A stretch of 64,000 nucleotides of DNA, taken from assembly GCF_021608185.1 (NCBI RefSeq), contig NZ_JAKIHN010000005.1, forward strand, positions 124,001 through 188,000. The letters run 5' to 3'. The position numbers and the translations under genes were made by a program. The DNA is from Flavobacterium anseongense (GTDB lineage: Bacteria > Bacteroidota > Bacteroidia > Flavobacteriales > Flavobacteriaceae). The number at the start of each line of letters is the position of its first letter. Within the stretch, counting starts at the first letter, position 1. Below, piece by piece: positions 1 to 64,000 of this stretch. The notes under the pieces are model-generated. The model saw only the letters and a list, made by a program, of their open reading frames with translations. It searched no databases and had not been told where the DNA came from.

Positions 1-65
1 GATGTAATTTGCATCGTAGATGAAACGGAACTAATTCGATTACGTATTTCCTTTAAGTTTGCCAT
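1..65 (-). CDS. atpG: ATP synthase gamma subunit, 5' end only
   Basis: Reading the minus strand from the ATG at 65 gives MANLKEIRNRISSVSSTMQI, which is the conserved N-terminal helix of the F1 gamma subunit, the rotating shaft inside the alpha/beta ring. About 21 codons are visible before the window edge. It follows atpA by 71 bases, as expected for the order atpA-atpG in an ATP synthase operon. The identity is clear although the gene is cut by the window. Confidence 0.9.
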   Translation of the reverse strand, partial: MANLKEIRNRISSVSSTMQIT

Positions 66-136
66 TGTTTAATGTAGAAATGTACCAATTAATCAATGTG
101 AAAATTGTTACATGTTCACATTGATACATTGAATAA

Positions 137-1711
137 TTAATATTTCGCTGAAAGTTCTTTAGCTACTTTTTCTAAAACGTCAGTAATATTGTCATCCAAT
201 TTACCTGCTTTTAAAGCATTTAAAGTGTCTTTGTGTTTGCTGTTTAAATAATCGATAAAGCTTCTTTCGAATTCTTTTACTTTGTTAACAGGAACACTTC
301 TCAACAAGTTTTTAGAACCTGCATAGATAATTGCAACCTGATCTTCTACAGTATACGGATCGTTTACGGCTTGTTTCAGGATTTCAACGTTTCTTCTTCC
401 TTTTTCGATTACGTTTAAAGTAACAGCATCCAAATCAGAACCAAATTTTGCAAACGCTTCCAATTCACGGAATTGTGCCTGGTCTAATTTTAATGTTCCG
501 GCTACTTTTTTCATCGATTTAATCTGAGCATTTCCTCCAACACGTGATACTGAAATACCTACGTTAATAGCGGGACGAACTCCAGAGTTAAACAAATCTC
601 CATCAAGGAAAATCTGTCCGTCAGTAATCGAAATTACGTTAGTTGGGATATAAGCAGAAACGTCACCCGCTTGTGTTTCGATAATTGGCAAAGCCGTTAA
701 TGAACCACCACCTTTTACGATTGGTTTCAATGAATCAGGTAAATCGTTCATGTTTTTTGCGATATCATCATCCGCAATTACTTTACAAGCTCTTTCTAAT
801 AAACGAGAGTGTAAGTAGAATACGTCTCCAGGATAAGCCTCACGTCCCGGTGGTCTTCTTAACAAAAGAGATACCTCACGGTAAGCCACCGCTTGTTTTG
901 ATAAATCATCATAGATAATCAAGGCAGGACGACCTGAATCTCTGAAATATTCACCGATTGCAGCTCCGGCCATTGGCGCATAAACCTGCATTGGTGCTGG
1001 GTCAGAAGCATTAGCAGCAACGATAACTGTGTAAGCCATTGCTCCTTTTTCTTCTAATGTTTTAGCTATTCCGGCTACTGTTGACGCTTTCTGTCCAACA
1101 GCAACATAGATACAAAATACCGGTTGACCAGCATCGTAGAATTCTTTTTGGTTAAGGATGGTATCGATACAAACTGTAGTTTTCCCTGTTTGACGGTCAC
1201 CAATAACTAACTCTCTTTGTCCTCTTCCAACCGGAATCATCGCATCGATAGATTTGATTCCTGTTTGTAATGGCTCAGTTACCGGTTGACGGAAGATAAC
1301 TCCAGGAGCTTTTCTTTCCAATGGCATTTCGTATAAATCACCACCAATTGGACCTTTACCGTCGATTGGATTACCCAATGTATCAACAACACGTCCTACG
1401 ATTTGCTCACCAACTTTAAGCGATGCAATACGTTGTGTTCTTTTTACTGTAGAACCTTCTTTAATTCCTGTAGATGGTCCTAAAAGTACAACTCCTACAT
1501 TGTCTTCTTCTAAGTTCAAAACGATAGCTTCCAATCCGTTGTCGAATTGTACTAACTCACCGTATTGAGCGTTTGATAACCCGTAAACACGAGCAATACC
1601 ATCACCTACCTGAAGAACAGTTCCTACTTCTTCTAATGTTGCACCTGATTCAAAACCAGATAATTGTTTCTTTAATATTGCTGAAATTTCAGCTGGATTG
1701 ATTTCTGCCAT
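137..1711 (-). CDS. atpA: ATP synthase F1 subunit alpha
   Basis: This is the non-catalytic nucleotide-binding subunit of the F1 head, which alternates with beta in the hexamer on the cytoplasmic face of the membrane. The protein has 524 residues, slightly longer than the roughly 505-515 common in the family. The Walker A motif GDRQTGKT is at about residues 171-178. The C-terminal part carries the conserved [20 protein letters not shown] region. The N-terminal beta-barrel domain (about 25-95) is followed by the nucleotide-binding domain and a helical C-terminal domain. It lies 23 bases after atpH and 71 bases before atpG. Nothing unusual is visible. Confidence 0.98.
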
Positions 1712-1734
1712 TTTGATATATCTTTAATGGTAAT

Positions 1735-2262
1735 CTAGTTACTAAATTCTCTTTTTAATTCCTGCAATCTGTTTGACACAGAAGCGTTATATTGTTTGTC
1801 GCCTATTCTCAAAATAAATCCACCAATTATTGAAGGATCGACAGTGTTTTGAATAGTTAATTTTTTAGTCGAAATGGTTGCTGCTTTTGCTAAAATCTGA
1901 GCTTCTAAGTCTGCAGAAATAGGAAAAGCTGTAGTTACTTTTGCCACTTCAACACCGTTGATTTCGTCAAATTGAGTGTTGTATTGTTTAGCAATAGCTA
2001 CTAATATTTCAAATCTTTTGTTTTCTTGTAGCAATCTGAAAAGCGATTTGGTTTCAGCCTGAACTGAGCCAAAAACTTCTGCCAAAGCGTTCATCTTCAA
2101 TTCTGATTTGATTATTGGACTAGCCAAAAACTCTTTTAAATCAGTACTTGAATCAACCGCAGCTATAATTGATTTCATATCATCATTTACCTGACCGGCT
2201 TTTCCGCTTGAAACCGCAGTTTCTATAATTGCTTTCGCGTATCTAATCGCAGCTCTTGACAT
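1735..2262 (-). CDS. atpH: ATP synthase F1 subunit delta
   Basis: This is the peripheral-stalk subunit that ties the top of the F1 head to the b subunits (OSCP homologue). The 175-residue length fits the family. The N-terminal helical domain opens with SRAAIRYAKAIIE. The C-terminal section ends with the typical DPSIIGGFILRIGDKQYNAS segment that is diagnostic of delta/OSCP. It sits 5 bases after atpF and 23 before atpA, so translation is probably coupled within the operon. Confidence 0.96.
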   Translation of the reverse strand: MSRAAIRYAKAIIETAVSSGKAGQVNDDMKSIIAAVDSSTDLKEFLASPIIKSELKMNALAEVFGSVQAETKSLFRLLQENKRFEILVAIAKQYNTQFDEINGVEVAKVTTAFPISADLEAQILAKAATISTKKLTIQNTVDPSIIGGFILRIGDKQYNASVSNRLQELKREFSN

Positions 2263-2267
2263 AACGA

Positions 2268-2768
2268 TTAATTTAATTTAACGTCACCTAACATTTTCTC
2301 AACCAATTTGGTTTGAGAAGCTTTGTCAGCTAATTCATTTCTTAATACTTTCTCTGCTATTTCGATAGACAAGTTAGAAACCTGATTTTTCAAATCTGCC
2401 ATAGCAGCATTTTTCTCGCTATTGATAGCTGCTTTTGCCTGTTCAATCATTTTACCTGCCTGAACTTGTGCTTCTTCTTTAGCTTCAGAAACAATTTTAT
2501 CTTTAATTTCTCTTGCTTCTTTTAGAATAGCATCTCTTTCAACTCTAGCTTGGGCTAATAATTTTTCGTTGTCTGAATTTAATTTTTGCATATCTTTTTT
2601 TGCAATTTCTGCAGAAAGCAATGCATTTTTGATTCCTTCTTCTCTTTCGTTAACGGCATCAAGAATTGGTTTCCAAGCGAATTTTCTTAATAAGAAAACT
2701 AACAACAAGAAAATTAATGTTTGCCAGAAGAATAATCCGAACGAGAAATCATTTATTAACTTTTCCAT
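2268..2768 (-). CDS. atpF: ATP synthase F0 subunit b
   Basis: This is the peripheral-stalk b subunit. The 166-residue protein has one N-terminal membrane helix at about residues 8-27 (FGLFFWQTLIFLLLVFLL). A long charged helix rich in Lys, Glu and Ala follows and would form the right-handed coiled coil reaching up to delta. Length and architecture are normal for bacterial b. The gene follows atpE after a 100-base gap that holds a hairpin, and precedes atpH by 5 bases. Confidence 0.96.
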   Translation of the reverse strand: MEKLINDFSFGLFFWQTLIFLLLVFLLRKFAWKPILDAVNEREEGIKNALLSAEIAKKDMQKLNSDNEKLLAQARVERDAILKEAREIKDKIVSEAKEEAQVQAGKMIEQAKAAINSEKNAAMADLKNQVSNLSIEIAEKVLRNELADKASQTKLVEKMLGDVKLN

Positions 2769-2824
2769 AATTTAATATGTATTATATATGTAAAATTTTT
2801 ATTTCTTTTTAGAGATAAACCAAA

Positions 2825-2845
2825 GCTGCAACCAACCGTTGCAGC
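2825..2845 (-). promoter_or_regulatory. intercistronic hairpin between atpE and atpF
   Basis: The arms GCTGCAAC and GTTGCAGC form a perfect 8-bp stem with a 5-base loop in the 100-base gap after atpE. On the transcribed strand no uninterrupted U run follows, so it is a weak candidate for a terminator. A partial attenuator or an mRNA 3'-end stabiliser is possible. That would fit the need for many c subunits per complex, but the role is inferred. Confidence 0.5.
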
Positions 2846-2868
2846 ATTTGGATTATTGTTTGTTTGGA

Positions 2869-3066
2869 TTAAGCAACAGCAAATAATGCCGCAAACCCAA
2901 TTCCTTCAACAAGTGCAGCTGCAATAAGCATCACTGTTTGAATTTTTGCTGTAGCTTCTGGTTGACGAGCAATTGCATCTAATGCAGAACCACCGATTCT
3001 ACCGATACCAATTCCTACTCCAATAACTACTAATCCTGCTCCTACTAAATTAAGAGTACCTTCCAT
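2869..3066 (-). CDS. atpE: ATP synthase F0 subunit c
   Basis: This is the proteolipid that forms the rotating membrane ring. The 65-residue protein consists of two membrane helices joined by the polar loop ARQPEA. The ion-binding glutamate is Glu54 in the second helix (ALVEGIGF). The Gln and Ser/Thr residues typical of sodium-binding c rings are not seen around it, so proton coupling is more likely. It lies between atpB and atpF in the usual order and is at the short end of the family range. Confidence 0.96.
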   Translation of the reverse strand: MEGTLNLVGAGLVVIGVGIGIGRIGGSALDAIARQPEATAKIQTVMLIAAALVEGIGFAALFAVA

Positions 3067-3127
3067 AATGTATATATATTTAATTAAACATTCAAATTTG
3101 TGTTGTAAGCGTGAAGCCTACTGCATT

Positions 3128-4249
3128 TTAATGATGAGCATCATCATGATGATGCTCTTCAACAGCAGCACCAAAATATAAAGCGGTCAACATTGTAAAA
3201 ATATAAGCTTGTAAAAGCGTTACTAAAATTTCAATTAATGAAATGACGAATGAAAGTCCGAATGCTAAAGGGCTTCCTATCCAGCTTTTGAAAATGAACA
3301 TCATTCCAATCAAACTCATTATAACGATGTGACCTGCAAACATATTAGCGTACAAACGAATCATTAATGAGAACGGTTTGATGATTGCGCCCATCAATTC
3401 GATTGGTGCCAAAATAATTTTCATTGGAACCGGAACACCTGGCATCCAAAAAATATGCAACCAATAATCTTTTTTAGCGGTAAACGTTGTGATAATGAAC
3501 GTTAAAACTGCCAATCCGAAAGTTACAGAGATATTACCTGTAACATTGATTCCGAATGGCAACATACCAATAACATTCAAAAACCAGATAAAAAAGAATA
3601 CCGTCAATAAATGACTCATATATTTTTTATAGTGTCTTTCTCCAATATTTGGGATTGCAATTTCATCACGAACGAATAATACGATTGGCTCGAAAAATCT
3701 TCCTGCTCCTGCTGCTACACCACCATTTTTAGAATATGATTTTCCTAAACCTCTGAACAATAAGAACATTAAAAGTGCTATAATCAACATAGAGAAAACT
3801 CCCTTTGTGATTGAAAAATCTAGTGGCTTTGCGTTTGTTGGATGTCCATCGTGCTCGGTTAAAGTACCTGCTGCATCTGTTTTGTAGATTCTTTCATGAT
3901 GTAAAACATAATAGTTTCCACCATCTTCTGCAACCGATTTTCCTTCATGAAATTTTGAAGAAGAAAAAATGTGAAGACCGTTATCCCAAAGAATGATAGG
4001 CAATGGAAAACCATAATGTTTCCCTGTTTCCTCGTCAGCAAAGAAATTAAAGCTGTGTGAATCTAAAACGTGGTGATTTTTTACTTCGTTAATCTGTTTT
4101 TTAATTTCAGCCTTTGGATCCTGGTTTTCTTTGGTAACAGCTTCTTCATGTCCTGAAGCTGGTTCAGGTGAATTTGCTAATAAAACCGAAGGCAAAAAAG
4201 CAATTAAAGCTACTATACTATAAAGGAATGATTTTTTCGAAAACACCAT
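3128..4249 (-). CDS. atpB: ATP synthase F0 subunit a
   Basis: This is the membrane stator subunit that carries the proton half-channels. The ATG at 4249 gives 373 residues. A longer frame opening at a TTG at 4291 is unlikely because that TTG lies inside the predicted -7 box. An N-terminal signal-like segment (MVFSKKSFLYSIVALIAFL) is followed by a periplasmic extension of about 110 residues, a form known from Bacteroidetes a subunits. Several membrane helices follow. The essential arginine lies in the motif MIRLYANMFAGH. The C-terminus ends in a His/Asp cluster. It is the first gene of the core atp operon. Confidence 0.95.
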   Translation of the reverse strand: MVFSKKSFLYSIVALIAFLPSVLLANSPEPASGHEEAVTKENQDPKAEIKKQINEVKNHHVLDSHSFNFFADEETGKHYGFPLPIILWDNGLHIFSSSKFHEGKSVAEDGGNYYVLHHERIYKTDAAGTLTEHDGHPTNAKPLDFSITKGVFSMLIIALLMFLLFRGLGKSYSKNGGVAAGAGRFFEPIVLFVRDEIAIPNIGERHYKKYMSHLLTVFFFIWFLNVIGMLPFGINVTGNISVTFGLAVLTFIITTFTAKKDYWLHIFWMPGVPVPMKIILAPIELMGAIIKPFSLMIRLYANMFAGHIVIMSLIGMMFIFKSWIGSPLAFGLSFVISLIEILVTLLQAYIFTMLTALYFGAAVEEHHHDDAHH

Positions 4250-4288
4250 AACTATGATTTGTCTAAATTTTATTTCTGAAATTTGGTG

Positions 4289-4296
4289 CAAAAGTA
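4289..4296 (-). promoter_or_regulatory. -7 promoter box of the atpBEFHAG operon
   Basis: On the minus strand this reads TACTTTTG, an exact match to the Bacteroidetes -7 consensus TAnnTTTG, about 40 bases before the atpB ATG. A good -33 TTTG is not seen at the expected spacing. It implies a start of transcription near 4282, between the DUF6168 gene and atpB. Confidence 0.6.
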
Positions 4297-4364
4297 CACT
4301 TTTAATTAATATTAAAAAGTATAAGTTTTATTTTTTTTGATGGAATTGTCGATTCTAAAACAAT

Positions 4365-4763
4365 TTATTGCTTATTGTTTAAAATTCTGATGGTTACATA
4401 GGTTTCTATTGCCAAAAAGTAAATAAATATCGCAAAGAAATTCATCTTTTCTGTTGGTGTTTTTGGAAGATTGGTATGGATTATTGGTCTTAAAAAAGCA
4501 TACGCAATTGCCATCTTTAAAGTTGTGAATGCTAAAAAAGCATAACCAACAGAGTTTTCGGATGTCTTTCTTACCATAGTCAACAACGATACTATAACCC
4601 CCGAAAGCAAAGCAAACAGTAAGTATAGCAACAATGTTGAATAAATAAAGCTGTCTTCGAATTCCTTTGGAATGACGAAATACGATATAGTTTTGTGAAC
4701 GATAAGACCGATTATGGCTGCAATAAAGACTGTAAAAAGGGAATTGTATTTTTTTAAATTCAT
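4365..4763 (-). CDS. AtpI-position membrane protein (DUF6168-like)
   Basis: The 132-residue protein has about four hydrophobic segments and short polar loops. I associate it with the DUF6168 family of flavobacteria, which has no firm function. It occupies the place of atpI upstream of atpB, and its ATG overlaps the stop of atpZ by four bases (ATGA). It may therefore take part in assembling the c ring or in Mg2+ supply, as proposed for AtpI, but this is positional inference. An independent promoter separates it from atpB. Confidence 0.7.
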   Translation of the reverse strand: MNLKKYNSLFTVFIAAIIGLIVHKTISYFVIPKEFEDSFIYSTLLLYLLFALLSGVIVSLLTMVRKTSENSVGYAFLAFTTLKMAIAYAFLRPIIHTNLPKTPTEKMNFFAIFIYFLAIETYVTIRILNNKQ

Positions 4764-4996
4764 TTTTCTTCCTCCGATTTGTTTATTTCTTTTAACTGTC
4801 GGGCGATGTTGTAAAACGCAATTACAACACCGACCATGGTTAAGATTTTTACATATAAATTATCTTTGTTTGTGAATTTTAGGTCAAGCCATTGACCAAG
4901 TTTTGCAAACAGAAAAACAATGATTCCCATTTGGATGGGAATATTAATAAGGGATAACCATTTATTACGCTGTTTTTTCTTCTGCTGATTTTCCAT
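4760..4996 (-). CDS. atpZ: AtpZ/AtpI family protein
   Basis: This is a 78-residue protein with a basic N-terminus (QQKKKQRNKW) and two membrane helices separated by a short loop containing LGQWLDLKF. This is the usual form of AtpZ/AtpI-type accessory proteins encoded beside F-ATPase genes. Family members are thought to help c-ring assembly or Mg2+ handling. Its start lies within the last 32 bases of the bactofilin gene, and its stop overlaps the next start, so the three genes are translationally coupled. Confidence 0.8.
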   Translation of the reverse strand: MENQQKKKQRNKWLSLINIPIQMGIIVFLFAKLGQWLDLKFTNKDNLYVKILTMVGVVIAFYNIARQLKEINKSEEEK

Positions 4997-5369
4997 CGGT
5001 AATCATGTTTTTTACATGAGGTTTCATTATACATGACGCACTGAATTCGGCTCCGGGTTCAACCGAAAGTTTTCCGCAGATTACTTCGCCATGAATGTGG
5101 GCTTTGGATTTTATATTAAGTATTTCCTGTACTTGTATTTTCCCTTCGAAAACACCTTCGATGTCGGCATTTTTACAAACAATATCGCCTTTCACACTGC
5201 CAGCCGGACCAATTACGATTTTGCCTTTTGATTGAAAATTGCCAACCAAATGGCCGTCTAAACGAAAATCCGCAGGTGAAATTATGTCACCCTGAATGGT
5301 AGTTCCTTCAACAATTCTATTGGTTTTTCCCAATAAATCGGTGTACGATTTTGGACTTTTTTCAAACAT
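4965..5369 (-). CDS. bactofilin family polymer-forming protein
   Basis: The 134-residue protein has the bactofilin core of short beta-helix turns at about residues 18-110. Characteristic repeats include EGTTIQGDI, VKGDIVCKN and HIHGEVICGKL. Bactofilins assemble into non-nucleotide filaments that position envelope enzymes. Here the gene lies 5 bases after the SprE-like gene and overlaps atpZ by 32 bases, so it links the gliding/secretion gene to the atp cluster. The specific cellular role in this organism cannot be read from the sequence. Confidence 0.88.
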   Translation of the reverse strand: MFEKSPKSYTDLLGKTNRIVEGTTIQGDIISPADFRLDGHLVGNFQSKGKIVIGPAGSVKGDIVCKNADIEGVFEGKIQVQEILNIKSKAHIHGEVICGKLSVEPGAEFSASCIMKPHVKNMITDGKSAEEKTA

Positions 5370-5374
5370 GATTT

Positions 5375-8212
5375 CTATCCTTTTTTACCGGATTTATCCA
5401 TTTGTGGTGATGGTGGCAACGCAAATTCCTGTTGCTCACCTCCTTTTTGTTCACCTCCTTTTAGATTTTTCCCCGGTATGATTTCATTTGGGTCGTCTTG
5501 AGATGGCTGCCCTTTTTGATTATTATTGGCAACCGGTTTTTGCTGTACCGGTTCCGGTGCTTTTTCTAAAGTCCCGTCCCAATTTGGTTGTGGTGCTGTT
5601 TCCGGAAGATTTCCGGCTAAAAACTCGTCTAAATTCTTTTTAATTTGAACTATTGTATAATTTTCTGCCGAAATAATTATAGGCGTTTGCTGTACTTTAT
5701 ACTCTTTATAGTCTTTCAATATTGATGTAATACCTATTGCTAAATCCTCCGTATTTATTCCGTGAAGCACCACAAAATTGTCGGTCATTGTGTAAATGTC
5801 CAATGAAACTGTGAGTTTGTTCAAACTTCTGTCGGCAATGAATTTTTTGATTTTTTCGCGAAGTGCTTTTGTTCCGGCGTCTTCAAAATCTTTGGTACTG
5901 TAAAGAATTTTCCAGTTTTTAGATGGTGCTTTAGATAGCTGTAGTGCTTCTAATTTAGGTAAATCAACCGATAATAATTTTTCAGCTTTTTTACCCTCTT
6001 CACTATTTGGATAATTTAATGCTACATAATTTAATGCTGTGCTAAATTCACCAAGTCCACCAAGTTTACCAACTATATTGGCTTTTAGCAATTCCAATTT
6101 AGGCACAATTTCATCTCCTGTAAATCGGTTAATTGCTTTTTCTGTCTCGGTTAAAACCGTTTTAAATTCACCATTTTGATATTGTTTGTATAGGTTAGCG
6201 TAAACGACATTTGGCGAATCACTCGACTCTTCAACTTCGCTTGACGGATTTTGCAAAATCTGGGCGTATCTCGAGTTTGGATAATTAGCAACGATGCTTT
6301 CTTTCATTGCATCCGCTTTTGATTTGTCTAAAATTTCATATAGTTTATACAAATGATACATCGATGGAAGCACTAATCTTTCTTCGGGATTATCTCTTAA
6401 TAATTTCTCAAATTTGTTTGCGGCTAATTGATATTCTTTGAATTTTTCTTTATAAATAATTCCAAGTTGATAGTTGGCAAAGTTTCTTTCTTTGCTCAAA
6501 CTGTCAATAGTTGTTTGCGATTCCGGAATTTGTTTTATGTAGAAATCCGGTGTAAATCGCTCATCGACTGCTGCAACATCTTTAGCATCTTTGTCCTCTT
6601 CAGAGTCTTTACCATCGTTTCCTTTACCTGCATTGGCTTTTTCCGAAAGTGATGCAACACGCCAATTGTCCTGTAAGCTTCTTTTGCCCCAGTTTTTGGC
6701 AAACTCTACTTTACCATATGCAACAGTTGTAGGATTGTAAAAATAGAAAACACTTTCGCTTCCTGCGGCTGAAGGATTAGGAGTTTTTGGGATTATTGAT
6801 TTTGGTTTTTTTGAACCAGAGCCATCATCTGAATCGATTTTACCGTCGTTTCTTTCCTGATTTTCTTTAATTCTTGCTAGTTTTTCAGCAGCCTTTTTTT
6901 GTAATTCTTCTTCTTTTTTAAGTTTTTCTATGTGGGTTTCAAAATAAGCTGTTCTTTCTGAACCGGACATTTTATATAGCGATATTATACTGTCATTTGT
7001 TTGTGAAATCGCTTCATATTTGATAACATCTTCCAGATTTTCTCTTTTCTTTTTTATCAAATTAAACTCTCTTGTTCTTGGTTTTAATTGAACCAAGGTG
7101 CTGTCATAATAATTTCCGGCTTTAACAAATTTGGATTCGATAAAATACAAATCAGCTAAATTCCTATAATTGGAAGCGATAAGATACGTGTCTTGTGTTT
7201 TCTTTTTTAAGGAAAGATTGTATTCTTTTTTGGCTTTTTCTTTATTATTCGTTTTTTCATAAAACAATCCCAATTGATGGTGTAAGACATCCAAAAAAGG
7301 ACGGTTCTCTCTATCCTTCAATAAATCATTGTATTTTTTTAGAAAGGCAATTGTATCCCCTTTTTCATAATCAAACTGAGCCGCTTGTCTGGCGTGTGCG
7401 TGAATTACGTATGATTTTGCCGCTTTTCTACGCATGTCGATTACGGTTTGATAGCTGGCATAAGCACTATCTTTATAGCCTAACTCTTCGTAAATCTGAC
7501 CTAAAATATAATTGTATCTTGATATTTCTTCTTTTGATTTTGTGAATTCTATAGCGATTTTAAGTTTGGCAACTGCGCTGTCTCTCTCCTGTAAATTTAA
7601 AAATGCTTGGGCCAAAGTGGCGTTAGCATCGGCAAAAATCTGATCTTTAAATTTGATTTCCTTTAGTAATTTACGAAGATTGTTTACCGCTAAAGCATCA
7701 TTATCCAAACGCATATTGGTTTTTTCTCTCCAGATTTTTACTTCGTATATTTTATCGCTGTTTGGCGATTTATTTAACACATAATTGAATGCATCTAAAG
7801 CCGGGACAAATCGCTGATCATAATATCTTGCTTGTCCGAGCATCATATATGCTTCGTCCATTTGTGGGTTTTTCTCTGAACCGTTAATGTTCATCGAATG
7901 TTTCTGAATCGCTTTGGTTGCTTTGGTTTCTGCTCTCTCAAAATTGGCGTTTTTAGTATTGCCCGGCATGAGATTATCTTCTGAAACCTGCATTCTTTCT
8001 ACAGGAAGTATTGCCCAAAAATTGTCTTTGTTTTGAAGTTTAACTTCTTCAATTCCTTTGTCCAAGGCAATTCCGCCATTGTATAAAATGTTATCTTTCG
8101 TGCTAAGCGCATGTGAATTTCTTGAAAGCCATGTGTTTCTCTTGGTAGAACAGGCAATTAAAAAAAGTAATAATCCCGTGAAGATGAAATATTTAATTGT
8201 ATTGATTTTCAA
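5375..8212 (-). CDS. sprE: SprE/PorW-like T9SS-gliding TPR lipoprotein
   Basis: This is a large TPR lipoprotein of the SprE/PorW type, needed for type IX secretion and gliding in Bacteroidetes. I favour a TTG start at 8212 (945 residues). It directly precedes a lipoprotein signal, MKINTIKYFIF-TGLLLFLIAC, with the lipobox Cys 21 residues in. No in-frame ATG is suitably placed, and the promoter lies just upstream. TPR-like helices fill roughly residues 110-440. A charged coiled-coil stretch and a Lys/Asp/Ser-rich linker follow, then a second TPR block. The C-terminus is rich in Pro, Gln and Gly. Placement of sprE close to atp genes also fits my memory of F. johnsoniae. Family assignment is likely but not proven. 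Confidence 0.8.
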   Translation of the reverse strand: MKINTIKYFIFTGLLLFLIACSTKRNTWLSRNSHALSTKDNILYNGGIALDKGIEEVKLQNKDNFWAILPVERMQVSEDNLMPGNTKNANFERAETKATKAIQKHSMNINGSEKNPQMDEAYMMLGQARYYDQRFVPALDAFNYVLNKSPNSDKIYEVKIWREKTNMRLDNDALAVNNLRKLLKEIKFKDQIFADANATLAQAFLNLQERDSAVAKLKIAIEFTKSKEEISRYNYILGQIYEELGYKDSAYASYQTVIDMRRKAAKSYVIHAHARQAAQFDYEKGDTIAFLKKYNDLLKDRENRPFLDVLHHQLGLFYEKTNNKEKAKKEYNLSLKKKTQDTYLIASNYRNLADLYFIESKFVKAGNYYDSTLVQLKPRTREFNLIKKKRENLEDVIKYEAISQTNDSIISLYKMSGSERTAYFETHIEKLKKEEELQKKAAEKLARIKENQERNDGKIDSDDGSGSKKPKSIIPKTPNPSAAGSESVFYFYNPTTVAYGKVEFAKNWGKRSLQDNWRVASLSEKANAGKGNDGKDSEEDKDAKDVAAVDERFTPDFYIKQIPESQTTIDSLSKERNFANYQLGIIYKEKFKEYQLAANKFEKLLRDNPEERLVLPSMYHLYKLYEILDKSKADAMKESIVANYPNSRYAQILQNPSSEVEESSDSPNVVYANLYKQYQNGEFKTVLTETEKAINRFTGDEIVPKLELLKANIVGKLGGLGEFSTALNYVALNYPNSEEGKKAEKLLSVDLPKLEALQLSKAPSKNWKILYSTKDFEDAGTKALREKIKKFIADRSLNKLTVSLDIYTMTDNFVVLHGINTEDLAIGITSILKDYKEYKVQQTPIIISAENYTIVQIKKNLDEFLAGNLPETAPQPNWDGTLEKAPEPVQQKPVANNNQKGQPSQDDPNEIIPGKNLKGGEQKGGEQQEFALPPSPQMDKSGKKG

Positions 8213-8267
8213 AGCAAAACGTTTAATGTTATAACGTAAAAAAGTTATAAATAGTATAACTAACTGG

Positions 8268-8312
8268 TAAAAATACGTTTCTTTTTGATATGGCAAAAAA
8301 ATAAGCGGTAAG
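8268..8312 (-). promoter_or_regulatory. promoter with TTACCGCTT element, sprE-like gene
   Basis: On the minus strand the order is TTACCGCTT (near 8303-8311), 5 bases, TTTG (8294-8297), 18 bases, then TATTTTTA (8268-8275), followed by ACCAGTTAGT. This fits a Bacteroidetes -33/-7 pair with one deviation at the last -7 base. The same arrangement is found before the giant secreted protein gene. Predicted transcription starts near 8261 and leaves a leader of about 50 bases before the TTG start. Confidence 0.65.
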
Positions 8313-8374
8313 ATTTTGTCCTTAGTACTAAATACCAACAACGCTTCGATTAAAAATTGAGCCAGAGATAGAAA

Positions 8375-11300
8375 TTAATGTATCAGTTTCTTGCTAAATA
8401 CCATATCATTATCCAAAGTGATTTTAGCGATATAAACGCCATTAGCATAATAAAAAGGACTGGTGAATTGGTTCTTATATTCATTTAACGAATATATATT
8501 TATCAATTTTCCAGCGACATCATAAATCTTAATTTCTTTTATTAATTCACTCGACTCAACTTTAATCATATTATTAGAAATCACAGCAAAAGTAGTAATC
8601 TCATTCGGGTTATTTGTACCTAATGTATTATCGATATATACTACTTTGAATCTATCATTAATCTCACCGGATTGACTAGTAAAATTATATGGACTTGCTT
8701 TAAGATTATGAATAATGTTTAATAAATTATCTGTCAAATAAATATTTTGACTTTGAAATAATCCATCTACCGCTGCAATTCCAATAGTGTAGTTACCTAC
8801 TGTTGGGATATTTACTCCTATTGGGACTTGATCGGTCACGTCAAAAGGTAAAGCTCTTCCCTGTATGCCGAATTTAGCATCATCAATTAGAGAGTAAATT
8901 ACCGTTCCTCCTGTATTTTGTGAACTACAATCATAGAAGCTATCTCTTCCCATAGTTGCGTTTTCAATATATCCAAAAAGGATTCTGTCTGTTTGATTAT
9001 TTGCTGCGTTAATTAAGTCTAACCATATTCGGTTTCTTTCAATATTATTAACATCAACCGGTGTGCTTGTAATCGAATCTTGTGTTTTATAAAAAGTGTT
9101 GTTGCTATAGGAAGCGCTTCTTAAACTATTGGTAAAACCAACAGTGTTATTATCTGCAGCAGCGACAGGCGGACCATCAATCATTTGTACAAAAAATCCT
9201 TGTGCAGCTCCGATGAATAGGTCAGAATCAGCTGTTGGACAACAACTCATTCCTGAAAAATTATATTGTAAATAATCTCCTGGTCTATAATTAGACAAAT
9301 AGGAGCCATAAAAAGGGTTTGGTGTAATAATCGATGGTAAATTACCGTGTGTCCATAATCTAACATTACCTTCAATTTTTGTTCTGTTGTCAAATAGAAA
9401 CTGACTTGCACGGATGGCAGAAGGATATGGATTTCCTAATAAATTCCAGTTGTCACTCAAATTTGTTATTTCCGTTAAATTGGTCCCGTAATGTGTCGCT
9501 GTGTTTTGATCAGGTCCTCTTTCAATAGCAATTGTTATATTTCCATTATTAGGAACTCCTGTAAAACTTCCGCTTAAAACGTTATAAGTTGTGTTGTTAA
9601 ATGGTGCTGTTCCAGGTGCTCTTGCAATGTATCCCTTTCCTGCAATCATATTGTCGCCAGCTGCACTTTGCCAAGCGCCCCAACCCGCATTTGAATTTGG
9701 AATAGTGGTGTTCCATTTGTAAATTGCTCCGAAACTATATGGTGATACAATGTTATTTACATTAAAACCGGCTACTGGCGAAGACCAATAAGAATAATCT
9801 AAAGTCCTTACACTTGGTGACTCTCTTTTGTAAATAATATTTCCTGTATTTAAAACATTATTTATTTGAATTAAACTTGCGCTATTGTTGATTGTGAAAA
9901 TACCGTTTGGTTGTACCGTTACTTTATCCGTGATGGTTAAGTTTTGACTGGAATTAATTGTTAGTTGTGCATCGCTGTACAAGAATAAATTGTATCCAAC
10001 AGCATTTGGTGCTCCTGAAATTACCGGGTCATTTGCTACATTAGGGATTACGACACAGTCTGCGCTAGTTGGAACACCACTTGGTGTCCAGTTGTCATCA
10101 ACATTCCAATTAGTACTTGTTGACCCATCCCAAATTTTTGCGCCGGTAACAGTTACAACAACATCATCCGTATATTTTAAATTTGTTCCACCGCAGAGAG
10201 CATAAGTTACCTCAGCAGTATATGTAGTTGTAGCGGATGGGCAAACATTTAGAACGTCAGTTGTTCCCAAAACTGTCCCCGAAGTCCCGCTTCCTTCATA
10301 CCATTTAATCGATGTTAATGATGGTCCGGATGGTGTAAATCTCCAAGCCTCATTTGTAACTGTCCAATTTGTACTAAGTCCATTTCTATTTGGAGCGACA
10401 ACAGCTGCAGTTCCTGTAGCATTTTGAAGGCCTACAATAGCATTTCCATTATTCCAGGTATCACAGACATTTTTTTCTTTAATAAAAACATCAATAACAT
10501 TAGTGTTTTCATACAGAACAATCATACCTGTGTATAAAATCGAGTTACATGTTGAAGAAAACATTGGAATGTTATTCCATGAAGCGACTAATGCTCTACA
10601 CCCTGTGTTTAAAGTAATTAATTCCCATCCTACTTCTCCACCCACTCCCGGATCAATATCGTGATAAACCCCAAAAATACTATTTTTGAATAAAGACGTA
10701 TTTGGTAAATCAGCATTGAAAGACCATGTTGAATAACCGCCGGGAGTATTGTTGGTTGTATCAAATGTTATTACGCCATTAGATCCTATTAAACATTTAT
10801 CATAATTATTACCATAAAAACAGAAGTTGAAAGGTAAATTAATAATTGGCGACCATTTGTCATCAATATTTACACTCACCTGATTATCCAAACAACTATA
10901 CTGATATGGCGGGGCATAAGTAATTGATGCAACATTATAATTTGTGGCTTGATTTAGTTGTAAATAAGTTGCTTCTAAGTTAGTGCAAGTTGATGCTGCT
11001 GAACACACTATTGCCGCAGGATTTCCGCCGCTTAACCCTAGCCCTCCGGAAAGTATAGATGGACAAGCAAGTGATGTGGTACCACTACCGCTACCTACAT
11101 TACAAGGCGTGAAATTGGTTGGACCAAACCAAGTACTATAGTCGCTACCGCCACAATAAGCTCTCACCCAAAAATAATAGTCTTGTCCAGCTACTAAACC
11201 TGTGAGGGTTATTGTGTTTACTCCGGCTGCCGTTGAACCCGATGGAGTTGAACCTGATGTTGGTGGAGTATTAGTAGTCGTAACATAATATTGATAACCG

Positions 11301-14300
11301 TTAGAAGCCGGAGGCGTCGTACTTGCCCAAGTTATCGTCGCACTAGTCGAAGATAAAACTGTGGAATATAAATCTGAAGTAGGTGGACAACTTGGTGTAG
11401 TAGCACAAATTCCAAATGTTCCGTTATTGTCATTTCCATATTCCCATACTCTTATGAATATGGTTTGCCCCGGCGTTAAACCACTCATGGATATGTTCGA
11501 CATTAATCCGTTAGTACTGTCATCATCATCACATTCCAATAAGGTTAATGAACCACATGTTCCTGAATAGAATGCCATACCACTATCGGTCATAACTCCG
11601 GTTTGTAAATCTACTGTAAGAACTCCCGTTGCTGGAACTACAGCCGAAAACCATACATCACTACCCGAATAACTAGCGCATCCCGGTGCCGGAATTCCGC
11701 CACTTGCAGCAGCTCCTGAATTAGTGTAAGTAGCGTAACTACATGTAGTATTAACGGTTAAAGAAACTGCGCCGCAAGGATCATCATTTGTTATTGGTGC
11801 GGTAGGGCAATTAATAGTGAAATTTACACTACCTCCTGTTGAAACTTCTGGATCTAATAAAATATAATACTGTATACCAGTTGTTAATGTAAAACTAGGG
11901 CTGGTTTCAGCACCATAAAGTGAATCTATACATGTCCATCCCGAACTACCACATCCCGAAGAAACAGGCTTGAATTGATAGTTTATATAATCAAAAGAAC
12001 TTGTTTGTGTTATGGTGAAATTCCCGGTTGACGCAGGTGTAAATGTATAAATTTGTTCAACACCAGGTGTTGTCCATCCACAAGAAGAAGGGCTATAACC
12101 TCCTGTTCCTGCTGCTATAGTAACACTTTTACTCGTTCCGCAAGCAGCAATATTTTGTATTGAAGTACATGGATTATAAGGCACAACACAAGTTCTGGAA
12201 ATGGTAAATGTTCCTGTGTCTGTGCTTGTTCCGGTAGAGTACCAATTAGCAATGTAAACATAATAATTTACACCAACTGCCGTAGTAAAAGTGTATGTTT
12301 CTGTTCCGCTTGATAATGCTGAATCTTGACATGCAATATTTATTAAACTTCCACAACTTCCTGAAGAAATAGACAATTCTATATCATTATTAGTAGTAGT
12401 TACCGAAATGGTGCTTGAATTGCCATCCCCTGCAAATGTGTACCAAACTCCATAATTACTCATAAGACAGCCCGTACCATGAGTATAACTTAATGCGCCA
12501 ACAGTTGTTCCTGCTAAATTGGATGTACTACAGGGTAAATTAGTTGCATTTGCACATTGATTATTTATAGGTGGTGCTGGTGTTGTTACACAAATTGTAA
12601 ATGCATTTGCTGTATTGTCACCGTTATAATCATATACTTGAACATAATAAGTAACGCCAGCCGTCAATCCGGTTAATGTTACTGTTTCTATACCATCATC
12701 TGTGGTAACATCTGTACAAGTCCCTCCTGTTGGTGTTGTCGCAGAACCACATGTGGTTATAACTCCAACCACAGCATCAAAACTTGATACTCCGTCAACA
12801 GTTATAATGTGTGAAGTACTTGTTGCAGTAAATTTGTACCAAACTGCTTTTTCTGTTCCGTTAGTGCAATCCCCCGTTTCATTATTGTCTGTGGCTCCAA
12901 CTGTAGAACCTGTTGTAGTGGTAGTGCAAGTTAAAGATGGATTTACGGTTAAAGCAATCGCTTGTGAACAAATATCATTTGTTAATGATGTAGTAACTGA
13001 ACCTGTTACATAAGCACTGCTACAGGTTCCATTGGTAGCTTTAATTCTATAATAGTAAGGAGTTGAAGAATTTAGTCCGGTTACGGCATAAGTCACTGTT
13101 GGACTGGCTATAGTAAAAGGAGATCCGGGAGCGGGAGTTGTATATCCGGCATCTGTATATACTTCCAACACATAATTTACAGCCCCTGCCGATGCGGTCC
13201 AAGATACTGTAAATCCAGAACCGGTTATCAGAGAATTTAGGGGAGTTGTTGGGACGGTTGGTGTTGTATTCACCGTTACTGCATAAGTAGCTGGAGTACA
13301 AGAGCCAATGGTATAATTCACCGTAACCGTTCCAGCGACGGTTCCAGTAAGTACACCACCAGTTGTTATGGTTGCCGCACCTGTCCCGTTAGTAACTGTC
13401 CACGTACCACCAGAAATTGGATTAGTAAAGGCAGGTGTTGCAGAACCGACACATACGCTTGCAGAGCCTCCTGCAATTGTGCCAGGAGTTTGTTGAACAG
13501 TTATAACTTTTGCTGTATTACAGGTTGTTGGTAAAGTATAAACTACTGTAACGGTTCCGGCAGTTGAACCTGTTAAAACACCTCCTGAAGTTATGGTTGC
13601 CGAACCTGTTCCGTTTGTAACAGACCAAGTTCCTCCTGAAGTTGCATCCGTATAAGTTGTGGTTGCTCCAACACAAACTGTTGAAGCTCCTGCAATAGCT
13701 GCAGGTAAAGGATTTACTGTAAATGTTCCTATACTGGTTGCAGTGCCTCCTGTTGTTGTCACGCTTACAGTACCTGTTGTTCCAGATCCAATTACCGCTA
13801 CTAATGTTGTGCCATTATTTGATGTTATAGAGGATACCGGTGTACCGCCTATTTTCACATCAGCTGCCGTTGCGCCACTAAGATTTGTTCCGGTTATTGT
13901 GATGCTTGATCCAACACATCCACTTGTTGCAGTTGTTAAATTAGTAATAGTTGGTGAAGGTGGAGGGGAATAAACACAAATAGTTCCTGTCATGTCGTTA
14001 TTACTATTATAACGTTGAATTCTGATTAAGTATCTTACGCCGATTGTGGTAGCATATGTAATTGTTTCTGCTACACCATCTAAGCCGCTATCAGAGCAGG
14101 CAAGCGCTGTCATTGAAGTAGAGCAGGACCCGGTAAATAGATGCAAAACCGCATCTCTATTGGCAGCTGGCGTATAGGTTATTGTAGTGCTTATTGAAGT
14201 AGCATCAAACCATCCCCATGCATCATCTTGATCACTTGCATTACATCCTGTTGCACTATTCCAATAATCTGTTGCGAAAGTTGAATTAAAAGCAACTGAT

Positions 14301-14467
14301 GTACAGCTAGTGCCAACGGTCAGTCCAGCTCCTGCAGAAGTTGAACAACCATCTAAGGACTGGCCAAAAGCATTATTAAAAACAAATAAAAACAATAAAA
14401 ACGTTACTGTTTTTAATTTAAGATCAATAGTTGTGGTATTTATTTTTCTTAAGTAATTTCTCTTCAT
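8375..14467 (-). CDS. giant secreted multidomain protein with T9SS sorting domain
   Basis: The ATG at 14467 gives about 2,030 residues beginning with a signal peptide (cleavage likely after NNAFG). Longer frames from GTG 14575 put a non-signal stretch in front. In order I see an opening Cys-rich domain of the PPC (pre-peptidase C-terminal) type, an IPT/TIG-like domain and two near-identical Ig-like modules. These are followed by a fibronectin type III domain, several further PPC-type domains (each starting NDxC or NxC) and another Fn3. Next come a nidogen-like region (NLPFNFCFYG, GSNGVITFD) and a WDGSTSTNWN-type module. The C-terminus ends with a T9SS type A sorting domain (IYDVAGKLI ... GVYIAKI). 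It is probably an outer-surface adhesin or matrix protein. No catalytic domain was recognised. Confidence 0.85.
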   Translation of the reverse strand: MKRNYLRKINTTTIDLKLKTVTFLLFLFVFNNAFGQSLDGCSTSAGAGLTVGTSCTSVAFNSTFATDYWNSATGCNASDQDDAWGWFDATSISTTITYTPAANRDAVLHLFTGSCSTSMTALACSDSGLDGVAETITYATTIGVRYLIRIQRYNSNNDMTGTICVYSPPPSPTITNLTTATSGCVGSSITITGTNLSGATAADVKIGGTPVSSITSNNGTTLVAVIGSGTTGTVSVTTTGGTATSIGTFTVNPLPAAIAGASTVCVGATTTYTDATSGGTWSVTNGTGSATITSGGVLTGSTAGTVTVVYTLPTTCNTAKVITVQQTPGTIAGGSASVCVGSATPAFTNPISGGTWTVTNGTGAATITTGGVLTGTVAGTVTVNYTIGSCTPATYAVTVNTTPTVPTTPLNSLITGSGFTVSWTASAGAVNYVLEVYTDAGYTTPAPGSPFTIASPTVTYAVTGLNSSTPYYYRIKATNGTCSSAYVTGSVTTSLTNDICSQAIALTVNPSLTCTTTTTGSTVGATDNNETGDCTNGTEKAVWYKFTATSTSHIITVDGVSSFDAVVGVITTCGSATTPTGGTCTDVTTDDGIETVTLTGLTAGVTYYVQVYDYNGDNTANAFTICVTTPAPPINNQCANATNLPCSTSNLAGTTVGALSYTHGTGCLMSNYGVWYTFAGDGNSSTISVTTTNNDIELSISSGSCGSLINIACQDSALSSGTETYTFTTAVGVNYYVYIANWYSTGTSTDTGTFTISRTCVVPYNPCTSIQNIAACGTSKSVTIAAGTGGYSPSSCGWTTPGVEQIYTFTPASTGNFTITQTSSFDYINYQFKPVSSGCGSSGWTCIDSLYGAETSPSFTLTTGIQYYILLDPEVSTGGSVNFTINCPTAPITNDDPCGAVSLTVNTTCSYATYTNSGAAASGGIPAPGCASYSGSDVWFSAVVPATGVLTVDLQTGVMTDSGMAFYSGTCGSLTLLECDDDDSTNGLMSNISMSGLTPGQTIFIRVWEYGNDNNGTFGICATTPSCPPTSDLYSTVLSSTSATITWASTTPPASNGYQYYVTTTNTPPTSGSTPSGSTAAGVNTITLTGLVAGQDYYFWVRAYCGGSDYSTWFGPTNFTPCNVGSGSGTTSLACPSILSGGLGLSGGNPAAIVCSAASTCTNLEATYLQLNQATNYNVASITYAPPYQYSCLDNQVSVNIDDKWSPIINLPFNFCFYGNNYDKCLIGSNGVITFDTTNNTPGGYSTWSFNADLPNTSLFKNSIFGVYHDIDPGVGGEVGWELITLNTGCRALVASWNNIPMFSSTCNSILYTGMIVLYENTNVIDVFIKEKNVCDTWNNGNAIVGLQNATGTAAVVAPNRNGLSTNWTVTNEAWRFTPSGPSLTSIKWYEGSGTSGTVLGTTDVLNVCPSATTTYTAEVTYALCGGTNLKYTDDVVVTVTGAKIWDGSTSTNWNVDDNWTPSGVPTSADCVVIPNVANDPVISGAPNAVGYNLFLYSDAQLTINSSQNLTITDKVTVQPNGIFTINNSASLIQINNVLNTGNIIYKRESPSVRTLDYSYWSSPVAGFNVNNIVSPYSFGAIYKWNTTIPNSNAGWGAWQSAAGDNMIAGKGYIARAPGTAPFNNTTYNVLSGSFTGVPNNGNITIAIERGPDQNTATHYGTNLTEITNLSDNWNLLGNPYPSAIRASQFLFDNRTKIEGNVRLWTHGNLPSIITPNPFYGSYLSNYRPGDYLQYNFSGMSCCPTADSDLFIGAAQGFFVQMIDGPPVAAADNNTVGFTNSLRSASYSNNTFYKTQDSITSTPVDVNNIERNRIWLDLINAANNQTDRILFGYIENATMGRDSFYDCSSQNTGGTVIYSLIDDAKFGIQGRALPFDVTDQVPIGVNIPTVGNYTIGIAAVDGLFQSQNIYLTDNLLNIIHNLKASPYNFTSQSGEINDRFKVVYIDNTLGTNNPNEITTFAVISNNMIKVESSELIKEIKIYDVAGKLINIYSLNEYKNQFTSPFYYANGVYIAKITLDNDMVFSKKLIH
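13340..13650 (-). repeat. two tandem Ig-like modules within the giant gene
   Basis: Two neighbouring segments of the giant protein are close copies, with SGGTWSVTNGTGSATI in one and SGGTWTVTNGTGAATI in the other. The DNA is recognisably similar too, about 224 bases apart. This points to a recent internal duplication, a common way such secreted proteins change length. Boundaries are approximate. Confidence 0.6.
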
Positions 14468-14614
14468 GCAGTAATCTTTTAATCTAGTGTAATTGCGATG
14501 GATACTTTCTTTTCGTCCGATTAGGTAATTTTTAAAAATCAATAATCCTAAAAGAAAACTCATTAATCGTAACACATTTTAAAGCAAAGTGTTAAAAACA
14601 AATAGACTAGCTGG

Positions 14615-14690
14615 TAAAACTACATTTTTTTTTAACATATCAAAAATGAAGCGGTAAATTTTTACCTTTTAAGATAAAAACTTACCGCTT
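14615..14690 (-). promoter_or_regulatory. promoter with TTACCGCTT element, giant gene
   Basis: On the minus strand TTACCGCTT (near 14649-14657) is followed by 4 bases, TTTG (14641-14644), 18 bases, TAGTTTTA (14615-14622) and then ACCAGCTAGT. This mirrors the promoter before the SprE-like gene almost base for base in layout. The predicted start near 14608 leaves a leader of about 140 bases. A second, inverted copy of the upstream element is present here only. Confidence 0.65.
14649..14690. repeat. 42-bp near-perfect palindrome
   Basis: The left arm at 14649-14668 and the right arm at 14671-14690 are reverse complements at 18 of 20 positions, with only TT between them. Each arm begins with AAGCGGTAA on its own strand. 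It may be an operator for a dimeric regulator of the giant gene. It could also serve as the terminator of the ABC transporter operon that ends at 14713. Confidence 0.7.
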
Positions 14691-14712
14691 TACTAGAAAA
14701 AGTGTTAATTTT

Positions 14713-15411
14713 TTAAACTGCAAAAAATGCTTCTAATTCTTTCAACGTTTCGGGCGATGTTTGGATATCTTTTACAACTTCGCCCAAATGGAGTGCTACA
14801 ATTCTGTTGCAAACCTCAACCGTATGAACCAAATCGTGTGAAGAAACCAAAACCGTAACATTAGGGTCTTCGGCTAATTCTTTGATAATTTTTTTTAATC
14901 TATTAACCGTTGTTGGGTCTAAATTAGCGAAAGGTTCATCCAAAATAACCACTTCCGGATTTCCGATTAAAGTAGCGATAATGCCTACTTTTTTCATATT
15001 CCCTTTGGATAAATCCCTTAAATATTTCTTGCTGTTTAGAATTTCACCATTGAAAAATTCTTCGTGCTTTTTTAGTAAATCATCAACATCGGCTTTATTT
15101 TGTCCACGTAAATCACCGATGAAATAAAAGTACTCTTCGGCAGTTAAATAACCTATCAAAAAACTTTCATCGATGAATGCAGCTGTGAAAGGTTTCCATG
15201 CTTCACTTTTGTCGACCTGTACTTTGTTGTTTATTATATGGCCCGAACTTGGCTGAATTAAATCCAAGAGCAAACTGAAAAAAGTAGTTTTTCCTGCACC
15301 ATTATTTCCGACCAATCCAAAGCTTTGTCCTTTTGGAATTTCAAGATTTGGCATGTTTAAAACCATTGTTCCCAGGTTGTATCTTTTGGTTAAATTATTT
15401 ACTTGTATCAT
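14713..15411 (-). CDS. ABC transporter ATP-binding protein
   Basis: The 232-residue ATPase has Walker A GNNGAGKTT at about residues 35-43, a signature-like LRDLSKGNMKKV at about 132, Walker B EVVILDEPFANLDP at about 154 and the switch histidine in SSHDLVH. The signature is LSKGN rather than LSGGQ, as is common in exporters of this group. The paired membrane gene lies 46 bases upstream, so together they form an efflux system of unknown substrate. The 42-bp palindrome follows the gene. Confidence 0.92.
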   Translation of the reverse strand: MIQVNNLTKRYNLGTMVLNMPNLEIPKGQSFGLVGNNGAGKTTFFSLLLDLIQPSSGHIINNKVQVDKSEAWKPFTAAFIDESFLIGYLTAEEYFYFIGDLRGQNKADVDDLLKKHEEFFNGEILNSKKYLRDLSKGNMKKVGIIATLIGNPEVVILDEPFANLDPTTVNRLKKIIKELAEDPNVTVLVSSHDLVHTVEVCNRIVALHLGEVVKDIQTSPETLKELEAFFAV

Positions 15412-15457
15412 CTTATAAAGTTTATGAGGTTTATGAGTTTATCAGACTCTTCTGTTT

Positions 15458-16927
15458 TTAGTTTTTCTGTTTGTAAGCTGCTATAGTTTCGTACTTTTCG
15501 GTTTTATATACTTTTTCAATCTTGGTAAAAACCATATTTCTAAAGGCAAATCCAATAACTCCGGCTAAAGCCACAAAGAGATAGCCAATATTCGGAGAAA
15601 AAAGATAATATCCAAGAGCATATAAACCCATTGGCACCAATAGTTTTGGTATTAACATTATCACCGTTTTGAAATTAAATGCCTGTTTGTCGCCAAAAGC
15701 TTTATTGGCCATTGTCAAATCAATTGGGGTTTTAACAAATGCGCCGCCAAGCATTACCAAATGTGAGTTGACACCAATATTGTAAATCGCGCCAACGACA
15801 ATTAATAAATAAATTTCCCATCCAAAAAACACCCAATAAAAAGAAGCAATTATTGTCGAAATCGCAGTGCCTATAACCATCAGCCACCATTTTGAACTGA
15901 TGTATTCACGGTATTGAATATTTTGGCTCATCATCAACTGGTAATATGAACTATCCCAACTTGGAATGAATTGCCCAAAAGTGAATAAAAACCCTCCGGT
16001 AACAAAAATCCCGGCAAAAACCTGCATGGCCGGATTATTATAAGCTTCAATCGATTTTGTATAAAACAGTAATCCATAAAAAATAAACAGAAAACTCATA
16101 ATAACCGTGGTTCGGGAACGCTTGTTTCTTTTCAGAAGTTTAATATCGTTTTTGAGAAAAGTTCCCAGAGTTCCGAATTGGTTTAACCAAGTGAGGTTTT
16201 CGGTTTTGGCTTCATCACTTTTTTTCGCCAACCCTGTATCCAGATTTAAATTTTTTTTGAAATAATCAAATGAAAAATAATAGGTGACGATAGCTAACAG
16301 CAGCGGAATCAAAAACAAATAATAGGTGCTGTACATTCCTTGGAAAAAAGGCTGCGTATAATTGGTTACATCAAAAATCTTATAATATTGCGCCAATCCT
16401 AAACTGACAACGATAGCTAACATCGGATAAAAAACGCTGTTCTTATTATTGAGCAAAATATTGATAAAATTATTAGAATAAATCAAAGCCGTAATACCTA
16501 AAAGCCACAAAACAGCTTGAAATCCAAAGCCATGGGTAAACAAGGCAATCGTAAACGGAATAAAGAAAAAAGCGTGTATTATATTAAAAAAAGAGATGAC
16601 CGTCTTCCCTAAAGAAAAATGAACAACAGTATCTCTTTTTATTGGTAAACTCAAAAATGGTCTTATGTTCATTACAGGCATTTTTTGAAGAAAATACCTT
16701 ATGACTAAATCCATAACTAAATAATAAATCAAAAATTTATTAACTGTTGACAATGGTTCTAAATGGAATTCCTGAAGAATATTGTATCCAAAAAAACCTA
16801 GTAGTGAAAATTCAAGTATTATAATAACAGCAAAAATGCCCATTATAATTTTAAATGCCACATTGGTGCCAAAAGAAGCCGAACGAAGAAAAGCTTTCCA
16901 TTCGAGCGAAATGAAGTGTTTGAACAT
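15458..16927 (-). CDS. ABC exporter membrane protein, DUF5687 type
   Basis: The 489-residue protein has about twelve hydrophobic segments and short loops. An N-terminal cytoplasmic stretch (FKHFISLEWKAFLRS) resembles other ABC-2-like permeases. I associate it with DUF5687, a Bacteroidetes family that pairs with ABC ATPases. It is followed by the ATPase gene 46 bases later. Direction of transport is most likely export. The substrate cannot be told from sequence. Confidence 0.75.
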   Translation of the reverse strand: MFKHFISLEWKAFLRSASFGTNVAFKIIMGIFAVIIILEFSLLGFFGYNILQEFHLEPLSTVNKFLIYYLVMDLVIRYFLQKMPVMNIRPFLSLPIKRDTVVHFSLGKTVISFFNIIHAFFFIPFTIALFTHGFGFQAVLWLLGITALIYSNNFINILLNNKNSVFYPMLAIVVSLGLAQYYKIFDVTNYTQPFFQGMYSTYYLFLIPLLLAIVTYYFSFDYFKKNLNLDTGLAKKSDEAKTENLTWLNQFGTLGTFLKNDIKLLKRNKRSRTTVIMSFLFIFYGLLFYTKSIEAYNNPAMQVFAGIFVTGGFLFTFGQFIPSWDSSYYQLMMSQNIQYREYISSKWWLMVIGTAISTIIASFYWVFFGWEIYLLIVVGAIYNIGVNSHLVMLGGAFVKTPIDLTMANKAFGDKQAFNFKTVIMLIPKLLVPMGLYALGYYLFSPNIGYLFVALAGVIGFAFRNMVFTKIEKVYKTEKYETIAAYKQKN

Positions 16928-17022
16928 GGTTAGTTATTTAGGTTTTCGAAATTAGTTCTTAAAAGTAAAAATTTGTTACAGACTTTCAAAGTTTCTTTAC
17001 TTTTCAAATCGTTGCTATTTCT

Positions 17023-17030
17023 TACCTTTG
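17023..17030 (+). promoter_or_regulatory. -7 promoter box of the flavin/2Fe-2S reductase gene
   Basis: TACCTTTG matches the TAnnTTTG consensus and is 15 bases before the ATG at 17046. An in-frame TTG at 17028 lies inside it and so cannot be the start. Confidence 0.55.
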
Positions 17031-17045
17031 CGAAAATTATTTTTC

Positions 17046-18101
17046 ATGTCTTCATTTTATAAATTACAGATTAAAGAAGTAAAACACGAAACTGCCAATG
17101 CTATTTCTGTTGCTTTTAATATTCCTGCCGAATTAAAATCTGCTTACCAGTTTACAGCCGGTCAATATGTAAATCTAAAATTAACTTTAGACGGTCAGGA
17201 AATCCGTCGTGCGTATTCCGTTTGTTCTTCGCCAAATAGTGGTGAATTGCGCATTGCAATCAAATCTGTAAAAAGCGGTCATTTTTCAAAATTTGCGAAT
17301 GATAACTTAAAGGTTGGAGATATTTTAGAAGTTGGTCAGCCGGAAGGAAAATTTACTTTCGAACCTGTTTTTTCAAACTTAAAGAATTATGCCGGATTTG
17401 TTGCCGGAAGCGGAATAACACCGGTTATGTCAATCTTAAAATCGGTTTTGGAAAGCGAACCAAAAAGCACTTTTGTTTTGGTTTACGGAAATAAAACTCC
17501 TGATGAAACTATTTTTCACAACGAATTACACGAATTGCAATTAAAATATGTTGGGCGCTTTTTTGTTCACTATGTTTTTAGTCAGGCTAAAGTTGATGGT
17601 GAACTTTTTGGTCGAATTGATAAATCGACTGTAAATTTTGTTTTGAATAATAAACACAAAGAAAAAGAGTTTGACAAATTTTATTTATGTGGTCCTGAAG
17701 AAATGATTAATCTGGTTTCGAGTGTTTTAAAAGAACATAATGTTGCCGAGAAAAATATTAAATTCGAATTGTTTTCGACTTCTTCTGCTAATGAAAATCC
17801 AGCTGCTGAAAGTCATACCGGTCATACCAAAATAACCGTAATGGTTGATGACGAAGAAACCACTTTCGAAATGTCACAAAAACAAACGGTTCTCGAAGCT
17901 GCATTGAAACAAGGAATCGACGCACCCTATTCCTGTCAAGGTGGAATTTGTAGTTCCTGCTTGGCGCGAATCACGAATGGTTCTGCCGAAATGAAAAAAA
18001 ATTCAATTTTGACGGATGGAGAAATTGCCGAAGGTTTGATTTTAACGTGTCAGGCGCATCCAACTTCTCCTGAAATTTATGTGGATTATGATGATGTTTA
18101 G
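17046..18101 (+). CDS. FAD/2Fe-2S oxidoreductase (PaaE-like)
   Basis: The 351-residue protein is a flavin reductase fused to a plant-type ferredoxin domain. The FAD-binding motif RRAYSVCSSP is at about residues 60-69, and the NAD(P)H-binding GSGITPVMS lies near 120. The C-terminal 2Fe-2S domain (about 260-351) carries the cluster ligands in CQGGICSSC plus a later Cys in LILTCQAHP. This matches PaaE, the reductase of phenylacetyl-CoA epoxidase. No paaABCD genes are nearby, so it may serve another oxygenase. The start is set by the promoter position. Confidence 0.88.
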   Translation: MSSFYKLQIKEVKHETANAISVAFNIPAELKSAYQFTAGQYVNLKLTLDGQEIRRAYSVCSSPNSGELRIAIKSVKSGHFSKFANDNLKVGDILEVGQPEGKFTFEPVFSNLKNYAGFVAGSGITPVMSILKSVLESEPKSTFVLVYGNKTPDETIFHNELHELQLKYVGRFFVHYVFSQAKVDGELFGRIDKSTVNFVLNNKHKEKEFDKFYLCGPEEMINLVSSVLKEHNVAEKNIKFELFSTSSANENPAAESHTGHTKITVMVDDEETTFEMSQKQTVLEAALKQGIDAPYSCQGGICSSCLARITNGSAEMKKNSILTDGEIAEGLILTCQAHPTSPEIYVDYDDV

Positions 18102-18121
18102 TTAGTTAACAGTCACGGTTT

Positions 18122-19177
18122 TCAGTTTTCAGAAACTGCTAACTGAGACTGAATACTAAATACTATTTTTTCAGTTGTAATTGTTCGCATCGCGTCTTCA
18201 TAACCTGCTACTTTTTTATTCCCATAAACCGAAGTTGGCAGTTTTGGAAACTTGTCTCTGTCGGAAACCAAACAATTTTCTAATGGTTGATTGAACGGTG
18301 CAAATCCGGCAAACGGATGTGTCGCGCCCCAAAGTGTAATCACTTTTGTTCCCAACATCGCGGCAATATGCGCATTCCCTGAATCCATCGAAAGCATAAC
18401 ATTCAAATTAGAAATCAAATCTAATTCCTGCTGCAACTTAAGTTGTCCTGCAATATTTATTACATTTTCTTTTCCGTTGGCAAACGAATTTAAAATTTCA
18501 ATTTCTTTATTACCACCTCCAAAAAGGAATATTTTATTGTTTGTGTCAGATGCTAATTCATTTATAACCTGCTGCATCAAATCCTGAGGATAAACTTTGC
18601 TGTCGTATTGAGCAAATGGCGCAATCCCAATCCATTTTCGAGTTGGTTTTTCTCCGGTGATCTTTAAAATATCCGAAGATAAAATTGCTTTTTGTGGGAA
18701 CTTTGGATTTGATACATCAACTAAAAAACCAAGTTTCTTAAACGTGTCAACATGTCTTTCAACCATCGTTTTGAGTGGCTTGAAGATTTTGTTTTCGGAA
18801 CGTGTTAACGCTTTCTTTTCGGCTCTGCCTTTGTCTGTTGAAGCTACTTTTTTTCCGCTTAGCGCGAAAAGTGTCCGGAGAATTTGTGACCGCAAAACAT
18901 TATGTAAATCGGCTACAGCATCAATATTGAGTTGCTTTAAATCGGAATGCAGTTTCAGCAAACCAAAGAAACCTTTGTGTCTTTCTTTTACATCGACGGC
19001 AAAGAAATTCACATTGGTAATTCCATCAAAAAAAGGTTTGAAAAATGGTCGCGAAACGACTGTGATTTTTACATTTGGATTTTGGGCAACGAATGCTCTG
19101 ATAACAGGAACTGTCATCGCAACATCGCCCATGGCAGACATTCGGATGACAGCTATATGTTTAATGGATTTTGTCAA
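18122..19177 (-). CDS. glycosyltransferase family 9 (heptosyltransferase-like)
   Basis: The 351-residue protein has the family GT9 layout. An N-terminal Rossmann start reads IAVIRMSAMGDVAMTVPV. The C-terminal donor-binding region contains DSGNAHIAAMLGTKVITLWG. Such enzymes add heptose or related sugars to the lipopolysaccharide core on the cytoplasmic face. The only start in reach is TTG at 19177, because the next ATG would cut into the first beta strand. It is followed upstream by a DUF4254 gene 41 bases away, a frequent Bacteroidetes pairing. Confidence 0.85.
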   Translation of the reverse strand: MTKSIKHIAVIRMSAMGDVAMTVPVIRAFVAQNPNVKITVVSRPFFKPFFDGITNVNFFAVDVKERHKGFFGLLKLHSDLKQLNIDAVADLHNVLRSQILRTLFALSGKKVASTDKGRAEKKALTRSENKIFKPLKTMVERHVDTFKKLGFLVDVSNPKFPQKAILSSDILKITGEKPTRKWIGIAPFAQYDSKVYPQDLMQQVINELASDTNNKIFLFGGGNKEIEILNSFANGKENVINIAGQLKLQQELDLISNLNVMLSMDSGNAHIAAMLGTKVITLWGATHPFAGFAPFNQPLENCLVSDRDKFPKLPTSVYGNKKVAGYEDAMRTITTEKIVFSIQSQLAVSEN

Positions 19178-19218
19178 AAGGTTGAGATTCTTCTTTCGTC
19201 AGAATAACAAAGGAACAG

Positions 19219-19848
19219 TTACTTCTTATTTTGGTACAACACCGGATTCAAATCATCGTCGTTGTACATTTTCATTTGTTTGTACACTTTCATGAATTTG
19301 TCACCGTTTTCGATATCCGTCAATAAATCGTTTATGGAAATAAACATGTCGTTTTTTTGATCTAACAGAACGTTCAATTTTTCCTGGCATTTAGCTCGGT
19401 GTTCAGCAGTAGCTTCGGCGCGATTGGCTTCTTCATTCATGTGGTAAATTTTCAGCGCCAAAATAGACAAACGATCAATAGCCCAAGCCGGACTTTCGGT
19501 ATTGATTTTTGCATTTGGTTTTACCTGAACATCTTTATGTTTTTGGAGAAAATAACTGTCGATATATTCAACCATATCGGTACGAACCTGATTCGATGCG
19601 TCGATTTTTCGTTTCAAAACTAAGGCCGCAACCGGATCAATATTTGGATCGCGGATGATGTCTTCATAATGCCATTGTACGGTGTCAACCCAGTTTTTAG
19701 CATACAATAAATATTCAATAGTTCCTTTAGTATATGGGTTCAAGGTTGGTTGATACACATCATCAATAACATGATAATCTTTAATGCTTTGTTCGAAAAT
19801 AGGAAATGCAAACTGTGAAAACATACGGTTATTTTTTATTTTATTCAT
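19219..19848 (-). CDS. DUF4254 family protein
   Basis: This 209-residue, soluble, largely helical protein has no signal peptide or membrane segment. The opening after an optional internal Met (FSQFAFPIFEQSIKDYH) and the HRAKCQEKLNVLLDQ segment match what I know of DUF4254. Its function is unknown. It precedes the GT9 gene by 41 bases on the same strand, so a role in lipopolysaccharide core synthesis is plausible by association only. Confidence 0.75.
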   Translation of the reverse strand: MNKIKNNRMFSQFAFPIFEQSIKDYHVIDDVYQPTLNPYTKGTIEYLLYAKNWVDTVQWHYEDIIRDPNIDPVAALVLKRKIDASNQVRTDMVEYIDSYFLQKHKDVQVKPNAKINTESPAWAIDRLSILALKIYHMNEEANRAEATAEHRAKCQEKLNVLLDQKNDMFISINDLLTDIENGDKFMKVYKQMKMYNDDDLNPVLYQNKK

Positions 19849-19922
19849 ACAATTCGACCCAAAGGTCTCGGGTACAAAGATAGTTTTTTATACATTTACC
19901 TAAACATTCAAATTATACATTC

Positions 19923-20576
19923 ATGCACATTCATAATATCTCTGAAAAAAGTAGTATTCTCAATCATTTTTTGGCACAAATTCGCGATGTTACCATTCAA
20001 AAAGACAGCATGCGCTTCCGAAAAAACATTGAGCGAATTGGAGAAATTATGGCGTATGAATTAAGTAAAACTTTAGAGTACAAAAACATCAACGTTCAAA
20101 CCCCGTTAGGAATTAAACACACCACAACCATTGCCGATAATGTTGTTTTATGCTCTATTCTTCGTGCCGGATTGGCGTTGCATATGGGTTTTATGAATAT
20201 TTTTGACAATGCCGAAAACGGTTTTGTATCAGCCTATCGCCATCACTATGACAACGATGATAAGTTTGATATTTTAGTTGAATATCAAGCGGCTCCATCT
20301 TTCGAAAATAAGAATCTGATTTTAATTGATCCGATGTTAGCCACAGGACAATCGATTGTGGCGGTGTTACATAAATTGCATTTGGAACAAAAACCAAAAG
20401 AAATTCATATTGCAGTTGTAATTGCGGCACCGGAAGGCATAGAGTATCTTCAAAAAAACCTTCCTGACAACTGTCATCTTTGGATTGCTGCTATTGATGA
20501 AAGACTTAACGAGAAAAATTATATCGTTCCGGGTCTTGGTGATGCCGGTGATTTGGCGTATGGAAGCAAATTATAG
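19923..20576 (+). CDS. upp: uracil phosphoribosyltransferase
   Basis: It converts uracil and PRPP to UMP in pyrimidine salvage. The 217-residue protein has the PRPP loop LIDPMLATGQSIVAV at about residues 136-150 and the uracil-binding end PGLGDAGDLAYGS. Length and motifs are normal. It is transcribed away from the DUF4254 gene. Its last six bases overlap the converging DUF6427 gene. A weak TACATTTA -7 box is seen at 19891-19898. Confidence 0.95.
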   Translation: MHIHNISEKSSILNHFLAQIRDVTIQKDSMRFRKNIERIGEIMAYELSKTLEYKNINVQTPLGIKHTTTIADNVVLCSILRAGLALHMGFMNIFDNAENGFVSAYRHHYDNDDKFDILVEYQAAPSFENKNLILIDPMLATGQSIVAVLHKLHLEQKPKEIHIAVVIAAPEGIEYLQKNLPDNCHLWIAAIDERLNEKNYIVPGLGDAGDLAYGSKL

Positions 20577-21500
20577 TTGGGAGAAGTAGCTAAACGAACA
20601 TCCCAAAATAAGCAGTAACAAAACGATTTCCTGATACATTTTGCTTTGCGAATATTCGATATTTGTGGTGCACATCACTGATAATGGCATAAAGGTAAAG
20701 ACCAACATTTCATTGTTTTTATCGGGCGAAATCAAAAAAATAGTTACTCCGATTAAAAATCCGAATATCATTTTTTTATAGGAAGCCTGTAATATCAGCG
20801 GCTTATTTGTTAAGGAAAAAATCAGTGATAATAGAAAATACAACCCTATCACAACAAAAAACGAGAGCGCAATATTTTGATAATTGTTGGTAAAATAATC
20901 TAATTGAAAATTCGTTTGCGTTTGATTTATAATATGAGCAATCCATGTTTTATCAAATACCAGAGCAGAAAATAAAAAGATAACTGCCGTTGCAAAAAAT
21001 GCTACAAAGGGTAAAAGCCAGTTTCTGAAGTCTCTTGAAACGTGAAAAAATATCGAAATGTAGACCAGCAGAATAAAAAGGATACACCAAAAATGAAACA
21101 GGCTGGCAATGAAAATCCACATCGAAGCATCAAAAATCTTTTCTTTTGGCGCCTTTAGTGTTTGCAAAGAAATCAATCTTCGAATGGCCAAAAGCAGAAA
21201 AAAATTGGCAAACAATAAACTAGAATTAGTAAATATGGATGGAAAAATAAGCAGGAATAACAAGAAAAATAAAATAGTATAACTGCTGTTTTTGGTCAGG
21301 TTATTCTTTTTCACCGTAAAATTTACCAAGAAAAAAGAAGACAATAATAATAAAACAAGTGTTGCTGTTTTTGAAAATCCGTTGGAAGAAATCGGTGTCA
21401 ATAAATTGCTTGACTGATACATAAAAAAGAAAAGCAGCAATAAAACTACCACTAAAGCATTATTAAGTAAAGTAGATTTTTTAAAAACACTTGTTATCAT
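20571..21500 (-). CDS. multi-pass membrane protein, DUF6427-like
   Basis: The 309-residue protein is almost wholly hydrophobic, with about nine or ten predicted membrane helices. It resembles the flavobacterial family DUF6427, which has no known function. It converges on upp with a six-base overlap and diverges from the DUF6341-like gene. The upp/DUF6427/DUF6341/purD neighbourhood is, as far as I recall, common in flavobacteria. No active-site motif was noticed. Confidence 0.65.
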   Translation of the reverse strand: MITSVFKKSTLLNNALVVVLLLLFFFMYQSSNLLTPISSNGFSKTATLVLLLLSSFFLVNFTVKKNNLTKNSSYTILFFLLFLLIFPSIFTNSSLLFANFFLLLAIRRLISLQTLKAPKEKIFDASMWIFIASLFHFWCILFILLVYISIFFHVSRDFRNWLLPFVAFFATAVIFLFSALVFDKTWIAHIINQTQTNFQLDYFTNNYQNIALSFFVVIGLYFLLSLIFSLTNKPLILQASYKKMIFGFLIGVTIFLISPDKNNEMLVFTFMPLSVMCTTNIEYSQSKMYQEIVLLLLILGCSFSYFSQL

Positions 21501-21520
21501 AAGGATATTTTATACATTTG
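21490..21520 (+). promoter_or_regulatory. promoter of the DUF6341-like gene
   Basis: CTTG at 21490-21493 is followed by 19 bases and the exact -7 consensus TACATTTG at 21513-21520. This is a good Bacteroidetes promoter pair with one mismatch in the -33 box. It lies 25 bases before the ATG. Confidence 0.6.
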
Positions 21521-21545
21521 TGCTGTAAATATAACATTTTATAAA

Positions 21546-21776
21546 ATGAGAGCATTTTTTGAAGGCATTCAATCTTTATTTGTAGACTTTTTATTCAAAC
21601 CACTTGATTTATTACGCTCATTAGAGTTAAGCAATTGGTGGTTGGCTAACATTGTTAGCTGGACTTTAATTATTGTTTGCTGCTATTATATTGTTTACTG
21701 GTGCCAGGAATTGGCAAAACACAGAGCCAACAACGAAGAAGACCAAGATACAACAGCTCACTCTTTCTTAAAGTAA
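21546..21776 (+). CDS. small membrane protein, DUF6341-like
   Basis: This is a 76-residue protein with one clear membrane helix near residues 30-55 (WWLANIVSWTLIIVCCYYIVYW) and a charged, Glu/Asp-rich tail. I associate it with DUF6341 of flavobacteria, function unknown. A well-placed promoter and a conserved-looking start support that it is real. Its last nine bases overlap the converging purD gene. Confidence 0.7.
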   Translation: MRAFFEGIQSLFVDFLFKPLDLLRSLELSNWWLANIVSWTLIIVCCYYIVYWCQELAKHRANNEEDQDTTAHSFLK

Positions 21777-23042
21777 GTCGAAGCCGATATCTTTTCTAAA
21801 ATACATCTTATCAAAATGTAGCTTGTCTATATTTTGGTAAGATTTTTTTATGGCTTCTTGGAAATCATTTCCAAAAGAAGTCACGGCTAAAACTCTTCCT
21901 CCATTAGTTACTACTTTTCCGCTTTCGAGTTTTGTTCCAGCGTGAAAAACAAGTGAGTTTTCAACTTTTTCTAGTCCTGAAATTTCTTTTCCTTTTTCAT
22001 AGTCTTCGGGATAACCACCAGATACAACCATTATTGTTGAGGCGCTTCTTTTATCAATTTCTAATGAAACTTCATTCAGTTTTTCATCAGCAACAGCTTG
22101 AAATAATTGTACTAAATCGGATTTAATTCTCGGAATTACAACTTCCGTTTCGGGATCACCCATTCTGACGTTGTATTCAATAACTATTGGTTCGCCTTTA
22201 ACAATGATTAATCCAATAAAAACAAAACCTTTATATTCAATTCCGTCTTTCTGTAAACCTTCAACTGTTGGTTTTACAATTCGGGTTTCAATTTTTTCAA
22301 GCAAAACGGTATCTGCGAATGGCACCGGAGAAACTGCTCCCATACCACCTGTATTTAAACCTGTATCGCCTTCACCTATTCGTTTATAATCTTTTGCTGT
22401 TGGGAGAATCTTATAACTTTTCCCGTCTGTCAATACAAAACAGCTCAATTCTATTCCGTCCAAAAACTCTTCGATAACTACTTTGGCACTTGCATTTCCG
22501 AATTTGGCATGAACCAACATATTTCGTAATTCTGCTTTTGCTTCTTCTAAATCATGAATAATCAAAACACCTTTCCCTGCTGCTAATCCATCTGCTTTTA
22601 AAACATATGGTGGTTGCAGTGTTTCTAAAAATTCGCAGCCTTTTTCGACAGTTACTGCTGTAAAACTATAATAAGCTGCAGTTGGTATGTTGTGTTTAAC
22701 CAGAAACTCTTTGGCAAATTCTTTACTTCCTTCTAATTGAGCTCCGAGTTTTGAAGGACCAATAACCGGAATATGATTTAGCTCGGCATCATTTTTAAAG
22801 AAATCATAAATACCTAATACTAATGGATCTTCCGGACCAACAACAACCATTTCAATTTTTTCCTGAATTGCAAATGTTTTTATCGCATTAAAGTCGTTTG
22901 GATTAATAGAAACATTTGTTGCTATTGATGCAGTTCCTGCATTTCCGGGTGCAACAAAAAGTCTTGAGCATTTTGAACTTTGAAGCATTTTAAACGCCAA
23001 AGCGTGTTCTCTTCCTCCTGAACCAAGTAGTAAAATAATCAT
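21768..23042 (-). CDS. purD: phosphoribosylamine-glycine ligase
   Basis: It catalyses the second step of de novo purine synthesis, joining glycine to 5-phosphoribosylamine with ATP. The 424-residue protein begins with the family signature ILLLGSGGREHAL. The ATP-grasp domain includes PYVLKADGLAAGKGV near residue 145 and the metal-binding RMGDPETE near 292. Length is normal. A -7 box lies about 20 bases upstream. Confidence 0.97.
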   Translation of the reverse strand: MIILLLGSGGREHALAFKMLQSSKCSRLFVAPGNAGTASIATNVSINPNDFNAIKTFAIQEKIEMVVVGPEDPLVLGIYDFFKNDAELNHIPVIGPSKLGAQLEGSKEFAKEFLVKHNIPTAAYYSFTAVTVEKGCEFLETLQPPYVLKADGLAAGKGVLIIHDLEEAKAELRNMLVHAKFGNASAKVVIEEFLDGIELSCFVLTDGKSYKILPTAKDYKRIGEGDTGLNTGGMGAVSPVPFADTVLLEKIETRIVKPTVEGLQKDGIEYKGFVFIGLIIVKGEPIVIEYNVRMGDPETEVVIPRIKSDLVQLFQAVADEKLNEVSLEIDKRSASTIMVVSGGYPEDYEKGKEISGLEKVENSLVFHAGTKLESGKVVTNGGRVLAVTSFGNDFQEAIKKSYQNIDKLHFDKMYFRKDIGFDLL

Positions 23043-23060
23043 GATTATTTATTTTGACTG

Positions 23061-23068
23061 CAAAAATA
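23061..23068 (-). promoter_or_regulatory. -7 promoter box of purD
   Basis: On the minus strand this reads TATTTTTG, an exact TAnnTTTG match 18 bases before the purD ATG. No convincing -33 TTTG was found. Confidence 0.55.
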
Positions 23069-23121
23069 ACTTTTAAATATTAATGGTTTATTAAATTTTC
23101 ATCTTGCTTGGAAAAAAAGAT

Positions 23122-23129
23122 TATTTTTG
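23122..23129 (+). promoter_or_regulatory. -7 promoter box of the BNR-type secreted protein gene
   Basis: TATTTTTG matches TAnnTTTG and lies 24 bases before the chosen ATG at 23154. The -33 region shows no clear TTTG. Confidence 0.5.
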
Positions 23130-23153
23130 TTTTTTAATATAAAAATTGAACTT

Positions 23154-24491
23154 ATGAAAAAATTATTACTTTTCTCTTTATTAGTATTTGCATTTACTTC
23201 TAATGCTCAGGTAACGTGGACAACACAAAACACTAATTTTCCTATTGACGGTTCTTACACCGGAGACATTGCTGTGATTGATGCTAATAATGCTTGGGCT
23301 TTAGTTCAAAGAACTTCTACAACTAATCATCAAAGATTTTCTAAAACCATTGATGGAGGAACAACTTGGACAACTGGCGCTATTGGAGTTGGTAATACAA
23401 CAGGTCTGGGTATTGGAAACATAACTGCAGTAGATGCTAACACAGCTTGGGTTAGTGTCTTTCCTACTACTACAGCCCTAGCGACTCAAGGTGTATACAA
23501 AACAACTAATGGCGGTACCACATGGACCAGACAAACTACAGCTGCATTTACAACTGCTTCATTTGTTAACTTTGTTTATTTCTGGGATGCCAATAATGGT
23601 GTTTGTATGGGTGATAAAAGAGGTGGTTATTTTGAAATTTATACCACTACAAATGGAGGAACTACTTGGGTAAGAACTCCTTCAGCCAATATCGCTGCTT
23701 CAGCTACTGATTATGGTTATACTGGTAAATATTATGTGAACGGAAATACGGTTTGGTTCGGAACTGATGGAGGTGAATTAATGCGTTCTACCGACAGAGG
23801 TTTAAACTGGACAAAAATTACTACTCCTATTCCTGATTTTGGCGGTGGTACTGATACTACATCTATTGCTGAATTTGCTTTTTCTGATAATAATAATGGT
23901 TTTATTTTAAAAGAAACTTATGACGGATTACCTAGTCCAACTTTTTTAGAAACAGAATTATTTCGTACAACTGATGGTGGCGCAACTTGGACACCTGTTA
24001 CATATGGGAATGGAATATTTCATGGGGCTATTGCTTTTGCAGGTCCCGGAATGCTTGTAACCGGAGGTTCAACAGATGGAAATTTCGGGTCTTCTTACAG
24101 TTTAAATAATGGTGTAACCTGGACAGCAATTGACGGATTGTCTCACACAATGTTAGCTTTAAAAAGCGATACCGTTGGTTGGGGCGGAGGTTTTGCTACA
24201 ACTGGTGTAGGAGGAGCATTTAAATTTAATAATACGTTAGGAACTCCAAGTTTTAATACAGCTAAATTTAAAGTATTCCCAAATCCTGCAGCTTCAACAG
24301 TTACAATCGCAGCTGAAAATGCAGATGCATATAATTTATCCGTTACAGATGTAACAGGTAAAATCGTTATGACTAAATCATTAAACGGAATTGAAAACAC
24401 ATTGGATATTTCATCTCTTTCTACCGGTGCTTATTTCTTCGAATTAAGTTCAGATAACTCAAAAGATGTGATTAAAATTCTTAAAAATTAA
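23154..24491 (+). CDS. secreted BNR/YCF48-like protein, T9SS cargo
   Basis: The 445-residue protein starts with a signal peptide (KKLLLFSLLVFAFTSNAQ, cleavage before Q or V). The body is a beta-propeller-like series of repeats containing TxDGGxTWT (DGGTTWTTG, TNGGTTWTR, DRGLNWTKI, DGGATWTPV), as in YCF48/BNR Asp-box proteins. The last 75 residues form a T9SS type A sorting domain with FKVFPNPAASTVTI, VTDVTGKIV and STGAYFFEL. It should be exported and attached or released by the type IX system. Propeller ligand and function are unknown. The shorter start is chosen because it begins the signal peptide. Confidence 0.88.
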   Translation: MKKLLLFSLLVFAFTSNAQVTWTTQNTNFPIDGSYTGDIAVIDANNAWALVQRTSTTNHQRFSKTIDGGTTWTTGAIGVGNTTGLGIGNITAVDANTAWVSVFPTTTALATQGVYKTTNGGTTWTRQTTAAFTTASFVNFVYFWDANNGVCMGDKRGGYFEIYTTTNGGTTWVRTPSANIAASATDYGYTGKYYVNGNTVWFGTDGGELMRSTDRGLNWTKITTPIPDFGGGTDTTSIAEFAFSDNNNGFILKETYDGLPSPTFLETELFRTTDGGATWTPVTYGNGIFHGAIAFAGPGMLVTGGSTDGNFGSSYSLNNGVTWTAIDGLSHTMLALKSDTVGWGGGFATTGVGGAFKFNNTLGTPSFNTAKFKVFPNPAASTVTIAAENADAYNLSVTDVTGKIVMTKSLNGIENTLDISSLSTGAYFFELSSDNSKDVIKILKN

Positions 24492-24513
24492 TTACAAATA
24501 AAATAGTATTTTT

Positions 24514-24540
24514 AAGGGCTGACATTCGTTAGCCCTTTTT
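24514..24540 (+). terminator. rho-independent terminator after the BNR protein gene
   Basis: AAGGGCTGAC and GTTAGCCCTT pair over ten bases (one G-T) around the loop ATTC and are followed by a run of T. It ends the transcript of the secreted protein gene just before the polysaccharide locus begins. Confidence 0.85.
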
Positions 24541-24550
24541 TATTGTCTTT

Positions 24551-25864
24551 ATGTTCAACTTTTTCAATTTTTCGCTTTTAGTAAACGGTTTCCCGATGAA
24601 GGAAGCGAATGTCGAGTTCAAAAAAATTCTAGCCATTTCAGAAATTGAATATGAAAATTATGTAAATCAAAAGAAGGCAGCAATCGTTGAGTATCATTTA
24701 AAACACAACAAATCATATCAGGAATTTGTTGGGAAAACTTCCTGTGACAATTGGGATGAACTTCCCGTAATGACAAAAAAAGAATTCCAAAAACCATTAT
24801 CGGAAAGGCTTTCCGAAGGTTATAAATCATCAACTGTTTATGTAAACAAAACCTCCGGTTCGAGTGGTGATCCTTTTATTTTTGCCAAAGATAAATTTTG
24901 TCATGCTTTGACATGGTCTAATATCATTTATCGTTTTGGCTGGTTTGGAATTGATTTTAATTCGTCCTTACAAGCGCGTTTTTATGGAATTCCATTAGAT
25001 TTTATCGGAAACAAAAAAGAACGTATCAAAGACCTATTGAGCCATCGTTATCGTTTTACCATTTTTGATTTATCTGATGCTGTTTTAGAAAAAGTCTTGC
25101 TTAAATTTAAAAATAAAAAATTCGATTATATCAATGGATATACTAGTTCGATAGTCTTATTTGCTAAATTTTTACAAAAGAAAAATATTGTTTTAACAGC
25201 AGTTTGCCCAACACTGAAATGTTGTATTGTAACCTCCGAAATGCTTTTTGATGATGATAAAATGCTACTCGAAAAACAATTTGGCGTTCCGGTTGTCAAT
25301 GAATATGGTGCCTCTGAACTCGATTTAATTGCTTTCCAAAACCCCGAAGGCGAATGGCAGGTAAATTCTGAAACCATCTTTGTAGAAATTTTAGATGATG
25401 ACAACAAGGTTTTGCCTAATGGTCAAGAAGGCCGAATAGTTATAACATCATTATATAATAAAGCGCATCCGTTTATCCGATATGATATTGGTGATGTTGG
25501 AATTTTGGATGAAAAAAGTACTTCTAAAAAACCTATTCTTAAGAAACTAATTGGCCGAACCAACGATATTGCTGTTTTGCCAAGCGGAAAAAAATCTCCG
25601 GGATTAACCTTTTATTATGTTACCAAAAGCATCATTGAAGACGATGGAAATGTGAAAGAATTTGTGATAAAACAAACCAAAATCGATACTTTTGACATCG
25701 AATATGTGAGCGAATTGGAATTATCCGAAATTCAGATTCAACAAATTGAAAAAGCCATCACTACGTATTTAGAAAGTGGTCTTACTTTTTCATTTAGCCG
25801 TAAAGAAAAACTGGAACGCAGCAAAAGCGGAAAACTGAAACAGTTTGTTTCTTTAGTAAAGTAG
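24551..25864 (+). CDS. CapK/PaaK-like adenylate-forming enzyme
   Basis: The 437-residue protein belongs to the phenylacetate-CoA ligase/CapK group. The ATP-binding loop is TSGSSGDPF near residue 100. NEYGASELD near 253 and the hinge region RYDIGD near 315 are also typical. The first ATG lies only 10 bases after the terminator, so the second Met (24596, giving 422 residues) may be the true start. It heads a plus-strand operon with wecB and a glycosyltransferase. CapK-like proteins are frequent in capsule loci, where they may activate an acid for transfer to a sugar. The substrate is unknown. Confidence 0.82.
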   Translation: MFNFFNFSLLVNGFPMKEANVEFKKILAISEIEYENYVNQKKAAIVEYHLKHNKSYQEFVGKTSCDNWDELPVMTKKEFQKPLSERLSEGYKSSTVYVNKTSGSSGDPFIFAKDKFCHALTWSNIIYRFGWFGIDFNSSLQARFYGIPLDFIGNKKERIKDLLSHRYRFTIFDLSDAVLEKVLLKFKNKKFDYINGYTSSIVLFAKFLQKKNIVLTAVCPTLKCCIVTSEMLFDDDKMLLEKQFGVPVVNEYGASELDLIAFQNPEGEWQVNSETIFVEILDDDNKVLPNGQEGRIVITSLYNKAHPFIRYDIGDVGILDEKSTSKKPILKKLIGRTNDIAVLPSGKKSPGLTFYYVTKSIIEDDGNVKEFVIKQTKIDTFDIEYVSELELSEIQIQQIEKAITTYLESGLTFSFSRKEKLERSKSGKLKQFVSLVK

Positions 25865-25868
25865 AAAC

Positions 25869-26957
25869 ATGAAAATAACAATAGTCGCAGGCGCAAGACC
25901 TAACTTCATAAAAATCGCACCCATTATCAAAGCGATAGAAAAAAAGCAAAACGAAGGAGCAAAAGTTTCCTATCGTTTGGTTCACACTGGCCAACACTAC
26001 GATAAAAACCTAAGCGATACTTTTTTTGAAGAATTAAATATTCCGCATCCAAATGCAAATCTGGAAGTAAAAAGCGGTTCACAATCGGTGCAAACAGCTG
26101 CCATTATGATTGCCTTTGAAGAAGAGCTATTGCAAAACCCATGTGATTTGGTTTTGGTTGTTGGCGATGTCAATTCAACTATGGCGTGTGCTATTGTTGC
26201 CAAAAAATTAAACATAAAAGTCACGCACGTTGAAGCCGGAATTCGTTCTGGAGATATGACAATGCCCGAAGAAATAAACAGAATTGTTACGGATAGCATT
26301 ACCGATTATTTCTTTACAACCTCAACCTGGGCCGGAGAAAATCTCTTAAAGTATGGTGCCGAACCTTCGGCAATTCATTTTGTGGGTAACGTGATGATTG
26401 ATACTTTATACCAAAATTTAGATAGAATTTCTGCTCCGGATTTTTGGAACGAATTTCATTTAGAAACCGGAAATTATATCGTCTTAACATTGCATCGCCC
26501 TGCAAATGTTGATGAAGAAAAATCATTGGTGAATTTATTAGATGGTATTGACAAAATGGTTGGCGATAAAAAAATTATTTTCCCGATTCATCCCAGAACT
26601 AAAGCAATCTTAGGCGAACAAAATCTGAATCTGAAAAATATCCTTTTTGTTGAACCACAAGGCTATTTGAATTTCATGTATTTAATCAAAAACAGTTTTG
26701 CTGTCATTACAGATTCAGGTGGCATTTCAGAAGAAACTACAGTTCTTGGGATTCCGTGTTTTACGATGCGAAACAATACCGAAAGACCCGAAACACAAAC
26801 CATCGGTACAAATACTTTAGTGGGTACTTCGATTGAAAATTTAGAAAAAGTATTTGGAGAATTTCTGGCAAATGGTCCAAGAAAAGCAGGAATTCCAGAG
26901 CTTTGGGATGGTAAAGCTTCCGATAGGATAATCGATATTTTGCTTTCAAAAAAATAA
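25869..26957 (+). CDS. wecB: UDP-N-acetylglucosamine 2-epimerase (non-hydrolysing)
   Basis: This is a family member that interconverts UDP-GlcNAc and UDP-ManNAc or acts on a related UDP-amino sugar. The 362-residue protein shows GARPNFIKIAP at the start and VVGDVNSTMA near 95. HVEAGIRSGDMTMPEEINR near 118-136 and LTLHRPANVD near 208 carry the conserved Asp, Glu and His residues. No wecC dehydrogenase is in the window. FnlC/WbjD-type epimerases share this fold and are an alternative, given the WbuB-like transferase that follows with a one-base overlap (TAATG). Confidence 0.88.
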   Translation: MKITIVAGARPNFIKIAPIIKAIEKKQNEGAKVSYRLVHTGQHYDKNLSDTFFEELNIPHPNANLEVKSGSQSVQTAAIMIAFEEELLQNPCDLVLVVGDVNSTMACAIVAKKLNIKVTHVEAGIRSGDMTMPEEINRIVTDSITDYFFTTSTWAGENLLKYGAEPSAIHFVGNVMIDTLYQNLDRISAPDFWNEFHLETGNYIVLTLHRPANVDEEKSLVNLLDGIDKMVGDKKIIFPIHPRTKAILGEQNLNLKNILFVEPQGYLNFMYLIKNSFAVITDSGGISEETTVLGIPCFTMRNNTERPETQTIGTNTLVGTSIENLEKVFGEFLANGPRKAGIPELWDGKASDRIIDILLSKK

Positions 26958-28141
26958 TGGAAGAAATTCTAATCATATCCAATTATTATCCGCCGGAAAA
27001 AGGTGCAGCTGCCAATAGAATTGAGCAGTTGGCCTTAAAATTAAATCAAAACAACTATAAAGTTTCGGTTATTTGCCCGCTTGGGAATTACCCAAAAGGA
27101 GCATTATTTCCGGAATATAAAGGTAAGTTTTCGGTAACTGAAAACCGAGATAATATAACTGTAAAACGTCTTTGGATTTATCCTAGTGTCAGCAAAAATT
27201 TACTGGTTCGGATTATTTCTGTTCTGTCATTTTCGGTTACCTTGTTTTTTTATTTATTATTCAAAAAAACGCCAAAGAAAGTAGTTGTTCAATCGCCGCC
27301 TTTATTGTTATCTTTTATTTCAGTTTTTGTGCTTTCGCTAAAAAGAAAAAAAATAATTTTGAACATTTCCGATTTATGGCCATTGGCTGCTATCGAATTG
27401 AATGCTCTGAAAAATGGCTCATTATCACATAAATTTTCGTTGTTTTTTGAACGCTATATTTATAAAAAAGCGACTTTGATTTTAGGACAATCCAACGAAA
27501 TTATAACACACGTTCATACTTTATTTCCGGATAAAAAATGTTTTTTATATCGCAATTTTCCCGATCATAGTATTTCTGAAATGGAATTAAAAACGGAAGA
27601 AAATCAACCCATAAAAATTTTCTATGCCGGACTTCTCGGAATTGCGCAAGGTGTATTCGAATTGTGTCAAAAAATCGATTTAAAAGGACTAAATATAGAA
27701 TTTCACATCTTTGGCGATGGTGCCGAAAAAACGCAAATAGAAGGGCTGATTTCGTCTGAAAAGGAACAGCAACTATTCTTCAACGGAATGTTAGACAGAA
27801 AGGAATTACACGAAAGAATAAAATCGTTCGACGTTGCCATTGTTCCTTTAAAAACAAGAATTTATGGTTCAGTTCCTTCTAAGATTTTTGAATATGGTTC
27901 GCTTGGATTTCCGATACTTTATTTTGGTGGCGGTGAAGGCGAAACTATAGTTAACGACAATAAGTTAGGTTGGGTTGCAGCTGTTGGAAACTATGAAGAT
28001 TTGAATGAAAAACTTAAGGTCATTTCAACCATCAAAAAATCGGAATTGGATGTAATGAAAAAGCAGATTTTCGAAAAAGCGCTAAAAGAATTTGATTTAG
28101 ATAATCAAATGAAAATACTAATAGAAAAGGGTGTTTTCTAA
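26957..28141 (+). CDS. glycosyltransferase family 4 (WbuB-like)
   Basis: This 394-residue GT-B glycosyltransferase has the N-terminal NYYPPEKGAAANRIEQLA typical of WbuB-type enzymes. The C-terminal nucleotide-sugar site includes the segment FEYGSLGFPILYFGGGEGE. WbuB proteins transfer an N-acetyl amino sugar such as FucNAc, so a similar amino-sugar donor is plausible. The start overlaps the wecB stop by one base, and its end overlaps the converging sugar transferase gene by four bases. Confidence 0.82.
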   Translation: MEEILIISNYYPPEKGAAANRIEQLALKLNQNNYKVSVICPLGNYPKGALFPEYKGKFSVTENRDNITVKRLWIYPSVSKNLLVRIISVLSFSVTLFFYLLFKKTPKKVVVQSPPLLLSFISVFVLSLKRKKIILNISDLWPLAAIELNALKNGSLSHKFSLFFERYIYKKATLILGQSNEIITHVHTLFPDKKCFLYRNFPDHSISEMELKTEENQPIKIFYAGLLGIAQGVFELCQKIDLKGLNIEFHIFGDGAEKTQIEGLISSEKEQQLFFNGMLDRKELHERIKSFDVAIVPLKTRIYGSVPSKIFEYGSLGFPILYFGGGEGETIVNDNKLGWVAAVGNYEDLNEKLKVISTIKKSELDVMKKQIFEKALKEFDLDNQMKILIEKGVF

Positions 28142-29505
28142 TACGCTTTGTCTTCTCCTTTGAAGATATTAAATACCGTTTGGAAAATGATTTTGATGTC
28201 CATAATCAGCGACCAGTTTTCGATATAAAAGACATCGAGTTTTATACGGTTTACCATGTCTTCTTCAGTTTCAATTTCTCCTCTAAATCCTTTCACCTGA
28301 GCTAAACCGGTAATGCCTGGTTTTACATAATGACGAATCATGTATTTCTTAATCTTACTGGCATAAGCTTTATTTTGTGACCATAAGTGTGGTCTTGGCC
28401 CAACAACCGACATTTCTCCGAACAAAACATTAAAAAACTGAGGCAGCTCATCCATACTGGTTTTTCGCATAAATTTCCCCATCTTGGTAACTCTCGGATC
28501 ATTTTTGGAAGCTTCTTTTTCGGTATATCCATTTACCTGCATAGAACGAAATTTATAACAGAAAAACTCTTCCTCATCAATTCCAGGTCTTCCTTGTTTA
28601 AAAAACACTGGCCCTCTTGATTCTAACTTTATCAAAATTGCCAAAATAGGAATTAACCACGACAATAAAAGAATGATAACTACTAATGAGAAGATCACAT
28701 CAAAAGCGCGCTTTACACCTTTTATTATTGGATTGTGTAATTGTGTTTTTTGTAATGAGAGTACCGGAAATAATTCGTAATAATCAACTTTTAAGTTTTT
28801 CGAAAAAATTTCTTTAGTATCAGGAATAAATTTTATTGCCTTTTTATTATCATCGGCAAACTCTACTAACTCTTTAAGTTTTTCGTTTGAAATTTCATTT
28901 AAAGAACAGTAGATTTCATCCACTTTATTATCGATAACAAACTGATTTAAATCCTCAATTCTTCCTTTGATTTCGGGATTTTGTTTTTTATCCGAAAAGT
29001 AACCTAAGAATCTATAACCATAATCTTTCCTCGTTTCAAATACTTCCTTTAGCCTTATTGCTTCGGGTGTAAATCCGATGATAACGGCATTTCTAAAATT
29101 GCTCCCCGTTACAATTCTATATTTTTTTAAGTAAAAAAACCAGAAATATTTAAAGGTTACAATAATGCAAAAACTAATAGTCATATAAATTGCAATTGCT
29201 TTTCCACTAAAAATTGCCGTTTTGGCAAATGGGAAAAAAGCAATAACAACCAATAAAAAAACGCTGAATTGTTTGACTAACTTCGTAACGATTTCAACGG
29301 GAGTTGTAAATCGATACACTTCATAATACTTTACAAGTACAGCAATTACAATCCATGTAAATGTTTGGTACAACAAATAGTAAAACTGATTAAGGTTCAG
29401 TTCTCTGAAGAAATATAAACTCAAAGACGTTATTACAACCAGATCAAAAAGAATATTTATCGGTCTAATATATTTTGAGTATCTACCTGTTTGTTGTGCA
29501 ACCAT
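28138..29505 (-). CDS. polyprenyl-phosphate sugar-1-phosphate transferase
   Basis: This is a WcaJ-type initiating enzyme that loads the first sugar-1-phosphate onto undecaprenyl phosphate. The 455-residue protein has four N-terminal membrane helices and a CoA-binding-like middle region (NAVIIGFTPEAIRLKEVF). A further helix precedes the catalytic bacterial sugar transferase domain (FDVIFSLVVI, KFRSMQVNG, RKTSMDELPQF, VGPRPHL, KPGITGLAQV). It ends the minus-strand module 32.9-28.1 kb and should start assembly of the repeat unit. Confidence 0.93.
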   Translation of the reverse strand: MVAQQTGRYSKYIRPINILFDLVVITSLSLYFFRELNLNQFYYLLYQTFTWIVIAVLVKYYEVYRFTTPVEIVTKLVKQFSVFLLVVIAFFPFAKTAIFSGKAIAIYMTISFCIIVTFKYFWFFYLKKYRIVTGSNFRNAVIIGFTPEAIRLKEVFETRKDYGYRFLGYFSDKKQNPEIKGRIEDLNQFVIDNKVDEIYCSLNEISNEKLKELVEFADDNKKAIKFIPDTKEIFSKNLKVDYYELFPVLSLQKTQLHNPIIKGVKRAFDVIFSLVVIILLLSWLIPILAILIKLESRGPVFFKQGRPGIDEEEFFCYKFRSMQVNGYTEKEASKNDPRVTKMGKFMRKTSMDELPQFFNVLFGEMSVVGPRPHLWSQNKAYASKIKKYMIRHYVKPGITGLAQVKGFRGEIETEEDMVNRIKLDVFYIENWSLIMDIKIIFQTVFNIFKGEDKAY

Positions 29506-29511
29506 ATACTA

Positions 29512-30495
29512 CTAGTGGATATATCCTTTAAAATCTTTGTGTTCTTCTTTTAAAAGTTCTTCAGATGAAAGAGATTTAAAATATTCATATGTCAATTTCA
29601 TTCCTTCTTCTCTTGAAACTTTAGCTTCCCAACCTAAAATGTTTTTAGCTCGGGTAGTGTCCGGTTGCCTTTGCATTGGATCATTAATTGGCAACGGATG
29701 ATAAACAACCTTTTGATTTGTTCCTGTCAATTTTATAATTTCATCGGCAAAATCCTTAATGGTAATTTCGTTAGGATTGCCAATATTTACAGGTTGTGAA
29801 TAATCGGAGTGCAGCAATCTGAAAATTCCTTCGACCTGATCTGTTACATAGCAAAACGAGCGGGTTTGACTTCCGTCTCCAAAAATCGTTAAGTCTTCTC
29901 CACGCAATGCTTGTCCGATAAATGCAGGAATAACACGTCCGTCATTGAGTCGCATTCTTGGTCCATAAGTATTGAATATTCTAACGATTCTGGTTTCTAC
30001 GCCATGAAAAGTGTGGTATGCCATTGTGATTGATTCCTGAAACCGTTTGGCTTCATCATACACGCCTCTTGGTCCAATGGTATTTACATTCCCGTAATAG
30101 TCTTCTGTTTGTGGATGCACTAACGGATCACCATAAATTTCAGAAGTTGAAGCAATAAGAATTCTGGCTTTTTTTACACGTGCTAAACCCAAAAGATTAT
30201 GGGTTCCGAGCGAACCAACCTTTAAGGTTTGAATGGGAATTTTTAAATAATCTATTGGACTTGCAGGTGATGCAAAATGAAGAATATAATCTAGATTTCC
30301 CGGTACATGAACAAACTTGGTTACATCGTGATGATAAAATTCAAAATTTTTGAGTTTGAATAAATGCTCAATATTCTTTAAATCGCCCGTTATCAAATTA
30401 TCCATTCCAATAACGTAATAACCTTCAGCTATAAAACGATCACAAAGATGTGAGCCCAAAAAACCAGCTGCACCGGTAATTAATATTCTTTTCAT
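29512..30495 (-). CDS. UDP-glucuronate decarboxylase (UDP-xylose synthase)
   Basis: This is a short-chain dehydrogenase-type sugar nucleotide enzyme. It has the NAD loop [12 protein letters not shown] near residue 7, [10 protein letters not shown] near 118 and the catalytic Tyr and Lys in GVYDEAKR. The overall sequence follows UXS enzymes closely, including [12 protein letters not shown] and [12 protein letters not shown]. The expected product is UDP-xylose. UDP-glucose dehydrogenase, which supplies the substrate, is not in the window. It lies 6 bases before the sugar transferase gene. Confidence 0.9.
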
Positions 30496-30501
30496 ATTTT
30501 C

Positions 30502-31872
30502 TTATTCTGCTTTTGAGCCATTATGAACATCCCGAAGCTTCGGAACTGAATTAAAAAGGCAATACATCATGGTAAAAAACACAACGCCTCGCTGTCTCCA
30601 TAAAAATGATTCGGTCAAAAATAAACTTATCATTAGAAATGCGAAAGCAAAATGTACAAAATCTTTTGATTTAATTGCATTTTTAACGTTAACAATCAAC
30701 AAAAATAACAATAGTATAAAACCAAAAACACCCAATTCGGCAAAATTTTGAACATATTGATTGTGAAAATTCTTTGATTGATAACCACTATCCGAATCAT
30801 TTTCAACTCCCATGTAAAGATTATACTGTATTGCTTTTTCTTTGATTTTTGAGTAAGAAGCATTCAATCCGAAACCTGTAAAGAATGCATTATTTTCATT
30901 TATTAATTCTCTGAAAATTCTAAATTGATACACCCGAAATGCAGTTCCGTTAAAGTAATCATTAGGTGTAAACGTTGGGTTTGACCATGCTTCTTTTAAA
31001 CTTACATAATGAACACTTTGCGGAATTCCTTCGATTACATCGGCGCTTAAGCTTTTGTCTGTATTGGTTTGGAATTCAACTTTAAACCGGTCTTTTATCC
31101 TTCCTATTGAGAAAATTATTCCGACTAACAATCCAAAAACAATTAGGTTTCGCAGCCTTAATTTATGGGCTGTTTTTGAAAAAAAGAAAATGTGTATCAG
31201 CGAAAGAAATACAACTACGAGTATGATGTTTTTGGAAGATAGGAGTAATATAAATCCAAAAAGCAAAATAGAAAATAAGGTTTCAATCTTGGATTTTATC
31301 TCCTTGGTAAAAAAATAAAAAAACGCAACAGCAACAAAGACTGACATGTGTATGGCATTCAGCAGTTTAGGGACAAGCCCATAGTCTTTTTCATTTTCAC
31401 CATGATAAAAGAACATTCTTGCGTCACCAAATATAAAATAGCGAATTATTGCTCTGATTAAATAGTATAAAACAAAGGCAACAATAACATAGCTGTAATA
31501 TTCTATGATTTTCTTTTTCTGTTCTGAAGTATTTGTTTTAAAAATCAGAAAGCCAAGCGGAATTATAAGCAATGGAACTTCCTTTGACAAAGCAGCAAGT
31601 GTTTCCTTCGAATCTATAGACCAGAAATAGGAAAGTACCATTAAAACGTATAGCAGGATTGGAAAAATTAACTCTTTTTGAAATTTAATCGTTTCCTTTT
31701 TGAAAGTAATAAAAGCGACTAACAAAAATATTCCCATAGAAATATTGTTTATCGCAAAAGCTAAAGGAATGGTAGAGAGAACTAAAAGTATTGGAATAAA
31801 AGAGTTGTTACTCTTATTTTCTTTTATCAGATTTTGAATAACATTCTTCGAAAAGTTGTAAATATTCCCCAT
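30502..31872 (-). CDS. O-antigen ligase/polymerase family membrane protein
   Basis: The 456-residue protein has about ten to twelve membrane helices and a large loop between later helices, containing GFGLNASYSKIKEKA and FHNQYVQNFAELGVFG. The FHN...ELG pattern is typical of the WaaL/Wzy family. Whether it is a ligase or a polymerase cannot be told. The start codon lies 59 bases inside the preceding glycosyltransferase gene, an unusually long overlap. No shorter ATG in a sensible place was found. A second protein of this type is encoded at 37478-38728. Confidence 0.8.
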   Translation of the reverse strand: MGNIYNFSKNVIQNLIKENKSNNSFIPILLVLSTIPLAFAINNISMGIFLLVAFITFKKETIKFQKELIFPILLYVLMVLSYFWSIDSKETLAALSKEVPLLIIPLGFLIFKTNTSEQKKKIIEYYSYVIVAFVLYYLIRAIIRYFIFGDARMFFYHGENEKDYGLVPKLLNAIHMSVFVAVAFFYFFTKEIKSKIETLFSILLFGFILLLSSKNIILVVVFLSLIHIFFFSKTAHKLRLRNLIVFGLLVGIIFSIGRIKDRFKVEFQTNTDKSLSADVIEGIPQSVHYVSLKEAWSNPTFTPNDYFNGTAFRVYQFRIFRELINENNAFFTGFGLNASYSKIKEKAIQYNLYMGVENDSDSGYQSKNFHNQYVQNFAELGVFGFILLLFLLIVNVKNAIKSKDFVHFAFAFLMISLFLTESFLWRQRGVVFFTMMYCLFNSVPKLRDVHNGSKAE

Positions 31873-32920
31873 TTATTTTTTCCCAATTAAATTCGTTCAC
31901 AATCGAATCAAAATTGTTTTGAACCAATCGCAAGTTATCATTTTTTTTGATTGTATTCAGAATATTTTTTACTTCAGCAGGATTGGAAAAATAATAACTA
32001 TTCTCCTTTAAAATTCCTCTATTAAAATCATTGTTATGAGCTATCACCAAAGCTCTCGAAGCCATAGCTTCTAACAACGATGGGTTTGTTCCGCCAACAG
32101 AATGTCCGTGAAAATATAAATTAGAAAAATAACGAAGATTATTCAAATGTTCCAAATTATAGATTCCACCTACGAATCGGATATTCGAGTGGTTTTTGAA
32201 TTTGTTTTTCAGGTATTCCCCATACTTAGTCATGTGTTTTCCAACTACTAATATTGGCATTTTATCCTCATTCATGGCTACACCTTCCAGAACCATATCC
32301 AGATTATTTTCCGGTTCAAAGCGCGCCATTATCATATTGTAGTTTTCTTTTTCTACGTTGTATTCCTTTAAAAAATCTTCGTTTGGAGCAGAAAAAGGAT
32401 AAGCACCATAAGCGATATAGGTTGAGTCCTTTTTGTATTTTTCTTTAAGGAATTTTTCAATCCCCAACGAATCCGAAACCAAAAAGTCACTATTATTTGC
32501 TGCCAATCTTTCGGCAAATTTTAGAAATTGCTGAACGGGTTTAGAGTATTTTGTTCTTTTCCACTCTAATCCATCCATATTAGTAATAATGATTGATTTT
32601 TTAGGCAACAAAAAATGCCAAACCGAATTGCTTGTATAGCCTAATTGCAAAATGATGTCGAAATCTCTTTTGCGTGAATCCATGATGCAATTAAAATCAT
32701 AGATAAATTGCCCAAAGGTTCCCAGTTTGTATTCCGGATCATACTGATGAATTATGTTTACACCGTGAAAGTTTTTTTCCTGAAAAGGATGATCGTGAGA
32801 GTTATAGCAATACACCTCATGACCTTTTTTGGCTAGATACACCGAAAAAAATTCGGCGAACTGCTCAAAACCTCCGTAATAATTGGGCACACCACGAGTT
32901 CCTAGTATGGCTATTTTCAT
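31814..32920 (-). CDS. glycosyltransferase family 4 with DUF1972 domain
   Basis: The 368-residue protein has the N-terminal DUF1972 signature (ILGTRGVPNYYGGFEQFAE) found in Cps2T-like rhamnosyltransferases. The C-terminal GT4 donor site includes GGTNPSLLEAMASRALVIAH. It may add rhamnose or another deoxy sugar to the repeat unit. The ATG at 32920 is chosen over a TTG one codon earlier. It is the first gene of the minus-strand module and is preceded by a -7 box. Confidence 0.87.
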   Translation of the reverse strand: MKIAILGTRGVPNYYGGFEQFAEFFSVYLAKKGHEVYCYNSHDHPFQEKNFHGVNIIHQYDPEYKLGTFGQFIYDFNCIMDSRKRDFDIILQLGYTSNSVWHFLLPKKSIIITNMDGLEWKRTKYSKPVQQFLKFAERLAANNSDFLVSDSLGIEKFLKEKYKKDSTYIAYGAYPFSAPNEDFLKEYNVEKENYNMIMARFEPENNLDMVLEGVAMNEDKMPILVVGKHMTKYGEYLKNKFKNHSNIRFVGGIYNLEHLNNLRYFSNLYFHGHSVGGTNPSLLEAMASRALVIAHNNDFNRGILKENSYYFSNPAEVKNILNTIKKNDNLRLVQNNFDSIVNEFNWEKINGEYLQLFEECYSKSDKRK

Positions 32921-32940
32921 CAAAATTTAAACTTAGGTTG

Positions 32941-32948
32941 CAAAAATA
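32941..32948 (-). promoter_or_regulatory. -7 promoter box of the 32.9-28.1 kb operon
   Basis: On the minus strand this reads TATTTTTG, an exact TAnnTTTG match 20 bases before the DUF1972 glycosyltransferase ATG. It would drive the four-gene module ending with the initiating sugar transferase. Confidence 0.55.
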
Positions 32949-33015
32949 ACTTTTTTAGTAGTTTAAAAAAATTATTGTCCGGTCAGTTTGATAAAAGTAT
33001 TTCTATAATAAACCA

Positions 33016-33023
33016 TATATTTG
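33016..33023 (+). promoter_or_regulatory. -7 promoter box of the gmd-colC-colD operon
   Basis: TATATTTG matches TAnnTTTG and lies 22 bases before the gmd ATG. A TTTG at 32987-32990 is 25 bases upstream, somewhat too far for a standard -33 box. Confidence 0.5.
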
Positions 33024-33045
33024 TAATCAAGATTAAAAATTTGAA

Positions 33046-34131
33046 ATGAAGAAAGCTTTAATTACAGGTATTAACGGGCAAGATGGTTCCTATCTTGCGG
33101 AGTTTTTGCTTGAAAAAGGATACGAAGTTCACGGAATAATAAGACGAAGTTCTACGTTTAACACCGAAAGAATTGAACACTTGTATATTGAATCCTTAAT
33201 CCGTGATTTACATAGGGATAAAAAAATTCAATTGCATTATGGTGACATGACCGATTCTACCAATTTGATTCGGTTGGTTCAGCAAATTAAACCTGATGAA
33301 ATCTATAATTTGGCAGCACAGTCTCATGTTAAAGTTTCTTTTGACATGCCCGAATATACTGCCGAAACAGATGCTGTTGGTACACTTCGTTTGCTCGAAG
33401 CCGTAAGAATTTGTGATTTGGTTGGCAAAACTAAAATATACCAAGCCTCTACTTCGGAATTGTATGGAAAAGTACAGGAAGTTCCGCAAAAAGAAACCAC
33501 GCCATTTTATCCGCGTTCTCCATATGGCGTTGCAAAATTATATGCCTTTTGGATTACCAAAAACTACAGAGAATCTTATAACATTTTTGCTGTTAACGGA
33601 ATTCTGTTTAATCACGAATCCGAACGTCGTGGAGAAACTTTTGTTACCAGAAAAATCACGCTTTCGGCATCAAGGATAGCTCACGGAATTCAGGAGAAAT
33701 TGTATTTAGGAAACCTTGATGCATTGAGAGATTGGGGTTATGCCAAAGATTATGTAGAATGCATGTGGCTTATGTTACAGCAAGAAACTCCAGAAGATTA
33801 TGTAATTGCAACAGGAATACAACATTCAGTAAGAACCTTTTGCGAATTAGCTTTCAAAGAAGCAGGCATTGAACTCGAATGGCAGGGTGCAGCTGAAAAT
33901 GAAAAAGGTGTTTGCAAAAAAACCGGGAAAGTGCTAATCGAAATTGATCCTAATTATTACAGACCGGCAGAAGTAGAAAGCTTGCTTGGCGATCCAACAA
34001 AAGCAAGAACTGTTTTGGGATGGAATCCTAGCCGAACTTCTATTGATCAACTTGTGAAAATCATGATGAAGCACGATTTAGAGTATGTTGTCCGATTTAA
34101 AGACAGGGATTCTTTAAAGTTGTTTGAATAA
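33046..34131 (+). CDS. gmd: GDP-mannose 4,6-dehydratase
   Basis: It converts GDP-D-mannose to GDP-4-keto-6-deoxy-D-mannose, the branch point for fucose, perosamine and colitose. The 361-residue protein has the NADP loop [14 protein letters not shown] at about residues 8-21. [23 protein letters not shown] near 130 and the catalytic YGVAKLYA near 155 are also present. Length and motifs are normal. It starts a three-gene plus-strand operon whose other members point to GDP-L-colitose. GDP-mannose supply genes (manB, manC) are not in the window. Confidence 0.97.
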
Positions 34132-34159
34132 AATCCGTAACCTTTAAGTGATAAATCCA

Positions 34160-35086
34160 ATGAAGATTTTTTTAACCGGAGGAAATGGAATGGTCGGGAA
34201 AAATATTCTGCATTTTCCGAAAGCAAAAAGTTATGACTTCTTACATCCAAGCAGTGAAGAATTAGACTTAAAAAATTATAGTGCGTTAAGCGATTATATA
34301 AAATTGCATAAACCCGATTTTATTATTCATGCTGCGGGATTTGTAGGTGGAATTCAGGCTAACATTGCAAATCCGGTGAAGTTTTTAACCGAAAATTTAG
34401 AGATTGGAAAAAATATTATTCTGGCTGCAAAAGATAACAATATAAAACATTTCATGAACTTATCCAGTTCTTGTATGTATCCCAGAAATGCCAAAAATCC
34501 TTTATCAGAAGAACTTATTTTGCAAGGCGAATTAGAGCCAACGAATGAAGGTTATGCTTTGGCTAAAATTATCACAACCCGACTTTGTGAATACATCCAT
34601 AAAGAAGACAATACATTTTTATATAAAACTGTAATTCCGTGTAATTTATATGGAAAATACGATAAGTTTTCCCCGGAACATTCACATATGGTTCCGGCAG
34701 TTATAAAAAAGATATACGAAGCCAAGGTTTCAAACCAAAATCAAATTGATATTTGGGGCGATGGTTTGTCAAGAAGAGAGTTTATGTATGTCGAAGATTT
34801 GGCCGATTTTATTTTTTATGCCATTGAACATTTCGAAACTATGCCGCAAAATATCAACGTTGGACTTGGATTTGATTACACAATAAATGAATATTACCAA
34901 ACCATAGCTAAGGTAATTGGCTTTGAGGGAACTTTTGTTCACGACCTTACCAAACCTGTTGGCATGAAACAAAAATTAATTGACAATACTAAACTGACTC
35001 AGTTTGGATGGAAACATTCAACGTCATTAGAAGCCGGAATTGAAAAAACAGTTGACTATTTTAAAAAACACGTTTTACATGATTAA
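34160..35086 (+). CDS. colC: GDP-sugar epimerase/reductase, ColC or Fcl type
   Basis: The 308-residue short-chain dehydrogenase of the GDP-fucose synthase family has the NADP loop LTGGNGMVGKN, LSSSCMYPRNAKNPLSEE and the catalytic Tyr/Lys in YALAKI. Fcl and ColC share this fold and motifs, so the sequence alone does not separate them. The eight-base overlap with the colD gene, and the lack of a second fcl-like gene, favour ColC. ColC epimerises C5 and reduces C4 of GDP-4-keto-3,6-dideoxymannose to give GDP-L-colitose. If it is Fcl, the product would be GDP-L-fucose. The ATG at 34160 is preferred over a GTG four codons earlier. Confidence 0.72.
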   Translation: MKIFLTGGNGMVGKNILHFPKAKSYDFLHPSSEELDLKNYSALSDYIKLHKPDFIIHAAGFVGGIQANIANPVKFLTENLEIGKNIILAAKDNNIKHFMNLSSSCMYPRNAKNPLSEELILQGELEPTNEGYALAKIITTRLCEYIHKEDNTFLYKTVIPCNLYGKYDKFSPEHSHMVPAVIKKIYEAKVSNQNQIDIWGDGLSRREFMYVEDLADFIFYAIEHFETMPQNINVGLGFDYTINEYYQTIAKVIGFEGTFVHDLTKPVGMKQKLIDNTKLTQFGWKHSTSLEAGIEKTVDYFKKHVLHD

Positions 35087-36239
35087 GTATCCATTAGCAT
35101 CCTCTACTTGGGATGAAAAAGAAATAAACGCTATCCAATCTGTAATAGCCAAAGACATGTACACCATGGGCGAAAGCGTAAAACAGTTTGAAACTGATTT
35201 TGCCAAATTCGCAGGCTCAAAATATGCTGTTATGGTTAACTCGGGTTCATCGGCAAATTTATTAGCAGTTGGTGCGTTGTTTTATACCAAAAATCCAAAA
35301 TTAAAAAGAGGAGATGAAGTAATTGTTCCTGCGGTTTCGTGGTCAACTACTTATTATCCGTTGTATCAATACGGATTAAAATTAAAGTTTGTAGATGTTG
35401 ATTTGAATACGTTGAATTTTGATTTGGCCCAACTTGAAAAAGCGGTTACGAATAATACCAAAATGATTTTGGCCGTGAATTTATTAGGAAACCCCAATGA
35501 TTTTGATGCTATCAATAAAATCATTGCCGGTCGCGATATTCTTCTGATGGAAGACAATTGTGAATCGATGGGCGCAGAATACAAAGGGAAACAAGCAGGA
35601 ACTTTTGGAGTTCTTGGAACTTTTTCAACTTTCTATTCACATCATATGGCAACTATGGAAGGTGGAATTGTGGTAACTGATGACGAAGAGCTTTACCACG
35701 TATTGCTTTGCATCAGAGCTCATGGTTGGACAAGACATTTGCCAAAAGAGAACAAAGTTTCTAATAAAAGTGACGATTGGTTTGAAGAATCGTTTCGATT
35801 TATATTACCAGGCTACAACTTCAGACCTGTAGAAATGAGCGGCGCCATCGGAATTGAGCAGTTAAAAAAACTTCCTGATTTTCTGGAGAAAAGAAGAGAA
35901 AATGCTGTTTTATTTAATTCATTATTTGCCAATCATAAAGACTTTTATATCCAACAAGATATTGATAATAGCAGTTGGTTTGGCTTTAGTTTTATCATCA
36001 AACCTGAGTCTTCTTTGAAAAGAAGTGATGTAGTTAAAAAGCTTGAGGAAAATGGTATCGATTGCCGTCCAATTGTAACAGGTGATTTTACCAAAAATGA
36101 AGTGTTGAAATTCTTTGATTATGAGATTTTCGGAGAAATGAAAAATGCGCAATATTTAGATAAAAACGGATTTTTTGTAGGCAATCATCAAGTTCCGTTA
36201 ACCGAAGAAATCAAACATTTATATAACGTTTTATCTTAA
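35079..36239 (+). CDS. colD: GDP-4-keto-6-deoxymannose 3-dehydrase ColD
   Basis: This is an aminotransferase-fold, PLP-dependent enzyme of 386 residues from the ATG at 35079. The position normally held by the PLP lysine is His188 in FYSHHMATMEGG. This substitution is characteristic of ColD, which removes the 3-hydroxyl instead of transferring an amino group. The opening YPLASSTWDEKE, the MGESVKQFE segment, LMEDNCESMGA and RAHGWTRHLPK all follow the E. coli ColD sequence as I remember it, as does the length. The start overlaps the previous gene by eight bases. The pathway product would be GDP-L-colitose, a 3,6-dideoxy sugar of O-antigens. Confidence 0.88.
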   Translation: MIKYPLASSTWDEKEINAIQSVIAKDMYTMGESVKQFETDFAKFAGSKYAVMVNSGSSANLLAVGALFYTKNPKLKRGDEVIVPAVSWSTTYYPLYQYGLKLKFVDVDLNTLNFDLAQLEKAVTNNTKMILAVNLLGNPNDFDAINKIIAGRDILLMEDNCESMGAEYKGKQAGTFGVLGTFSTFYSHHMATMEGGIVVTDDEELYHVLLCIRAHGWTRHLPKENKVSNKSDDWFEESFRFILPGYNFRPVEMSGAIGIEQLKKLPDFLEKRRENAVLFNSLFANHKDFYIQQDIDNSSWFGFSFIIKPESSLKRSDVVKKLEENGIDCRPIVTGDFTKNEVLKFFDYEIFGEMKNAQYLDKNGFFVGNHQVPLTEEIKHLYNVLS

Positions 36240-36327
36240 TTCGATACTACACGAATGCCTGATTTGGCTATGTTCATAGATTTTTTTTCTTAATTAGGAA
36301 ATAATTATTTAACAATAATATTAATGT

Positions 36328-37485
36328 TTATAATTCAACAAATAATTTTTCAAAACTTTGAACATATTTCTCAATAGAAAACTCTTTAATTGCTCTATTA
36401 TAACCATTTTTGCCAAACTTTTCTCTTAATTCTTGATTTTCAATTAGTTTAGAAATAGCTTCTGCTAGATAGTTTTTATTATTAGGTTCAACTAAAATAC
36501 CAGTCTCATTATTTATTATTATTTCTGTTAATCCTCCATGATTAGAACCAATTACAGGCTTTTTTGCTAACATGGCTTCAACGGCAACAAGCCCGAAAGG
36601 CTCTGGCTCAATTGAAGGGACAACTGCAATATCAATACTTTGCCAAAATTTAAAGATTTCCTTCTGAAATGGGATTACTAAAACCCTATCAGCTAGTTGA
36701 TATTTTTGAATATCCCATTTTAAATCTTCTAAAAATCCATCCTGATTTGGAGGTGGTGAACCAATAAAAACCAGCTTAATATTTTGATGCTTATTTGACA
36801 AGGTATTAAAAACATTTAATAAAAGTTGCTGACCTTTCCATCGGCTAATTCTCCCTATCAACGCTATAACAATTTCGTTTGGTTTTGATTTAAAAAAGGT
36901 TTCTCGAATCGTTGTTATTTCATCTACTGATGCACTATTTTTAGGGAACTCAAGACCATTCCATATTACCCTTGATTTACTTGCAATCTTTGAATTAACA
37001 TTCCAAAAATTTTGCGTCGATATAGAATTATAAACAATTTTAGTAGTCGCTGAACTTTGAAGTAATCTACAAAATAATCGTGTGAAAATTTTAGGCGATT
37101 CAATTATTTCATGTACATGCCAAAGGTGTTTTATTTTTCGTTTTCGCGTATAAAAATGTCCTAATAAAACGGCTAATGTGTTAGAGTAAATTAAATCAAA
37201 TTGATATTTCTCATTTAAGTCATCAAGCGTTGCCACTCCGGATCTTATTTCCTTTAAAAATTTAAAAAGGTTTGTAGGAGTGAACATCTTACGGTATAAT
37301 TTCAAAACTGGAGCAACTATTACCTTGATGTTTTGCTTTTCCAATTCTTCTTTTAATGGCCCTTCATGTGGAATAATGACTATTGGATTAAACCTACTCT
37401 TATCAAGGTTTTTTAACAAAAGTAATAATGTTTTGTCTGAACCATATAAGTCTGACGATTGATGAATAAATAGAATGTTAATCAT
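36328..37485 (-). CDS. glycosyltransferase family 4
   Basis: The 385-residue GT-B enzyme opens with ILFIHQSSDLYGSDKTLLLL. The typical GT4 donor-site region is near residues 285-310 (PSIEPEPFGLVAVEAMLAKKPVIGSNHGGL) with the EX7E-like glutamates. It is the last gene of a three-gene minus-strand module (acyltransferase, polymerase, glycosyltransferase) and overlaps the preceding gene by eight bases. Sugar and linkage cannot be predicted. The 88-base gap to colD holds no clear terminator. Confidence 0.88.
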   Translation of the reverse strand: MINILFIHQSSDLYGSDKTLLLLLKNLDKSRFNPIVIIPHEGPLKEELEKQNIKVIVAPVLKLYRKMFTPTNLFKFLKEIRSGVATLDDLNEKYQFDLIYSNTLAVLLGHFYTRKRKIKHLWHVHEIIESPKIFTRLFCRLLQSSATTKIVYNSISTQNFWNVNSKIASKSRVIWNGLEFPKNSASVDEITTIRETFFKSKPNEIVIALIGRISRWKGQQLLLNVFNTLSNKHQNIKLVFIGSPPPNQDGFLEDLKWDIQKYQLADRVLVIPFQKEIFKFWQSIDIAVVPSIEPEPFGLVAVEAMLAKKPVIGSNHGGLTEIIINNETGILVEPNNKNYLAEAISKLIENQELREKFGKNGYNRAIKEFSIEKYVQSFEKLFVEL

Positions 37486-38728
37486 TTTTTAATTGGTTTA
37501 AGTGACTTTTAATAGCCATGCCTTTATAACAGATTATAGTTCCAATAAGTATGGATTTACTATCTAAAAGGTTATAAACACCCATAAACACCCAGTTTGA
37601 AAAAATTAAAAATATCCCTGTTCCTAAAAGCAGTAAATCAATATTTTGAATCAATTCACTTTCGGACTGGCTTTTCTTAAACAAGAGGTAAATTGTTATC
37701 AAGTAGATAAACAATCCTAATAAACCGGCTTTTAAAAATATTGTCATAAAGCCATTATGGAGTATGGAAATGTATCTAAGTTCCATGTCTCCTAGCCAAA
37801 CCTTTTGTTTTAAATCAATTTGTGACCCAATACCTTGACCAAATAAAAGTGATAAATATCCTTCTCTTGTCATTTGTCTTACAGTCATAATGTTTTCATA
37901 AGAGCGATAGTTATCATTAAAATCTTTCCAATCTTCCCTGTTTATCTTTGTTTTAAAGGCTTCAATAGGAGCGATTTTTATCTTATAAAGTAAGGCTTCT
38001 ATTCCATCACCATTTCTTTTGGGATTCATATTATAAATTATGGTATATCCAATGCCCGTCAAAATCAACACGGAAACTACAACTATTATTGATTTTTTAT
38101 TGACCTCGAAATATCCTTTCAATGCTAGAAATAATATGATAAATTGTATAAAATTTGTTCTCGCCAAATACATGAATACTGAAAACCCTATAATGCTCAT
38201 GAAAAAAAATGCTTTTTTTCGGGAAAAATTTAACTGAAATCTTTCATGAAATATTACTATTATTAAGGCATAGACTTCAAAATCACTAAAATAACCACCA
38301 AAAAATCTAATATCATTTACCGTAGTTGCTTTATAAAAAATAATGGCATGAAAAATTAAACTTAGATGAATAAGTGCAATGAAAAACCCCGTAAAAACAA
38401 TTGTTTTAAAGGCTATTAATGGAAACTTTTTGCATAATTGATACCCTACCAACAATCCTATAAAGGGTTTTGTCAGATAGGTGATATCTCTAATCACAAA
38501 ATAAAGTTGATGGCCTTTAAAAAAGTAAACTACTGTAGCTAATGCTAAAATTATAGCGAAACAAAGCAGTTGTTTTATGATGGTTATTGAATATACTTTC
38601 TGAATAGTAAAGAGGGCTGTGAGTGACCAAATAGCAAAGGTTAACTCATAATTATTCAAATAGGGAACATAAACACAAATAGCAAAAAGAATTTGATAAG
38701 GAAGTGCCTTTTTTATAACTGTTGCCAT
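37478..38728 (-). CDS. O-antigen polymerase-like membrane protein
   Basis: The 416-residue protein has about ten to eleven membrane helices. A loop near residues 260-310 contains RSYENIMTVRQMTREGY and GQGIGSQIDLKQKVW, followed by ILHNGFMTIFLKAGLLG. The HNG...GLLG pattern is typical of Wzy/WaaL proteins. The start ATG directly follows the stop of the acyltransferase gene (TAAATG). It is a candidate Wzy, the second of two such proteins in the locus. Confidence 0.75.
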   Translation of the reverse strand: MATVIKKALPYQILFAICVYVPYLNNYELTFAIWSLTALFTIQKVYSITIIKQLLCFAIILALATVVYFFKGHQLYFVIRDITYLTKPFIGLLVGYQLCKKFPLIAFKTIVFTGFFIALIHLSLIFHAIIFYKATTVNDIRFFGGYFSDFEVYALIIVIFHERFQLNFSRKKAFFFMSIIGFSVFMYLARTNFIQFIILFLALKGYFEVNKKSIIVVVSVLILTGIGYTIIYNMNPKRNGDGIEALLYKIKIAPIEAFKTKINREDWKDFNDNYRSYENIMTVRQMTREGYLSLLFGQGIGSQIDLKQKVWLGDMELRYISILHNGFMTIFLKAGLLGLFIYLITIYLLFKKSQSESELIQNIDLLLLGTGIFLIFSNWVFMGVYNLLDSKSILIGTIICYKGMAIKSHLNQLKND

Positions 38729-39406
38729 TTATTCTATGCTTTTTAAAACTTTTGCAGGAACTCCGCCAATAACAACATTGTCGGGGAAAACATCATTCAC
38801 AACAGCTCCGGCAGCTACAACAGAATTATTTCCAACAACACTACCGTCAAGAAAAGTGACTTTAGCTCCGACCCAAATATTGTTCCCGAGTTTAATCCCT
38901 TTTGAAGTAACTCCTTGTTGCCTTATTAGCTTTGAAGTTTCTGAAAAGTTATGGTTTTCCGAATGGAATGAAATATAAGAACCCATAATGACGTCGTCTC
39001 CGATTTCTATTCCTCCGGCTGCGCCAAAATGAGTATAATCACCAATTGCGGAATTGTTTCCCATTTTTAATCCTTTTCCATATTTGGACATATGACTAGT
39101 AGAAGTAAGCGTTGAAAAAGAGCCTATTTTAACGCAATCTCCAAGAATTATTTTTTCTGAAGAGAATCCGTCAATAACGCAATGTTTATCAATGGTAACG
39201 TTTTTTCCAAAAACTATATTTCGTGAATTTTGAATATTGGTATTATTCCCAATAAAAACTTTTTTTCCTGTTTTTAAATAACCTCTAACCAACATTAGGC
39301 CACGATTATAGAAAATTGAATACAGCAACTTATTAGGAATTCTATCATCTATCTGATAGGTTTTCCCTGTCTTGGCAAGCATTTTTTGGAAGAGTTTTTT
39401 AATCAT
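38729..39406 (-). CDS. left-handed beta-helix acetyltransferase (WcaF/CatB-like)
   Basis: The 225-residue protein is built of hexapeptide repeats. They appear as IGNNTNIQNSRNIVFGKNVTI, IGDYTHFGAAGGIEIG and the closing block LGNNIWVGAKVTFLDGSVVG, with VIGGVPAKVLK at the end. The catalytic-type His lies in SFHSENH. It probably O-acetylates a sugar of the repeat unit. A good -7 box is 26 bases upstream, and the next gene starts immediately after the stop. Confidence 0.88.
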   Translation of the reverse strand: MIKKLFQKMLAKTGKTYQIDDRIPNKLLYSIFYNRGLMLVRGYLKTGKKVFIGNNTNIQNSRNIVFGKNVTIDKHCVIDGFSSEKIILGDCVKIGSFSTLTSTSHMSKYGKGLKMGNNSAIGDYTHFGAAGGIEIGDDVIMGSYISFHSENHNFSETSKLIRQQGVTSKGIKLGNNIWVGAKVTFLDGSVVGNNSVVAAGAVVNDVFPDNVVIGGVPAKVLKSIE

Positions 39407-39431
39407 TCGAAAGCAAATTTTCTACAAACTT

Positions 39432-39439
39432 CAAAAATA
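39432..39439 (-). promoter_or_regulatory. -7 promoter box of the acetyltransferase-wzy-glycosyltransferase operon
   Basis: On the minus strand this reads TATTTTTG, an exact TAnnTTTG match. It lies between the wzx stop and the acetyltransferase ATG, so the three-gene module can be transcribed independently of wzx. Confidence 0.5.
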
Positions 39440-39448
39440 CAATAGTTT

Positions 39449-40711
39449 TTAACTTGTTCGAACAAATAAGTCTTTTTTAATGATACAGTAAAATATTATT
39501 GCTGTTATAATTTCGGTTATAATTAAGCCAATCAATACTCCTAAAACATTATAAAAAGGTGTAATTGCCGCAATAATAGCAAGACTTATTATTGTAATTA
39601 TCATAACTGTTTTTACATATTGTCTCTGTTTGTTCGAACCCAAAACCAATTGCTTCAATGGAATGGAAATGCTTTGAAGTATCGGAATTAAAATTGCTAC
39701 TTTTAGTAAATTGCTTATTTCTATAATCCCTTTTGGATTAAAATAGGCCACAATTTTCAATGAAAATAAAGCAATTATTATCATAGAGATAATAATGAAA
39801 ATGCCATTTAAACCGTTGTATATTTTCCAAAAACGTAGTGCTTCTTTTTTGCTTTTGTCTAGTAGGTAGCACACTCGAGGATAAACGAAATTGAAAAATA
39901 ACAAGAGATACGTTTTAAAAATCACTATAATTTGATCAATAATTTTGTATTGACCAGCCATCGTATTACCTCCAAAAAAGCTAATTAAAACAATAGGAGA
40001 ATACATTTGAAGCGAAACAAATATTTGTGACGAAAAAATAGAGAAGTTATGTTTTATCATTTCTTGTACTTCACTTCTTTTTAAATTAGAAAATGAAAAC
40101 GAATATTTATAGACAATGTAGAACCAAGTAATTCCGTTAGCAGCTATCATTCCTATTCCCCAAATAAGATTACTGTATATATAATCGCCGGGTGTTTTTA
40201 AAAACAGAAAAACACCCGCGAGATAAATTACTTTTGAAAGTATGTTTAATATTGTTATCCATTTAAAATTCTCAATGCCCTGCAAAAACCAGGAGGGATT
40301 AATGAATTGACCGATAACCATTGATAAACTTAAAAAGAAAAGTGCTTTTTCTTTACTGAAATACGGAATAAAATAAAATAAAATTGAAACCAAAAGTAAC
40401 ATTGCCAAAAGTAAAATGAATTTGGCTGTGTAAGTCGTAATGAAAACGCTTTCTAATTTATTGTTGTTTTCTCTATTAACAGCGACATCCTTTACGCCAA
40501 CAATCTCCGAACCATAATCAATAAAGACCATGATAAAAAAAGCAAGAGCCATCCCAACACCAATTTTTCCATACCCTTCTTCACCGCATATTAATACAAT
40601 ATAAGGCACAACAAGTAAGGGTGTTATTAAATTAAACCCTTGCCCAATACCATAAACCAATAAGTTGGCACTCTGTTTGTTTTTAAATATGTAAAGAATT
40701 TTATTTAACAA
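39449..40711 (-). CDS. wzx: O-unit flippase Wzx
   Basis: This is a 420-residue polysaccharide export protein of the MOP/MATE superfamily with about twelve membrane helices. It opens with LLVYGIGQGFNLITPLLVVP, the usual first helix of Wzx. It should flip the lipid-linked repeat unit to the periplasm. No ATG is available near the beginning. The best start is TTG at 40711, only 24 bases after the terminator hairpin of the lipoprotein gene, so its own promoter is not evident. Confidence 0.85.
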   Translation of the reverse strand: MLNKILYIFKNKQSANLLVYGIGQGFNLITPLLVVPYIVLICGEEGYGKIGVGMALAFFIMVFIDYGSEIVGVKDVAVNRENNNKLESVFITTYTAKFILLLAMLLLVSILFYFIPYFSKEKALFFLSLSMVIGQFINPSWFLQGIENFKWITILNILSKVIYLAGVFLFLKTPGDYIYSNLIWGIGMIAANGITWFYIVYKYSFSFSNLKRSEVQEMIKHNFSIFSSQIFVSLQMYSPIVLISFFGGNTMAGQYKIIDQIIVIFKTYLLLFFNFVYPRVCYLLDKSKKEALRFWKIYNGLNGIFIIISMIIIALFSLKIVAYFNPKGIIEISNLLKVAILIPILQSISIPLKQLVLGSNKQRQYVKTVMIITIISLAIIAAITPFYNVLGVLIGLIITEIITAIIFYCIIKKDLFVRTS

Positions 40712-40734
40712 TAAATGGAATGGTTTTAAAATAA

Positions 40735-40767
40735 AAAACTACAAATTGATGCTCAATTTGTAGTTTT
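40735..40767 (-). terminator. bidirectional-type terminator after the lipoprotein gene
   Basis: AAAACTACAAATTGA and TCAATTTGTAGTTTT form a perfect 15-bp stem with a three-base loop, flanked by A and T runs. It lies 20 bases after the lipoprotein stop and so most likely ends that transcript. It also sits directly before the wzx start. Confidence 0.85.
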
Positions 40768-40787
40768 TTATGTATTTGTAATATAAA

Positions 40788-41330
40788 TTATTGTGCTAAT
40801 TTCTCGATTTCCTGTCTTAAAATACTTTGAGGATACAAAGAAGGATTTTGTCTAACGCCATCTTTTACGATTGGTTTAACTATTCCCGTAGTAGCATCAA
40901 ATGTACACGTATTTTCATCCGGTCTAAAAAACGCCGCCATTTCAGTTCCCATTATTTGTCGCGTCTTATCTTTATATTCTAAAATTATAGCTTTTAAAAT
41001 GATGTCTGTCTGTTCTGGCTTTATTCCAAGGTCTATTCTCAATGCTGTTGGGAAAACTTCTTCTGGTAATTCAAAATCAACTGATTGTTCAATTTCACTT
41101 CCTTTAATTGCTTTCCATATTCCTTTTTCTCCAAAATTTATTGTTCCATCTTCGGTATATAATAAGCAAAAATCATCATTTACTTTTGCTGAAAATTTTA
41201 ATGTTACTTTAAATGGTTTAATTGTATTTTGCGCCTCTGTTGCCTCTTCTGATTTATCAGTAGTTTTATCCTTACACCCAACTATACAAAAGAAACAAAA
41301 AAACAGAATGAGTAAATGATTGTATTTCAT
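40788..41330 (-). CDS. putative lipoprotein, unknown function
   Basis: The 180-residue protein has a lipoprotein signal peptide (LLILFFCFFCIVGC) with the modified Cys at residue 19. A Thr/Glu/Lys linker and a compact globular domain follow. I do not recognise the family. The mature part contains KVNDDFCLLYTEDG and GIKPEQTDIILKAI. It is monocistronic, with a strong terminator behind it, and diverges from the GtrII-like gene. Its place inside the polysaccharide locus may be incidental. Confidence 0.75.
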   Translation of the reverse strand: MKYNHLLILFFCFFCIVGCKDKTTDKSEEATEAQNTIKPFKVTLKFSAKVNDDFCLLYTEDGTINFGEKGIWKAIKGSEIEQSVDFELPEEVFPTALRIDLGIKPEQTDIILKAIILEYKDKTRQIMGTEMAAFFRPDENTCTFDATTGIVKPIVKDGVRQNPSLYPQSILRQEIEKLAQ

Positions 41331-41425
41331 AATCTAGTAAAATTTATTTGCAAATTAAACAATATTATTAATAGAATGCAACTTTAATTATTATTTTTAC
41401 GCAAAAATTAAAACCTGTTTTGAGT

Positions 41426-42931
41426 ATGACTGATTCGTTAAAAAAAGAATTTGAAAACAACTTTAAAATGTATTCTTATACATTTTTATTGTCAATAATA
41501 GCTTACGGTTTTGCGCTTTCAAATTATACTCTTAGCGTAGACAACGAAATCCCAATATTGTCTGATTTCGGAATGGATATGGGTAGATGGGGACAAAACT
41601 TAATAGTGTACCATCTTTTTAAAGGTCATTTACAATATTTCTCCTTACTTTTAAGTTTGTTTTTATTTAGTTTAGCGGCGGTTCGATTGGCTAAACTATT
41701 TAGGTTTGAAGGCATTTCTGCTTATTTCTTTTGCGGATTATTCGTTACTTTTCCTCAAATAGCTTATGAGGTTGTTTTTGGCATGATGGCAGTTATTGGA
41801 GGATTAGGAATTCTCCTGTCTGTATTAACTGTGGAATTATTTATAAAAGGATTAAATTCTGAAGCGATGACAAGAAAAATATTATTTTTTTCATCGGGAG
41901 TTTTGATAACCGTATTTGCAATTTCTTTATATCAGGCATTCATAATAGTTCTTGCTACACTTTGTGTTATTCTCTTTTTCCAAAGCACTTTTGAAGAATC
42001 ATTTAATCTAAAATCTGAGATAAAAAGATTATTGTTTAAAGGAATCTTACTGATAATTTCATTCATTTTATATTATTTTTCAGTAAAAATAATTTGCCCG
42101 CCGATGGAGAACAGTGCTTATCTTTCTTCCTTCGTGTCAGGTGGAGAATCTAATAATAATCATTTTTTTGATTTTTGTTCCATTTGGTTTAAAAACCTTA
42201 GCGGAGGTTTTTATTACGGAGAAAGATTATTTGGTATTGCACTACTATTAAGCCTGTTTTTATTTATTCGCTTTTTCATCAATAAAAAGGTTGCTCTAAT
42301 TCGTTTTCTATCCTTATTATTAGTGCTTTTTTTACCTTTTATGATGTCCATAGCCATAACTAATGGTTATCATCCACCACGTCTGTATGTAGCGTCTAAT
42401 CTTGTTTTTGCCTTCGTTATCGTTTTTTCACTGGATTATCTTAAAATAAATCTAACCGCCATTAGCAAAACACTAGTGGTCTTGATAGCTGTTATTAATA
42501 TTTACTTTATTACAAACCTTTTTCTTACTGCCAATAAAATTTACAACCACGACAAAAGAATAGCTGAAAAAATAGACAATACAATACAAACTAAATATCC
42601 TGATTTTTTTACAACAGAGAAAAATATTTACTTTTATGGCTATTTCCCTTATGAATATCATCAAAAATTTAGATTAGAGAAAAGTGAAGTTTTTGGTGGC
42701 TCAATTTTCAATTGGGGGAATTCAGCGGATAATTATAGAATAGTCAATTTCTTCGAGAAATCTGATATTGCTGAATATAAAATGATTGATACCAAAGAGA
42801 AACTTGATTTAGTAAAAGATTCTATTGCTAAAATGCCGACATGGCCAAATCATGAATCGGTTAAAATGTTCAACGGTATTGTTGTTGTTAAGCTAGGACA
42901 GGAAAAGGGGGCAAAATTATATTTTGAATAA
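41426..42931 (+). CDS. GtrII-like glucosyltransferase membrane protein
   Basis: The 501-residue protein has about eleven membrane helices. An early extracytoplasmic loop holds the acidic DNEIPIL and GMDMGRWGQN, as in GtrII-type glucosyltransferases that decorate O-antigen in the periplasm from a polyprenyl-linked sugar. The C-terminal 100 residues are soluble. The GT2 gene at 44.7-45.7 kb resembles GtrB and could supply the lipid-linked donor. The ATG at 41426 is preferred to a TTG two codons before. It converges on wecE with six bases between stops. Confidence 0.7.
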   Translation: MTDSLKKEFENNFKMYSYTFLLSIIAYGFALSNYTLSVDNEIPILSDFGMDMGRWGQNLIVYHLFKGHLQYFSLLLSLFLFSLAAVRLAKLFRFEGISAYFFCGLFVTFPQIAYEVVFGMMAVIGGLGILLSVLTVELFIKGLNSEAMTRKILFFSSGVLITVFAISLYQAFIIVLATLCVILFFQSTFEESFNLKSEIKRLLFKGILLIISFILYYFSVKIICPPMENSAYLSSFVSGGESNNNHFFDFCSIWFKNLSGGFYYGERLFGIALLLSLFLFIRFFINKKVALIRFLSLLLVLFLPFMMSIAITNGYHPPRLYVASNLVFAFVIVFSLDYLKINLTAISKTLVVLIAVINIYFITNLFLTANKIYNHDKRIAEKIDNTIQTKYPDFFTTEKNIYFYGYFPYEYHQKFRLEKSEVFGGSIFNWGNSADNYRIVNFFEKSDIAEYKMIDTKEKLDLVKDSIAKMPTWPNHESVKMFNGIVVVKLGQEKGAKLYFE

Positions 42932-42937
42932 TTTAGT

Positions 42938-44062
42938 CTAGTTATCTATTATAGCGTTTATCACTTTTTGACTGTCTAATTCGAAAAACAATGGTAATCG
43001 TACCAAACAATCCGTAAACCTATCCGTTTCCGGCAATTCTCCTCCTTGATGTTTAGAGAGATAGAATGGACTTGTATGTAAGCTGATGTAATGAAACACC
43101 GCCAAAATTTCGTTCTCTTTTAAGTGAGCCAACAACTTTGTTCTTTGTTCTAAATTTTTACAAACCAAATAAAACATGTGGGCATTATTGGTTGCATAGT
43201 CTGGAGTTAAGGGTAATTCTATTTCGTTTTTCTGTGCCCAATCATTTAAACTATTAAAATAATTATTCCAGATTTCTTTTCTTTTAGCCTGGATTTTTTC
43301 AAGATTTTCGAGTTGCGCCCACAAGAATGCAGCAATAATTTCCGAAGGTAAAAAGGAGCTCCCAATGTCAACCCAACCATATTTATCCACTTCTCCCCTA
43401 AAAAATGAAGACCTATTCGTTCCTTTTTCCCAAATTATTTCCGCTCTGTCAATAAATTTATCATCATTAATGGCTAATAATCCGCCTTCCCCCGAAATGA
43501 TGTTTTTGGTTTCGTGAAAAGAAAAAGCAGCCAAATGACCAATAGAACCCAATGCTTTTTTAATACCGTTTTTGCCTGTATAATAGCTGTCAACGGCTTG
43601 AGCGGCATCTTCTATTACATACAAATCATGTTTTGCTGCGATATTCATTATGGCATCCATTTCGCAGGCAACTCCGGCATAATGCACCGGAACAATAGCT
43701 TTAGTTTTTGCCGTAATTAATGATTCTATTTTGGTTTCATCAATATTGGGATGATCTTTTCTGCTATCCGCAAAAATTATTTTTGCCCCTCTTAAAACAA
43801 AGGCATTCGCAGTAGAAACAAATGTATAGGACGGCATAATAACCTCATCACCTTCCTTGATGTCTATTAAAATCGCAGCCATTTCCAAGGCATCTGTACA
43901 AGAAGTCGTTAGCAGTGCTTTTTTTATGCCATAATTCGATTCGAAGAAATTTTGACATTTTTTAGTAAAGTGCCCGTTTCCGGATATTTTTCCGGATTTA
44001 ACGGCTTCTTCAATATAAGCTATTTCGTTACCCGTTAAATAGGGTTTGTTAAATGGTATCAT
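42938..44062 (-). CDS. wecE: dTDP-4-amino-4,6-dideoxygalactose transaminase
   Basis: This PLP enzyme makes dTDP-Fuc4N from dTDP-4-keto-6-deoxyglucose. The 374-residue protein follows E. coli WecE closely: IPFNKPYLTGNE, SGNGHFTKKCQ, MPSYTFVSTANAFVLRGAKI, HYAGVACEMD and REKGTNRS-like KGTNRSSFFRG. The PLP lysine is present in SFHETKNIISGEGG, unlike in the colD gene. The ATG at 44062 is chosen because it matches the family start and overlaps wecD by 14 bases. It ends the Wzz/dTDP-sugar operon. Confidence 0.94.
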   Translation of the reverse strand: MIPFNKPYLTGNEIAYIEEAVKSGKISGNGHFTKKCQNFFESNYGIKKALLTTSCTDALEMAAILIDIKEGDEVIMPSYTFVSTANAFVLRGAKIIFADSRKDHPNIDETKIESLITAKTKAIVPVHYAGVACEMDAIMNIAAKHDLYVIEDAAQAVDSYYTGKNGIKKALGSIGHLAAFSFHETKNIISGEGGLLAINDDKFIDRAEIIWEKGTNRSSFFRGEVDKYGWVDIGSSFLPSEIIAAFLWAQLENLEKIQAKRKEIWNNYFNSLNDWAQKNEIELPLTPDYATNNAHMFYLVCKNLEQRTKLLAHLKENEILAVFHYISLHTSPFYLSKHQGGELPETDRFTDCLVRLPLFFELDSQKVINAIIDN

Positions 44063-44738
44063 ATATCTTCCAATAATGTTTAATGTGTATATTCTCTGAA
44101 ATTGAATAACCTTGTTTAGCATAAAAATGACAGGCTTGCTCATTTTGGCGCTGTGTGGGAATGCTTAAACTTTCTATTCCTTTTGTATATAAAACGGTTT
44201 CCAAATGTCTTAGCATAATTCCACCGATTCCTTTTCCTTGATGATTTGAAGATACTGCTATCAATCCGACAAAAGCATCTTCTTCTTTGGTTTTATAAGT
44301 TAACAGCCCTATTGTTTGTCCTTGTTCTTTATACAGTAAAACATCGTCTGCAAATTGTCCCGAAATCGAATTATCAATCCAAAGTCTGTACAATTCCCTG
44401 AACTTTTCACTGCTAAATTTTTTATCGAGCAAAAAGCGACTGTGGCTTCCACTTTCATAAGCCAATTGATATATGTCTTGGATGTTGTATGTGGTTTCTC
44501 TGTAAGAGAAAACATTCTCAGACAACTGTTTTGTTACTTTGAGTTCTTTATGAAATTTGACCTTTTCCTCTGAAAAAGAATTTTCAAATCCCTTAAGTGA
44601 TAAATCGAAATCCTCTGATGACATTACGTATAGTAAATCGTAATCGAGATAATTTAAGGAATCGTTACATTCCTTAAAGTCCAACTCGCCCACATTCAGA
44701 TTAAAAAAATCTGAATCCCATTCCTTTTTCTTTATCAT
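44049..44738 (-). CDS. wecD: dTDP-Fuc4N N-acetyltransferase, WecD-like
   Basis: The 229-residue GNAT acetyltransferase resembles WecD/RffC. A variable N-terminal domain is followed by the HSRFLLDKKFSSEKFRELY segment typical of WecD. The acetyl-CoA site is in SSNHQGKGIGGIMLRHLE, and the end reads ACHFYAKQGYSI. It should acetylate the amino sugar made by WecE, giving dTDP-Fuc4NAc. The stop overlaps the wecE start by 14 bases. The ATGA overlap with the GT2 gene upstream supports one operon. Confidence 0.85.
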   Translation of the reverse strand: MIKKKEWDSDFFNLNVGELDFKECNDSLNYLDYDLLYVMSSEDFDLSLKGFENSFSEEKVKFHKELKVTKQLSENVFSYRETTYNIQDIYQLAYESGSHSRFLLDKKFSSEKFRELYRLWIDNSISGQFADDVLLYKEQGQTIGLLTYKTKEEDAFVGLIAVSSNHQGKGIGGIMLRHLETVLYTKGIESLSIPTQRQNEQACHFYAKQGYSISENIHIKHYWKIYDTI

Positions 44739-45661
44739 ATTACCTCATCAATTATGAAAACAGGTCGGTTCTTTGTCTGGTCAAAAATCTTTCCAACATA
44801 AATTCCTGTTATTCCAATTGTTGTTATTATTACTCCTGATAAAAACCAAATAGAGACAATGATGGAGGTATATCCGAGCACCTCAATCTTATTGCTGAAT
44901 GCCTCATAAAGATAATAGGAACCCACCAAAAAAGATAATAAGGAAATTATAATTCCAAATTTGACAAAAATCTTTAATGGCTTATTTGAGAACGAAATTA
45001 TTGAATTAAAAGCAAGACTTATGAGTTTTGAAATGCTGTAGCCGGTACTTCCTGATTGTCTGGATGCATGTTCTACCTCAATTGAAGTCGTGTTATACCC
45101 TACAAAATTTACAAACAACGGAAAGAACTTGATATAATCCGAAATCTTTAGTATCGACTGGATTACCTTAGTATTGTAAATCCCAAAATTGGCAATTTCG
45201 TTATCGTATTTTGTGTCTGTAAAAAACCCATAAACTTTAGAGAATAGTTTTGAGGAAAGCTTTTTCAAATAGCCATCCTGTCTGTTTGTTCTTCTTGCCA
45301 GGACTACATCAAACCCTTCCTGGGCTTTACTGTAAAGTTTTTCAATTTCTTTTGGTTGGTCTTGTAGATCACAATCCATAACAACAATCCATTCTCCTTT
45401 TGCCTGACTCAAACCTGCCATAATTGCGGGATGCTGTCCAAAATTCCGACTCAATCGGATACTTTTTATCTTTGGGTTTGCAATCGCCAATTCCTTCATT
45501 TTTGCCCAAGAATTATCCGGGCTCCGATCATCGACCAAAACAATTTCGTAATCAATAGTAAGATTAGACATAACTTTCTGGATTTCTGAAACGAGCTTAT
45601 CCAAAAAAAACTCCGCTCTGTAAACAGGACTTACTATTGATATGGTTGGTTTTTGATTCAT
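44735..45661 (-). CDS. glycosyltransferase family 2, GtrB/DPM-like
   Basis: The 308-residue protein has a GT2 domain with IVSPVYRAEFFLDKLV, the donor Asp residues in LVDDRSPDNSW and VVMDCDLQDQP, and two C-terminal membrane helices. This is the layout of polyprenyl-phosphate sugar transferases such as GtrB and dolichol-phosphate mannose synthase. It may charge the lipid carrier for the GtrII-like enzyme encoded at 41.4-42.9 kb. It overlaps both neighbours by four bases. Confidence 0.88.
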   Translation of the reverse strand: MNQKPTISIVSPVYRAEFFLDKLVSEIQKVMSNLTIDYEIVLVDDRSPDNSWAKMKELAIANPKIKSIRLSRNFGQHPAIMAGLSQAKGEWIVVMDCDLQDQPKEIEKLYSKAQEGFDVVLARRTNRQDGYLKKLSSKLFSKVYGFFTDTKYDNEIANFGIYNTKVIQSILKISDYIKFFPLFVNFVGYNTTSIEVEHASRQSGSTGYSISKLISLAFNSIISFSNKPLKIFVKFGIIISLLSFLVGSYYLYEAFSNKIEVLGYTSIIVSIWFLSGVIITTIGITGIYVGKIFDQTKNRPVFIIDEVI

Positions 45662-46512
45662 TGCTGCAGTTTAGCTAAGGCTTTTTCCCAATGATTAATA
45701 CGAAACCCAAAATTGGCTTTTATTTTCGACTTATCCAAAACACTATATTTTGGTCTCTTTGCCGGTGTTGGAAAAGATGTTGTTGGGATTGATTGTAAAT
45801 TTATCGAAATATTGTTAATCCTAAATATTTCTTTTGCGAAATCATACCAACTGCACTGTCCTTCATTACTGAAGTTGTAGATGCCGAAGTTGGAAGTTGG
45901 AAGTTGGAAATTGGAAGTCACAATTTTAACTAAACATTCAGCTAAATCAACTGCATTTGTTGGTGTTCCTATTTGGTCATTAACTACGGAAATAGAATCT
46001 CTTTCGGAAGACAAACGCAACATGGTTTTCATAAAATTATTTCCAAATCGCGAGTAAACCCATGAGGTTCTAATGATATAATAATTATCAAAAATACTTT
46101 GAATTGCTTTTTCTCCGTCTAACTTGGTCTGCCCGTAAACTCCTGTCGGATTCGGAATGTCATTTTCTGTGTAAGGTTTTGAAGCATTACCATCAAACAC
46201 AAAATCAGTAGAAATATGAATCAAAATAGTTTCATATTCTTTGCAAACGACAGCTAAATTTTTAGCGCCAATAACATTTATAAGCTGTGCTTTTTCGGGT
46301 TCGCTTTCGGCTTTGTCAACGGCTGTATAAGCGGCGGCGTTGATACAATAATTAGGTTTTATTTTCGAAAAAACGGTTTGGCATTTTTCTAAATCGGAAA
46401 TATCTAAATCCGCTGAAGAACAAAAAACAAAATTAAGGTTAGGATACATTGGCGCAATAAATTGCAGACTTTGTCCTAATTGTCCGTTGGCTCCGGTGAC
46501 TAAAACTACCAT
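45658..46512 (-). CDS. rfbD: dTDP-4-dehydrorhamnose reductase
   Basis: This is the last enzyme of dTDP-L-rhamnose synthesis. The 284-residue protein has the NADP loop TGANGQLGQSL at about residues 6-16. HISTDFVFDG and the catalytic Tyr/Lys in GVYGQTKLDGE lie in the middle. A heptanucleotide repeat in the coding sequence encodes SNFQLPTSNF near residues 200-210, a stretch not typical of the family. The stop overlaps the GT2 start by four bases, and its start overlaps rfbC by seven. Confidence 0.94.
   Translation of the reverse strand: MVVLVTGANGQLGQSLQFIAPMYPNLNFVFCSSADLDISDLEKCQTVFSKIKPNYCINAAAYTAVDKAESEPEKAQLINVIGAKNLAVVCKEYETILIHISTDFVFDGNASKPYTENDIPNPTGVYGQTKLDGEKAIQSIFDNYYIIRTSWVYSRFGNNFMKTMLRLSSERDSISVVNDQIGTPTNAVDLAECLVKIVTSNFQLPTSNFGIYNFSNEGQCSWYDFAKEIFRINNISINLQSIPTTSFPTPAKRPKYSVLDKSKIKANFGFRINHWEKALAKLQQ
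45886..45918 (-). repeat. 7-bp tandem repeat inside rfbD
   Basis: The plus strand reads GAAGTTG three times, then GAAATTG, then a partial GAAGT. A change by one unit would shift the rfbD frame. The repeat is short and one copy is imperfect. Confidence 0.8.
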
Positions 46513-47057
46513 GCTTTTTTGGCGTTTTCTAAATTGGGTTGCACTTTGTCTTTTTCAGAAATGATTAGATTTTCTGTTGGAAAACCCCAATCAATATTGA
46601 TGGTTTTATCATTATAGCTAATTCCGCCTTCTGATTCTTTGTTATAAAAATTATCGCATTTGTAGAAAAAAGTAGCGGTATCACTCAACACCAAAAAACC
46701 ATGGGCGAAACCTCTTGGGACAAAAAATTGTCTCTGATTTTCTCCCGATAAAACTACGGCTTCGTATTGTCCGAATGTTGGTGAATTAGGCCTGATATCA
46801 ACCGCAACATCTAGCACTTCGCCTTGCAAAACTCTTACTAATTTGGCCTGAGCGTGTTCGCCTGTTTGATAGTGCAAGCCACGCAAAACTCCTTTTGACG
46901 AAAAAGATTGATTGTCCTGAACAAAATGAACCTGCTGATTAACCCCTTTTTGAAAGGTGTTTTCGTTGAAACTTTCCATAAAATAACCTCGTTCATCGAG
47001 GATTATTTTTGGTTCAATAATAAAACAGCCTTCCAGTTTGGTTGCAATAAAATTCAT
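46506..47057 (-). CDS. rfbC: dTDP-4-dehydrorhamnose 3,5-epimerase
   Basis: This is the 183-residue cupin-type epimerase of the rhamnose pathway. Recognisable parts are EPKIILDERGYFMESFNE and VLRGLHYQTGEHAQAKLVRV with the catalytic His. PRGFAHGFLVLSD follows, and the conserved Tyr lies in FFYKCDNFYNKE. It lies three bases after rfbA and overlaps rfbD by seven bases. Nothing unusual is visible. Confidence 0.96.
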   Translation of the reverse strand: MNFIATKLEGCFIIEPKIILDERGYFMESFNENTFQKGVNQQVHFVQDNQSFSSKGVLRGLHYQTGEHAQAKLVRVLQGEVLDVAVDIRPNSPTFGQYEAVVLSGENQRQFFVPRGFAHGFLVLSDTATFFYKCDNFYNKESEGGISYNDKTINIDWGFPTENLIISEKDKVQPNLENAKKAW

Positions 47058-47060
47058 ATC

Positions 47061-47918
47061 TTAAATCAAACTAAGTAAGTGTGTGCCATAACCGCTTTTT
47101 AAAAGTGGCTGGGCTAATTTTTCTAATTGTTTTGCATCGATGAATCCCATTTTGTATGCTGCTTCTTCAATGGCACCGATTTTTAATCCCTGACGTTCTT
47201 CTATTACCTGAACAAATTGTCCTGCCTGCATCAACGATTGAAATGTACCTGTATCAAGCCATGCTGTTCCTCTGTCGAGAATACTTACTTTGAGTTTTCC
47301 TCTCTTTAAATATTCTTTATTAACATCAGTAATTTCTAATTCTCCTCTATGACTTGGTTGAATATTCGCCGCTATGTCTACAACATCATTATCATAAAAA
47401 TAAATCCCCGGTACAGCAAAGTTTGATTTCGGATGTTCCGGTTTTTCTTCAATCGAAAGTACTTTTCCGTCTTTATCAAAATCGACAACACCATATCTTT
47501 CGGGATCATGAACATGGTAAGCATAAATAATTCCGCCATCCGGATTATTATTGGCTAACAACAAATCCGAAAGACCTGTTCCGTAAAAAATATTGTCTCC
47601 AAGAACTAGGGCGACTTTATCGTTACCTATGAACTCTTTTCCGATAATAAATGCTTCCGCAAGACCATTAGGGTTTTCCTGTACAGCATATTCAAATCTA
47701 CAACCCAAACTTTTTCCGTCACCTAATAATTGCCTAAACAATGGTAAATCGTGTGGTGTTGATATAATCAAAATTTCATTGATTCCGGACCACATCAAGG
47801 TTGATAGTGGGTAATAAATCATTGGTTTGTCGTAAATCGGCATCAACTGTTTGCTCACTGCCAAGGTCAATGGATGCAATCTTGTTCCTGATCCACCCGC
47901 TAAAATAATTCCTTTCAT
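47061..47918 (-). CDS. rfbA: glucose-1-phosphate thymidylyltransferase
   Basis: This 285-residue nucleotidyltransferase makes dTDP-glucose from dTTP and glucose-1-phosphate. It has [20 protein letters not shown] at residues 8-27, [10 protein letters not shown] near 107 and [10 protein letters not shown] near 217. It feeds both the rhamnose branch (rfbC, rfbD) and the Fuc4NAc branch (wecE, wecD). The 4,6-dehydratase rfbB, needed between them, is missing from the window. Confidence 0.97.
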
Positions 47919-47920
47919 GA

Positions 47921-48895
47921 TTAGCTGTTTAATTTTGCCATTTGTTTTTTATAGTAGGATTTGAAATAACCTACTAATACAAATAAAAACAAAAACAAGA
48001 ATGGTAATACCAACTTCATTTTACCATTAACTGCTTTATTGTTTCTAACATTTAATGTCACACTACTTGCTTTAACTATTTTATCAAGATTAACTAGTTC
48101 AATCCTGTGTGATCCTTGCTCATAAACCAATTGATCTTTGGTTTTGATTACTTCACTAAGCTGTGATTTTTCACTATAATAAACAGTTTTATCATTTTGT
48201 GACCCATTTTTAACTTTGAATGAATTCAACAGCCCATCTATTTGCGAAATTATGGAGTCGTTTTGAACCATTTTTATTTTGACGTTATTCATATATTCAT
48301 TTTGAATTTTCTTGAAATAATCAGAATCATTAAGGTAATTCAAAATAGGCTGAACTGTATTCTCGTTAGAAGTTTGATTAAGAGTAGAAAAAGAAATAAT
48401 ATGATATGGATAGTTTTTACTGGTAAGGTTTTCGTTCACAATCTTCTTAATGTCACCATCCTCAGCCATCAATTTAATCAATTCAAAGTTTTGTGGTTTA
48501 TTGTCAATGAATTTATAAACATCGGTAATCGGAATTATTGTTATTCCTTTGAATTTCTTGGAATTTTTGATACCAACAATATTTTTTAAAAATAAAGTAT
48601 CTCCTTCTTCAAATTTAGAATTGATTAGTTCAATTTTACCGTACAAATAATCTACCGAACCAAAATTTGGACTTACTATGATTTCATTATCATAAATTTT
48701 TGTTGTTTTATCAAGATAATATCCTAATAAAGCACCAATTATAAATAATATTCCGACCCAAATAATATTTCTTTTAAAAAATAAAATTCCTCTAAAAATT
48801 GCAGTAGAAATGTTTTCGAAAAAATTACCTATTTTCTTTGAAATCTGTGATAAATCAATTTCTTGATTATCATTATTTTGAGAAGTTGCGCTCAT
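47921..48895 (-). CDS. Wzz-like chain-length determinant protein
   Basis: The 324-residue protein has two membrane helices, at about residues 42-62 and 295-313. A periplasmic domain between them is rich in predicted helix near [20 protein letters not shown]. This is the topology of Wzz/polysaccharide co-polymerase proteins. No tyrosine kinase domain is fused or encoded next to it. It probably sets the length of the O-antigen or capsule made by the Wzy candidates. It is six bases after the DUF6909 gene and two bases before rfbA. Confidence 0.78.
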
Positions 48896-48901
48896 AAAAA
48901 A

Positions 48902-50596
48902 TTATTTTACGTTAAAAATTTGTTCTAATATTTTGATTGTAATCAAGTAAGTTGGCTTTACTCCGGTCGTTCCTAAACCTCCTGAAGCCAAAGTGCTTCC
49001 GGTTTCCAATGGATTATCCGAAGCGTAATAAGCATATCTAACCTTTACATCCTGCGGAATACTTTTTCTGATTTTTGATGCCGATTGGATGGCTTTCTGA
49101 TAATAAGCACCTTCCATTTCAAGTCCGATAACTTCCCATGTTGATTCGTGGAAAAACTTCAATAAGTCTTTATTCTGAAGCGATGTTCCTAAAACGGTAA
49201 CCATTGGTCCTGAACAAACCGGAATCCCGTTTCCTTCGAACATTTCGGCTGTTAATTCATTTTCAAACGGATAATTATCTGCAGTTCCTTCGTTGATGTG
49301 TGCAGACGGAATCATGATGTCTCCTTTTCCGCCCTCTAAAATTCCGGCTTTCCCCATTATCGAAACCGATTCCACTTTCATGAAGGTTCTATTTTTTCCT
49401 TCTTTATATGGTTTTAATAATTCGTCGATAGTTTCAAATGCCTGTTCGCCAAAAGCATAATCCATTACGATTAATACTGGTGCTTCTTTACCAACTTTCA
49501 CTTTTGGAAAACTGGTTTTTGCCCAATCAATTTTGGCGGTATCAAATATCTGAACGTCGATGTTGGTTCCTGATGCATCATCGGGAAGTGAAATCATTCC
49601 TTGTTTCAGCGCAACATCTTCTACTTTATTACGAACATCATTCGCACCTGATTTGCTCAATTCTTCATAAATAAAAAAATCAGATTTGTCTTTGAATTTG
49701 GTTTTTAAAACATTGGTAGCAAAAATAGAATTCATCACGCTGTGCATATTGGCACTAATCACATGGATAGGTCTTTCAAGAAGATTATTGGCCTTCAAAA
49801 CTTCTTTGATGTTGTTTGCCCAAATTTCACCATGAATATGATGTCCTAATCTTTCTCTTAAAATTGGGCTGAATGTAATAACTCTTTTATTATTATCAAG
49901 GATTTCTTCGATAGCCAATTTCCCTAACCAATAGATAACGTGTAAAAAACGGTCTGGTTTTTCTTTGGTACCAAAATCGTCATATATCGCTATAACTTCC
50001 GAAAAGCTTCTGCCTAAAACATTTGCCGCATGAGAAATTGCGATTTCTTTTTCTTTAAGCGACATTTTTTTATTCTGCAAAACGGCTTCTTCCAATTTTT
50101 CCCAATCACGAGTGACTTCGCGTTCCATTTCGTCTAGTAAAACTCTGTCTTTGATTTTATGTGATTCGATAAAAATAAAAGTCAAATGCGTCAAAATATC
50201 ATAAATGTCCGAACGTCCGCGAGTGATTTCTACATTCATTTGTTCATCATCAATTCGGTAGCAATTTCTTCTACGTTTTGGTGGAACAATTGCCTGAAAA
50301 TGTGATTTTGAATAGCCTTCGTCTGAAGTTAAATTGATAAAACGACATTCTTCGATGCCTACCGGAAGTCTTTCTATTACATAAAGCAAACCGCTTAGCT
50401 CTACTTTTTCTTCTGCAATACTTCCGTAAATTTCCGGTCTTAGAGAAAGCAAGGCTTCTCTTAAAGTTTCTCCTGAAACACCCATTGGTTTATAGAAACC
50501 TCTGTTGAATAAATGTCTCATGGTAATGTACAATCGTTCGATAGCTGCCGACGATTCTTGCGCTCTTGAGCGCGAAATGTTTTTAATTTCCTTCAT
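48902..50596 (-). CDS. DUF6909 protein with nucleoside-phosphorylase-like C-terminal half
   Basis: This is a 564-residue soluble protein that I associate with the Bacteroidetes family DUF6909, function unassigned. The N-terminal half is helical and basic (ISRSRAQESSAAIERLYITM). The C-terminal third resembles the PNP/uridine phosphorylase superfamily. It has a glycine-rich SIMGKAGILEGG, then GDIMIPSAHINEGTADN, GLEMEGAYYQKAI and a late ASDNP, in the order seen in that superfamily. I infer that it binds or cleaves a nucleoside or nucleotide. The ATG at 50596 is chosen because an upstream TTG lies in the -7 box. It heads the wzz-rfb-wec operon. Confidence 0.72.
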   Translation of the reverse strand: MKEIKNISRSRAQESSAAIERLYITMRHLFNRGFYKPMGVSGETLREALLSLRPEIYGSIAEEKVELSGLLYVIERLPVGIEECRFINLTSDEGYSKSHFQAIVPPKRRRNCYRIDDEQMNVEITRGRSDIYDILTHLTFIFIESHKIKDRVLLDEMEREVTRDWEKLEEAVLQNKKMSLKEKEIAISHAANVLGRSFSEVIAIYDDFGTKEKPDRFLHVIYWLGKLAIEEILDNNKRVITFSPILRERLGHHIHGEIWANNIKEVLKANNLLERPIHVISANMHSVMNSIFATNVLKTKFKDKSDFFIYEELSKSGANDVRNKVEDVALKQGMISLPDDASGTNIDVQIFDTAKIDWAKTSFPKVKVGKEAPVLIVMDYAFGEQAFETIDELLKPYKEGKNRTFMKVESVSIMGKAGILEGGKGDIMIPSAHINEGTADNYPFENELTAEMFEGNGIPVCSGPMVTVLGTSLQNKDLLKFFHESTWEVIGLEMEGAYYQKAIQSASKIRKSIPQDVKVRYAYYASDNPLETGSTLASGGLGTTGVKPTYLITIKILEQIFNVK

Positions 50597-50617
50597 TAAA
50601 TTGTTTTTTCTAACCTG

Positions 50618-50625
50618 CAAATATA
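50618..50625 (-). promoter_or_regulatory. -7 promoter box of the DUF6909-wzz-rfb-wec operon
   Basis: On the minus strand this reads TATATTTG, an exact TAnnTTTG match 21 bases before the ATG at 50596. With gaps of two to six bases or overlaps downstream, this promoter may serve eight genes down to wecE. Confidence 0.6.
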
Positions 50626-50638
50626 GGCTTTTTGTCGT

Positions 50639-51514
50639 TTAGTTGGTTAGAATTAGGTTTATTGCAGGTTCATATACCGCCATTTTTTCTGATGGATTGG
50701 CAATATCAGCTTTGGATTGTTTGTTCCATTTTCCGCCCGAATACGTGTAAATAAATTCCCTTTCAACATAATTATAAAGCACATAAGGGAAATACAATTT
50801 TTGAACTGTGCTTGTTTTTGTATTTGAATCTAAAACTTCTTTTTCAAGTTTGTTCTTTTCTATTATCAGCTTTTCAAAGCCCACAAAGATTCCGTTTTTT
50901 GGCATTTTTAAACCAAAATCGGTCACGTTAAAATAGGTTTTCTTCACACCTTTTTTTACCGAAACTATATAGTCTTTGCTCAACAATTCATCGCCTGGCG
51001 AACCATCGGTAGCAACCGAATAAAAATGGACTTTAAAAGAAGCGCTTTCCAACTGACTATCGGTGAAAAAATTGACTTGTTTGATGTATCTTGTTCTTTT
51101 ATATTTTGGGTTATATGGAAAAAATTTAGCGTCAATTCGCGGTCCATTCTCAAATGCCTGATAGGTTGCGTTTTTGACTTTTCCGATTTCAATTTCTCGG
51201 GTTTCAAATCGTTTGGCAATAACAACTTCTGATAACTGAAATGCATTTTGTTTCAAAATCACTTTTTCCGAATTGGCTGCTTTAACTGTTACCTTTTCAT
51301 AGCCCAAAGCTGAAAAAATGAGATTTTTATTTGGTGCACAGTTAATACTGAACTCGCCATTTTCTTCAGAAGTAGTGCTGTTGTTTTCGCTTTCGACCCA
51401 AATATTCACATAGGAAATTGGTTTGTTAAATTCGTCAACAACGATTCCTTTAACTTGAGCGAAAACAGAAAAACCAAAAAACAACGCCAACCACAACAAT
51501 CTTTTTTCTTTCAT
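50639..51514 (-). CDS. secreted protein with carboxypeptidase-regulatory-like domain
   Basis: The 291-residue protein has a signal peptide (LLWLALFFGFSVFAQ). A CarboxypepD_reg-like beta-sandwich follows at about residues 20-95 (VKGIVVDEFNKPISYVNI, NGEFSI, LIFSALGYE). The rest, about 190 residues, is an unrecognised beta-rich domain with TRYIKQVNFFTDS. Such domains are common in Bacteroidetes envelope proteins and TonB receptors, but no receptor barrel is present. It lies six bases after the GH3-type gene. Confidence 0.8.
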   Translation of the reverse strand: MKEKRLLWLALFFGFSVFAQVKGIVVDEFNKPISYVNIWVESENNSTTSEENGEFSINCAPNKNLIFSALGYEKVTVKAANSEKVILKQNAFQLSEVVIAKRFETREIEIGKVKNATYQAFENGPRIDAKFFPYNPKYKRTRYIKQVNFFTDSQLESASFKVHFYSVATDGSPGDELLSKDYIVSVKKGVKKTYFNVTDFGLKMPKNGIFVGFEKLIIEKNKLEKEVLDSNTKTSTVQKLYFPYVLYNYVEREFIYTYSGGKWNKQSKADIANPSEKMAVYEPAINLILTN

Positions 51515-51520
51515 CTTTTT

Positions 51521-53008
51521 CTATGCAATTTTTAACAAATCAGCAATTTTTCTGTCGTTACTCAATCTCGGAATTTTATTTTGTCCGCCTAATTTACCTA
51601 TTGACTTCATATAATCCTGAAAACCGTTTTTCTTAACTTTTGAAATGACTACTGTTCGCAACACTTTTCCAACAATTAAATCATCGTAATAGGTATTTTG
51701 TTTGCGCATTTCGTTATCGATTTTTAAGGCAAAGGCATCCAGATTTTCAGGCTCGTTTTCAAACTCGATGAACCATTCGTGATACGGCAATCCTGAAATT
51801 GGAGCGATTTGTGGTGCAACCGTAAATTCGTTTACACGTATGTTGGTGTTTTCCATCGCTTCTTTCAAAGCACATTCGACTTCTTTGCCAATGACGTGTT
51901 CGCCAAAAGCCGAAATATAATGTTTGATTCTGCCCGAAACAATCACACGATAAGGCTTCAAACTTGTAAACTGAATGGTGTCGCCAATGTTGTAGGCCCA
52001 AAGTCCGGCATTGGTAGAAATGATTAAAACATAATTGACATTCAATTGGACTTCGCCAATTGTATAACGTTTTGGATTTTCGGTAAAGAATTCTTCCGAT
52101 TTAACAAATTCATAGAAAATTCCAGAGTTCAAAAGCAATAACATACCTTTGTCTTTCTGAGAATCCTGATAGGCAAAAAAACCTTCCGATGCCGGAAACA
52201 GTTCAATCGAATCTACTTTTCTTCCTATTAGATTTTCGAATTTGGCGCGATAGGGTTCATAGTTTACGCCACCGTAAATAAACAAATTGAAGTTTTTGAA
52301 AATCTCACCAACCGGCTTTCTTCCTTTTTTTTCCAACTTCTCAAAATACATTTGCACCCAAGACGGAATTCCGGAAATCACGGTCATGTTTTCATTAAAG
52401 GTTTCTTCTACAATGGCATCGACTTTGGTTTCCCAATCTTCTATGCAATTGGTTTCCCAACTTGGCATTCGGTTCTTTTGCAAATATTTCGGAACAAAAT
52501 GAGCTACTATTCCGGAAAGTCTTCCGAGTTTGATTCCGTTTTTTTCTTCCAAAATTGGACTTCCCTGCAGGAAAATCATTTTCCCATCAACAAAAGCTGT
52601 TTTTCCTGTTTCATGAATATAACTCAGAATCGCATTTCGCGCAGCTTCGATATGAAACGGCATCGATTCCTTAGTCAGCGGAATATATTTTGCGCCCGAA
52701 GTTGTACCCGAAGTTTTGGCAAAATAAATCGGTTTTCCTTTCCAAAGAATATCTTCTTCACCTTTTACAACACGGTCAACATAAGGCCGTAATTCTTCGT
52801 AATCTCTAATCGGAACTTGCTTGGCGAAATCTTCAAAGGATTTGATTTCAGCAAAATTATGGTCTTTCCCAAACTGTGTAACATCTGCGGAAGCGATAAG
52901 ATTTTGAAAAACTTTTTGCTGAGTTTCAACAGGATTTTGAACCCATTTTTGGGTTTTGTTGTTAATGACTTTTGCAAATATTTTGGCTGCGACCGATTTT
53001 ACAGACAT
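51521..53008 (-). CDS. GH3 family acyl-adenylate enzyme
   Basis: The 495-residue protein belongs to the GH3 auxin-responsive promoter family. Plant members adenylate a carboxylic acid and join it to an amino acid. The ATP loop is KTSGTTSGAKYIPLT near residues 97-111. The mid-domain ELFPASEGFFAYQD and the YNIGDTIQFTSLKPYR region match the family. Bacterial members are poorly understood, so the substrate is not predicted. It is in a same-strand run with an SdpI-like gene and a secreted protein gene. Confidence 0.9.
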   Translation of the reverse strand: MSVKSVAAKIFAKVINNKTQKWVQNPVETQQKVFQNLIASADVTQFGKDHNFAEIKSFEDFAKQVPIRDYEELRPYVDRVVKGEEDILWKGKPIYFAKTSGTTSGAKYIPLTKESMPFHIEAARNAILSYIHETGKTAFVDGKMIFLQGSPILEEKNGIKLGRLSGIVAHFVPKYLQKNRMPSWETNCIEDWETKVDAIVEETFNENMTVISGIPSWVQMYFEKLEKKGRKPVGEIFKNFNLFIYGGVNYEPYRAKFENLIGRKVDSIELFPASEGFFAYQDSQKDKGMLLLLNSGIFYEFVKSEEFFTENPKRYTIGEVQLNVNYVLIISTNAGLWAYNIGDTIQFTSLKPYRVIVSGRIKHYISAFGEHVIGKEVECALKEAMENTNIRVNEFTVAPQIAPISGLPYHEWFIEFENEPENLDAFALKIDNEMRKQNTYYDDLIVGKVLRTVVISKVKKNGFQDYMKSIGKLGGQNKIPRLSNDRKIADLLKIA

Positions 53009-53011
53009 AAA

Positions 53012-53377
53012 TTATTGGTTTGGAAAATTCATTTTAATTGCTTTTTCTGTCATTATCATCATATAAATACAGGCTAAAATCATCAATGCTATTCCAAGAA
53101 TCGTTGCCTGTTCCTGATTTATGTCAACTATAAGATTTATAAAAGAAACCGCAAGTAGGAATAGACCAATCTGAAACATCTTAACTGCTGAATACTTTTG
53201 AGAGAAATCCCAAATCTCTTGGTTTTTCATCGAAGAAGTTGTTCTGTAACCATAAAAATAATTAATTTTTTTTGGTGGAAATCTTAACATAATTATACTT
53301 GTAACGGTAAAAATAATCCCCACTAAAAAAGATACTATTCCAATTCTCTCTGCTAAATAATTTAAAATTTCTTCCAT
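53012..53377 (-). CDS. SdpI family membrane protein
   Basis: The 121-residue protein has three membrane helices. The conserved loop PPKKINYFYGYRTTSSMKNQEIWDFSQKYS is characteristic of SdpI/YhfL-type proteins (quoted here in part: YFYGYRTTSSM and QEIWDFSQKY). SdpI gives immunity to a cannibalism toxin in Bacillus, but in most bacteria the family role is unknown. No toxin gene is visible nearby. It is two bases after the M23 peptidase gene. Confidence 0.8.
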   Translation of the reverse strand: MEEILNYLAERIGIVSFLVGIIFTVTSIIMLRFPPKKINYFYGYRTTSSMKNQEIWDFSQKYSAVKMFQIGLFLLAVSFINLIVDINQEQATILGIALMILACIYMMIMTEKAIKMNFPNQ

Positions 53378-53379
53378 GA

Positions 53380-54249
53380 TTATTCGAATTCAATAAAAAT
53401 ACTTGGGTCAATCGGATAACCGTCTTTCCATAATTCAAAATGCAAATGCACTCCGGTCGATTCTTGTCCGGTTGAACCGGCCAATGCGATAACTTCACCC
53501 GATTTGACTGCATCTCCTTGCGAAACAGTCAGTGAGGCAGCATGCTTATAAACCGAAATAAATCCGTTGTTATGCCTTATGATTACTACGTTTCCGGTGT
53601 TGGGTGTCCAATCGGCAAAGATTACTCTTCCGCTCAGAATTGATTTTATTGGTGTATTTTTCGCTAAAGCGATATCAACCGCATAATGTTTTTCTTTTGG
53701 ATTGAATTTTTCGGTTATCATTCCTTTTACAGGTGGAAATAAAACGGTGCTGACCTTGGGTTTTGCCTTTTCAAAAAGATTGTATTTATCCTCTCTTTCA
53801 ACTTCTTCCCTAAGTTTTAAATCGGCACTGGAAGGTTTTAATTCTTCATCTGAAACTGGCTCAGACACTGATGCTAAAATAGAATCTTTATTGAATTTTG
53901 CATACTCTAAATCGCCTGTTAACACCTTTTTAATCGATGCGATATAGGCTTCGTTTTTTTTCAATGCGTGATTTAATGAGTCTGATTTTAGTGCTAATTC
54001 GGTAGCATCTCTTTTTAATTGTGTCGAGGCATAGCCCGGAATATATTCGCGCAACGGCGTAAAGGCAATTATATATGTGGTCACGAAAATAATCAGCAAA
54101 GCACCAATTGTAGCGACCACGAACACATTCATCAGTGTTAATCGAAGGGAAAAAATTTCTTCAAAAGTGTCTTCGTTCAAAATAACCAGGCGGTTTTTTG
54201 TGAAGAGTTTTTTCTTGATTATTTTTCGTTTGAGCCTTTTCTCGGACAT
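53380..54249 (-). CDS. M23 family metallopeptidase
   Basis: This 289-residue membrane-anchored peptidoglycan endopeptidase has a short basic cytoplasmic tail, one membrane helix at about residues 38-62, a coiled-coil segment and a C-terminal LytM domain. Zinc ligands are present: the first His and Asp in KHYAVDIAL and the HxH motif in GVHLHFELW. The domain therefore looks active. A role in cell-wall turnover is expected. The gene begins a same-strand run with SdpI and GH3-type genes and has a -7 box upstream. Confidence 0.9.
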   Translation of the reverse strand: MSEKRLKRKIIKKKLFTKNRLVILNEDTFEEIFSLRLTLMNVFVVATIGALLIIFVTTYIIAFTPLREYIPGYASTQLKRDATELALKSDSLNHALKKNEAYIASIKKVLTGDLEYAKFNKDSILASVSEPVSDEELKPSSADLKLREEVEREDKYNLFEKAKPKVSTVLFPPVKGMITEKFNPKEKHYAVDIALAKNTPIKSILSGRVIFADWTPNTGNVVIIRHNNGFISVYKHAASLTVSQGDAVKSGEVIALAGSTGQESTGVHLHFELWKDGYPIDPSIFIEFE

Positions 54250-54267
54250 GATTGTTTGAATGATTTA

Positions 54268-54275
54268 CAAATATA
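54268..54275 (-). promoter_or_regulatory. -7 promoter box of the M23 peptidase gene
   Basis: On the minus strand this reads TATATTTG, an exact TAnnTTTG match 18 bases before the ATG. Confidence 0.55.
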
Positions 54276-54363
54276 GAAAATAAGTTGGCTTTGTCTTTTT
54301 ATGGTAAACGATGTTTAACTTATAATTATTATCGTGAAATTCAAAAGAATGCTATTTTCTTTT

Positions 54364-54371
54364 TACCTTTG
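54364..54371 (+). promoter_or_regulatory. -7 promoter box of tatA
   Basis: TACCTTTG matches TAnnTTTG and lies 49 bases before the tatA ATG. The -33 region has no clear TTTG. Confidence 0.5.
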
Positions 54372-54420
54372 TCCAAGTTTTTTAAAAAATAAAATCTGCG
54401 AAAGCAAAAATTTATAGATC

Positions 54421-54606
54421 ATGGGAAGATTAGGAATGCCTGAAATATTAGTTATTCTAGCTGTTGTTTTACTACTTTTTGGAGGTAAAAAAATTCCGGA
54501 ATTAATGAAAGGATTGGGTTCGGGAGTAAACGAATTCAAAAAAGCAGCCAAAGGTGAAGATGAAGCAAATGCTGCGTCTAAAAAAGAAGAAGAAGATAAA
54601 AAGTAA
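54421..54606 (+). CDS. tatA: Sec-independent translocase TatA/E
   Basis: This 61-residue protein has the TatA form: a short N-terminal membrane helix ([22 protein letters not shown]), an amphipathic helix ([15 protein letters not shown]) and a charged Lys/Glu tail. TatA multimers form the pore for folded proteins. tatC is not in the window. The gene has its own promoter and a strong terminator, so it is transcribed alone. Confidence 0.94.
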
Positions 54607-54624
54607 TTTTCTTTACCAAAATAT

Positions 54625-54660
54625 AAAACCCAAACTCAAAATTGAGTTTGGGTTTTTTTA
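54625..54660 (+). terminator. rho-independent terminator after tatA
   Basis: AAAACCCAAACTCAA and TTGAGTTTGGGTTTT pair perfectly over 15 bases around a two-base loop and are followed by T residues. Confidence 0.9.
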
Positions 54661-54775
54661 TGTCTTTAATTTAAAAACAGATTTTGATTTATTGTTTTGT
54701 TTAAAAAAGTAATTAATTGTTTGTTTTTTTAAAATATTTTTTAATTTTGTTAAAGATATTTTTAACTTTATTAAA

Positions 54776-55048
54776 ATGAAGCTTCCTATTGTTTGTCCAA
54801 GTTGCGAAAATTCGCTTTTGGTAAGTCAAATGAAATGTGGGAATTGTGAAACCGAAGTCAACGGGAAATATGATTTGCCATTTTATTTTAAATTAAGCCG
54901 TGAAGAGCAGGATTTTATCCTTGACTTTTTTCTTTCGAGCGGCAGTATCAAAGAAATGTCTAAGCAGGCAGGTAATTCCTATCCAACTATGAGGAATAAA
55001 ATGGATGATTTGATTGAAAAGATTAATCAACTAAAAAATATACCTTAA
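54776..55048 (+). CDS. DUF2089-like zinc-ribbon/HTH protein
   Basis: The 90-residue protein has an N-terminal zinc ribbon with two Cys pairs (CPSC and CGNC) at residues 8-25. A C-terminal helical domain with a helix-turn-helix-like stretch (GSIKEMSKQAGNSYPTMRNK) follows. This matches DUF2089, proposed to be a DNA-binding regulator. It is two bases before a membrane-protein gene and in operon with a hydrolase, so it may regulate or sense for these partners. Confidence 0.82.
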   Translation: MKLPIVCPSCENSLLVSQMKCGNCETEVNGKYDLPFYFKLSREEQDFILDFFLSSGSIKEMSKQAGNSYPTMRNKMDDLIEKINQLKNIP

Positions 55049-55049
55049 G

Positions 55050-55631
55050 ATGAACTGGCAAATTATTTTCAATCCATTTATTAGATTTTCAGAAAAGTGG
55101 CTTCTGACTATCGGAATTATCTCTGCAATTGCAGGAAGTACAATTGCTGTCTATTGTGGTGTTAGGTATGATGGCGTTATAGATGTTCATACTTTTCCAG
55201 ATATCACTTTCGTAAATTCTATAAAAGAAAATCTCATTTCAATAACACTACTCACTTTTCTGCTATTTGTACTTGGGAAAATAATAAACCCTAAAACACG
55301 GTTTATTGATATCCTGAACAGCAGCCTTTTATTTCGGATTCCTTTCTATGTATCGGCACTGCTTACCTCTGTTCCTGCTATGAAGACAGTTGAAAAAGAA
55401 GTTTTAAAAAATATAAACACCTTAGATAAAATTAAAATTCAACCTTTTGATTTAGCTGTATTACTTATAATCTCGATCCTTTTGATTGCACTATTAATTT
55501 ATGCGATTGTCCTTTTGTTTCAAGGCTTCAAAACGGCAACGAATGCTAAGAAGCCGTCTCATTACATAAGCTTTACAATAGCATTAATTCTTGCTGAAGT
55601 TCTTTCAAAAATCATTCTATCAACATTCTAA
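55050..55631 (+). CDS. membrane protein, Yip1-like
   Basis: The 193-residue protein has about five membrane helices and opens with NWQIIFNPFIRFSEKWLLTIG. The size and helix pattern recall the Yip1 family, but I see no decisive motif. It starts two bases after the DUF2089-like gene and ends ten bases before the hydrolase ATG, so the three are co-expressed. Function unknown. Confidence 0.65.
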   Translation: MNWQIIFNPFIRFSEKWLLTIGIISAIAGSTIAVYCGVRYDGVIDVHTFPDITFVNSIKENLISITLLTFLLFVLGKIINPKTRFIDILNSSLLFRIPFYVSALLTSVPAMKTVEKEVLKNINTLDKIKIQPFDLAVLLIISILLIALLIYAIVLLFQGFKTATNAKKPSHYISFTIALILAEVLSKIILSTF

Positions 55632-55641
55632 ACACACAACA

Positions 55642-57021
55642 ATGAAAACAACCTTACTTACTATTGCCTGCTTCTTCTGTTTTTCAAGCATATTCAGCCA
55701 GGAAATTACAGGCTCATGGATAGGAGAGCTAGAAGTCCCTGGAGCCAAACTTCCTTTAATTTTTAATATTCGGCAAAATGGAACTGAGTTAGTTACGACT
55801 ATGGACAGTCCGATGCAGGGCGCAAAAGATATGCCGACAGATAACACATCATTTATAAATAACGAATTGATTGTTGACTCAAAAAAATTCGGTATCTCCT
55901 ATAAAGGAAAATTAGAAAATGAAACAATAACGGGTGAATTCATTCAAGGTGGTACTTCAATCTCACTAAATCTTTCACGAAAAAAAGTAGGTGAATCTGG
56001 TTTGAAAAGACCTCAAACTCCAAAACCTCCATTTAATTATGTTATTGAAGAAGTCACTTTTACCAATCCGACTGATAAAAATATCCTAGCCGGAACATTG
56101 ACAACTCCAGCTAATAAAAAGGATTTTCCTGTGGTGGTTTTGATTTCCGGTTCGGGACAACAAAACAGGGATTCTGAAATTTTTGGACATAAATCGTTTT
56201 GGGTAATTGCTGATGATTTTGCCAAAAAAGGAATTGGTGTTTTGCGTGTTGACGATAGAGGAACTGGTGGTTCTAATGGAATAAGCATGAGTGTAACTAC
56301 CGAAAATTTTGCGGGAGACACTAACGCTGCAGTTGAATTTTTAGCTGAAAAGGGATTCAATAATATTGGGTTGATTGGTCACAGTGAAGGTGGAATTATA
56401 GCTCCAATGGTGGCTTCCAAAAATTCTAAAGTAAAATTCATTATCTCAATGGCTGGTCCCGGAATTCCAACTGATGAATTACTGATGCTTCAAACCAGAG
56501 CTATTGCTAAAGCTTCGGGTGCATCAGATGAAGAATTAAAATCGAGTGAAGATATGAATCGGAAAATCTACACTTTAATAAAAGATTATTATGGAAATGA
56601 TTTAAAAGGCGAAGTCAAAAAAGTATTTGTTGCAGAAATGAAGAAATTACCTATCGAACAACAGCCTAATGCAGACGAAATGGAAAAAACAGCAGAACAG
56701 GAAAGCGCTAAAGTGATAATTCCGTGGTATATTTATTTCTTAAAAATAAATCCTGATATGTATTGGAGCAAATTGAAAATTCCTGTATTGGCATTAAATG
56801 GTTCTAAAGATTTGCAGGTAATTTCAAAAGAAAACCTCAGTGGAATAAAAGTTTCGTTAGAAAAAGCAAAAAACAAGAAATTTGAAACTTTAGAATTTCC
56901 TAACCTGAATCACTTGTTTCAGGAAGCAAAAAATGGGACTATTGAGGAATATGCTCAACTTGAAGAAACGATTTCTCCACAGGTTTTAGAAAAAATGAGT
57001 TCCTGGATTCTGAAAAATTAA
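55642..57021 (+). CDS. secreted alpha/beta hydrolase
   Basis: The 459-residue protein starts with a signal peptide (KTTLLTIACFFCFSSIFSQ). A beta-rich N-terminal domain of about 100 residues (GSWIGELEVPGAKLPL) is followed by an alpha/beta hydrolase fold. The nucleophile Ser is in GLIGHSEGGIIAP. The oxyanion region is VLISGSGQQNRDSE, the acid lies in LNGSKDLQV, and the His is in LNHLFQ. It resembles Bacteroidetes esterase or peptidase-like hydrolases of unknown substrate. The start is chosen at the Met that begins the signal peptide. Confidence 0.85.
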   Translation: MKTTLLTIACFFCFSSIFSQEITGSWIGELEVPGAKLPLIFNIRQNGTELVTTMDSPMQGAKDMPTDNTSFINNELIVDSKKFGISYKGKLENETITGEFIQGGTSISLNLSRKKVGESGLKRPQTPKPPFNYVIEEVTFTNPTDKNILAGTLTTPANKKDFPVVVLISGSGQQNRDSEIFGHKSFWVIADDFAKKGIGVLRVDDRGTGGSNGISMSVTTENFAGDTNAAVEFLAEKGFNNIGLIGHSEGGIIAPMVASKNSKVKFIISMAGPGIPTDELLMLQTRAIAKASGASDEELKSSEDMNRKIYTLIKDYYGNDLKGEVKKVFVAEMKKLPIEQQPNADEMEKTAEQESAKVIIPWYIYFLKINPDMYWSKLKIPVLALNGSKDLQVISKENLSGIKVSLEKAKNKKFETLEFPNLNHLFQEAKNGTIEEYAQLEETISPQVLEKMSSWILKN

Positions 57022-57038
57022 ACCTTTACATAACAATA

Positions 57039-57073
57039 AAAAATCCCAAATTTCATAAGAGTTTGGGATTTTT
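57039..57073. terminator. bidirectional terminator between the hydrolase gene and tex
   Basis: AAAAATCCCAAA and TTTGGGATTTTT form a perfect 12-bp stem with an 11-base loop, with A runs on one side and T runs on the other. It can end both converging transcripts. Confidence 0.88.
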
Positions 57074-57077
57074 GTTT

Positions 57078-59201
57078 TTATAATATCATCGTCAACTGAA
57101 TTCGCTTTCTTTCTTCATCAACCTCAACGACTTTTACCTGAACGTGTTGATGTAATTTTACCACTTCATTCACATCGGAAACAAAACCGGCTTTGAGTTG
57201 CGAAATGTGAACCAATCCGCTTTCCTTAATTCCGATATCAACAAAGCAACCAAAGGCTGTAATATTGTTGACAATTCCGGGTAAAATCATTCCTGCTCTA
57301 ACATTTTTTATGGTTGTAACTGTTGGGTCAAATTCGAAAACCTTTGCCGCTTTTCTTGGATCGAGTCCCGGTTTTTCGAGTTCTTTTACAATATCTTTTA
57401 AACCTAGAATTCCAATTTCGGGAGTGATGTAATTTTCTAATTTTATTTGCGATATCTTTTCCCTATTCGCAATCAAATCATTGGTTTTTAAACCCAAATC
57501 TTTGGCTATTTTTTCTACTATTGGATAAGCTTCTGGATGCACTGCTGAATTGTCGAGTGGATTTTTTCCGTTGTGAATTCTAACAAAAGCTGCGGCTTGT
57601 TGATACGCTTTATCGCCTAGACGCGGGACTTTTTTGATTTGCTTTCTGTCTTCAAACGGACCATTCTCGGAACGATAGGCGACAATGTTTTCGGCCATTT
57701 TTTCGCCAATTCCTGAAACGTAACTCAATAACGATTTGCTTGCTGTGTTGATATTTATCCCAACCGAATTCACACAACGAACCACAACAGTGTCTAATTC
57801 TTCTTTTAATTTTGTTTGGTCAACATCGTGTTGGTATTGTCCAACGCCAATTGATTTTGGATCAATTTTTACCAATTCCGCCAATGGATCTGAAAGTCGT
57901 CTTCCGATAGAAACCGAACCACGAACCGTGACATCATATTTCGGAAACTCATCACGTGCAATTTTGGATGCTGAATACACTGAAGCACCAGCTTCAGAAA
58001 CTATAAAAACCTGTACAGGTTTGTCGAAAGCAATTTTCTTTATAAAGAACTCTGTTTCGCGGCTTGCCGTTCCGTTTCCGATAGAAATCGCTTCAATGTT
58101 ATAGGCATTTACCATCGAACGTATTTTTTTCATCGCCATCACGCTTTCATTTTGGGGCTGATGCGGATAAATGGTTTCATTGTATAACAAATCGCCTTTT
58201 TCATCTAAACAAACAACTTTGCAACCTGAACGAAATCCGGGATCAATTGCCAAAATTCGTTTTTCACCTAAAGGCGGCGCTAATAAAAGCTGACTCAAAT
58301 TCCCAGCAAAAACATCAATCGCTTTGGCGTCAGCTTTGGCCTTAGCATCTTGCAATGTTTCGTTTGAAATTGCCGGTTCGAGCAAACGTTTGTAACTGTC
58401 TTTTATTGCCAATTCGATATGTGCTGTTGTATCATTGTTGGCTTTTATGATTTCGTTTTCGATAAAATCCAGTGCTTCATCTATTTCGAAATCGACATTT
58501 AGTTTTACAAAACCTTCTGATTCTGCACGAAGCATCGCCAATAATCTATGAGATGGCGCTTTGGAAATCGGCTCAGCCCAGTCAAAATATTGCTTGAATT
58601 TCTGCGCGTCTTCTTCGTTTTCCTTTTTCTTTACAACTTTAGTTTCTACAATAGCTTTTCGTTGAAACAAACGACGAAGATTTTTTCGGATGTAGATATT
58701 TTCATTAATCCATTCGGCAATAATATCGCGTGCACCTTGCAAAGCTTCGTCTTCGTTTTTGACTTTATCGTTAAGATATTGTGTTGAAATAAAATCGATA
58801 TCTTCATTTCTTTGACTAAAAATAATTTTTGCCAAAGGTTCCAAACCGTTTTCGCGAGCGATATCTGCTCTGGTTTTTTTCTTCTTTTTATAAGGCAGAT
58901 ACAAATCTTCTATTTCCTGTAAATCGAAACTTTCCTTGATTTTTTTGGCCAATTCTGGCGAAAGCTGCCCTTGTTCCTCAATGTTTTTCAGAATTGATTC
59001 TTTTCGTTTTACAATTTCATCATACTGTTTCGAAAGTTTGGCAATAGTTTCAATAACAACTTCGTCAAGATTGCCGGTTTGGTCTTTTCGGTAACGTGAA
59101 ATAAACGGAATAGTGCAATCTTCGGATAGTAATTTTAAAGTTGCTTCAATGCTTTTTGGCGAAGCCGTAACTTGACTTTGAATAAATTGTATGCTGGTCA
59201 T
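57078..59201 (-). CDS. tex: Tex family RNA-binding transcription accessory protein
   Basis: The 707-residue protein has the complete Tex layout. An N-terminal helical domain (CTIPFISRYRKDQTGNLDE) is followed by the YqgF/RNase H-like fold (ILAIDPGFRSGCKVVCLD). Next come a helix-hairpin-helix region (SYVSGIGEKMAENIVAYR) and a C-terminal S1 RNA-binding domain (GMILPGIVNNITAFGCFVDIG). Tex binds nucleic acid and affects transcription. Length is slightly below the usual 720-780. It is followed by the bidirectional terminator and lies eight bases after the dehydratase gene. Confidence 0.96.
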   Translation of the reverse strand: MTSIQFIQSQVTASPKSIEATLKLLSEDCTIPFISRYRKDQTGNLDEVVIETIAKLSKQYDEIVKRKESILKNIEEQGQLSPELAKKIKESFDLQEIEDLYLPYKKKKKTRADIARENGLEPLAKIIFSQRNEDIDFISTQYLNDKVKNEDEALQGARDIIAEWINENIYIRKNLRRLFQRKAIVETKVVKKKENEEDAQKFKQYFDWAEPISKAPSHRLLAMLRAESEGFVKLNVDFEIDEALDFIENEIIKANNDTTAHIELAIKDSYKRLLEPAISNETLQDAKAKADAKAIDVFAGNLSQLLLAPPLGEKRILAIDPGFRSGCKVVCLDEKGDLLYNETIYPHQPQNESVMAMKKIRSMVNAYNIEAISIGNGTASRETEFFIKKIAFDKPVQVFIVSEAGASVYSASKIARDEFPKYDVTVRGSVSIGRRLSDPLAELVKIDPKSIGVGQYQHDVDQTKLKEELDTVVVRCVNSVGININTASKSLLSYVSGIGEKMAENIVAYRSENGPFEDRKQIKKVPRLGDKAYQQAAAFVRIHNGKNPLDNSAVHPEAYPIVEKIAKDLGLKTNDLIANREKISQIKLENYITPEIGILGLKDIVKELEKPGLDPRKAAKVFEFDPTVTTIKNVRAGMILPGIVNNITAFGCFVDIGIKESGLVHISQLKAGFVSDVNEVVKLHQHVQVKVVEVDEERKRIQLTMIL

Positions 59202-59209
59202 TTCTGAAT

Positions 59210-60031
59210 TTAGTTTTGAATTTTTTTGAAAGCTTGTCCAAGGTTTTCAATCACGTCTGTGATAAGCATGCTTTCTGTGCTTTGTGTTTCTAATGTAATA
59301 TCTGCAGCCAATCCGTGGAGAAAAACTCCCAGAATTGCTGCCTGTAAAGGTTCGTATCCTTGTGCTAAAAAAGCGGAAATGATTCCGGTTAATACATCGC
59401 CTGAACCGCCTTTGGCCAAACCTGAATTTCCTGTAGAGTTTTCAAAGCTTTCTTCTCCGTTGGTAATAAACGTTTTGTGGCCTTTCAGCACAATAATCAG
59501 CTGTAATTCTTTAGCTTTTGTTATGGCAGTATGTCTTCTTTCTGATTCAGACTTGTGATTTCCAAAAAGTCTGTCAAACTCTTTAGCGTGTGGTGTTAGT
59601 ATAGATTTTTGAGGCAGATTTAAAAGTTGTTCCTGATTTTCGGCTAAAAGATTCAAGGCGTCGGCATCAAAAACTACCGGTAAATTGACATTTGCAAATA
59701 CTAATTTTAAGAGGCTTTTTGCTGATTTATCAGTTCCGATTCCAGGGCCAATCGCAACCGTATTGTATTTTTCCCAGTTATTTTTCTCTTCCCTAAATTC
59801 AATCATTGCTTCGGGAATTGCAGTAAAAATAGTAAGTCGTTCTTTCTTTGGAATATTTACCGTGACCAAACCGGCTCCGGCTCTTAAAGAAGCTTTAGCA
59901 CAAATAATTGCTGCGCCCATTTTAGATTTGCTACCGGCTATTATCAAAGCATGTCCATGACTGCCTTTGTGTGAATCCGGTAATCTTTTTTGAAATAATT
60001 TTTGGATGATATTGATGTCAAGCTTTGTCAT
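59210..60031 (-). CDS. nnrD: ADP-dependent NAD(P)H-hydrate dehydratase
   Basis: This is a repair enzyme that converts damaged NAD(P)HX back to NAD(P)H. The 273-residue protein has the family motifs GHALIIAGSKSKMGAA near residue 24, VAIGPGIGTD near 91, VFDADALNLL near 118 and the anion loop GLAKGGSGDVLTG near 205. Only the dehydratase domain is present. The epimerase domain (NnrE) usually fused to it in bacteria is absent. It is four bases after the CDF gene and eight before tex. Confidence 0.9.
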   Translation of the reverse strand: MTKLDINIIQKLFQKRLPDSHKGSHGHALIIAGSKSKMGAAIICAKASLRAGAGLVTVNIPKKERLTIFTAIPEAMIEFREEKNNWEKYNTVAIGPGIGTDKSAKSLLKLVFANVNLPVVFDADALNLLAENQEQLLNLPQKSILTPHAKEFDRLFGNHKSESERRHTAITKAKELQLIIVLKGHKTFITNGEESFENSTGNSGLAKGGSGDVLTGIISAFLAQGYEPLQAAILGVFLHGLAADITLETQSTESMLITDVIENLGQAFKKIQN

Positions 60032-60035
60032 AAAA

Positions 60036-60944
60036 TTAGTCCTGAACTATAAAATCTTTAGGATCTTTCTTCTTGAATTCGGGTTGAATATTGATGTGAT
60101 TTATATGAAATTTTTCGAACAAAACGATTTCAACCTGCTCTAATAAAACATTGAATTCACTCATCTTTATATCGTCAGAACAATCAAGATGCGCCTCGAG
60201 GTGTAATTCTTCCTCATTCAAATGCCAAACATGAATGTGATGTAATTTATTAACCCCTTTTATTTTATGCACTTCGCGAACTAATTCTTTTATATCGATA
60301 TAATCGGGTGTGAAAAGCATAAGCATTTTGGTTGCTGACTTTATCAAATCGTAGCTTACATAAATAAGATACAATGCAATCAATAAAGTCATCACACTAT
60401 CAACCCAAAACCAACCGTAAAATTTCATTAACAAACCGCCAACTAAAACTGCAACCGAGGCCAGCATGTCAGTCAACAAATGCAAATACGCCGATTTCAT
60501 ATTGAGGTTATGTTCGGAATCTTTTTTGAGTAATAAAACAGAACCGCCGTTGACAAGAATTCCTAAAAGCGCCAACCAAATAACTAAACCAGACTTAATT
60601 GGTTCCGGATGAAATAACCTTGAGGAGGCTTCATAAACCAAAAATAATGCGACAACAATTAATGTTATTGCATTAATAAAAGCAGCTATAAGTTCGGCTC
60701 TTTTGTATCCGAAAGTATGGTCAATTGAGGCTTTTCTTCGTGATAATTTATGTGCCAATAAACTAAAAACCAAAGACAAAACATCGGAAAAATTGTGAAG
60801 CGCATCTGAAATTAAAGCGAGACTTCCTGAAATAATTCCACCCACAATTTGAGCAACAGTAATTAATAAGTTGAGCAAAATGGAATAAACCAAATTCTTT
60901 CCTTTGACTTCGTGCTTGTGGATGTGAACGTGATTGTTTGACAA
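60036..60944 (-). CDS. cation diffusion facilitator metal exporter
   Basis: The 302-residue CDF protein has a short His-rich N-terminus (NNHVHIHKHEVKG) and six membrane helices. Metal-site residues are in SDALHNFSDV (helix II) and HLLTDMLASV (helix V). A C-terminal cytoplasmic domain contains HHIHVWHLNEEELHLEAH. Zn2+ or Co2+ export is likely. No ATG is available near the start; the TTG at 60944, directly after the stop of the preceding gene, is the best choice. Confidence 0.93.
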   Translation of the reverse strand: MSNNHVHIHKHEVKGKNLVYSILLNLLITVAQIVGGIISGSLALISDALHNFSDVLSLVFSLLAHKLSRRKASIDHTFGYKRAELIAAFINAITLIVVALFLVYEASSRLFHPEPIKSGLVIWLALLGILVNGGSVLLLKKDSEHNLNMKSAYLHLLTDMLASVAVLVGGLLMKFYGWFWVDSVMTLLIALYLIYVSYDLIKSATKMLMLFTPDYIDIKELVREVHKIKGVNKLHHIHVWHLNEEELHLEAHLDCSDDIKMSEFNVLLEQVEIVLFEKFHINHINIQPEFKKKDPKDFIVQD

Positions 60945-60946
60945 AA

Positions 60947-61195
60947 TTACTTTTTTCGTTTATTAATTTCTTCTTCAACTTTTTTCAACTTAGAACCATT
61001 ATTAAGAATTAAAAATAATGAAATCAATATTAAAAAAGGATGCATATCATCACTCTTTTTATATACAGCATAAAGCGTCATTCCAACTAAAACGACTGCA
61101 ATACTGATAAATATTTTTTGCCAATTTGATAAGGATTTTTGTTTTGCCACTAATTCTTCTTGCGATAAACTTGCATATTCGTTTTTATCAAACAT
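60947..61195 (-). CDS. small membrane protein, unknown
   Basis: The 82-residue protein has a polar N-terminus, two membrane helices (KIFISIAVVLVGMTLYAVY and HPFLILISLFLILNN) and a Lys-rich tail. I do not recognise the family with confidence. It is 27 bases after rpiB and its stop is two bases before the TTG start of the CDF gene, so it belongs to the rpiB-CDF-nnrD-tex run. Confidence 0.7.
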   Translation of the reverse strand: MFDKNEYASLSQEELVAKQKSLSNWQKIFISIAVVLVGMTLYAVYKKSDDMHPFLILISLFLILNNGSKLKKVEEEINKRKK

Positions 61196-61222
61196 AATTT
61201 AACGGGTTATAGAATTTAAAAA

Positions 61223-61651
61223 TTAACAACTAATTTTACCAACTCTTGTAGCGTGTCTTCCACCTTCAAAATCAGTGTTTAAAAAAGTGTCAACCATTTC
61301 AACTGCTTGTTGTATCGAAGTAAATCGAGCCGGAATACTGATAATATTAGCATTGTTATGTTGGCGTGCCAAAGCAGCGATTTCTTTTGTCCAACACAAT
61401 GCCGAACGAATGCCTTGATGTTTGTTGACTGTCATATTAATTCCGTTTCCGGAACCACAAATTACGACACCAAAATTGGCTTTTCCGGTTTCTACATCAA
61501 TTGCAACAGGATGACCAAAATCGGGATAATCAACACTGTCAAAAGTATCAGTTCCGTGGTTCAAAATTTCGTGTCCTTTCTGTTCTAAAAAAGCAACTAT
61601 GGCTTTCTTATAATCCGGTCCTGCGTGATCATTTCCAATTGATATTTTCAT
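61223..61651 (-). CDS. rpiB: ribose-5-phosphate isomerase B
   Basis: The 142-residue protein interconverts ribose-5-phosphate and ribulose-5-phosphate. It begins with ISIGNDHAGPDYKKAIVAFL and has the active-site Cys in VVICGSGNGINM. HNNANIISIPAR and RHATRVGKI complete the family pattern. Length is normal. A TAAATTTG -7 box at 61677-61684 on the minus strand lies 25 bases upstream. Confidence 0.95.
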   Translation of the reverse strand: MKISIGNDHAGPDYKKAIVAFLEQKGHEILNHGTDTFDSVDYPDFGHPVAIDVETGKANFGVVICGSGNGINMTVNKHQGIRSALCWTKEIAALARQHNNANIISIPARFTSIQQAVEMVDTFLNTDFEGGRHATRVGKISC

Positions 61652-61676
61652 AGTGTTGTCTTTGTAATTAGCATGA

Positions 61677-61684
61677 CAAATTTA
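61677..61684 (-). promoter_or_regulatory. -7 promoter box of rpiB
   Basis: On the minus strand this reads TAAATTTG, an exact TAnnTTTG match 25 bases before the rpiB ATG. Confidence 0.55.
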
Positions 61685-62382
61685 CGGAAAGTATTGCTTG
61701 TATTTTAGTTTATTGTAAGTGTTTGATTTTTAAAAGATAAACATTTTTTGTGTTTGAGTATTTTTTATAACTATTTGGAAATCATTAGAAATTACGCAAC
61801 AAAAATGTTAAAATTGCACATTGTTGATAGCAATTCGCAATTCATTGATAATCAGTTAACCTTAAATTAACACAGATTGTTAACAACTTTGGATAGAATT
61901 TTAGAAGTTTTTTTAAGTTATGCAGTTAAAAATTGTAATCAAAAATCAAGTTGAAAAAAACAAATTTAGTTTGGGAATTTTTTAGAAAAGTTATCAATAC
62001 AAAAAACAACTTTTTCAACCGAAATCAACAATTAAAGTTATTTACAAAAAGTGTCTTTTTTTAGTTGTGAACAACTGTTAATTAAACTTCAAAAAAGGTT
62101 AAAAATGAAGCTTTTAATTTGTCAAAAGTCTGTTGATAATTTGGTATAAAAAACTAAAACTTTAAAATCTAATTTTTAAAATTAAAGTTATTACACAAAT
62201 AAACACCCTATAATAACCATCATAAATTTAAATTTTTAAATCTTTTCTTTTTGTTGTTTTTAATAAGTGTTGATAACATTCTTTTATAAAAGCTAAAAGT
62301 TATTTTTTAGATAAATATTAATACTTAATTCTAATATCTTAATACTTCTTCGTAATTTTCAGCATTAATTAGAAAATGAATA
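61685..62382. other. AT-rich gene-free gap, candidate replication origin
   Basis: No open reading frame or RNA gene was seen in this stretch between divergent rpiB and rnr. It is very AT-rich. DnaA-box-like nonamers occur: TTATCAACA on the minus strand at 62131-62139 and 62268-62276, CTATCAACA at 61822-61830, and TTATCAATA on the plus strand at 61991-61999. AAAGTTAT is repeated at 61987, 62034, 62184 and 62296. This composition is compatible with an origin, or simply with a long regulatory region for rnr. Confidence 0.35.
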
Positions 62383-64000
62383 ATGAGTAAGAAACACAAA
62401 AAGTTCGGGAAAAATGAAAAGACCTTTTCCGAAAAGATATTTAAGATACTTTCAAAAAACGCCAATAAACCTTTTAACTACAAACAAATTGCTGCTATTT
62501 TAGAATTGGATGATACTAAAAGCAGAAACGAAATAATCAAAGATTTAAAAATTTTAGCAGCTCAAAAGCTAATTATTGAATCAGAACCAGGAAAGTATTT
62601 AGTCAAAGCTTCCAGTCAGCAATATTACGAAGGCGTTGTGGACATGACTTCCAGAAAAGCAGGCTATTTTGTTTGCGAAGATTTAGAAAACGATGTCTTT
62701 ATTCCGTTTATAAATCTGAATCATGCTTTAGATGGCGACAAAGTAAAAGCGTATGTGTATAACCGAAGAAGTTCCAGAAAACCAGAAGCCGAAGTTATAG
62801 AAATCATCGAAAGACATAAAAACGAATTCGTTGGTGTTGTTGATATTCAAAAGAATTTTGGATTTGTAACGACTGCCAACGCTAAAATGTATACTGATAT
62901 TTTTATTCCAAAAAATAAACTAGGTGAAGCAGAACATGGCGATGTAGTTTTAGTAAAATTAGAAGATTGGCCTGCAAAAGCGGATTCTCCTTTTGGTTCT
63001 GTGATAAAAGTACTTGGAAAACCAGGCGAACACAATACCGAAATTCACGCCATTTTAGCGGAATATGGATTGCCTTATGATTTTCCTATTGAAGTAGAAG
63101 CTTATGCAAATAAATTAGACACTTCGATAACGCAAAATGAAATTGATAAACGGCGCGATATGCGAAAAGTGTTGACGTTTACAATTGATCCCAAAGATGC
63201 AAAAGATTTTGATGATGCTTTGTCGTTTCAGGTTTTAGAAAACGGAAACTATGAAATTGGTGTTCATATTGCTGATGTTTCGCATTATTTACAGGAAGGA
63301 ACAATCTTAGACGATGAAGCGTATAAAAGAGCAACTTCGGTTTATTTGGTAGACAGAGTTGTACCAATGTTACCTGAAGTTTTATCCAATTTTGCCTGTT
63401 CACTTCGTCCGTATGAAGAAAAATATACGTTTTCAGCAATTTTTCAATTGAATGCTAAAGCCGAAGTTTTAGATTCATGGTTTGGAAGAACAGTGATTTA
63501 TTCTGACCAGCGTTTTGCCTACGAAGAAGCGCAACATATTATTGAAACAAAATCGGATATAATTCCGGCAGCAATTTCTTTGACCGGAAAGGAATATAAA
63601 GTTCCGGCTGAAATCGTAACAGCGACTTTAAAACAGGATGAATTAGCTAAAATTCTACGCAGAAAAAGAATGGCTGATGGTGCGATTTCGTTTGATAAAG
63701 TCGAAGTAAAATTTAATCTGGATGAAAATTCAGAACCTGTTGGTGTTTTCTTTAAAATCTCAAAAGATGCCAATCATTTGATTGAAGAATTCATGTTGTT
63801 AGCCAATAGAAAAGTGGCGGAATTTATAGGAAAACAAAAGAAAACATTCATTTACAGAATTCACGACGAACCAAACGAAGACAAATTAATCAACCTACAA
63901 ACCGTAATTTCTAAGTTTGGTTATGCTATAAACATGAAATCTAAACAGGATATTTCAAAATCATTAAATAAATTATTGAATGATGTCAATGGAAAAAAAG
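62383..64000 (+). CDS. rnr: ribonuclease R, 5' part
   Basis: The frame from ATG 62383 runs 539 codons without a stop to the window edge. It starts with a basic stretch (SKKHKKFGKNEK) and a winged-helix domain (FNYKQIAAILELDDTKSRNE). Cold-shock domains (EFVGVVDIQKNFGFVTT) and the RNB catalytic domain follow, with the acidic metal-binding motif TIDPKDAKDFDDALSF near residues 267-282 and GVHIADVSHYL. This is RNase R, a 3'-5' exoribonuclease that degrades structured RNA. The rest of the RNB and S1 domains lie beyond the window. Confidence 0.96.
   Translation, partial: MSKKHKKFGKNEKTFSEKIFKILSKNANKPFNYKQIAAILELDDTKSRNEIIKDLKILAAQKLIIESEPGKYLVKASSQQYYEGVVDMTSRKAGYFVCEDLENDVFIPFINLNHALDGDKVKAYVYNRRSSRKPEAEVIEIIERHKNEFVGVVDIQKNFGFVTTANAKMYTDIFIPKNKLGEAEHGDVVLVKLEDWPAKADSPFGSVIKVLGKPGEHNTEIHAILAEYGLPYDFPIEVEAYANKLDTSITQNEIDKRRDMRKVLTFTIDPKDAKDFDDALSFQVLENGNYEIGVHIADVSHYLQEGTILDDEAYKRATSVYLVDRVVPMLPEVLSNFACSLRPYEEKYTFSAIFQLNAKAEVLDSWFGRTVIYSDQRFAYEEAQHIIETKSDIIPAAISLTGKEYKVPAEIVTATLKQDELAKILRRKRMADGAISFDKVEVKFNLDENSEPVGVFFKISKDANHLIEEFMLLANRKVAEFIGKQKKTFIYRIHDEPNEDKLINLQTVISKFGYAINMKSKQDISKSLNKLLNDVNGKK

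Follow-up and report, generated by a model that had tools for sequence, protein, structure and literature searches.

Results

Genes and features of the locus

The window (the whole stretch of DNA analysed, 64,000 nucleotides) carries on its minus strand sprE (5375-8212), the gene of the PorW/SprE lipoprotein of the type IX secretion system (T9SS). The SprE/PorW-like identity proposed in the initial annotation is confirmed by the match of the product to NF052312 (E 8e-246, 818 bits against a cut-off of 250) and by the lipobox LIACS in the translation. The start of the gene was assigned from a conserved TTGAAAA to a TTG codon (8210-8212). Directly after sprE lies a bactofilin gene (4965-5369, minus strand), followed by the ATP synthase genes, and all of these are grouped together at 137-8212 of the window. 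Of the 59 relatives' loci with room for the comparison, 57 have bactofilin downstream of sprE in the same orientation, 51 have the 4365-4763 gene there, and all 59 have atpB, atpF, atpH and atpA, in any order. The box TACTTTTG before atpB suggests that the ATP synthase may have its own start.

A giant secreted protein is encoded at 8375-14467 (minus strand), with fn3 and GBD_T9SS_assoc domains and a T9SS type A tail; the ATG at 14467, standing before the signal peptide, is its likely start. The protein had been regarded as a likely T9SS cargo, and its C-terminal sorting domain agrees with this by a narrow pass (TIGR04183, 23.7 bits against a cut-off of 23), the score with NF033708 (26.9) being below the cut-off of 40. 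The family is large; 145 of the 150 genus genomes have some match to its last 774 residues. Further upstream, at 14713-15411 on the minus strand, lies the gene of an ABC transporter ATP-binding protein, which is the upstream neighbour of sprE in many relatives.

Two similar sites on the minus strand

Both of the look-alike minus-strand sites claimed for these genes are present, at coordinates 1-3 bases off those given initially. The site of sprE consists of TTACCGCTT (8303-8311), a 5-base gap, TTTG (8294-8297), an 18-base spacer, TATTTTTA (8268-8275) and ACCAGTTAGT (8259-8268), and that of the giant gene of TTACCGCTT (14649-14657), a 4-base gap, TTTG (14641-14644), an 18-base spacer, TAGTTTTA (14615-14622) and ACCAGCTAGT (14606-14615). 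In both, the first A of ACCAG is at the same time the last A of the -7 box. TTTG is the -33 box of Bacteroidetes primary-sigma promoters, and TATTTTTA and TAGTTTTA both differ from the primary-sigma -7 box TAnnTTTG at its last base, as had been pointed out. The same promoter-like architecture is thus borne out for both genes, and the starts expected from the boxes, ~8263 and ~14610, fall no more than 2 bases from the earlier values, all of these being predicted. Two features were absent from the initial annotation: a third, inverted TTACCGCTT at 14682-14690, and a likeness of the two sites that extends over ~195 bases.

In the whole 3.07 Mb genome (G000), TTACCGCTT-N26-36-ACCAGYTAGT and TTACCGCTT-N2-7-TTTG-N14-26-TAnnTTTN were each found at these two places only. 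The core AAAAARAAAYGTANTTTTACC, a pattern written from both sites, likewise has no other exact match in this genome, and with up to 3 mismatches it gives 11 sites against 12 for the reversed control. With a 32-base weight matrix, built from the sprE sites of 78 relatives with this genome left out, the second site scores 17.2 and the third best in the window -5.7; in the relatives' loci, 2.89 million positions when both strands are counted, no non-sprE site reaches 17.2. The resemblance of the two sites is not due to chance.

The upstream motif is a terminator arm

The motif TTACCGCTT at 14649-14657 pairs with the inverted copy at 14682-14690. Together they close a hairpin (14649-14690, minus strand) with a 19-bp stem, AAGCGGTAA...TTACCGCTT, followed by CATTTTTG, which closely follows the ABC-ATPase stop codon (14713) and folds at -23.3 kcal/mol (z -6.3), a value equalled by none of 200 shuffles. 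Stable stem, T run and location after a stop codon are those of an intrinsic terminator of the ABC-ATPase gene. In a separate terminator scan of positions 1-16000 this hairpin ranked first of the 10 terminator-like sites listed, although the scan overall showed no excess over shuffles (10 against 10.1). Fourteen relatives' loci were folded, and a hairpin of other sequence occupies the same place in five (L126, L131, L132, L141, with AGCTGT...ACAGCT as an example, and L143), while in nine no clear hairpin of such kind was seen at the corresponding place; L133, L135 and L138 have none, the promoter there following immediately on the ABC stop codon.

The counterpart next to sprE (8291-8360, minus strand) is a decayed copy of the ABC-ATPase terminator region, matching the relatives' terminator profile at E 4e-10, with TTACCGCTT at 8303-8311 as the surviving 3' arm; folding of 8291-8360 gave no better energy than its shuffles (z -0.4, 65 of 200). 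The succession of TTACCGCTT, 4-5 bases and TTTG is therefore, on the evidence of hairpin and profile, a stem arm with its T run (the U-tract), which extends into the -33 region of the promoter that follows, and the flank read in the initial annotation as a sign of a dedicated regulator or sigma factor belongs instead to the terminator of the ABC-ATPase gene upstream, as one arm of its stem. The two-part pattern that includes TTACCGCTT occurs in just 3 of 150 genus genomes; a match in G095, lying inside a coding frame, was rejected. LytTR-type response regulators have the consensus ACCGCT / ACCAGT, and sites of that type were also considered and dropped, since TTACCGCTT, besides being a terminator arm, lacks conservation.

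Conservation of the sprE element

The element was compared in 80 loci, those of the best-scoring SprE relatives; L148 and L175 begin inside sprE, which leaves 78 with upstream sequence. The block TATCAAAAAGAAACGTATTTTTACCAGTTAGTTATACTA (8252-8290, minus strand) precedes sprE in all 78, and from its position and boxes we infer that it is a promoter and leader. It includes the core AAAAAGAAACGTATTTTTAC (8267-8286) with the -7 box, and the putative -33 TTTG lies just upstream of it. In the same 78 loci the sprE start codon is TTG, placed 73-77 bases from the first A of the core, the conserved region continues as far as this codon, and the -7 box always ends in A. The -33 box, TTTG at both sites here, is variable in the relatives (e.g. 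TTTT, TTTC). An extra upstream match at 3 mismatches was noticed in 11 of the 80 loci, none of those outside sprE reaching the matrix score of the second site. Five of the loci (L126, L147, L149, L190 and L202) have a Flavobacterium-type sprE despite the titles Nitrotoga, Bifidobacterium, Rhizobium (twice) and Chitinophaga, and are apparently mislabelled metagenome bins.

Of 16 local genes compared across these loci, sprE has the best conserved upstream 22-mer, with 0.68 mean mismatches (n=79, 78 with no more than 3). The next genes' best 22-mers have 1.65, 1.78 and 1.85; the blocks at 1.65 and 1.78 lie within the coding sequence of the preceding gene and the one at 1.85 is intergenic. A second well-conserved block, CACAAATGTATAAAATATCCTT, is located at 21501-21522, just upstream of the gene 20571-21500 (1.85 mean mismatches, no more than 3 in 43 of 48 loci). 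Within the genus the 22-base sprE consensus was found beside sprE, with up to 3 mismatches, in 83 of 101 genomes. Thirteen divergent genus genomes were read singly: seven have the site at its place with 4-6 mismatches, and in the other six the sequence retrieved, which possibly does not include the true start, contained no site.

Beyond the genus, an exact AAAAAGA-N4-TATTTTTAC stands before sprE in 30 of 40 upstream regions from other genera, against 0 for the reversed control. The remaining regions have the pattern with one change (2), two (1), three (2) or four (1), or lack it (4), and at three or four changes the reversed control is itself found in 12 of 40. One hundred genomes, one per genus, contain 51 exact sites; 46 are at sprE, no more than 320 bases from the 5' end of its match, and the other 5 lie at different places. 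The reversed pattern has 14 sites by hand count, and 54 of the genera are without an exact core site at sprE. Because the exact sites are so predominantly those of sprE, the element is, as judged by sequence comparison, one that belongs to a single gene. Of the 32 other-genus sites whose core has at most one change, 29 have ATAMTA within 26 bases, against 1.35 in shuffles. In 30 of these 32, TTGA is the first word of the form NTGA at 60-115 bases downstream, so TTG is apparently a deeply conserved non-ATG start of sprE. Among the papers listed in our literature search, the text of the original sprE paper (J Bacteriol 2011) lying outside it, none dealt with a conserved sprE promoter.

Search for further sites

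A genome-wide enrichment of the motif at T9SS, gliding or adhesin genes, put forward in the initial annotation, did not materialize: the sites other than the two described stay at the level of the reversed control. When up to 2 mismatches to the family core were allowed, this genome gave 52 sites and the control 56, and no group of T9SS, gliding or adhesin genes shared the motif at the stringencies applied. Searched in full length and stringently, the motifs did not recur at functionally related genes. The genus consensus gave 119 sites in 101 genomes, 83 at sprE and 36 elsewhere, compared to 61 for its reversed control (hand count); in the other genomes the recurrent non-coding site is that of sprE, and two non-sprE strings recur. 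Several candidates were rejected as regulon members: a AAAAAGAAACGTATTTGTACC-like string in six genomes, which lies in one open frame with near-identical translation, a string in G006, G057 and G063, which lies inside a long open frame, and a single site in G061, also within an open frame.

Relatives of the giant gene located away from sprE were read in five loci (L118-L120, L122, L123). L118 has no core match within 5 mismatches, L122 has one at 4 and two at 5, and L119, L120 and L123 have matches at 5 only. The match in L119 lies ~60 bases before the open frame of the gene, and two in L123 lie before the gene on the opposite strand; the matches in these four loci were taken as chance.

The second copy as a probable duplicated junction

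The region 14507-14702 (minus strand) contains the ABC terminator, a sprE-type promoter and a decayed 5' end of sprE, comprising the leader, the lost start codon and signal-peptide codons. A junction profile made of the ABC terminator, sprE promoter and sprE 5' end from 8 relatives matches it at E = 6e-14 over profile positions 11-230 of 270. Its terminator part alone gives E 3e-6 at the second copy; the post-promoter part alone gives only E 0.18, as the second hit of the window, at the exactly colinear place, an unrelated place scoring close behind at E 0.22. The local alignment of the second copy continues through the former sprE start codon into the signal-peptide codons, and in eight comparisons of this downstream part 1, 1, 2, 7, 7, 11, 18 and 298 of 1000 shuffles scored as well, the last value being that of L132. 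The promoter part occupies 14606-14644, with the TTTG, TAGTTTTA and ACCAGCTAGT given above. Judged by these alignments, the two sites are most likely paralogous copies by descent and no regulon. The reading frame of the giant gene is also open upstream of its likely ATG, at 14468-14575, running through the sprE remnant, where GLLIFKNYLIG corresponds to GLLLFLIACS, and an extended N-terminus is possible.

In the closest relative (G126 = L126), with SprE 90% identical, the ABC gene and sprE are neighbours with one element between them, and the giant gene is absent there. Given this single copy and the absence of the giant gene, the latter has probably become placed downstream of a duplicate of the sprE promoter. 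A relative of the giant gene was found beside sprE in L134 (= G101) alone of the 80 loci, some of which have little upstream sequence. The G101 protein (L134 / L121), of 1430 aa and encoded directly upstream of sprE, is 65% identical over 1367 aligned columns; it has another N-terminus, and its gene another upstream neighbour and another, ordinary-looking promoter. Because of this different promoter, the adjacency of giant gene and sprE may predate the promoter copy or have arisen twice. The most economical history would be an insertion of the giant gene at the junction together with a ~195-base duplication, after which the left copy would have decayed; this succession and its mechanism, perhaps a single-crossover integration, are read from the present arrangement.

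Discussion

Two copies of one junction, related by common descent, a terminator upstream and a deeply conserved element before sprE make up the region studied. We consider it highly probable that this region represents a native sprE promoter and a duplicated ABC-ATPase/sprE junction, with the giant gene behind the captured promoter and with TTACCGCTT as a terminator. The native promoter would extend over 8252-8297 and be of an atypical primary-sigma type, with TTTG, 18 bases and TATTTTTA, whose location at the position of the primary-sigma -7 box would set the start at ~8263. To this would be added two further conserved boxes, AAAAAGA immediately upstream of the -7 box and ATAMTA where the transcript begins, besides a leader of ~50 bases and the TTG start codon. 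The stretch 14606-14644 would be the promoter part of a junction duplicated as a whole, that is terminator, promoter and first part of sprE. Since the giant T9SS-cargo gene is located between the two copies, it would stand behind the captured sprE promoter, the sprE frame before it having decayed, and the captured copy presumably still drives it. The sprE element itself has the appearance of a promoter specific to this gene, its -7 box being atypical, and its AAAAAGA and ATAMTA boxes could be contacts of RNA polymerase, contacts of a factor, or a means of early transcription or translation control.

The initial annotation had favoured a dedicated regulator or alternative sigma factor acting at both sites and coordinating the T9SS machine with its cargo. 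That both genes are T9SS members, and that the sprE element is conserved beyond the bare -7 and -33 boxes, including the spacer and the early transcript, would suit such a factor, but the genome has two sites only, which are copies of each other by descent, the recurrent non-coding site elsewhere is that of sprE, and TTACCGCTT is a terminator arm; we regard this reading as unsupported and the shared factor as unlikely, though one dedicated to sprE alone may exist. A related proposal, which we find more doubtful still, is that sprE is transcribed from an ECF sigma promoter of the SM6 class described in F. psychrophilum, where, in the sections of PMC9723704 on which we draw, SM6 promoters have a CGT box in the -10 region and precede T9SS genes, the selected genes including those for GldN, PorU and a TPR-domain protein. 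CGT does stand directly ahead of TATTTTTAC in 62 of the 78 genus loci, but the other 16 have TGT in its place, and in other genera only 2 of 32 sites have CGT while TATTTTTAC is retained, so the CGT is not conserved at sprE as it is in promoters of this class. A recurrent site at other T9SS genes was not found in this genome, and in those sections of PMC9723704 the selected gene list does not name sprE and gives its TPR-domain protein without identity.

Two further accounts concern the nature of the conserved block and the origin of the copies. Conservation that reaches the start codon could point to an RNA element, such as a leader riboswitch or small RNA, or to a short coding frame; yet no Rfam family matched even at half its gathering score, the consensus fold of 72 aligned sequences amounts to just -0.18 kcal/mol (column shuffles ~0), and any common frame is broken by indels and stops, as read by eye. 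The leaders of the two sites, folded singly, gave z -0.78 and -1.25. We give this account the least credit of all. Hardly more probable are direct repeats from a mobile element carrying the giant gene, in spite of the ~195-base repeats that flank one gene and the empty arrangement of close relatives, as the repeats are native ABC/sprE junction sequence, and the frames listed between them are the giant gene and two short overlapping ones. Target duplications are normally far shorter than ~195 bases, and these repeats much exceed them.

Starting from the native sprE promoter and its duplicate, we put forward, tentatively and as a possibility below even chances, that the element is a private, family-wide device of sprE, made of AAAAAGA-N4-TATTTTTAC, ATAMTA and TTG. 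Through an unknown factor or an unusual sigma contact it would fix the dose of SprE, a bridge protein of the T9SS, and duplication would have put the giant cargo gene under the same device. The control of T9SS in gliding flavobacteria is poorly known, and a single-gene, family-wide element is a result worth following: being present at one gene per genome and having a conserved non-ATG start, the sprE block is a well-defined target for mutagenesis and for the pull-down of factors. The duplicate illustrates one route by which a surface-protein gene may reach the promoter of a secretion machine.

Compared with known systems, the hairpin resembles intrinsic (rho-independent) terminators in its stable stem and T run following the ABC gene stop codon, and is ordinary except that its T run extends over the -33 region of the promoter that follows. 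Gene capture behind a duplicated promoter is an evolutionary pattern that the cargo gene behind a copy of its neighbour's promoter would follow, with the difference that the activity of the captured copy is here presumed. SM6 promoters and the PorXY-SigP control of T9SS genes (PMC9723704, PMC4800418, in the portions used here) share with the sprE element the location before T9SS genes and the CGT frequent in the genus, whereas at sprE the CGT is not kept in other genera and no regulon was found in our searches. The primary-sigma promoters of Flavobacterium have, as described in those portions of PMC9723704, a TAnnTTTG box at -12 to -5; the sprE element agrees with them in its TA-N2-TTT at the expected place with TTTG 18 bases upstream, and appears to differ in ending with A and not the usual G, in the AAAAAGA directly upstream, in the conserved early transcript and in its restriction to one gene per genome.
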